Source of the DNA: a virus
IMG/VR virus record: IMGVR_UViG_3300025816_000073
Coordinates: 1-24,275 of that record
Length of the DNA: 24,275 bases
Strand: one strand, 5' to 3'
Below, piece by piece: positions 1-24,275 of the stretch. The notes under the pieces are model-generated. The model was not told the origin of the DNA. It ran no database searches and worked only from the letters and a program-made list of their open reading frames with translations. The position numbers and the translations under genes were made by a program. The first letter of the stretch is position 1. Each line of letters begins with the position of its first letter.

Positions 1-73
1 GTGATAACTTATCTAAAGTAGCGTATGTTTCTTTTGTTAGAGAAACATTTTTATACTTTGTCATATCAGTCAT
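1..73 (-). CDS. N-terminal fragment of a small ribbon-helix-helix-like protein, cut by the window edge
   Basis: Reading leftwards from an ATG at 73, 24 codons are open to the edge: MTDMTKYKNVSLTKETYATL followed by DKLS. The start is supported by a good ribosome binding site (AAAGGAAC, about 5 bases before the ATG) and a TTGACA promoter further upstream. The pattern V-S-L-T-K-E-T-Y-x-x-L-x-x-L-S resembles the beta strand and first helix of Arc/CopG-type ribbon-helix-helix DNA-binding proteins, which act as dimeric repressors or antitoxin subunits. Only the first third of such a protein is visible, so the family call is tentative. It is divergent from the small exported protein gene at 129, and a repressor role at that 55-bp spacer would be plausible but is inference. 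Confidence 0.6.
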   Translation of the reverse strand, partial: MTDMTKYKNVSLTKETYATLDKLS

Positions 74-101
74 GCGTGTTCCTTTCATATTTAATAACCC
101 A

Positions 102-129
102 TATATAGGTGATTTTATAGGATTGTCAA
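102..129 (-). promoter_or_regulatory. Sigma-70-like promoter for the leftward gene at 73
   Basis: On the minus strand TTGACA lies at 129-124, followed after 16 bases by TATATA at 107-102. The predicted transcript would start near 95 and carry a leader of about 20 bases with an AAAGGAAC ribosome binding site before the ATG at 73. The -35 box overlaps the start codon of the plus-strand gene at 129, so the two genes may interfere with each other. Confidence 0.55.
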
Positions 130-344
130 TGAAAATATTATTAACTTTATTAATTTGTTCACAAGTAGCAGGAACTTGTATGGAACCGTACGAATGGCCA
201 ACAAGATTTAATACACAATACGATTGCCTTATGTTTGGATATGAAGAATCTTTGAAAAAAATGAAAGAAATAGGTAGAACTGATGTTAATCAATACAACA
301 TGTTTGTTAAATTTTACTGCACACCAGAAAAACCTAGCATTTGA
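129..344 (+). CDS. Small exported cysteine-containing protein, 71 aa
   Basis: The protein begins MKILLTLLICSQVAGTC, a short positively charged start plus a hydrophobic stretch that fits a signal peptide with cleavage near residues 14-16. The remainder is about 55 residues with three cysteines (C17, C33, C64) and aromatic residues (MEPYEWP near 18-24). I chose the ATG at 129 over an in-frame ATG at 72 because TAGGA precedes it at a proper distance and the extra 19 residues would overlap the divergent gene and its promoter. Proteins of this look recur in marine phage contigs as I remember them, but no function is known to me. An envelope or periplasmic role during infection is inferred from the signal peptide alone. 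It is the only plus-strand gene on the left side. Confidence 0.7.
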   Translation: MKILLTLLICSQVAGTCMEPYEWPTRFNTQYDCLMFGYEESLKKMKEIGRTDVNQYNMFVKFYCTPEKPSI

Positions 345-388
345 CAATGTGTTCAAATTGTGTTAATGGCAAGTTCTTCTCACCATTA
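344..388. other. Two small inverted repeats in the gap between convergent genes
   Basis: ACAAT (344-348) pairs with ATTGT (357-361) around an 8-base loop, and TAATGG (364-369) pairs with CCATTA (383-388) around a 13-base loop. They sit immediately left of the stronger 388-421 hairpin, so nearly all of this 80-bp gap can fold. A TTGACA sequence at 341-346 faces rightwards, but its best -10 partner is poor (TAATGG at 364-369). Confidence 0.35.
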
Positions 389-421
389 CCTACCCTTATT
401 TTTTCCCTCTTTAGGGTAGGT
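388..421. terminator. Hairpin between convergent genes, possible bidirectional terminator
   Basis: ACCTACCCT (388-396) and AGGGTAGGT (413-421) form a perfect 9-bp stem with a 16-base pyrimidine-rich loop. It lies between the end of the rightward 71-aa gene and the end of the long leftward operon, where a terminator is expected. Neither side is followed by a run of T, so it is not a textbook intrinsic terminator; it could instead block 3' exonucleases or be a structured RNA element. Confidence 0.5.
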
Positions 422-424
422 GTA

Positions 425-628
425 TTATCTACACATACAGCCAATAAATTTACTGCCATCTTTCATAATGTGCAAGTTTAATTTATCAACATAACCAGAT
501 AGTTTTAATCTTAATATGTCACAAAGATCAAAACAATCTATTTTTGATACGAGTGATATGTCCTCAAGTATTTTACTTGTGACTGGTATCAGTTGATACA
601 GGCCGTCGTTTAATATTATTAGATCCAT
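425..628 (-). CDS. Unknown small protein, 67 aa
   Basis: Starts MDLIILNDGLYQLIPVTSKI and ends in a short cysteine-containing tail (GCMCR). It is mixed alpha/beta in composition with no signal peptide, membrane segment or recognisable motif. I prefer the ATG at 628 because GGAACGAAAG lies upstream; an in-frame ATG at 646 has no ribosome binding site and would deepen the overlap with the preceding gene. Even so it overlaps the 75-aa gene by about 56 bases in another frame. It is the last gene of the long leftward operon, just before the 388-421 hairpin. I do not recognise the family. Confidence 0.6.
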   Translation of the reverse strand: MDLIILNDGLYQLIPVTSKILEDISLVSKIDCFDLCDILRLKLSGYVDKLNLHIMKDGSKFIGCMCR

Positions 629-800
629 CGTGTACTTTCGTTCCATGATTCAAAATGTTTTTTAATCCAGGTGCTTTTATATTTATATCAACACCATACG
701 ATCGCCATGCTTGTTTCATTAAGTTTAACTCTAATAACAGACTAGACCATTGGCCCGGTGCTGCACCATCTACTTTTATTGTTATTATTTTTTCTTTCAT
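573..800 (-). CDS. Unknown small conserved-looking phage protein, 75 aa
   Basis: The N-terminal 55 residues look like a compact folded domain (KIITIKVDGAAPGQWSSLLL, then a helix rich in Leu/Met/Lys, then GVDINIKAPGL). The last about 20 residues, from GSNNIK to the stop, are polar and lie where the next gene begins in another frame, so they may be a run-on tail. The ATG at 800 follows the stop of the upstream oxygenase gene by one base, which supports translational coupling. Similar short proteins occur in marine phage contigs as I recall them, but their role is unknown to me. Confidence 0.65.
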   Translation of the reverse strand: MKEKIITIKVDGAAPGQWSSLLLELNLMKQAWRSYGVDINIKAPGLKNILNHGTKVHDGSNNIKRRPVSTDTSHK

Positions 801-801
801 T

Positions 802-1329
802 TTATCCAGCAGTTTGATGTCTAAAATTAAAACTTAATCCATACCTAGCTTTTTTAGATTTATTTCTTTCGTTTTTATGATTTAAGAAACCAGAAAATAA
901 AGCAAAACTTCCAGGTTTACATTCTAACTTTTCATTTATATCTGGAAAATATAATTCTTGTGCATGTTCATTTAACATAATTGCTCCAGAAATAATGTTA
1001 GCAGCGTGATTATGTAGTTTTGTATAATTTCCAAAACCAGATTTAAAACCCCACGCTTCCGATAACATATAATTAGATCCGAATGATAATTTTTCTTTAT
1101 CTATCATATCATTTAATAAAAAAATTATTTCATAAAATATTTTATCATTTATAAAATACATCCAATCTGTCATCGGACTAATTAAATTAGTTTTATAATT
1201 TAAATTATTGTTTTCGTTTATTCCTTGTTCAATTTTTTTGATGAAGTATTTTGCATTTATTTGCAACTCACCTTTTACAAAAATATAGTTTCTTTCTATT
1301 TTAGATTTTATTAATTTATTAACTTTCAT
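802..1329 (-). CDS. 2-oxoglutarate/Fe(II) oxygenase-like protein (2OG-FeII_Oxy_5 type), 175 aa
   Basis: The second half carries the pattern of the double-stranded beta-helix 2OG-Fe(II) oxygenases of the 2OG-FeII_Oxy_5 kind: LHNHAANIISGAIML with H106 and H108, then KPGSFALFSGFLNH with H151, then RYGLSFNFR with R162. In the family the two metal-ligand segments hold Fe(II) and the late arginine binds the 2OG carboxylate. Length is typical for phage members. The substrate cannot be read from sequence; family members in phages are often annotated only as putative hydroxylases. The gene has its own sigma-70-like promoter just upstream, placed so that the mRNA would begin at or next to the ATG. It is very AT-rich: 1081-1140 has 7 G/C in 60 bases. 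Confidence 0.7.
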   Translation of the reverse strand: MKVNKLIKSKIERNYIFVKGELQINAKYFIKKIEQGINENNNLNYKTNLISPMTDWMYFINDKIFYEIIFLLNDMIDKEKLSFGSNYMLSEAWGFKSGFGNYTKLHNHAANIISGAIMLNEHAQELYFPDINEKLECKPGSFALFSGFLNHKNERNKSKKARYGLSFNFRHQTAG

Positions 1330-1335
1330 ACCTAT

Positions 1336-1363
1336 AATGTAGGATTTTTTAGGATATTGTCAA
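1336..1363 (-). promoter_or_regulatory. Sigma-70-like promoter, predicted to give a leaderless oxygenase mRNA
   Basis: On the minus strand TTGACA (1363-1358) is followed after 16 bases by TACATT (1341-1336). The distance from the -10 box to the A of the ATG at 1329 is only 6 bases, so transcription should start at or within a base or two of the start codon. The -35 box overlaps the stop codon of the 42-aa basic protein. Confidence 0.5.
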
Positions 1364-1488
1364 CCTTTAGTTCGTCTTTTTTGTTGTCTTTTTTCGTGTT
1401 TATTTCTTGACTTTTTATGACGTCCAGGACGTTTTTTAGGTTTATTACGAGGAGCTGTTGATACACCAAATTTAGATTTTTTAGACAT
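1360..1488 (-). CDS. 42-aa extremely basic protein
   Basis: The reading is MSKKSKFGVSTAPRNKPKKR, then PGRHKKSRNKHEKRQQKRRT, then KG, ending in TGA at 1360-1362. Nineteen of 42 residues are Lys or Arg, plus two His, with no acidic residue except one Glu. It has the character of an intrinsically disordered nucleic-acid-binding peptide, like ribosomal protein tails or DNA-condensing peptides. The start overlaps the end of the zinc ribbon gene by 8 bases, typical of coupled phage genes. I recall near-identical short proteins from marine phage contigs, so I consider it a real gene despite its length. Function unknown; binding to DNA or RNA, possibly in the capsid, is inference. Confidence 0.75.
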   Translation of the reverse strand: MSKKSKFGVSTAPRNKPKKRPGRHKKSRNKHEKRQQKRRTKG

Positions 1489-1690
1489 CTTTCCATTCTT
1501 TTACAAAAGGTGTTGCGCCATCTTTACGTGAAACCATCACAGGTAAATAACTTATCTTACCATTAATGTGTTGTTGTAAATCAGATCCACAATTCATACA
1601 TCTGTATAATTCATTTGTAAGACCCACTAACATTGTAAATTCATCACAAGTAGGACACTTGCCATTAACTATTTCTGCTGATATTTTCAT
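1481..1690 (-). CDS. Small zinc ribbon protein, 69 aa
   Basis: Two CxxC knuckles are visible, CPTC at residues 12-15 and CMNC at 31-34, separated by 15 residues, which is a classic zinc ribbon arrangement. The C-terminal half (GKISYLPVMVSRKDG) is likely beta-stranded. Zinc ribbons of this size commonly bind DNA, RNA or a protein partner. The gene starts by a TAATG overlap with the stop of the 71-aa gene upstream (1690) and runs into the basic 42-aa gene. No more precise role can be assigned. Confidence 0.75.
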   Translation of the reverse strand: MKISAEIVNGKCPTCDEFTMLVGLTNELYRCMNCGSDLQQHINGKISYLPVMVSRKDGATPFVKEWKDV

Positions 1691-1905
1691 TACTCTATTA
1701 TTAACTTTTTTATCGACAAAGATCCATCAATATTTTGTTCTAATTCTGCAGAACCCTTCCAGCATTTATACATAACATTTTCTGAATATTGTCTTTCTGC
1801 CTGACGCTTGCCGCGTAAACATTGTGCCATACCATCGACCTGATAACGCGCTTCTTTGATCTCTGCGTTTACAAACATAAGTAGGGCTACCACAGACTCT
1901 ATCAT
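1690..1905 (-). CDS. Small protein with a hydrophobic N-terminus, 71 aa
   Basis: The first residues MIESVVALLMFVNAEIKEAR form a short hydrophobic segment (about residues 4-13) that could be a weak signal or membrane anchor, followed by a helix rich in Lys, Arg and Glu with two cysteines (CLRG and KCWKG). It overlaps the upstream membrane protein gene by 4 bases (ATGA type) and is joined to the zinc ribbon gene by TAATG. Such a position inside a cluster of membrane-anchored proteins hints at an envelope role, but I do not recognise the family. Confidence 0.65.
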   Translation of the reverse strand: MIESVVALLMFVNAEIKEARYQVDGMAQCLRGKRQAERQYSENVMYKCWKGSAELEQNIDGSLSIKKLIIE

Positions 1906-2321
1906 TGGCCGTTTCCATTCTTGTAATGCATATCTCTTGATGCATCTTTTAATTTTTCTATATCATTTAAAACTTTGTCCATTTGTTTTGTTAAAAATTC
2001 TATATTAACTTTGTTTAGTGCCATAGATTCTATGTGTGCATTTAATTTATCTGTGGTTTTATATAAATCTTCAATCATCATGAACTGCTCAGAATCAGCG
2101 GGAAGTGAGCCAAGTTGGCCCCGTGGCCATTTTATTCTAAACTCTGTATTTTCATTTAAATCTTTTTCCATTATTTGTAGTCGTGTGTCTGCAACATTAA
2201 GACGTTCAATCATTTGAAAGTAACCCATAGTGCCAAGTGCTACGATGATTATCAAAGACGCTACGGTCTTCATTGGCATTTGTACAGCTGCTTCTTCTGA
2301 TATTTTTAATGGTTTACTCAT
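1902..2321 (-). CDS. Membrane-anchored coiled-coil protein, 139 aa
   Basis: A single transmembrane helix is visible at about residues 18-36 (TVASLIIIVALGTMGYF), preceded by a short polar N-terminus. The rest is helical with heptad-like stretches (about 40-57 and 90-130) separated by a distinctive segment, FRIKWPRGQLGSLPADSEQF. Topology is most likely N-terminus in the cytoplasm and the helical domain in the periplasm. Candidate roles are a spanin- or holin-like lysis accessory or a structural membrane protein; the sequence does not decide. The start overlaps the end of the upstream exported protein gene by 8 bases. Confidence 0.7.
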   Translation of the reverse strand: MSKPLKISEEAAVQMPMKTVASLIIIVALGTMGYFQMIERLNVADTRLQIMEKDLNENTEFRIKWPRGQLGSLPADSEQFMMIEDLYKTTDKLNAHIESMALNKVNIEFLTKQMDKVLNDIEKLKDASRDMHYKNGNGQ

Positions 2322-2880
2322 TTACTTTTGGTTTAGGTAAAGGTAGTATCACATTTTCGTCTTCAGTTAAATACTTAGGTATAATAAGCTTCTTTTTACT
2401 GGATTTTATGAATTTATCTCCCATTAAATTGACCTCTGGGTTCTCTTTTTTATACTCATCTTTCATCTCATCCCAAAAACTCTGTGAGTCAGCTGGTCTA
2501 GTATTATCTCGTGCAGGAGTTACACCTCTACATTTAGATACCAATAAATCAAAATTAGAATTGTTTGCAAGACTTGGATTACTATTAACCCTACCACACA
2601 TCTTCATTAACTCTAATTGTTGTTTGATTGCTACATTTTCTTTTGCTGTTTTACAGTCTGTGCCTAAATATTTTCTATAAGTAAAACTTAAATATTGTTG
2701 TTCATTCGTGCTACTGTCAGAATAATTATAATCAGTTTCTCTTTTATCAGTTCGTACTTCAAACTCTCCACATCTTACACCATAGTCGTTAAGATATTCG
2801 TTTTTAGGATACGCAGGTTCTACAAACAATGCTAAAATTGTAAGAGCTAGAATAATTAATCCTGTAAAATAATAATTCAT
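2314..2880 (-). CDS. Exported protein of unknown function, 188 aa
   Basis: Starting at the ATG at 2880, the protein opens MNYYFTGLIILALTILALFV, a signal peptide or membrane anchor, followed by a soluble domain with four spread cysteines (RCGEF, TDCKT, KMCGR, SKCRG) that may form two disulfides in the periplasm. The C-terminal tail is rich in Lys and Pro. I chose 2880 rather than an in-frame ATG at 2895 because GGAGG lies 9 bases before it and would be inside the coding sequence otherwise. It sits between two membrane-anchored coiled-coil genes in the same operon. I do not recognise the fold. Confidence 0.7.
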   Translation of the reverse strand: MNYYFTGLIILALTILALFVEPAYPKNEYLNDYGVRCGEFEVRTDKRETDYNYSDSSTNEQQYLSFTYRKYLGTDCKTAKENVAIKQQLELMKMCGRVNSNPSLANNSNFDLLVSKCRGVTPARDNTRPADSQSFWDEMKDEYKKENPEVNLMGDKFIKSSKKKLIIPKYLTEDENVILPLPKPKVNE

Positions 2881-2898
2881 CCTGAGAACCTCCATACA

Positions 2899-3198
2899 TT
2901 ACCTGTTTAAATCCTTAATATCATAGTCATGTTCTCTGACTTGATCTGCTAATTGTCTGTATAAATTTTCTGCCATCTGCCAAGTAGATTCTGCAGAAGT
3001 TAGTCTTGTGTTTTGATCTACAATTTTGTCTTCAGCAACTTTTAAATCTCGTTTAAGATCTACGATTTCTTGCTGGTTAGTGTTGATAGTATCTGTAAGA
3101 TTAACAATGTAACGAACGCCAGTAAATGTACCGACTAGCACTGAAGCTACTACAGGTACTAATACAAAATTCTTTTTTAATAAATCTGCTAGGTTCAT
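2899..3198 (-). CDS. Small membrane-anchored coiled-coil protein, 99 aa
   Basis: A hydrophobic segment at about residues 11-33 (FVLVPVVASVLVGTFTGVRY) is followed by a continuous coiled coil rich in Asp, Glu, Lys, Gln and Thr to the C-terminus. The layout resembles inner-membrane spanins and phage holin-associated proteins, but the endolysin and a better holin candidate lie 11 kb away in another operon. It may therefore serve DNA entry, virion assembly or superinfection control. Unknown family; the membrane and coiled-coil calls are from direct reading. Confidence 0.65.
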   Translation of the reverse strand: MNLADLLKKNFVLVPVVASVLVGTFTGVRYIVNLTDTINTNQQEIVDLKRDLKVAEDKIVDQNTRLTSAESTWQMAENLYRQLADQVREHDYDIKDLNR

Positions 3199-3207
3199 TT
3201 ATTATCC

Positions 3208-3852
3208 TCATTTTTTTTCCTCAATCTCATAAAAGAAATTGTCGGTGTCTTCAGTTTTCCATTTACCTGAGTCTTCTACATTCCATTCATTAGTTTGTAC
3301 TTTCCAGTCAGGAGTATCATCTCTAACTGTAAATGAAGGTATGTCCCAGATTAATCTATTGTTTGGCTGAGCCGCATAATTGCCGTCATCTAACGCCAAT
3401 ATATGAGCGCACTTATGTTCGTGCGGTACTTCCGAATGATCGGTGTCTACTATATTACTCTCTGGATGTGCAAAGTCAACGGTAAATAAATAACTGCCGT
3501 GATGCCATTTTTTATCTTTACCTATATATTTTCCGTGTTGTCCACCTAAAATATCATAAGTAGTAACAGCAGGATAATAACTAAAAGAATTCCAAAGCTC
3601 CAGTTCATCAAGTCTCTTGGGTGGAACAGACTTGGGGTCATGACCACGTTGAATAAAAGCCGTAATTGGGAGACGATAAAAGATTGCACCATTTTCCATA
3701 ATAGCGTGCCATAAGATAGCGCGACCTGTAATACAGCTAATACCAAAGATAATACAGTCTTCAACTTCTCCGTGATGTTTTTTAAGATCATATAAATACT
3801 CCCTTTTTATTTGTGCGTATTGTACAGGAATATTTGCATTTAAGTAAGCCAT
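3208..3852 (-). CDS. Soluble phage protein of unknown function, 214 aa
   Basis: A globular protein with no signal peptide, opening MAYLNANIPVQYAQIKREYL. It contains several His-rich places (KKHHGEVED, GGQHGKYIG, KWHHGSYLF, VPHEHKCAH) and many aromatic residues, ending in a polar Asp/Glu/Lys/Trp-rich tail with repeated W-x(3-5)-E/D patterns. I remember similarly starting proteins in many T7-like and marine phage genomes annotated as hypothetical, so it is probably a widely kept accessory protein. Its spacing to the neighbours (9 and 12 bases) places it in the same leftward operon. No function can be assigned. Confidence 0.7.
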   Translation of the reverse strand: MAYLNANIPVQYAQIKREYLYDLKKHHGEVEDCIIFGISCITGRAILWHAIMENGAIFYRLPITAFIQRGHDPKSVPPKRLDELELWNSFSYYPAVTTYDILGGQHGKYIGKDKKWHHGSYLFTVDFAHPESNIVDTDHSEVPHEHKCAHILALDDGNYAAQPNNRLIWDIPSFTVRDDTPDWKVQTNEWNVEDSGKWKTEDTDNFFYEIEEKK

Positions 3853-3864
3853 AATTTTTCAACA

Positions 3865-4491
3865 TTATACACTATGCAAAAATGAAATCAAAATTAATCT
3901 CTCTTTATGACACACTTCTGCAGCGTGAAAATGTTTAGAATCAAAACAAACTAATCTATTAAATTTACCCTCAAAATGCATTGTTTTATCAAAATAATTA
4001 TTATGTTTTAATTTATTTTGAGAAATTACTTTTTTCTGCTTTTCAGTATATTTTTGTTTTTCACCAAAATATTTGTGTTTTTCTAGTTCTCCTATGTTCC
4101 AATCAGGAGTTAAAAATTCATTTTTTAAATTAAAAATAGACGTGCCTGAAGTATTATCTATTGTTAAATAAATTATGGCAGTTATTAGTGATTCGTCATA
4201 GTGAACCCAGCCATCGTTTTCATCAGGATTACTTTTTTGAAAATAAGTTTCAGCTGAAAATTTTGAAGTTTTTCTTGGATTAAAAATACTAATTATCTTT
4301 TTGTTTATGTAATCATGTAAATCTTTGTTTATTGTGTGTAATTCATCCGTTCTTGATCCAGAAATATAACGTGTTTGTTTAAAATCTAAAGTATTTGCAT
4401 AATTAATTATTTTATTTGGATTATCAAAAAAATTATCTTTACATAAACTTGGAAGAAAATCATATGGTCGCTCTGCTGGTTCGTATGCCAT
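3865..4491 (-). CDS. 2OG-Fe(II) oxygenase-like protein (DUF6445 type), 208 aa
   Basis: The core motif set is intact: H97-Y-D99 in GWVHYDESLITAIIYLT, H189 in NRLVCFDSKHFHAAE, and R198 in ERLILISFL. These match the HxD...H...R signature of 2OG-Fe(II) oxygenases and the general layout of DUF6445. The ATG at 4491 overlaps the stop codon of the DNA polymerase gene as TAATG, so translation is likely coupled to the polymerase; a TTG 18 bases upstream is a weaker alternative start. The domain between the two ligand segments is long and Lys-rich. Substrate unknown; the polymerase link makes nucleotides or DNA a fair guess, but only by context. Confidence 0.75.
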   Translation of the reverse strand: MAYEPAERPYDFLPSLCKDNFFDNPNKIINYANTLDFKQTRYISGSRTDELHTINKDLHDYINKKIISIFNPRKTSKFSAETYFQKSNPDENDGWVHYDESLITAIIYLTIDNTSGTSIFNLKNEFLTPDWNIGELEKHKYFGEKQKYTEKQKKVISQNKLKHNNYFDKTMHFEGKFNRLVCFDSKHFHAAEVCHKERLILISFLHSV

Positions 4492-6458
4492 TATTTTATT
4501 GTACCCCAATTTGGTCCAGATTCATAATCTACTTTGTTTTTAACTTCAAGAATAATAGTTTTTTCCATTGTCTCTTGAATTAATTTTGCTTCGTGGTCCG
4601 TGATTGAAAAACAAAGTTCATCGTGTATCTGTATATGAGGCACTATACCTTTTTCATATAAATCTACCATGGCCTTTTTTGTCATATCTGCAGCGGACCC
4701 TTGTATCAATCTATTTAAAGCTTTGTAAGTGAAAGCTGGAGTATAATGTTTTTCAAAATGTTCTAACTTTTCATCTACCAATTCTTTGTACTTTTCCATT
4801 TGTTCTAATTTATAAGCATCTATAGCTTGTTTTTTTGTATACAAAGGTACTTCATCAAATCTATTTATTTTAGAGTTCCATTTCTTATCAGTAGTTTCCC
4901 ACTTATTAAATCTACAGAACCTATCTCCTAAAGTAAATAATAGTTTCTCCTCTGATGCAAAGTTTGACAAAGCATAAGATAATTGTTTAACAAAAGGCAC
5001 CTTACCATGATAGGTTTGAAATAGTTTGTTTGCTTCTAAAGAATCTAGGTTTAATTCTTTTTGTAATTTAAGTTTACCCATGCCATAGAATAGACCTAGG
5101 TTAATTGTTTTAGCTTGTGTTCTTGATATATTTGCCATGTCCGCAACAATTTGATGGAAGTCAGCATCTTCTTTATCAAACTCTTCTTGTAGTCCGCTAG
5201 TACCAGGTAGACCTAATTTAATTGCGTAGTGCACTACGATACGTGGTTCTTGTTGCGAGTAGTCAAAACTACCCCACTTATAACCTTCGTCTGGTATAAA
5301 TAATTCTCTCATCTTTTTACCAATATAACCTTTAGATGGAATTTGTTGCAGGTTTGGATTACTCATAGAGAATCTACCAGTTACAGTCCCACCACCATCT
5401 CCTCTTATTTGGTTAATATCAGCATGTATTCTACCATTATGAACAAAACCTAATAGACCATCTACAAATGTGCTTTTAGCTTTATCACATTCTCTGGCTT
5501 TAGCCACCATTCTTAAAAATCTATTTTCATGCGTACGTAGATAATCTTTAGGTAGTTGTGGTAGTTTTGATTTAGGAGTTGTTTTGTAGTTTTTAATTTC
5601 TTGATGCTCTAATAAATTTTTTATAGATGCAGCAGCCCATATTTGTATATCTAATCCTGTTCTTTTCTTAATGATATTAATTAAGTTGTCTTTTCTTTTT
5701 TCTAACTTTTTACCAAACAACTTAGCTTTTGGGATATCTATTTTAACTCCTTTAAATTTCATGTCAACAAGACAAGGAAATAATTTTGTTTCTAATTCAA
5801 ATATATTTCTACAAGTTTTTTCTTCTATTGTTCCATCATCGTTAGTTTTAGTATATAATACTTCATCCAATTTTTTATTAAATAGTTTCCAGAGACGTAA
5901 TGTTAAGTTTACATCTTGTTTTGCATATTCTTTTACAACCGAAGCAGGAAGCTTGTGCATGTTAGTCATTGGATCTTTAACTGTACCACCAGACCACTCT
6001 AATGTTTTTTCTTGTAAATCATATTTGTATTTTTCATCTTTTAAATAATCTTTTGACAAAGCATCTAATGAATATTTAAATCTATTCTCATCAATGACAG
6101 AAGCTGCAATCATTGTGTCTACAATTCTTCCTTTCATTATTTTACCAGTTACAGCTCTTATCCAACATACATCATACATTGCATTGTGAAAAACTTTCGT
6201 AATCTTTTCATTCTGAAAAATCTTTTCGTTTAAAGATTCCCAGATTTTTAATTTTTTATCTAAGGATAGATCTGTGTCCGCATGACTTATTGGAAAGTAT
6301 GTAGTTTCTTTGTCAGTTGCAACTGCAACACCACAAATAAAACCATCACCTCTTATCGCACCTAATCCTTTTGATTTTAAATTAGGATCATATGTTTCTA
6401 TATCTATCGCTACAGTATCTATACCTTGCAAATCTAGATCTTCTGGTGTCTTACACAT
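4491..6458 (-). CDS. polA: Family A DNA polymerase with 3'-5' exonuclease domain, 655 aa
   Basis: Replicative phage DNA polymerase. The N-terminal proofreading domain shows Exo I D19-I-E21-T, Exo II D96 (HNAMYD) and Exo III Y178xxxD182. The polymerase domain shows motif A D399-YSQQEPR, motif B R446-TQAKTINLGLFYG and motif C H612-D-E. There is no 5'-3' exonuclease domain, as expected for phage enzymes of this length. The residue equivalent to E. coli Pol I Phe762 (T7 Tyr526) is Leu454, the Leu762 type common in marine viromes. Motif A has Q-E-P where E. coli has I-E-L. The gene overlaps the DUF3310 gene by 8 bases upstream and an oxygenase gene by TAATG downstream. Confidence 0.95.
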   Translation of the reverse strand: MCKTPEDLDLQGIDTVAIDIETYDPNLKSKGLGAIRGDGFICGVAVATDKETTYFPISHADTDLSLDKKLKIWESLNEKIFQNEKITKVFHNAMYDVCWIRAVTGKIMKGRIVDTMIAASVIDENRFKYSLDALSKDYLKDEKYKYDLQEKTLEWSGGTVKDPMTNMHKLPASVVKEYAKQDVNLTLRLWKLFNKKLDEVLYTKTNDDGTIEEKTCRNIFELETKLFPCLVDMKFKGVKIDIPKAKLFGKKLEKRKDNLINIIKKRTGLDIQIWAAASIKNLLEHQEIKNYKTTPKSKLPQLPKDYLRTHENRFLRMVAKARECDKAKSTFVDGLLGFVHNGRIHADINQIRGDGGGTVTGRFSMSNPNLQQIPSKGYIGKKMRELFIPDEGYKWGSFDYSQQEPRIVVHYAIKLGLPGTSGLQEEFDKEDADFHQIVADMANISRTQAKTINLGLFYGMGKLKLQKELNLDSLEANKLFQTYHGKVPFVKQLSYALSNFASEEKLLFTLGDRFCRFNKWETTDKKWNSKINRFDEVPLYTKKQAIDAYKLEQMEKYKELVDEKLEHFEKHYTPAFTYKALNRLIQGSAADMTKKAMVDLYEKGIVPHIQIHDELCFSITDHEAKLIQETMEKTIILEVKNKVDYESGPNWGTIK

Positions 6459-6693
6459 TATAATCTCTTTCCAATATCATTTCTAAATAGTGTATTGCTT
6501 TCTTAATGTCTTCTTCTTTCCCTTTAGCAGAGTGTCTGCATATGTACTTTATAGCATTACCTTCTGCAAAAAGCAATTTGTTTTCATTTATAAACTCTGC
6601 GGGCTGAATCTTCATAGAGCGATAGTGTTTCCCGCCTACCTGCTCTTCTAATGAATTGTATGTTGTTCCTTTAAATATATCTTTGTGTGTCAT
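6451..6693 (-). CDS. DUF3310 protein, 80 aa
   Basis: A small DUF3310 protein: QVGGKHYRSMKIQPAEFI, then EGNAIKYICRHSAKGKEEDI and KKAIHYLEMIL match the family core of a G-G-x-H-Y motif, a central Y-I-x-R-H-x-x-K-G and a terminal helix. Family members are called SaV-like nucleotide kinase-related proteins, but their biochemical role is not established. The ATG at 6693 overlaps the helicase stop as ATGA, which decides the start over an in-frame ATG at 6741 lying inside the helicase gene. It sits between helicase and polymerase, consistent with a role in nucleotide supply or replication. Confidence 0.85.
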   Translation of the reverse strand: MTHKDIFKGTTYNSLEEQVGGKHYRSMKIQPAEFINENKLLFAEGNAIKYICRHSAKGKEEDIKKAIHYLEMILERDYNV

Positions 6694-8258
6694 TGTCTTA
6701 CTCCTAATGTGTATTCTTTTTGTGATGCGATTGTCCAACAATCTATTCTCCCTCTACTGTATGCTACATACTTTAAACGAAGCTGTGTAAAATAATCTTC
6801 TCTTCTTGTTGCAGTCAAATCAACAACAACGTTGTCAAACGTCATACCTTTTACTTTGTGTATGTTTCCGTACTGAACTCTACTTACTTCTTCAACATTA
6901 ACGCCATCTCTAATTAACTGTCTTATAAATCTAACTTGTTCTTCATTGACTCTACTTTTTACTCGAGTGTCTAAAAAGTCAGTAAATTCAAGGCTTTTTT
7001 CATATAAAAAACCTTTATCGATCATCTCTTGAATTGTATATTCTTTGTTAATCCAATCTTTAAAAGTTTCTTTTCCTTTACCTTTTACAATAGTTTGCAT
7101 CCCCATATATTCCCAAAAATATTTTATTTGTTGCAAAGGCATAGCTTTACCTTTTACAAATGCAGGCCAATTTTTATGACAATCAAATTGTTTTTTAGAC
7201 ACAAACGCTGAATTACCTACCGCACAAAAATTAATTCCATTTCTTAATAGAAAAGCTCTGGCCGATTTACGTGAAGAATTATATCTGAACGTAAATAAAA
7301 AACTTTCTTTTGTATTTTTTATCTTGTCTAATAGAATTCTCATATGTGAACAATCTGATATGTAATTAGCTAAATCATAATGATGACCAATTATATTTTC
7401 TGCAGGTTTCCAAATTCTATTGTACTCATATTTTTGCCATATAGGAGCTATAATTTTTTTACATAATTCATTTATTGTTTTACCACATCTAAGTCCATCT
7501 TCTAATTGTTCTGCATCTTTAGATATTGTATGGAAATAATCTGCATCAGCTCCGGCCCACTCAAATATAGTTTGATCAGGATCCCCTACCATAATAAATT
7601 CTTTTGCATTAGTTGCAATTTTTTCTAAAGCTTTTCTTTGCGGCACGTTACTGTCTTGTGCTTCATCAACTATTAAAACATCTATGTCAGGTACTTTAAC
7701 ATTTGGATTATTAAATTCTTGTATCATATCTTCGAAAGCTCTTACCTGTTCATTCTTTTTATATTCTGTAGCCCATTCAATCATTTGATTTATCATTCTT
7801 AAATTTTTGTAAGTTTTTAAATTACCGTTCTGTTTTAAAATAAGATAATATTGTTGTGTGGTAAGACCTCTACCAATTGCACCTTTAACAAATTTATAAA
7901 AGTCATGGTCTTCTGAAACATCTTCTTTTACATCATGGTATCTAAACTCTTTATGCATCCTGCATAAGTTTGCATGATCTTCATCTTTAAATAAAGATTT
8001 TTTAATTAGTTTACTCTGACAATACTTATGAATAGTACAAATTCTATTTTCAAAAAAATTCTCTTCTAATTTCATATTTTTAATTTCAGGAAGATCTTCT
8101 ACAGCTTCTCTAATTTCATCAGCAGCTACATTGGTGTGTGATAATAAAATCATTTTTTCTGGTGAATAAGTTTTTAACAGTTCTTTGTATTTACTTTTTA
8201 AGTATACATGTGTTTTACCTGTTCCTGGAGGACCAACTATAAATTTAAGATTGTTCAT
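6690..8258 (-). CDS. UvrD/Rep-like superfamily 1 DNA helicase, 522 aa
   Basis: SF1A helicase motifs are readable in order: Walker A GPPGTGKT (9-16), motif Ia LLSHTNVAADEI (about 38-49), Walker B VDEAQ (197-201), motif III GDPDQTIFEWAGA (225-237), a late motif NIHKVKGMTFDNVV and motif VI YVAYSRGR near the C-terminus. These fit ATP-dependent 3'-5' or Dda-like helicases that unwind DNA at the phage fork. The usual NYRS-type motif IV is changed to LEDGLRCGKTI. The gene overlaps the primase gene by 14 bases and the DUF3310 gene by 4, placing it in a single replication operon. Confidence 0.9.
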   Translation of the reverse strand: MNNLKFIVGPPGTGKTHVYLKSKYKELLKTYSPEKMILLSHTNVAADEIREAVEDLPEIKNMKLEENFFENRICTIHKYCQSKLIKKSLFKDEDHANLCRMHKEFRYHDVKEDVSEDHDFYKFVKGAIGRGLTTQQYYLILKQNGNLKTYKNLRMINQMIEWATEYKKNEQVRAFEDMIQEFNNPNVKVPDIDVLIVDEAQDSNVPQRKALEKIATNAKEFIMVGDPDQTIFEWAGADADYFHTISKDAEQLEDGLRCGKTINELCKKIIAPIWQKYEYNRIWKPAENIIGHHYDLANYISDCSHMRILLDKIKNTKESFLFTFRYNSSRKSARAFLLRNGINFCAVGNSAFVSKKQFDCHKNWPAFVKGKAMPLQQIKYFWEYMGMQTIVKGKGKETFKDWINKEYTIQEMIDKGFLYEKSLEFTDFLDTRVKSRVNEEQVRFIRQLIRDGVNVEEVSRVQYGNIHKVKGMTFDNVVVDLTATRREDYFTQLRLKYVAYSRGRIDCWTIASQKEYTLGVRQ

Positions 8259-9741
8259 GTACTATTTGTTTTACCTCCGTAACTTCTTCAAACTCTCCTT
8301 CATGAATTAAATTAGTTTCATCCATATTGTAGTTTTCTATTTTATACGTAGAACAAGAATGTTCTTTGTACTTACCCCTATACTTCTTTGCTTTTAAAAC
8401 GTTCCTGCATTTTAAAACTAAGTCTACTCTAGCCATATTGACTCTTTTCTTCTGCAGATAGTCATCAAACTTATCTAACTTAAATTCTAAACTTTCATTT
8501 TTAATATTATAAAAAGGCATACCAAATAAATGTAATTCTTTTTTATCTGTGAATGCTTTGTGTTCTGCAATAAAACTATCAAACCAACCAATAAATCTTA
8601 AATCTTCACTAGATTCTGGATCGTAGTCTTGTGACTTTCTTCTAGTTTCAAATTTAGCTATCATCATTTTTTCAAAATCCATCTCTTTCATGTATGGTAA
8701 AAAGACAGCAGCCTGTCTCATTACTTCATTGTAAAATATTTTTTTATTCATTAACTGTGGTCCTTCTACAGTTATATCTTTTTCAATTTTTTTACCTTCT
8801 TCTGTCGTATATATTTTTACAAAATATCTATCACTTCCATATTCAGTTATTTCACCAATGTGTTCTTGTATTTCTTCTGTATTATTTTCAATACCTATCC
8901 AACTAAATATTTTAATTATATCTTTTTGATCTACATTTAAAACTTCTGCTAATTTAGGAATCCCATATTGTTTTTCTGCTTTTTTACCTGTAGTTCCTTT
9001 TTGATTACGTTTGTCCGCTTCAGTATCATTTGCTTCAATAGCAATATTATAAACGAAACTATCTATTTCTTCTGTTGTCCAATCTGTATTTTTAATTAAA
9101 GTTCCTGCTATAGCTGTACAATAAATATCTCTAGATCCAGCAGAAGGATATATAATTGTAAGTGCAGTTGACAAGGCAATTTTACCTACATCAACTCTTA
9201 TGTTTCCATTGTATTCGTGAATGTTAGTATAATTTGCCCATTCAACTACCTCTCCATTGTCATCGTATGGAGACTCTGGAACTATTGTATATCTTTCTTT
9301 ACCACTTCTTAATTCACAAAGAGTTGCACCATGTGGAAACTTCTCAAAGTTTTTTTCAAAGCTTTTTGGTAATATGTATTGTGTAAATTTACAGGAACCT
9401 GTCCAAAGGTAATGACTGTTTGGATTATTTCTTCTACCATAAACTGCTCCGCAGTCTTTTAAATAATGTGTTATAAATCTTCTGACAACAAAGTTGTCTA
9501 TATCTAAATCAATGTGTTGATCTAATCTTAATGCTATCTGTGCTTTTGAGTGATTGTTTTTCCATTCTTCTTTCGTTAAAGTAAAATCTTCTTTCTTCCA
9601 ACTGACCCTGGCTTTCTTTTGGTCAGTAGGTATTATTACATGACCAAGATTAAGCCAATCCTCATAATTAACAGGTTTATTATTTATCTTATCGTTCATA
9701 AATTTAAAAGCGGGCGTCTCCACTCTCGCTTTAACGCCCAC
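8245..9741 (-). CDS. Archaeo-eukaryotic-type primase (prim-pol), 498 aa
   Basis: The first 170 residues show a bifunctional primase/polymerase domain: the acidic metal motif D78-L-D80-I-D82 after ALRLDQHI, the NSH motif with H110, and ELRSGKERYTIVPES near 143-157, where PPS-like family members end the active-site region. A helical PriCT-like segment follows (YPSAGSRDIYCTAIAGTLIK, about 199-218), then a C-terminal half I cannot place. It likely makes primers for the family A polymerase. The start is uncertain: GTG at 9741 (with TAGG nearby) or ATG at 9699. A GC-rich hairpin lies between the two, so the true start matters for regulation. Confidence 0.8.
   Translation of the reverse strand: MGVKARVETPAFKFMNDKINNKPVNYEDWLNLGHVIIPTDQKKARVSWKKEDFTLTKEEWKNNHSKAQIALRLDQHIDLDIDNFVVRRFITHYLKDCGAVYGRRNNPNSHYLWTGSCKFTQYILPKSFEKNFEKFPHGATLCELRSGKERYTIVPESPYDDNGEVVEWANYTNIHEYNGNIRVDVGKIALSTALTIIYPSAGSRDIYCTAIAGTLIKNTDWTTEEIDSFVYNIAIEANDTEADKRNQKGTTGKKAEKQYGIPKLAEVLNVDQKDIIKIFSWIGIENNTEEIQEHIGEITEYGSDRYFVKIYTTEEGKKIEKDITVEGPQLMNKKIFYNEVMRQAAVFLPYMKEMDFEKMMIAKFETRRKSQDYDPESSEDLRFIGWFDSFIAEHKAFTDKKELHLFGMPFYNIKNESLEFKLDKFDDYLQKKRVNMARVDLVLKCRNVLKAKKYRGKYKEHSCSTYKIENYNMDETNLIHEGEFEEVTEVKQIVHEQS
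9712..9739 (-). promoter_or_regulatory. GC-rich hairpin at the start of the primase gene
   Basis: GGGCGT at 9712-9717 pairs with ACGCCC at 9734-9739, a six-bp GC-rich stem with a 16-base loop in otherwise AT-rich DNA. In the direction of transcription it is followed by GCTTTTAAATTT and an ATG at 9699. It could be an attenuator that limits primase expression or a fold that hides or exposes the start codon. It could also simply be codons 1-10 if GTG at 9741 is the start. Confidence 0.35.
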
Positions 9742-9752
9742 TACCTAGGATT

Positions 9753-10505
9753 CTATAAATTCAAAGATTTTTTTGTTTGTTCTTGAACTTCAGGTTTAGC
9801 TTGTATCTCACCTTTACCTACAGAATCTGCAAAAGATTTAGCCATGTCATAGATAGCTTTATCAGTGACAGGTCCTACTTTTGTTACATCCCAACCAAAC
9901 CATGTTCCTTTGTCGTTAGACATTTGAACAGTAGATAGTTGATAAATGTGGCTGTAAGTTGGCGGAGTAAACAAACCATTTTTACCCTGCATTTTTATAC
10001 CCAACATCATTGAGTTCCATTTTCTACTAACTTTTAATTGAGTAGACTTCATAGAAATCAAAGCTGTTTCTGGGTTATCACCAACGATTAATACAAAGTG
10101 ACTAGCTGTATTATCAAGATAGTTTCCATTTGGTAATCTATCTTTATAGTCTTTACCTCTAGTTGTTTGACTTACAATGTCACTATCTGCATCGTGAATT
10201 GCAACAGGTGCACCTGTACTGGTACCTCTGTCTTGCCATTCAATGTACTGTCGTTTGTAATGACATGGTACAACTTGTATAGTGTCATACAATGCATTAG
10301 TTACGGTATTTATTATTTTACCTGGCTCTGCACCCTCGACGTACTTACCATCTCTTTTGTTTACCTCTGGAGATAGTTGACCCAAAATTTTTAAGAATGG
10401 TAACGCAAGATCTTCTTGCGATATATTCTGGGCTCCTTGTTGTGCATCTGCTTCCATATCAAATGTAGCTAATGCACCATTCTTTTTTTCTGTTACTTGG
10501 TTCAT
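9753..10505 (-). CDS. Putative single-stranded DNA-binding or recombination-associated protein, 250 aa
   Basis: The sequence has a disordered Gln/Ala-rich N-terminus (1-30), then LALPFLKILGQLSPEV and a beta-rich core with many aromatic residues (HYKRQYIEWQDRG, ASHFVLIVGD, GTWFGWDVTKVG) and a polar, Lys/Gln-rich tail. This layout and the place next to the primase fit phage proteins that I recall being annotated as ssDNA-binding proteins, but I see no diagnostic motif and the tail lacks the acidic end typical of T7 gp2.5. AAGGAAC lies 8 bases before the ATG. It is preceded in the operon by a coiled-coil protein with which it may work. Confidence 0.55.
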   Translation of the reverse strand: MNQVTEKKNGALATFDMEADAQQGAQNISQEDLALPFLKILGQLSPEVNKRDGKYVEGAEPGKIINTVTNALYDTIQVVPCHYKRQYIEWQDRGTSTGAPVAIHDADSDIVSQTTRGKDYKDRLPNGNYLDNTASHFVLIVGDNPETALISMKSTQLKVSRKWNSMMLGIKMQGKNGLFTPPTYSHIYQLSTVQMSNDKGTWFGWDVTKVGPVTDKAIYDMAKSFADSVGKGEIQAKPEVQEQTKKSLNL

Positions 10506-10507
10506 GT

Positions 10508-11059
10508 TTATTTGTTCCTTTTTATTGTTGTCTTATTCTCCGAGAAAACCCCGAAGATTTCCGTTGGCATTTCTTTTCCTGCCTCAATACGCTCACGGAC
10601 TAACGCTTTCAGAGTCATGGATTCAACCTTCATCTTTTGTGTTGGTTGAAATCCTTGACCCTTTGCAAGTTCGGCATAATCAGCCGCCTTGTTATCTTCG
10701 AAAGACCCAAAGGATACGGATATCTCATTTTTGATTATATCCCCTAGTCCATTTTCACGAAGCCAGTTAAACGCCGCTTCTTTATTTGCTTCTGTTATAG
10801 TAGCACGATACGACGTTGAAACTTTAAGATGTGATCCATCTTGAAGTTTTAATTCTGCTAAACCCATCTCGAACATCATGGTTGGTATAACCTCCCCTGA
10901 TATACGTTGGTATTCTTTTTTTAAATCTTTGATGTTGTTTTCACTTGTCTCTATTCTTTTGTGCAAGTTTTCTAACATCTCTACTTGATCTGCAAGAGAC
11001 TGAATATTTTCAGTTTTACTCATTGCATCTTGTTGGTCTTTTTCAAAATCAATTGTCAT
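10508..11059 (-). CDS. Coiled-coil protein with a conserved C-terminal domain, possibly Gam-like, 183 aa
   Basis: Residues about 15-55 form a coiled coil (ENIQSLADQVEMLENLHKRI and on), followed by a beta-rich part (AELKLQDGSHLKVSTSYRAT), a helix AFNWLRENGLGDII and a final helix TLKALVRERIEAG. The architecture recalls phage Gam-type DNA-end or nuclease-inhibitor proteins, but I cannot show homology. A strong ribosome binding site AAAGGAG sits 7 bases before the ATG at 11059, which lies 11 bases inside the upstream gene. Its GC content is above that of its neighbours (10561-10620 has 31 G/C in 60). Neighbouring replication genes suggest work on DNA. Confidence 0.6.
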   Translation of the reverse strand: MTIDFEKDQQDAMSKTENIQSLADQVEMLENLHKRIETSENNIKDLKKEYQRISGEVIPTMMFEMGLAELKLQDGSHLKVSTSYRATITEANKEAAFNWLRENGLGDIIKNEISVSFGSFEDNKAADYAELAKGQGFQPTQKMKVESMTLKALVRERIEAGKEMPTEIFGVFSENKTTIKRNK

Positions 11060-11438
11060 CTATTTCTCCTTTCTCGTATAAATTAATGTCAATCGGGTAA
11101 TATTTTCTTTCTTGTTTATCCCACTTTAATAAATTGTATTTGCCGTTTGTAATATCAGATACAATTGAGCATGCAACACCTATAATTGCAGGATCGCCTG
11201 TAAGTAATAAATAATCTCCTTCCTTAAAATCTTTTAAACCTTTTCTTAATTTAAAAATTAAAGGACCTGGAGAGAAAATCATTTGAGAAAACTCTGGCAA
11301 TAAAAATTTAAATTTACCATAACTAGATGCACCTATAATATTTATTTTAGGATTACCTGCTTGTGTACCTGCTATTTCTTGTATAACATACACAGTTGGT
11401 TTACTTCCAATAACATTTTTTTCATTTATTACTTTCAT
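11049..11438 (-). CDS. Unknown first gene of the replication operon, 129 aa
   Basis: Starts MKVINEKNVIGSKPTVYVIQ at the ATG at 11438; an in-frame TTG at 11447 would place the start inside the -10 box of its own promoter and is rejected. The protein appears all-beta (YVIQEIAGT, INIIGASSYG, LIFKLRKGLKDFKEGDYLLL), and the segment LKDFKEGDYLLLTGDP is reminiscent of small barrel folds. No catalytic motif is seen. As the first gene after the overlapping divergent promoter pair it is likely early and could be regulatory, but this rests on position only. Confidence 0.65.
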   Translation of the reverse strand: MKVINEKNVIGSKPTVYVIQEIAGTQAGNPKINIIGASSYGKFKFLLPEFSQMIFSPGPLIFKLRKGLKDFKEGDYLLLTGDPAIIGVACSIVSDITNGKYNLLKWDKQERKYYPIDINLYEKGEIDDN

Positions 11439-11440
11439 GC

Positions 11441-11469
11441 TTGACAATATAACTATGTAATACTATATG
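11441..11469 (+). promoter_or_regulatory. Rightward promoter of the SNF2-helicase/oxygenase island
   Basis: TTGACA at 11441-11446, 17 bases, then TATATG at 11464-11469. The start of transcription is expected near 11476, giving a leader of under 10 bases with AGAAAG before the ATG at 11485. Confidence 0.5.
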
Positions 11470-11473
11470 TCAA
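11446..11473 (-). promoter_or_regulatory. Leftward promoter of the replication operon
   Basis: On the minus strand TTGACA (11473-11468) is followed after 16 bases by TATATT (11451-11446), five of six matches to the consensus -10. Only 7 bases separate the -10 box from the ATG at 11438, so the mRNA is predicted to be leaderless or nearly so. Confidence 0.55.
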
Positions 11474-11484
11474 GTTAGAAAGTT

Positions 11485-12915
11485 ATGAATTATAAATTTA
11501 AAACAAAACCATACGCGCATCAATTAACTGCGTTAGAAAAATCCTGGAATAAGGAAACCTATGCATATTTTATGGAAATGGGTACAGGTAAAACAAAAGT
11601 ATTAATTGATAACATGGCAATGTTATATGATAAAGGTAAAATTGATGGTGCATTAATTGTTGCTCCTAAAGGTGTAATTAAAACTTGGTATGAACAAGAA
11701 CTACCTACACATTTACCAACACACATTGAAAATGTGTCAGTATTGTGGCAACCGAATATAACAAAAACACAACAAGAAAAACTAGAATCATTGTTTGAAA
11801 TAGAAACATCTTTACACATTTTGGTTATGAATGTTGAAGCATTTAGTACAGAAAAAGGTATTAAATTTGCTTCAAAATTTTTAAACTCACATAAAGTATT
11901 GATGGCTATTGATGAGTCTACAACAATTAAAACACCTACAGCTAAGAGAACTAAAAATATTATTGGTCTTGGTAAGTCTGCAAAATACAGACGTATTATG
12001 ACTGGATCTCCGATTACAAAAAATCCTTTAGATTTATATACTCAGTGCGAGTTCCTTGATCCGTATTTATTAAATCATGCTTCATACTATTCTTTTCGTA
12101 ATAGATATGCAGAGATGAAAACTATGCACGTACGTGGTCGATCAATACAAGTTGTGCACGCGTTTCAAAATCTTGCAGAACTATCAGACAAAGTAAAAGG
12201 TTTTTCTTACAGAGTATTAAAAGAAGACTGTTTAGATTTACCACCAAAAATTTTTACTAAACGTTATGTCACATTAACACCAGATCAAAAAAAGATTTAT
12301 CAACAAATGAAAAAAGAAGCTATGGCTATATTAAATGGTAAAGTAACTTCTACTATAACTGTATTGACTCAATTAATGCGACTACATCAAATAACTTGTG
12401 GTCATTTTACTGCTGATGATGGGTCCACGCAGTCTGTTGAAAGTAATAGATTAAATGAATTAATGTCTGTTCTTGAAGAAACAGAAGGCAAAGCTATTAT
12501 TTGGGCTAACTATCAATTAAGTGTAGGTGAGATTATACAAAGAATAATTAAAGAATATGGTGAAGATTCTTATGTTCATTATTATGGTTTAACTTCACAA
12601 GAAGACAGACAAGACTTTATTCGTAAGTTTCAAAACGATCCTAAGTGTAGATTTTTAATTGGAACACCACAAACAGGTGGATATGGTATTACACTTACAC
12701 AGGCCAACACTGTAATTTATTATTCTAATAGTTATGATTTAGAAAAAAGACTACAATCAGAAGACCGAGCCCACAGGATAGGACAAACAAAGTCAGTAAC
12801 ATATGTAGATATTATAACAGAAGATACAGTTGATGAAAAAATTGTAAAAGCATTACGTAATAAAATTAATATAGCATCTGAAGTATTAGGTGAAGAATTA
12901 AAGGAGTGGATATAA
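11485..12915 (+). CDS. SNF2-like superfamily 2 helicase/ATPase, 476 aa
   Basis: The N-terminal lobe has Walker A MGTGKT (32-37), a motif II of DEST type (143-146) and MTGSPITKNPLDLY (about 172-185), which is the SNF2 motif III region. The C-terminal lobe has GTPQTGGYGITLTQANTVIY and SEDRAHRIGQTKSVTYVDII, the hallmark SNF2 motifs V and VI. These ATPases translocate on double-stranded DNA to remodel or branch-migrate it; phage members are usually placed in replication, transcription control or recombination. It is the first gene of the only long plus-strand island and its TAA abuts the ATG of the next oxygenase gene. The DEST in place of DEAH/DEGH is seen in compact phage members as I recall. 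Confidence 0.9.
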   Translation: MNYKFKTKPYAHQLTALEKSWNKETYAYFMEMGTGKTKVLIDNMAMLYDKGKIDGALIVAPKGVIKTWYEQELPTHLPTHIENVSVLWQPNITKTQQEKLESLFEIETSLHILVMNVEAFSTEKGIKFASKFLNSHKVLMAIDESTTIKTPTAKRTKNIIGLGKSAKYRRIMTGSPITKNPLDLYTQCEFLDPYLLNHASYYSFRNRYAEMKTMHVRGRSIQVVHAFQNLAELSDKVKGFSYRVLKEDCLDLPPKIFTKRYVTLTPDQKKIYQQMKKEAMAILNGKVTSTITVLTQLMRLHQITCGHFTADDGSTQSVESNRLNELMSVLEETEGKAIIWANYQLSVGEIIQRIIKEYGEDSYVHYYGLTSQEDRQDFIRKFQNDPKCRFLIGTPQTGGYGITLTQANTVIYYSNSYDLEKRLQSEDRAHRIGQTKSVTYVDIITEDTVDEKIVKALRNKINIASEVLGEELKEWI

Positions 12916-13572
12916 ATGAATTACCCAACTTTTTGTGTTAATAATTTTTTAGAAGATCCAGATCAAATAGTAGAGCACAGTAAACAGCACAAATATATTA
13001 GAGCTGAAGATGGTAAATGGCCAGGAGAAAGAGCCGATTTATCAAATACGACTGTAAATAATTTTTTATTAAATAAAATTTTTAGGGTAATACATCCTAA
13101 TATGACTAATAATTTTAGAGCGTCAGCACATTCTATGTTTCAAAGAATAGATAATGAACACGGAAAGTCTGGATGGATTCATAGAGATACCAGTGATGAG
13201 TTAACAGCTATAATATATTTATCTAAACATAAAGGTTGTGGAACTTCTATATATCAACCAAAGACTTTTGAAAGTTGTTCTACTAATGAAGACAATATTA
13301 TTAAATCTAATTTTTATAAAAGTTTGAATTATAGTAAAAAATATCAAAAACAATTAGAGGCACATAATAATAAATTTAATGAAACAATATATTTTGAGTC
13401 TGTTTATAATAGGTTAATTATATTTAACTCTAACGACTTTCATGGTGTTAAAAATTTTAAAATTGGTTCTGAACCAAGATTAACTTTTATCACATTTATA
13501 AAATGGTTATCAGATGATAATTTAAAAAGCGGCTATTTAGAAAGTAGAAAAATAATATCAACCCCTAATTAA
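12916..13572 (+). CDS. 2OG-Fe(II) oxygenase-like protein (DUF6445 type), 218 aa
   Basis: Clear motif set H89-R-D91 in GWIHRDTSDELTAIIYLS, H176 in NRLIIFNSNDFHGVKNF and R188 in PRLTFITFI, the metal and 2OG-binding residues of Fe(II)/2OG oxygenases. The two ligand segments and their spacing match the oxygenase at 3865-4491, so these two are probably paralogues within one phage. GGAG at 12903-12906 in the end of the helicase gene precedes the ATG, and the stop of the helicase touches it directly. The substrate is not readable; the helicase partner suggests nucleic acid, which remains inference. Confidence 0.75.
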   Translation: MNYPTFCVNNFLEDPDQIVEHSKQHKYIRAEDGKWPGERADLSNTTVNNFLLNKIFRVIHPNMTNNFRASAHSMFQRIDNEHGKSGWIHRDTSDELTAIIYLSKHKGCGTSIYQPKTFESCSTNEDNIIKSNFYKSLNYSKKYQKQLEAHNNKFNETIYFESVYNRLIIFNSNDFHGVKNFKIGSEPRLTFITFIKWLSDDNLKSGYLESRKIISTPN

Positions 13573-13600
13573 ACTAAAAGATTGGATTTAATATATAACT

Positions 13601-14122
13601 ATGAGTAATCATTTATCTATTTATAGTGTAAATAATTTTAAAAATCATAAAAATAATTTAATTGCTTTAATTAAACAAACACCATCTGCTAAACATGGTC
13701 ATGTTTCTTACACGGATTGGAATACAGAAGAACGTTTGCAAGAAAATTACGAATTTACTAAAAGACCTTACGTAGATTATTTTTTAAAAAATATTTTTGC
13801 ATATTATGCAAAACATTTTTGCCGTTTTTTTAAAATAAAAAAAATCGAATTAAAAGATATTTGGTTTCAAATTTATAAAAAAGGAGATTATCATTTACTT
13901 CATACTCATGAAAATGCTCATTTTGCTAATGTTTTTTACATTAATCTTCCTTATAAAAAATTAAAAACTAAAATTTATTCATTAAAAGAAAAAGAATTAA
14001 AATTTAAATGCAAAGAAGGAGATATTGTGTCATTTCCTGCTTTTTATAAACATGGGTCATTCATAAATAATTATGAAGAAGAAAAAATTATAATTTCTTT
14101 TAACACAAATATTAGAACTTAA
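13601..14122 (+). CDS. 2OG-Fe(II) oxygenase-like protein (2OG-FeII_Oxy_5 type), 173 aa
   Basis: LLHTHENAHFANVFYINLP has H101 and H103, EGDIVSFPAFYKHGSF has H151, and the terminal strand reads KIIISFN. This parallels the 802-1329 protein, where the terminal strand begins with Arg162; here the equivalent is Lys162. The overall order of a G-D-x-x-x-F-P strand followed by a metal His and S-F-N is that of 2OG-FeII_Oxy_5 proteins. No clear ribosome binding site precedes the ATG at 13601. The coding sequence is extremely AT-rich (10 G/C in 60 at 13801-13860). Its stop overlaps the convergent endolysin stop, leaving no space for a terminator. Confidence 0.65.
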   Translation: MSNHLSIYSVNNFKNHKNNLIALIKQTPSAKHGHVSYTDWNTEERLQENYEFTKRPYVDYFLKNIFAYYAKHFCRFFKIKKIELKDIWFQIYKKGDYHLLHTHENAHFANVFYINLPYKKLKTKIYSLKEKELKFKCKEGDIVSFPAFYKHGSFINNYEEEKIIISFNTNIRT

Positions 14123-14595
14123 ACTAATTCTTTTGCTGAACCTAATATGGGTTTATATTTTGTTTTACCCTCTGATCTGTATGCATGTAAAAAACTAGCT
14201 CTTGGTTGATCCGGGATCCATGAGCAATGTATCCATCCTGAGTTAGGTTCTCCAGGCGTATAGTATTCGAGGATCAATTGATCTGGTGAAAGGTTTGATT
14301 TTATCCAATCAAAAAGTTCAGCGTTGTCTGTGCCTACCACTTCGAAATCTGCGGCCTCTGCACGTGCATGCTGTGATCTAGCAGAACTACCAATAGCCTC
14401 GCATAATTCTACGCTACGAAACCCGCTCGTTATCTTGACCCTGCCGAAATGATCACGTACCGGCTGCAAAATATTTTCACACAATGCTTTTAATTTTTCT
14501 ATTTGTTCTGCGTTAGGGTTGTTGTTGATACCCTTACGGATCGCTGTATCTGATTTGATTAATTCTGATAAAGAAAAATTTCGTGATAATTGCAT
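14119..14595 (-). CDS. Endolysin, M15-family peptidase (Peptidase_M15_3 type), 158 aa
   Basis: Zinc peptidase motifs are present: SQHARAEAADFE with H76 and D83 (H-x6-D) and GWIHCSW with H123, the metal ligands of M15A D-Ala-D-Ala carboxypeptidase-like endolysins. ITSGFRS at about 55-61 is the usual strand before the first ligand. It would cut peptidoglycan peptide cross-links at lysis. No signal peptide is seen, so a holin must release it; a holin-like gene ends 4 bases upstream, and the ATG lacks a ribosome binding site, suggesting translational coupling. Base composition is higher in GC (28 of 60 at 14401-14460) than the oxygenase gene it meets. Confidence 0.88.
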   Translation of the reverse strand: MQLSRNFSLSELIKSDTAIRKGINNNPNAEQIEKLKALCENILQPVRDHFGRVKITSGFRSVELCEAIGSSARSQHARAEAADFEVVGTDNAELFDWIKSNLSPDQLILEYYTPGEPNSGWIHCSWIPDQPRASFLHAYRSEGKTKYKPILGSAKELV

Positions 14596-14599
14596 ATAT

Positions 14600-14779
14600 T
14601 TATTTTGCGATGTCTGTTAGTAAAACTAATAGCACGGCTCCCATACCTCCGACTATCCAATACTCTAATCTTTTAATACGTTCTTGCATTTCTTTTATTT
14701 GTTCGAACGTTTGCTTTTGCATTATTCTGCAAAGCTTTTCATGTGATTCAATTTTTTGTAATGCTGATTTTTTTGCCAT
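14600..14779 (-). CDS. Holin-like protein, 59 aa
   Basis: Reading leftwards from the ATG at 14779: MAKKSALQKIESHEKLCRIM, a coiled-coil-like amphipathic helix of about 38 residues, then a transmembrane helix (WIVGGMGAVLLVLLTDIAK, residues 41-59). One membrane segment with a cytoplasmic helical N-terminus fits XhlA-like or other class III-style small holins. The ATG overlaps the stop of the 1311-aa gene as TAATG and the stop lies 4 bases before the endolysin start, forming a holin-endolysin cassette. Holin function is inferred from topology and position. Confidence 0.75.
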   Translation of the reverse strand: MAKKSALQKIESHEKLCRIMQKQTFEQIKEMQERIKRLEYWIVGGMGAVLLVLLTDIAK

Positions 14780-17700
14780 TACGTTGTCCTCCTCAACCTT
14801 TGTCTAATAATTTGTTCTGATGGAGATAGTAATGCAGTTTCGGTTGATGTCAAGTTAGTTGTAGGATTAACATTTTGCACATTTGCTTGTGTATTTACTA
14901 CTGGTTGAGGTAAATTTGGTAAAGGTATCAATGGTGCTTCCTCAAATAAATAATCAGCTAAATCAATATCAAATGTTGAGTCTAAAGGTAGTTCTTTAAA
15001 TAAAGATTTCATGGCTCTTAATGTTGGTGCAACTTCTAAATACACATTTGGATCTCCTAAATTATTTGCAATTTCAGAAAATCTTTTTCTAATATCTTGA
15101 GAAGGGAAATATGGTTCAAATACTCCTGTTGCTAAATTGTTAAAAGTTTTTGTACTTATTTGTCTATCACTAAATTCTCTTCTTAATGAACTTGTGTCAA
15201 CACCAAGAATTCCAGCAGCGTTAATATTTTTATTCATTTCTTGTTGAACTTCAAATCTTGCTTTGTTTGAATTATAAAATGCACTAATGACATCGTTTGG
15301 TTTTATTCTACCACCTCTTAATATTCCAAAGTAACCACCAGTAAATTCTCTTCTAGCATTTCTAATACCTTGTTGGTAATCAGCTATCTTAAATCCCATA
15401 GATTGTAATGGGTCTACTTTAATAGGACGTAGTCCCATAAATCCTGCTAGCTCTGGTCCAATGTTTAAAAAATCTCCACGTTTGTCAGGAGTTCCAAATG
15501 CAGCTGTACCTAATCTTAAAAATTGTTTGTAAGAAGGTGCCAATGCATTACCTAAATGTAAAAATCTAATTGCAGCTTTATTACCTGCTGGTGTTTGATC
15601 CGTGTACAATTGTCTACCTTCTTTGGTTCTACCACCTCTAACAATTAAATCTGCTGTTGCTTCTGTCCAAATAGATTCTGATATAAATGGATTCATAATC
15701 TCAGCACTAGCTTCAGATACTCCATCAACAAAACCTGATAATAATGTTTCATCGTTTTGTTGACCTTCAATAATATTATTTACTAAAGTTCTATATGGTC
15801 TAGCTATTACATCGTATGCATTACTGTGACTAAAGTCTATATAACGTAGTTCACCATCATCAGTTTTTATTGGTATAAGTGTAGAGTTTTTAGACCATTC
15901 TGGCACGAATTGACGTAATGCTTGTATCTCTTCTTCTGTTACATCATAAATTGCTTTCGCACCTTCAACTGCTATTGTCGGCACAGCTCCTAATGTAAAT
16001 GCCATACCGGATAATCTTTTAAATCCAGTTGCATACATGTCATTATTATTTTTAACAAGACCTTTGCCTTCTATGTTTACGTAAGGTGTAACTGTGCTTC
16101 CTATTATTTTCTCTCCTGCAGCTGGTATGTGTCTCATTTCTTTTAATCCTTGTTCTGCAATATTAGTTGTAGTTCTAATTATTTCAGATGGAAATGACAT
16201 AAAATTACCAATCGGTAATATCCTTGCAGTCTTAACAGCAGATCCAACGTATGCGTAGTTTGGTACAGTATTCTTTACAATATTAGCTGCTTCTTGTTTT
16301 AATCCTCTTAATGTTTCTTTGTTATTTACATCAACACCTCTTTTAACTGCAGCTTGTTTTAATCTATCTAATTCAACAACATAGTTTGTAATCTTCCATG
16401 TATCATCCTCTGCAACATATTTACCTTGAAAAAAGTTTCCAAGTTTTTTTAATTTACTCAGCATAGGCCTTAGTATTGTATCTGTTGATACAACACCTGG
16501 GTTCCCTGTTGCATCTTTTAAAAGATTAACAAGATCTCCAATTTGTACTTGTGAGTTTACAACTCCAAGCTCTAATAATTCTCTATAAGCTGCTTGCGCT
16601 TCTGCTGAGTTTGGTCCAAGTTTTAAGAGCCCTGATATATCAATACCTTCAGCAAACGCTTTTTTTAACAACCCAGGATTTGTTAGACCTTCAATAAATA
16701 TTCCATTTGCACTAGCAAATGCACCAGCACTAAAGAAGTTACGTAAGTGTGTAGGTATAGATAAAACTGTTTTTGCTAATTGTGATATACCTTTTGGAAA
16801 TAATAATAAATTTCTGTAGAACCAAGTAACTGCTTTTTCTGTACCCTTAGCACCTTCTCTACCTCTAATTAAACCAGTTAAACTTGCACCTACGTCATTT
16901 ATATTTTCAATACCTTCGGCTATTTCTTTTGTAGTATATTTACCAGACAAAGGACTGACTAATGTATTACCACCTGGTAATTTTTGAATAACATCATCTA
17001 ATGAAACTATTTCAATACCTGTAGTTGGTGAGTTAACAGCTTGTTTTGCAAGGTCTTCACTTTCCCAAAAAAATCCTCTTCCACCACTTTCTTGCACTTG
17101 TCTGTTTTGCGCTGCAACATCATCGAAATAAGTTGCAGTTCTTGCAACTGCAGATAAGTTTGTCATTGCATTGAATATAGAATAACGTGGGTCTTGTACT
17201 TCACCAAATAACTCTCTAAGCACTTTACTGCCTCTACCCATTGCTTTTTCAAAACTTTTTGTTTGGGACATTGCTGTACCATTTGTGTATGTTATATCAG
17301 GTAGACCAGCTGGTTTCTTTTTAATTTGTACTTGATTTACAATATCATCAACTAAAAATTTTGCTCTTTCATAATATTCTGTTCCTTCAGGATCAAAAGC
17401 TTTAGTTCTATTTTTATCTGTTCTTGCTAAATATCTTCTAAATAAATTTATAGCATTTGAATATGCTTCATCGGTTGGTTTATATTTTTGAAACAATTTA
17501 AATAAACCTTTTGGTCTTTGAAATATTCTATATGTACCACCTAACCATCCTTCTATTCTTTCTTTCATAATTTTTTGTAGGTCTTTTGCACCAGAAGCTT
17601 TTTTACTTCCTGCATTTTTATTTAATATATTAATTAAATTGGTAAACTCTCCTCTGGCATTATTTAAATTAAATATAATATTTTGTGCAGCTTCTTCGTC

Positions 17701-18714
17701 TATGTCAGCTTTTTTTAAAAACTTAACTAAGTTATCTACTGCTCTTGGGTTTATTTCTTTTGTTAAATCACCTTCAAATAAAACATCATTTAATTTTTTA
17801 TAAAAATCTTTTTGTTGTGTATCAGTTGATGTATCAAAAAATTTACCTGAACGTGGATATACTTTATCTACTTCTCTTGTGATATTTTCTACTATCTCTC
17901 TTGCTCTAAATGTATCTCTTGCTTTTAATCCAGCTTTAGCCATTTCAGATTCAAATACTTCTCTAGGTAAATCTCCTTGAGGTCTAAAAGCTGAACCGAT
18001 ATATTTATTTACCCATCTTTCAAATGCACTGTCACTATATGCAAGTTCTTGACCTCGTTTTGCAAGAGCCTTACCTCCTCTACCAACACCATAAACAAAA
18101 GGTGTTATAAATATAGACTCTGCACCAAACTTTAATCTGTTTAATATTCTTCTGCCTGCTTCTTCTCGACCTTCTCCTTCAACCGTATCTATTGCAGTAG
18201 GTCCTTCAAAAAAATCTCCAAACGTTCCTATTTCTTCTACATCAGCAACAAGTGTTTCTCCTGTTGCACCACCAAATACACCCGCTGCAAATCTTTTTGT
18301 GCCATCAGGTATTTTATCATTTAATGATTTTGCTTTCTTCATACCATCTTGAACAGCTTTAGCTCTTAAATTAGCATATGTTCCAGCTTTTTTTGCTTTT
18401 AATGCTTTGTCTGCTAATTTAGTTGCAAGTTTAAAACCTGCTCCACCTGGTATACCTATCTGTGTAAATGTTTCTACAAGTTTACCAGCGACTCTTTCTT
18501 GTGCCGTGTCTTCAAATATATTAACATCGTCAAAAAATCTTTCTACATCTGCAACTGTGTTAGAGTCTGCTCCAAGGTCCACGAGCTCTGCACCAAGAGA
18601 TACTACACCTTCTACAGTTTTAATTAAACCAGATACTAAACCCGCGCCTACTGATGTATACCATGCTGCTGAGCTGTTTTCTTCTGCTGGTATTAATGGT
18701 GTAAATTTAGCCAT
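14779..18714 (-). CDS. Putative internal virion or DNA-ejection protein, 1311 aa
   Basis: The largest gene in the window. The protein opens with a hydrophobic, Gly/Ala/Val-rich region (about residues 15-45, SSAAWYTSVGAGLVSGLIKT), has more such patches around 85-95 and 195-215, and is otherwise helical with many Lys/Arg/Glu. No lysozyme, transglycosylase or protease motif is seen. Size, composition and place between tail-type genes and the lysis cassette match the large internal core or ejection proteins of podoviruses (the role of T7 gp15/gp16), but I see no sequence-level proof. AGAGGT precedes the ATG. The stop joins the holin gene by TAATG. Confidence 0.6.
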   Translation of the reverse strand: MAKFTPLIPAEENSSAAWYTSVGAGLVSGLIKTVEGVVSLGAELVDLGADSNTVADVERFFDDVNIFEDTAQERVAGKLVETFTQIGIPGGAGFKLATKLADKALKAKKAGTYANLRAKAVQDGMKKAKSLNDKIPDGTKRFAAGVFGGATGETLVADVEEIGTFGDFFEGPTAIDTVEGEGREEAGRRILNRLKFGAESIFITPFVYGVGRGGKALAKRGQELAYSDSAFERWVNKYIGSAFRPQGDLPREVFESEMAKAGLKARDTFRAREIVENITREVDKVYPRSGKFFDTSTDTQQKDFYKKLNDVLFEGDLTKEINPRAVDNLVKFLKKADIDEEAAQNIIFNLNNARGEFTNLINILNKNAGSKKASGAKDLQKIMKERIEGWLGGTYRIFQRPKGLFKLFQKYKPTDEAYSNAINLFRRYLARTDKNRTKAFDPEGTEYYERAKFLVDDIVNQVQIKKKPAGLPDITYTNGTAMSQTKSFEKAMGRGSKVLRELFGEVQDPRYSIFNAMTNLSAVARTATYFDDVAAQNRQVQESGGRGFFWESEDLAKQAVNSPTTGIEIVSLDDVIQKLPGGNTLVSPLSGKYTTKEIAEGIENINDVGASLTGLIRGREGAKGTEKAVTWFYRNLLLFPKGISQLAKTVLSIPTHLRNFFSAGAFASANGIFIEGLTNPGLLKKAFAEGIDISGLLKLGPNSAEAQAAYRELLELGVVNSQVQIGDLVNLLKDATGNPGVVSTDTILRPMLSKLKKLGNFFQGKYVAEDDTWKITNYVVELDRLKQAAVKRGVDVNNKETLRGLKQEAANIVKNTVPNYAYVGSAVKTARILPIGNFMSFPSEIIRTTTNIAEQGLKEMRHIPAAGEKIIGSTVTPYVNIEGKGLVKNNNDMYATGFKRLSGMAFTLGAVPTIAVEGAKAIYDVTEEEIQALRQFVPEWSKNSTLIPIKTDDGELRYIDFSHSNAYDVIARPYRTLVNNIIEGQQNDETLLSGFVDGVSEASAEIMNPFISESIWTEATADLIVRGGRTKEGRQLYTDQTPAGNKAAIRFLHLGNALAPSYKQFLRLGTAAFGTPDKRGDFLNIGPELAGFMGLRPIKVDPLQSMGFKIADYQQGIRNARREFTGGYFGILRGGRIKPNDVISAFYNSNKARFEVQQEMNKNINAAGILGVDTSSLRREFSDRQISTKTFNNLATGVFEPYFPSQDIRKRFSEIANNLGDPNVYLEVAPTLRAMKSLFKELPLDSTFDIDLADYLFEEAPLIPLPNLPQPVVNTQANVQNVNPTTNLTSTETALLSPSEQIIRQRLRRTT

Positions 18715-18721
18715 TTAACCT

Positions 18722-19618
18722 CTATCTGTATATATTATAGTTTGGAATTAATTCCTCACCTTTTTTTCTTTTTTCTTTGCCTTCATTAATTGTCTCCATT
18801 ATAAATTTATCTGTATCTGTTAAACCAGGTTGAAATACTTCTTTAATACTTTGTTTTGGTTTAACTTCATTTTCATTAGCTTCAGATAATATTTCACCTT
18901 CAGTATCAGGTGTCATGTCTCCTGTTACATTAAAATCTACAAAACCTAATTTGTTTGTTTCAGAGTCTTTAACTAATTTTACAAGTTTACCAGTATTTAT
19001 ATCCCAAAATACTTTACCAACTTTATTTCTATTTCTTTGAGCAAATGCTTTAGCTTGTTTTTCATTACTTAAATCAGATTCAATAATACCACCTATTTGT
19101 GTATCTCCAACTGTGCCTGCAAGCTGTGGTCTTACTTCTAAAAAGAATTTAGCCTTGTTTGTTGCTTTGTTTAAATCACCATCATAGTCATCTAGATATT
19201 GTGCAGCTAATTGATTAACAGTTAAACTATCACCTGAATTAATTTTCATTTTTTCAACTTCTAGTCTTTTATCTAATAAACCTTCTTCAAACTCTTGACC
19301 TTCAAGTCTTTCACTTCTTAAAAATTCTTTTTCAGATTCTAATTTTCTACGTGTTGCTTGACTCTCTTGTAAGTTTTTAAATGGTCCTTGAGCCGCGGTC
19401 GCTGCAGTAGCTAGTAAGCCGCCTTGTGGTGGTGTCGATAATAAATTTAAACCAAGACCAGTTAAAAAACCTGGCACGCCACCAAAATTAACACTAGGTG
19501 CGTATGGGTTAGGTGTTCCTTGTGCATATTGTTTTCTTGGTTGATCTAGTCCTGATGTAATACCAGTTCCTGCTGATCCACCTATTCTAAACATTGGTCT
19601 TCTTAAAGTCCTGTTCAT
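18722..19618 (-). CDS. Putative virion protein with RIGG N-terminus, 298 aa
   Basis: The N-terminus MNRTLRRPMFRIGGSAGTGI leads a Gly/Pro/Ala-rich low-complexity region to about residue 85, then a long charged helix (ATRRKLESEKEFLRSERLEG and on), then an alpha/beta C-terminal domain. The MFRIGG motif is close to QLYRIGG at the start of the 447-aa protein two genes upstream. It lies in the virion gene run, between the Gln/Ala-rich protein and the putative internal virion protein, so a core or connector role is likely. No known domain is recognised. Confidence 0.6.
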   Translation of the reverse strand: MNRTLRRPMFRIGGSAGTGITSGLDQPRKQYAQGTPNPYAPSVNFGGVPGFLTGLGLNLLSTPPQGGLLATAATAAQGPFKNLQESQATRRKLESEKEFLRSERLEGQEFEEGLLDKRLEVEKMKINSGDSLTVNQLAAQYLDDYDGDLNKATNKAKFFLEVRPQLAGTVGDTQIGGIIESDLSNEKQAKAFAQRNRNKVGKVFWDINTGKLVKLVKDSETNKLGFVDFNVTGDMTPDTEGEILSEANENEVKPKQSIKEVFQPGLTDTDKFIMETINEGKEKRKKGEELIPNYNIYR

Positions 19619-19620
19619 AA

Positions 19621-20637
19621 TTATTTATTAAACCCAAATTGAATATTAGCGTTTGGTTGAAGTGCTCCATAAATACCAGCCAGTGTTGTTCCAACTCCTA
19701 ACGCAGTTTGTAATGGTGTAGGGTTAGGTACATTTGTTGTTTGTGTTTGACCAGGATATCCACCCATGATTCCTGTAACTTGTGCAGCGTACCTGTCTAA
19801 TTGTTCTTGTGGTAAGAAAGCTGCTTGTCTTGTTGCTTCTCTTTGTGCATCAAGATTTGCTTGTGTTTGCGCTTGGTTCAGTGCGCCCAACTGACCTAAA
19901 CGTGAAATATCTGTACCTGTTGCACCTTGTTGTGCTTGACCTAACGCTGCTTGAAATTGACCTAAGCCTTGTTGTTGTGATGCAAATGCACCTCTGTTAG
20001 CGATATCTTGTTGTCTAGCGGCTGACGCTTGACCAAAACCTTGTTGCAAGAGACCGGCTTGTAATAATGCTCGTTCTCTCGCAGCCCCTGTGCCAAACTC
20101 TGCGAGTTGCACTCCCGCTCGACCACTGCCGAGCGCACCCAAAGCTGCTTGTTGATCTCTTATACTTTGTTGTTGTATTTGCGTATTACGATCAAATTCT
20201 GAAAGTGTTGCATCAATTACTTGTGATTGATACGGAGACATAAAGTCTTGTACGCCTTGTTGAAAAGATGTTGCTCCTAAACCTACTCCACCTAATGCTG
20301 TTCCAGCTGCTGTTCCAGCAGTTTGTGCTTGTTGTAAAAATGGTTGAAAAGATCCTACACCTTGGGTTGCTAAATTTTGTGCTTGTGTTTGTAGTGCATC
20401 TTGACCTGCTACTTGTGGTGCAAGGCCTGATAAACTTTGTTGTCTTGTTGTAAATTGTTGAGCAGCACTTTGTCTTGCTGCAAAATCAGCAGCTGTTTCA
20501 CCAGGTTGTTGTGATATACCAGCAATACCAGTTGATACTACAGGTACGCCTGATTGTGACACAACTTGTTTTGCTAAATCTTGTCCTAGATCTTGAACGA
20601 ATTGTGCAGGTAAATTTTGTACTTGTTGAATAGCCAT
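19621..20637 (-). CDS. Gln/Ala-rich putative internal virion protein, 338 aa
   Basis: Strongly biased composition with runs such as QQSIRDQQAALGALGSGRAG and QGLGQFQAALGQAQQGATGT: Gln, Ala and Gly dominate, with almost no Cys, Trp or His. It is predicted to be largely helical, like T7 gp14-type inner core proteins, and sits in the virion operon. Local GC content is the highest of the window (36 G/C in 60 at 20101-20160). It is joined to the 447-aa gene by TAATG at 20637. The virion assignment is inferred from position and composition. Confidence 0.6.
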   Translation of the reverse strand: MAIQQVQNLPAQFVQDLGQDLAKQVVSQSGVPVVSTGIAGISQQPGETAADFAARQSAAQQFTTRQQSLSGLAPQVAGQDALQTQAQNLATQGVGSFQPFLQQAQTAGTAAGTALGGVGLGATSFQQGVQDFMSPYQSQVIDATLSEFDRNTQIQQQSIRDQQAALGALGSGRAGVQLAEFGTGAARERALLQAGLLQQGFGQASAARQQDIANRGAFASQQQGLGQFQAALGQAQQGATGTDISRLGQLGALNQAQTQANLDAQREATRQAAFLPQEQLDRYAAQVTGIMGGYPGQTQTTNVPNPTPLQTALGVGTTLAGIYGALQPNANIQFGFNK

Positions 20638-21980
20638 TATAATACTTCCTCTAATCTTTGTGATGTTTGAAACATTTTTCTAGCGCCTTCTAATCCTTGC
20701 GATTCTTCAGATACGTCACCTCCGGATTCGAGGTTCTTCATCATGTTATACATAACTTCTGCGCCTTTGTCTACATCTCCGTCGCCGGCGTTTCTAACAG
20801 CATCAGCTGTAAATACAAACTCATTCTTTGATAATCTTGCAGGGACGTCATCTGCTTTTTCCATACGTCCTATAGGTACAAACCCACCTTCAGCTCTTAA
20901 ATCCATTTCTTTTCCATCCATATCTAATAATGGCATAGTCTTTTTAGCAACCGGCTCATTCATAGATCCACCTTCTGCTCTAAATCTTCTTGCTAATTGT
21001 GGATTAGCTCTTAATGCTTCTATGTCTATTCCACTGTTATCTAAAATTGCTTGTGCTTCTTCTTCTGATTCTTCACCTGTGCCAAGACCTAGTAATGGTA
21101 ATAGTGAGGTTGCTCCTATTAAAGAACCTATTCCTAATTTACCTTTTCCAAGTGCAAACTCACCACCTTTACCAAAAAGACCTTTTGTATCAGGAACTAA
21201 TGGATTTCCACCAGGTAATCCAAAAAATGTATTTTTTAAACTACCAAATAAAGTAGTTGGACTCATAAGATTAGCTTTAAATCCTGCAAATCCTGTCCCT
21301 GTTCCCAAAGCCCCTAATCCAGCTCCACCTGCATATAACAATGCAGCTTTACCTATCGGTGACTTAGCTATCTTTTTAACTGACCTTGTAACTTTTTTAA
21401 CAAGTTTACCTAGACCATACATCTGTCTTGCTGATTCAAAATCCATTTCACCACCTACAACATTATTATTCATGATACCACCTTCAGCTCTAAATCTTCT
21501 TGATACTTCAAAAGGTTCTTCTACCTCTACCTCTGGTTCTTGGTCCATAGTTTCTTGTGCTTGTAATGATGCTAAATAGTCTTCTTCATTATTAAAACCT
21601 AATTGTGCCCATAAAGGTATTGAAGAATCCATCTGTTTATTATCATCTCTAGTAAAAGGACTAACTGGTTTTGTAGTTCCGCTACTCGGAAAGGCTCCAG
21701 CTAAAGAGCTTAATATCATTCCTGTAATTCCGCCACCTTTTACAAGATCTCCAAACTTGGCTAGACGATCTTGTTCACCAATATTCATTCCTAAATCTTT
21801 TCCTAAAAAACCTTTACCTTCCAACGCTTTATTTTGTTGTTGTCTTCTTGCAAACTGACCAAAATCAGATCCACCTTTATCTCCACCTCCACCTCTTTCA
21901 ACAGGTCCTTCTTCAGCTCGTCCTCCGACTCCACCGATTCTATATAATTGTCTTGCTATTTGAGTTCTAGTTATGGCCAT
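20637..21980 (-). CDS. Virion-associated protein with repeated RAEGG motif, 447 aa
   Basis: The N-terminus contains RQLYRIGG (10-17) and a Gly-rich stretch. RRFRAEGG occurs twice (161-168 and 331-338) and RAEGG a third time (362-366). Two hydrophobic Gly/Ala/Leu segments (about 210-233 and 282-300) could insert in a membrane. The C-terminal element EKADDVPARLSKNEFVFTAD, then AVRNAG, is one I recall at the end of proteins in many marine phages and cyanophages. The combination suggests a virion protein that meets membrane or other virion parts, but its precise role is unknown. Part of the leftward structural operon. Confidence 0.6.
   Translation of the reverse strand: MAITRTQIARQLYRIGGVGGRAEEGPVERGGGGDKGGSDFGQFARRQQQNKALEGKGFLGKDLGMNIGEQDRLAKFGDLVKGGGITGMILSSLAGAFPSSGTTKPVSPFTRDDNKQMDSSIPLWAQLGFNNEEDYLASLQAQETMDQEPEVEVEEPFEVSRRFRAEGGIMNNNVVGGEMDFESARQMYGLGKLVKKVTRSVKKIAKSPIGKAALLYAGGAGLGALGTGTGFAGFKANLMSPTTLFGSLKNTFFGLPGGNPLVPDTKGLFGKGGEFALGKGKLGIGSLIGATSLLPLLGLGTGEESEEEAQAILDNSGIDIEALRANPQLARRFRAEGGSMNEPVAKKTMPLLDMDGKEMDLRAEGGFVPIGRMEKADDVPARLSKNEFVFTADAVRNAGDGDVDKGAEVMYNMMKNLESGGDVSEESQGLEGARKMFQTSQRLEEVL
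20968..20992. repeat. Copy 1 of a 25-bp direct repeat encoding RRFRAEGG
   Basis: The 25 bases differ from those at 21478-21502 at a single position. They encode the RRFRAEGG motif of the 447-aa protein on the minus strand; a shorter, partial third copy begins at 20884. Confidence 0.75.
21478..21502. repeat. Copy 2 of the 25-bp direct repeat encoding RRFRAEGG
   Basis: Matches 20968-20992 at 24 of 25 positions, 510 bp apart in the same gene and frame. Conservation at the DNA level suggests either recent duplication or selection on the motif. Confidence 0.75.
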
Positions 21981-21989
21981 TTTACTATT

Positions 21990-22160
21990 CTATTTTGTTT
22001 TTGGGAATAAATCAAGACTTGGCATAATAAGAGTTACATCTTTTCTAATGTCCTCTGGAGATATACCTTTATTCTTCCATTCTTGATCATTTTTATATAT
22101 TTCTCCTGTTTTTTTATTACTTATCTTTTCTATTACCTTATCTGGTTGTAGCTCTATCAT
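21990..22160 (-). CDS. Small protein in the structural operon, 56 aa
   Basis: Reads MIELQPDKVIEKISNKKTGE, then a polar helix with QEWKNKGISPEDIRKDV, ending LIMPSLDLFPKTK. The ATG at 22160 overlaps the stop of the upstream 109-aa gene as TAATG and the frame ends in TAG at 21990-21992. Short acidic/basic proteins with a final V-x-M-P-x-L-x-L-x-x-K-T-K are familiar to me from marine phage contigs. No function is known; a virion assembly role is suggested by position only. Confidence 0.7.
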   Translation of the reverse strand: MIELQPDKVIEKISNKKTGEIYKNDQEWKNKGISPEDIRKDVTLIMPSLDLFPKTK

Positions 22161-22489
22161 TATGTTGTTACCTCTTTCTTAATGTTTAAATAGCTAATAG
22201 CTACATCAAACGAATCTGATGTGCTTGCTTGAACTGTAAAGGTTTTTCCACCTTCTATTATTAGCGGTTGGGTTAATAATTCTGTTGTAACATTAGCTGT
22301 TAATGCTGCTGATTTAATAGCTGTAATACTGTTATTTGTAACTGTGACTGTTGGTGTTCCAGCAGAAGTCACCAATATAGATTTAATAACATAAGTTTCA
22401 CTAACTAAAGGGTTTCCTGATCCAAAAGGAGTAAGTGCACTTCCTGTTGTGCTGTTGTCTATACCTACGAATTTATATTGATTAGCCAT
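22160..22489 (-). CDS. Small beta-rich putative virion protein, 109 aa
   Basis: Composition is dominated by Thr, Ser, Val, Ile and Ala with few charges, as in beta-sandwich decoration or tail-associated proteins: YVIKSILVTSAGTPTVTVTN and LIIEGGKTFTVQASTSDSF are typical alternating strands. It begins MANQYKFVGIDNSTTGSALT without a signal peptide. The flanking genes are coupled by short gaps or TAATG. I propose a virion surface or tail component; no homology is proven. Confidence 0.65.
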   Translation of the reverse strand: MANQYKFVGIDNSTTGSALTPFGSGNPLVSETYVIKSILVTSAGTPTVTVTNNSITAIKSAALTANVTTELLTQPLIIEGGKTFTVQASTSDSFDVAISYLNIKKEVTT

Positions 22490-22490
22490 A

Positions 22491-22655
22491 TTAGTTTACA
22501 AAAAAGTTAAATGCTTCAATTTCTTCTTTTAATTCTTCTTGAAATGTTGAGTTTAATTTTTCAACAATAGCATCAAGATCTCTTACTTGAGCTTCTGCAG
22601 TCTGTATATCATATTCGTTTGATGGTCTAGTTATTACTTGTACTATCTTTGCCAT
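22491..22655 (-). CDS. Small acidic protein downstream of the tail nozzle-like gene, 54 aa
   Basis: Reads MAKIVQVITRPSNEYDIQTA, then EAQVRDLDAIVEKLNSTFQE and ELKEEIEAFNFFVN. The first half looks beta-stranded, the second is an amphipathic, acidic helix. The ATG overlaps the stop of the tail nozzle-like gene as TAATG at 22655, and TAA lies at 22491-22493, one base from the next ATG. No recognised family; the tight coupling makes a real gene very likely. Confidence 0.7.
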   Translation of the reverse strand: MAKIVQVITRPSNEYDIQTAEAQVRDLDAIVEKLNSTFQEELKEEIEAFNFFVN

Positions 22656-24275
22656 TATCTACGTCCATCTGGTTGTGTATCTAATCTAAAAGTTCCTAGT
22701 TTCCAACTTTGACTAGTTGCTGTGTTTTCTATTTTCATAGCTACCGCTCTAGCTCTTGCACGAGTATCTACTTTTTGTGTGGTAGGAGTTATATCAAAAG
22801 GTCCAAGTGGAGAACCTGTTTGACTATCATTAGGGTAGTTTTTTAATTGTAATGTAATTCTAGTTGTTCCTGTTTGTGTTATAAAGTCAGGTACAAATCT
22901 TCTTATTTTCATTAAGAACTCACCATCTCCTTTAAAAGTTGCAACACCTGTTACCTGACCAGTTGCTGCTCTTTGTTGTGTAATATCAAAATCTCCAGAA
23001 GATATGTTTGAAGTAATTGCGGTTATGACTCCATTTTTATTTTGATCAGTTCCTGTTTCATGCTGATAGTAAGTTGTTATGCCATCTGTATTTCCAACTA
23101 CATCAAAAGATGTATCTGTATCTGCATCATATAATGTAGCGTGTGGTAAACCAAATACGGCAGAGTCTCTCCACATTGTTCTAGATAGTGTTCCATTTGT
23201 CCAAACAGGTCTTTGTGGTGATGAGTCAAAATAATTATACGCTACCATTCTATTTACTACAGATGATGTTGAAGTTGGGTAAAACCACATAACTTCGCCA
23301 AACAGATTATTTAATCCTGCTGATACCATTTGATTACCTGATGTTAAGTTTATGTCATCATAAACAAAGTCTTCTACTAAACATGGTAATGATTCTAATT
23401 TACCAGCATATCTAAAGAAACCATTCTCTGACATCCAATATGCAGCACCATCAACTTCAACACATGCGTTCTGTCCAACAAGTCCACAGTTAGTTCCAAC
23501 TTGTGCAAAGGCAAAAGTAAATGGTTGACCAACAAAACGTTGAGTGAACAAGGCTGTATCAGTCCAAACATAAAGTGCATCCCTACCTCTAATTGCTCCC
23601 ATGATCCGTGATCCATCGGCCAGTCTTTGTGTACCAGCTGTATTGGTTGCTGTAGGTGTGTAAGTGTTTATATCCTCTTGGTCTGAAAACCTGATGAACA
23701 TATCATCTTGTGTTGATGTATCACCGATTGTTGTTTCTGTGCCATAAAATACTAAGTGACGATCTGGTGTAGATACAACCATGTGTCGTGATGCTGTTGG
23801 TGCACCGGATATAACTGTAGCTCTTGTAGTCGTTGCACTTGATAAAGATGAATCCCATTCAAAAACACTACCATTGTGAATTAAACAAATTGCTTTGTCA
23901 CCAAAATTATCTAGTGACCACATACCAGGTTCAATAACTAAATCTCCTGACGCGGCTTCACCCCATGCAACATAATCAGTTGAATTTGTAACCGTTGCAC
24001 CATCGCTGTGAGATGCTGCTGTTGTACCAGCAACTCCTCTTGTACATCCTGTTAATGTATTACTAGTAATACCAGTGTAAGAAATTTCTTCAGAATTTAT
24101 TATAACAAAGTTTGTTCCAGTATCAGGAAATTGTGAAGCATCTGTTAAAACAATACTAGTGACTGAATCATTAATTGCACCATTGAGTGTAGTTGTAGTT
24201 GCTCCTGCTTCTGGTCCACCCCAAGAACCTAATCCATAACCAAATCCTTGTGCTTGAACAGCTGGTCCTACATGA
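22655..24275 (-). CDS. Putative tail nozzle protein (tail tubular protein B-like), C-terminal 539 aa, cut by the right edge
   Basis: The frame stays open from the stop at 22655-22657 to the right edge; an internal ATG at 23923 is not the true start because coding continues upstream with the same character (GYGLGSWGGPEAG, then a Thr/Ser/Val-rich domain). The body shows blade-like repeats such as DRHLVFYGTE, GSRIMGAIRGRDALYVWTDT and GAAYWMSENGFFRYAG, the beta-propeller flavour of podovirus nozzle proteins. About 65 residues near the edge (NGAINDSVTSIVLTDASQFP to CTRGVAGTTAASHSDGATV) look like a separate beta module seen in several marine phage structural proteins. Function is inferred. Confidence 0.65.
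   Translation of the reverse strand, partial: HVGPAVQAQGFGYGLGSWGGPEAGATTTTLNGAINDSVTSIVLTDASQFPDTGTNFVIINSEEISYTGITSNTLTGCTRGVAGTTAASHSDGATVTNSTDYVAWGEAASGDLVIEPGMWSLDNFGDKAICLIHNGSVFEWDSSLSSATTTRATVISGAPTASRHMVVSTPDRHLVFYGTETTIGDTSTQDDMFIRFSDQEDINTYTPTATNTAGTQRLADGSRIMGAIRGRDALYVWTDTALFTQRFVGQPFTFAFAQVGTNCGLVGQNACVEVDGAAYWMSENGFFRYAGKLESLPCLVEDFVYDDINLTSGNQMVSAGLNNLFGEVMWFYPTSTSSVVNRMVAYNYFDSSPQRPVWTNGTLSRTMWRDSAVFGLPHATLYDADTDTSFDVVGNTDGITTYYQHETGTDQNKNGVITAITSNISSGDFDITQQRAATGQVTGVATFKGDGEFLMKIRRFVPDFITQTGTTRITLQLKNYPNDSQTGSPLGPFDITPTTQKVDTRARARAVAMKIENTATSQSWKLGTFRLDTQPDGRR

Follow-up and report, generated by a model that had tools for sequence, protein, structure and literature searches.

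In a virus record of 24,275 nt (IMGVR_UViG_3300025816_000073; the window, by which we mean the whole stretch analysed, less than half a genome), two groups of genes point away from each other, and the start codons of their first members are only 46 bp apart (ATG 11438 on the minus strand, ATG 11485 on the plus strand). To the left, a Pam3 gp32-like gene (PF23992) heads a replication block that continues with gp33- and gp34-like genes of the same type, a protein of no family, a UvrD-type helicase, DUF3310 and DNA polymerase A. A TTG at 11447, called as the start of this first gene in a mechanical list of open reading frames, was set aside in favour of ATG 11438. To the right, a SNF2-type DNA helicase is followed by a DUF6445 protein and a 2OG-Fe(II) oxygenase family protein, which would together make up the rightward unit. 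The flanks are as the original prediction had described them (replication genes on one side, a helicase/oxygenase island on the other), with the nuance that the oxygenase match of the DUF6445 protein lies below the curated cut-off. An M15 peptidase gene converges on the rightward unit and shares 4 bp (14119-14122) with the end of its last gene. The window also codes for two phrog_81 (2OG-Fe(II) oxygenase) and two phrog_1644/DUF6445 proteins, and each pair straddles the promoter site (Table 1).

Its protein similarities identify the window as part of the genome of an HTVC027P-like pelagiphage. Its SNF2-type helicase shares 63.8% identity with that of phage 023Pt_psg01 and 61.9% with that of Pelagibacter phage HTVC027P, and the best matches of the gp32-like protein are likewise found in these two phages (about 48%). 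SAR11 bacteria, the hosts of pelagiphages, are more abundant than any other bacteria in the sea. Contigs of seven Pelagibacterales single-cell genomes contain relatives of the helicase at 80-83% identity, which makes SAR11, an alphaproteobacterium, the likely host of the window phage. For the wider group the host is less certain, because four relatives at 59-66% identity come from assemblies that carry the labels Prochlorococcus, Thermoplasmatales, Flavobacterium and Porticoccaceae. As for HTVC027P, it infects SAR11 and is described as having no RNA polymerase of its own, using the host enzyme throughout (PMC12753301). The same source gives its early genes as all of unknown function, which suggests that the annotated helicase is not early (PMC12753301).

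Between the two start codons, TTGACA boxes face each other on opposite strands, each within one arm of a perfect 7-bp inverted repeat, CTTGACA/TGTCAAG, with 21 bp between the arms. Boxes and arms stand at the coordinates first proposed for them, and arms of this sequence separated by 18-24 bp occur once in the 24,275 bases. That each -10 box is located under the other promoter's -35 proved right but slight: 2 bp (11468-11469) are common to the rightward -10 and the leftward -35, and a single one (11446) to the leftward -10 and the rightward -35. This overlap of 1-2 bp pertains to the outer arm span of 33 seen in the window; at span 37 the rightward -10 and the partner's -35 stand 2 bp apart. 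Opposed promoters are packed into 33-37 bp in these SAR11 viruses, the window and its close relatives.

Table 1. Features of the divergent promoter site, its flanking genes and related places (window positions unless a locus is named).
Feature	Position	Strand	Remarks
Left gene, Pam3 gp32-like (PF23992)	11049-11438	-	heads replication block
Left arm, CTTGACA	11440-11446		holds rightward -35
Right arm, TGTCAAG	11468-11474		holds leftward -35
Rightward -35, TTGACA	11441-11446	+	alphaproteobacterial register CTTGAC 11440-11445
Rightward -10, TATATG	11464-11469	+	spacer 17; CTATAT 11463-11468
Rightward transcription start, predicted	~11476	+	from usual spacing
Leftward -35, TTGACA	11473-11468	-	among the two best-scoring sites of the sigma-70 scan
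Leftward -10, TATATT	11451-11446	-	spacer 16
Leftward transcription start, predicted	~11439	-	adjoins ATG 11438
SD-like AGAAAG	11477-11482	+	in leader of helicase
SNF2-type DNA helicase	11485-12915	+	first gene of rightward unit
DUF6445 protein	12916-13572	+	rightward unit; oxygenase match below curated cut-off
2OG-Fe(II) oxygenase family protein	13601-14122	+	rightward unit
M15 peptidase gene	14119-14595	-	converges on last gene of rightward unit
phrog_81 and phrog_1644/DUF6445 pair members	802-1329, 3865-4509, 12916-13572, 13601-14122		
Insert in L062 and L071	about 20-165 bases upstream of helicase start		
Places of TTGACAATRGGATWGTCAAGGAYTATAT	L309 1123; L310 1140 (-); L311 1129 (-); L312 1102; L082 18202 (-)		

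Such a configuration is hardly expected by chance. Arms 31-41 bp apart with TATAT on both strands at spacing 16-18 were found once in the window and in none of 2000 first-order Markov simulations of it; the arms alone were present in 323 of the 2000. A generic sigma-70 scan of positions 2000-21900, in which a -10 had to end in T, had no power (76 sites found against 89 expected). The leftward promoter was one of its two best scores (11/12), and the rightward promoter cannot pass it because the scan demands that final T. When the best promoter score on each strand was compared with 60 shuffles of the same 70-bp region, both strands reached p <= 0.05 in 57 of 61 window-like, 34 of 50 psg01-like and 16 of 52 HTVC027P-like regions.

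The two promoters have an alphaproteobacterial character. The sigma-70 consensus reported for Sinorhizobium meliloti is CTTGAC-N17-CTATAT (PMC2873474), which the plus strand fits exactly and the minus strand, with CTTGAC-N16-TTATAT, nearly. More than 60% of the promoters in the alphaproteobacteria analysed are reported to lack T at -7, a lack for which CarD is the proposed compensation (PMC8407463). The same scarcity was found here, and it accounts for the failure of the sigma-70 scan to show the rightward promoter: among window-like promoters whose -10 begins with TATA, T occupies -7 in 10 of the 56 that point rightward and 24 of the 61 that point leftward (the window's own leftward promoter being one of them), and among psg01-like ones in 1 of 48 and 1 of 34, respectively. 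If T at -7 is dispensable, a -10 could share bases with the partner's -35, and in the window, unlike in alphaproteobacterial sigma-70 promoters generally, the -7 position is indeed so shared. Each of the six SAR11 single-cell genomes searched has one CarD-domain match above cut-off, but the family also matches 10 of 14 control genomes, Escherichia coli included, and a match alone is unspecific; one SAR11 open frame of 293 aa is CarD-like by eye.

By usual spacing, the rightward RNA would begin some 9 nt ahead of the helicase AUG, and it would carry the helicase and the two oxygenase-like genes. In 59 distinct upstream regions (from the best 80 window-like matches, with HTVC027P included), 14-29 nt separate the end of the rightward -10 from the helicase AUG, so that a short leader is predicted. 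This set omits L074 and L076, where the helicase start is off the contig, ten short contig ends, and L030, L062 and L071, the last three being recovered in later sets. On the other strand, the left-gene AUG comes only 7 nt beyond the leftward -10, and the 5' end is therefore predicted at the AUG or within about 4 nt of it, giving a leaderless mRNA that would lead the replication block. The distance is 7-11 nt in 53 of the 58 window-like loci scored, and 2 nt (three loci), 28 and 30 nt in the rest. The psg01-like class differs: 13 of 43 lack a TATA where the leftward spacing would put it, and among the remaining 30 the distance is 18-20 nt in 21. In phage lambda, the cI mRNA made from PRM is leaderless. 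As for alphaproteobacteria, 171 leaderless mRNAs starting at the AUG were mapped in S. meliloti (PMC3616915).

Conservation was followed in contigs holding the best 80 window-like, the best 80 HTVC027P and the best 80 psg01 helicase matches, together with 59 contigs around the left gene of HTVC027P. Of the 305 records, nine lacked a usable helicase match and seven a start codon; once identical 75-bp upstream regions had been removed, 163 regions with at least 90 nt remained, and the outgroups HTVC023P and Pam3 (L089) were then taken out of the psg01-like group, where their best hits had placed them, reducing it from 50 to 48. A best-80-per-query sample is biased to close relatives, and these are not independent of one another. 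Within it, face-to-face boxes (TTGAC[AT]/[AT]GTCAA) were found in all 61 distinct window-like sites, with both -10s in 56 and no TATA-type rightward -10 in the other five, and in all 48 distinct psg01-like sites, with both -10s in 34 and no leftward -10 in 14. Two overlapping divergent promoters are thus well supported. Among the 52 distinct HTVC027P-like sites, again from the best 80 per query, one has face-to-face boxes, 46 have only the rightward TTGAC[AT] promoter and five have neither. The original prediction had named relatives that keep only one of the two promoters as evidence against it, and this is in part what is seen: 51 of the 52 HTVC027P-like sites have no face-to-face boxes and 14 of the 48 psg01-like sites no leftward -10. 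The pair stands in the window-like group, where both -10s are kept in 56 of 61.

The pair is kept in six loci with 159-558 bp to the helicase (L030, L062, L071, L174, L215 and L228), of which L174 has no leftward -10. At L058 the -35 pair is kept with a 199-aa gene of no clear gp32 similarity first on the left and the gp32-like gene further along. L062 and L071 have a related insert of about 150 bp between pair and helicase, with GAATGACGATCTTCCTAGGCGTAT as a shared stretch; an Rfam search of the window, L062, L071, L030 and both psg01 halves gave no match. A pattern search of 32 records matched 15, all listed places being of span 37; it was limited to spans 37-43, so that its zeros in span-33 genomes are not losses. 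Farther away, Pam3 (L089) has its helicase and gp32-34 homologues all in one orientation, and DSL-LC04 (L088) has the helicase divergent from a gp32-like gene with no TTGACA pair at the junction. Judged from these layouts, gene order and promoter pair may have had separate histories.

What is held constant at this site is the spacing within each promoter. In the 59 upstream regions the rightward -35 is TTGACA in 58 and its spacer 17 in 57; the leftward spacer is 16 in 48 and 17 in 10. The outer arm span, a measure that is meaningless for HTVC027P, is 37 in 36 regions, 33 in 20 and 34 in two. Spans 33/34 and 37 are intermixed on a FastTree tree of 159 helicases, with 11 interchanges by parsimony, and strongly supported branches force at least five changes for the 33/34 class; part of this interchange may come from recombination. 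Mean pairwise identity, given in the order rightward -10, leftward -10, rest of the site and helicase four-fold sites, is 0.88, 0.99, 0.56 and 0.54 in the span-37 window-like class, 0.92, 0.53, 0.47 and 0.53 in the span-33 window-like class (where the leftward value of 0.53 mixes spacers 16 and 17), and 0.75, 0.59, 0.56 and 0.56 in the span-37 psg01-like class, where the leftward -10 is hardly above background (0.59 against 0.56). The -10s were not part of the definition of these classes; the arms were, so the identities of -35s and arms are circular.

These measurements bear on the switch first suggested for the locus, in which the inverted repeat would be the operator of a dimeric regulator, flipping expression between replication genes and helicase unit. 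A perfect 7-bp dyad centred between the genes, with only three spans in use (33, 34 and 37), is what one might expect of an operator, but the span shifts by 3-4 bp in close relatives and the -35/-10 spacings are kept (16-18), so that two promoters account for the site better than a fixed dyad does. A change of 4 bp turns one arm by roughly 0.4 of a helical turn relative to the other, more than should be tolerable to a rigid dimer that reads the two together. Outside the boxes, the site varies as much as neutral positions do, and the HTVC027P-like clade loses the dyad and retains the rightward promoter. Pfam finds no regulator family among the 28 open reading frames of the window, 14 of which have no match at all in a record of less than half a genome. 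The regulator-driven switch is therefore unsupported, and we consider an operator at this place improbable.

It could also be that only the rightward promoter, that of the helicase, is functional, the leftward elements being remnants or by-products of symmetry. Of the 161 distinct sites counted in all, 151 retain the rightward promoter and 96 the leftward one in face-to-face position. In 41 of 159 helicase rows, all HTVC027P-like, a rightward TTGAC[AT] is accompanied by a predicted leftward -35, TTTACT, which is weak (4 of the 6 bases of TTGACA), and their -10s overlap; 37 of the 41 have a +17/-16 geometry and a span of 51 that put both -10s on one hexamer, whose consensus TATATA is self-complementary. 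These phages are thus predicted to keep the rightward promoter with a weaker leftward one sharing its -10. In the window clade, however, it is the leftward promoter that is invariably present, with both -35 and -10 in 61 of 61 distinct sites as against 56 of 61 for the rightward one, and both the near-perfect identity of its -10 in the span-37 class and the steady distance of that -10 from the left AUG argue for function; a rightward promoter standing alone is accordingly held to be just as doubtful as an operator. Still further off, TTGAC[AT] is absent from both strands of the last 80 nt in 19 of 19 HTVC023P-like rows of at least 70% identity, and of 11 rows below that level seven carry it, on the plus strand only; a TTGATC/TTTGCA pair in the HTVC023P-like phages was read by eye only and is not claimed. 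Finally, an AT-rich dyad between helicase and replication genes might be a replication origin or a DNA-structure element rather than promoters, but the constant 16-18 bp between -35 and -10 on both strands, the lack of a conserved centre and the 3-4 bp changes in arm spacing make this very unlikely.

We find it probable that the site consists of two interleaved divergent promoters of the host sigma-70 type, to which polymerase would bind in a mutually exclusive manner. Host RNA polymerase would read both, with each -10 abutting the partner's -35 or overlapping it. The two footprints would cover the same DNA, and binding at one promoter would then preclude binding at the other, so that the relative strength of the promoters should decide how polymerase is shared out between the units. 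That polymerase probably serves one direction at a time follows from this geometry and from work on E. coli bidirectional promoters, where opposing polymerases are reported to be unable to bind together (PMC12825309). For five such E. coli promoters basal activity was reported as too low for competition, which appeared once one direction was strongly activated (PMC12825309). In the window competition is plausible, because both promoters have consensus -35s.

The closest published layout that we noted is that of Pr and Pc on the Bacillus subtilis plasmid pLS20, where polymerase is reported to bind only one of two overlapping promoters and the proposal is that -35 and -10 boxes swap positions exactly (PMC4207663). 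In the window, too, each -10 is located at the partner's -35. The pLS20 Pr is described as weak and in need of the regulator RcoLS20, whereas both -35s of the window are consensus, with no regulator known; further, the window pair is mirror-symmetric and one of its mRNAs is predicted to be leaderless (PMC4207663 for the pLS20 side). With bidirectional promoters the site would have in common opposite starts from one short sequence and exclusive binding (PMC12825309; PMC10268837). Their shared -10 form matches the predicted TATATA hexamer of HTVC027P-like phages (PMC12825309; PMC10268837). Unlike bidirectional promoters in the sense of Warman and Grainger, the window has separate -10s, and its predicted starts are about 37 bp apart as against 7-25 bp. 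Lambda PR/PRM, which the pLS20 study sets in contrast to its own system (PMC4207663), resembles the pair as divergent phage promoters in a control region, but relies on repressor operators, and none was found in the window; HTVC027P, unlike lambda, is described as lytic (PMC12753301). Among the matches listed in a search of the open-access literature no paper deals with this promoter site in pelagiphages, and the transcriptome study of HTVC027P nowhere uses the word 'promoter' in its main text (PMC12753301).

A bolder idea, which we put forward tentatively, is that mutual exclusion has itself been selected in the pelagiphage promoter pair, overlap having been rebuilt in several ways at one junction. 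On this view, the sigma-70 of alphaproteobacteria accepts whatever base stands at -7, which leaves a -10 free to have its last two bases in common with the partner's -35. Interleaving at span 33/34 and interleaving at span 37 would be two of the forms, a -10 shared as TATATA a third, and adjacent -35s in HTVC023P-like phages perhaps a fourth; in each of them replication genes and helicase would be kept competing for the same polymerase. Whatever its origin, the site offers exact predicted start positions and a predicted leaderless first mRNA, and the junction provides a natural series of geometries in which to ask if the ratio of the two units is governed by competition for polymerase instead of by a regulator.

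The pair is one of several promoter sites in these genomes, as judged from counts of TTGACW-15..17-TATAT: three in the window and five to seven in each of four relatives of 57-65 kb, with two of them coming from the pair, and three in HTVC027P, four in psg01 and one in HTVC023P. A second strong promoter lies on the minus strand of the window at 103-129 (TTGACAATCCTATAAAATCACCTATAT), with versions in the four larger relatives; a small opposing gene has its start codon over this TTGACA and a TATAGG 7 nt ahead of that codon. Another inverted-repeat site, TTGACAATAGGATTGTCAA, may be a second overlapping pair. A conserved promoter, TTGACAATRGGATWGTCAAGGAYTATAT, holds an inverted repeat of its own, TTGAC...GTCAA, and is possibly another overlapping pair; in HTVC027P it sits between the divergent genes gp34 and gp35.
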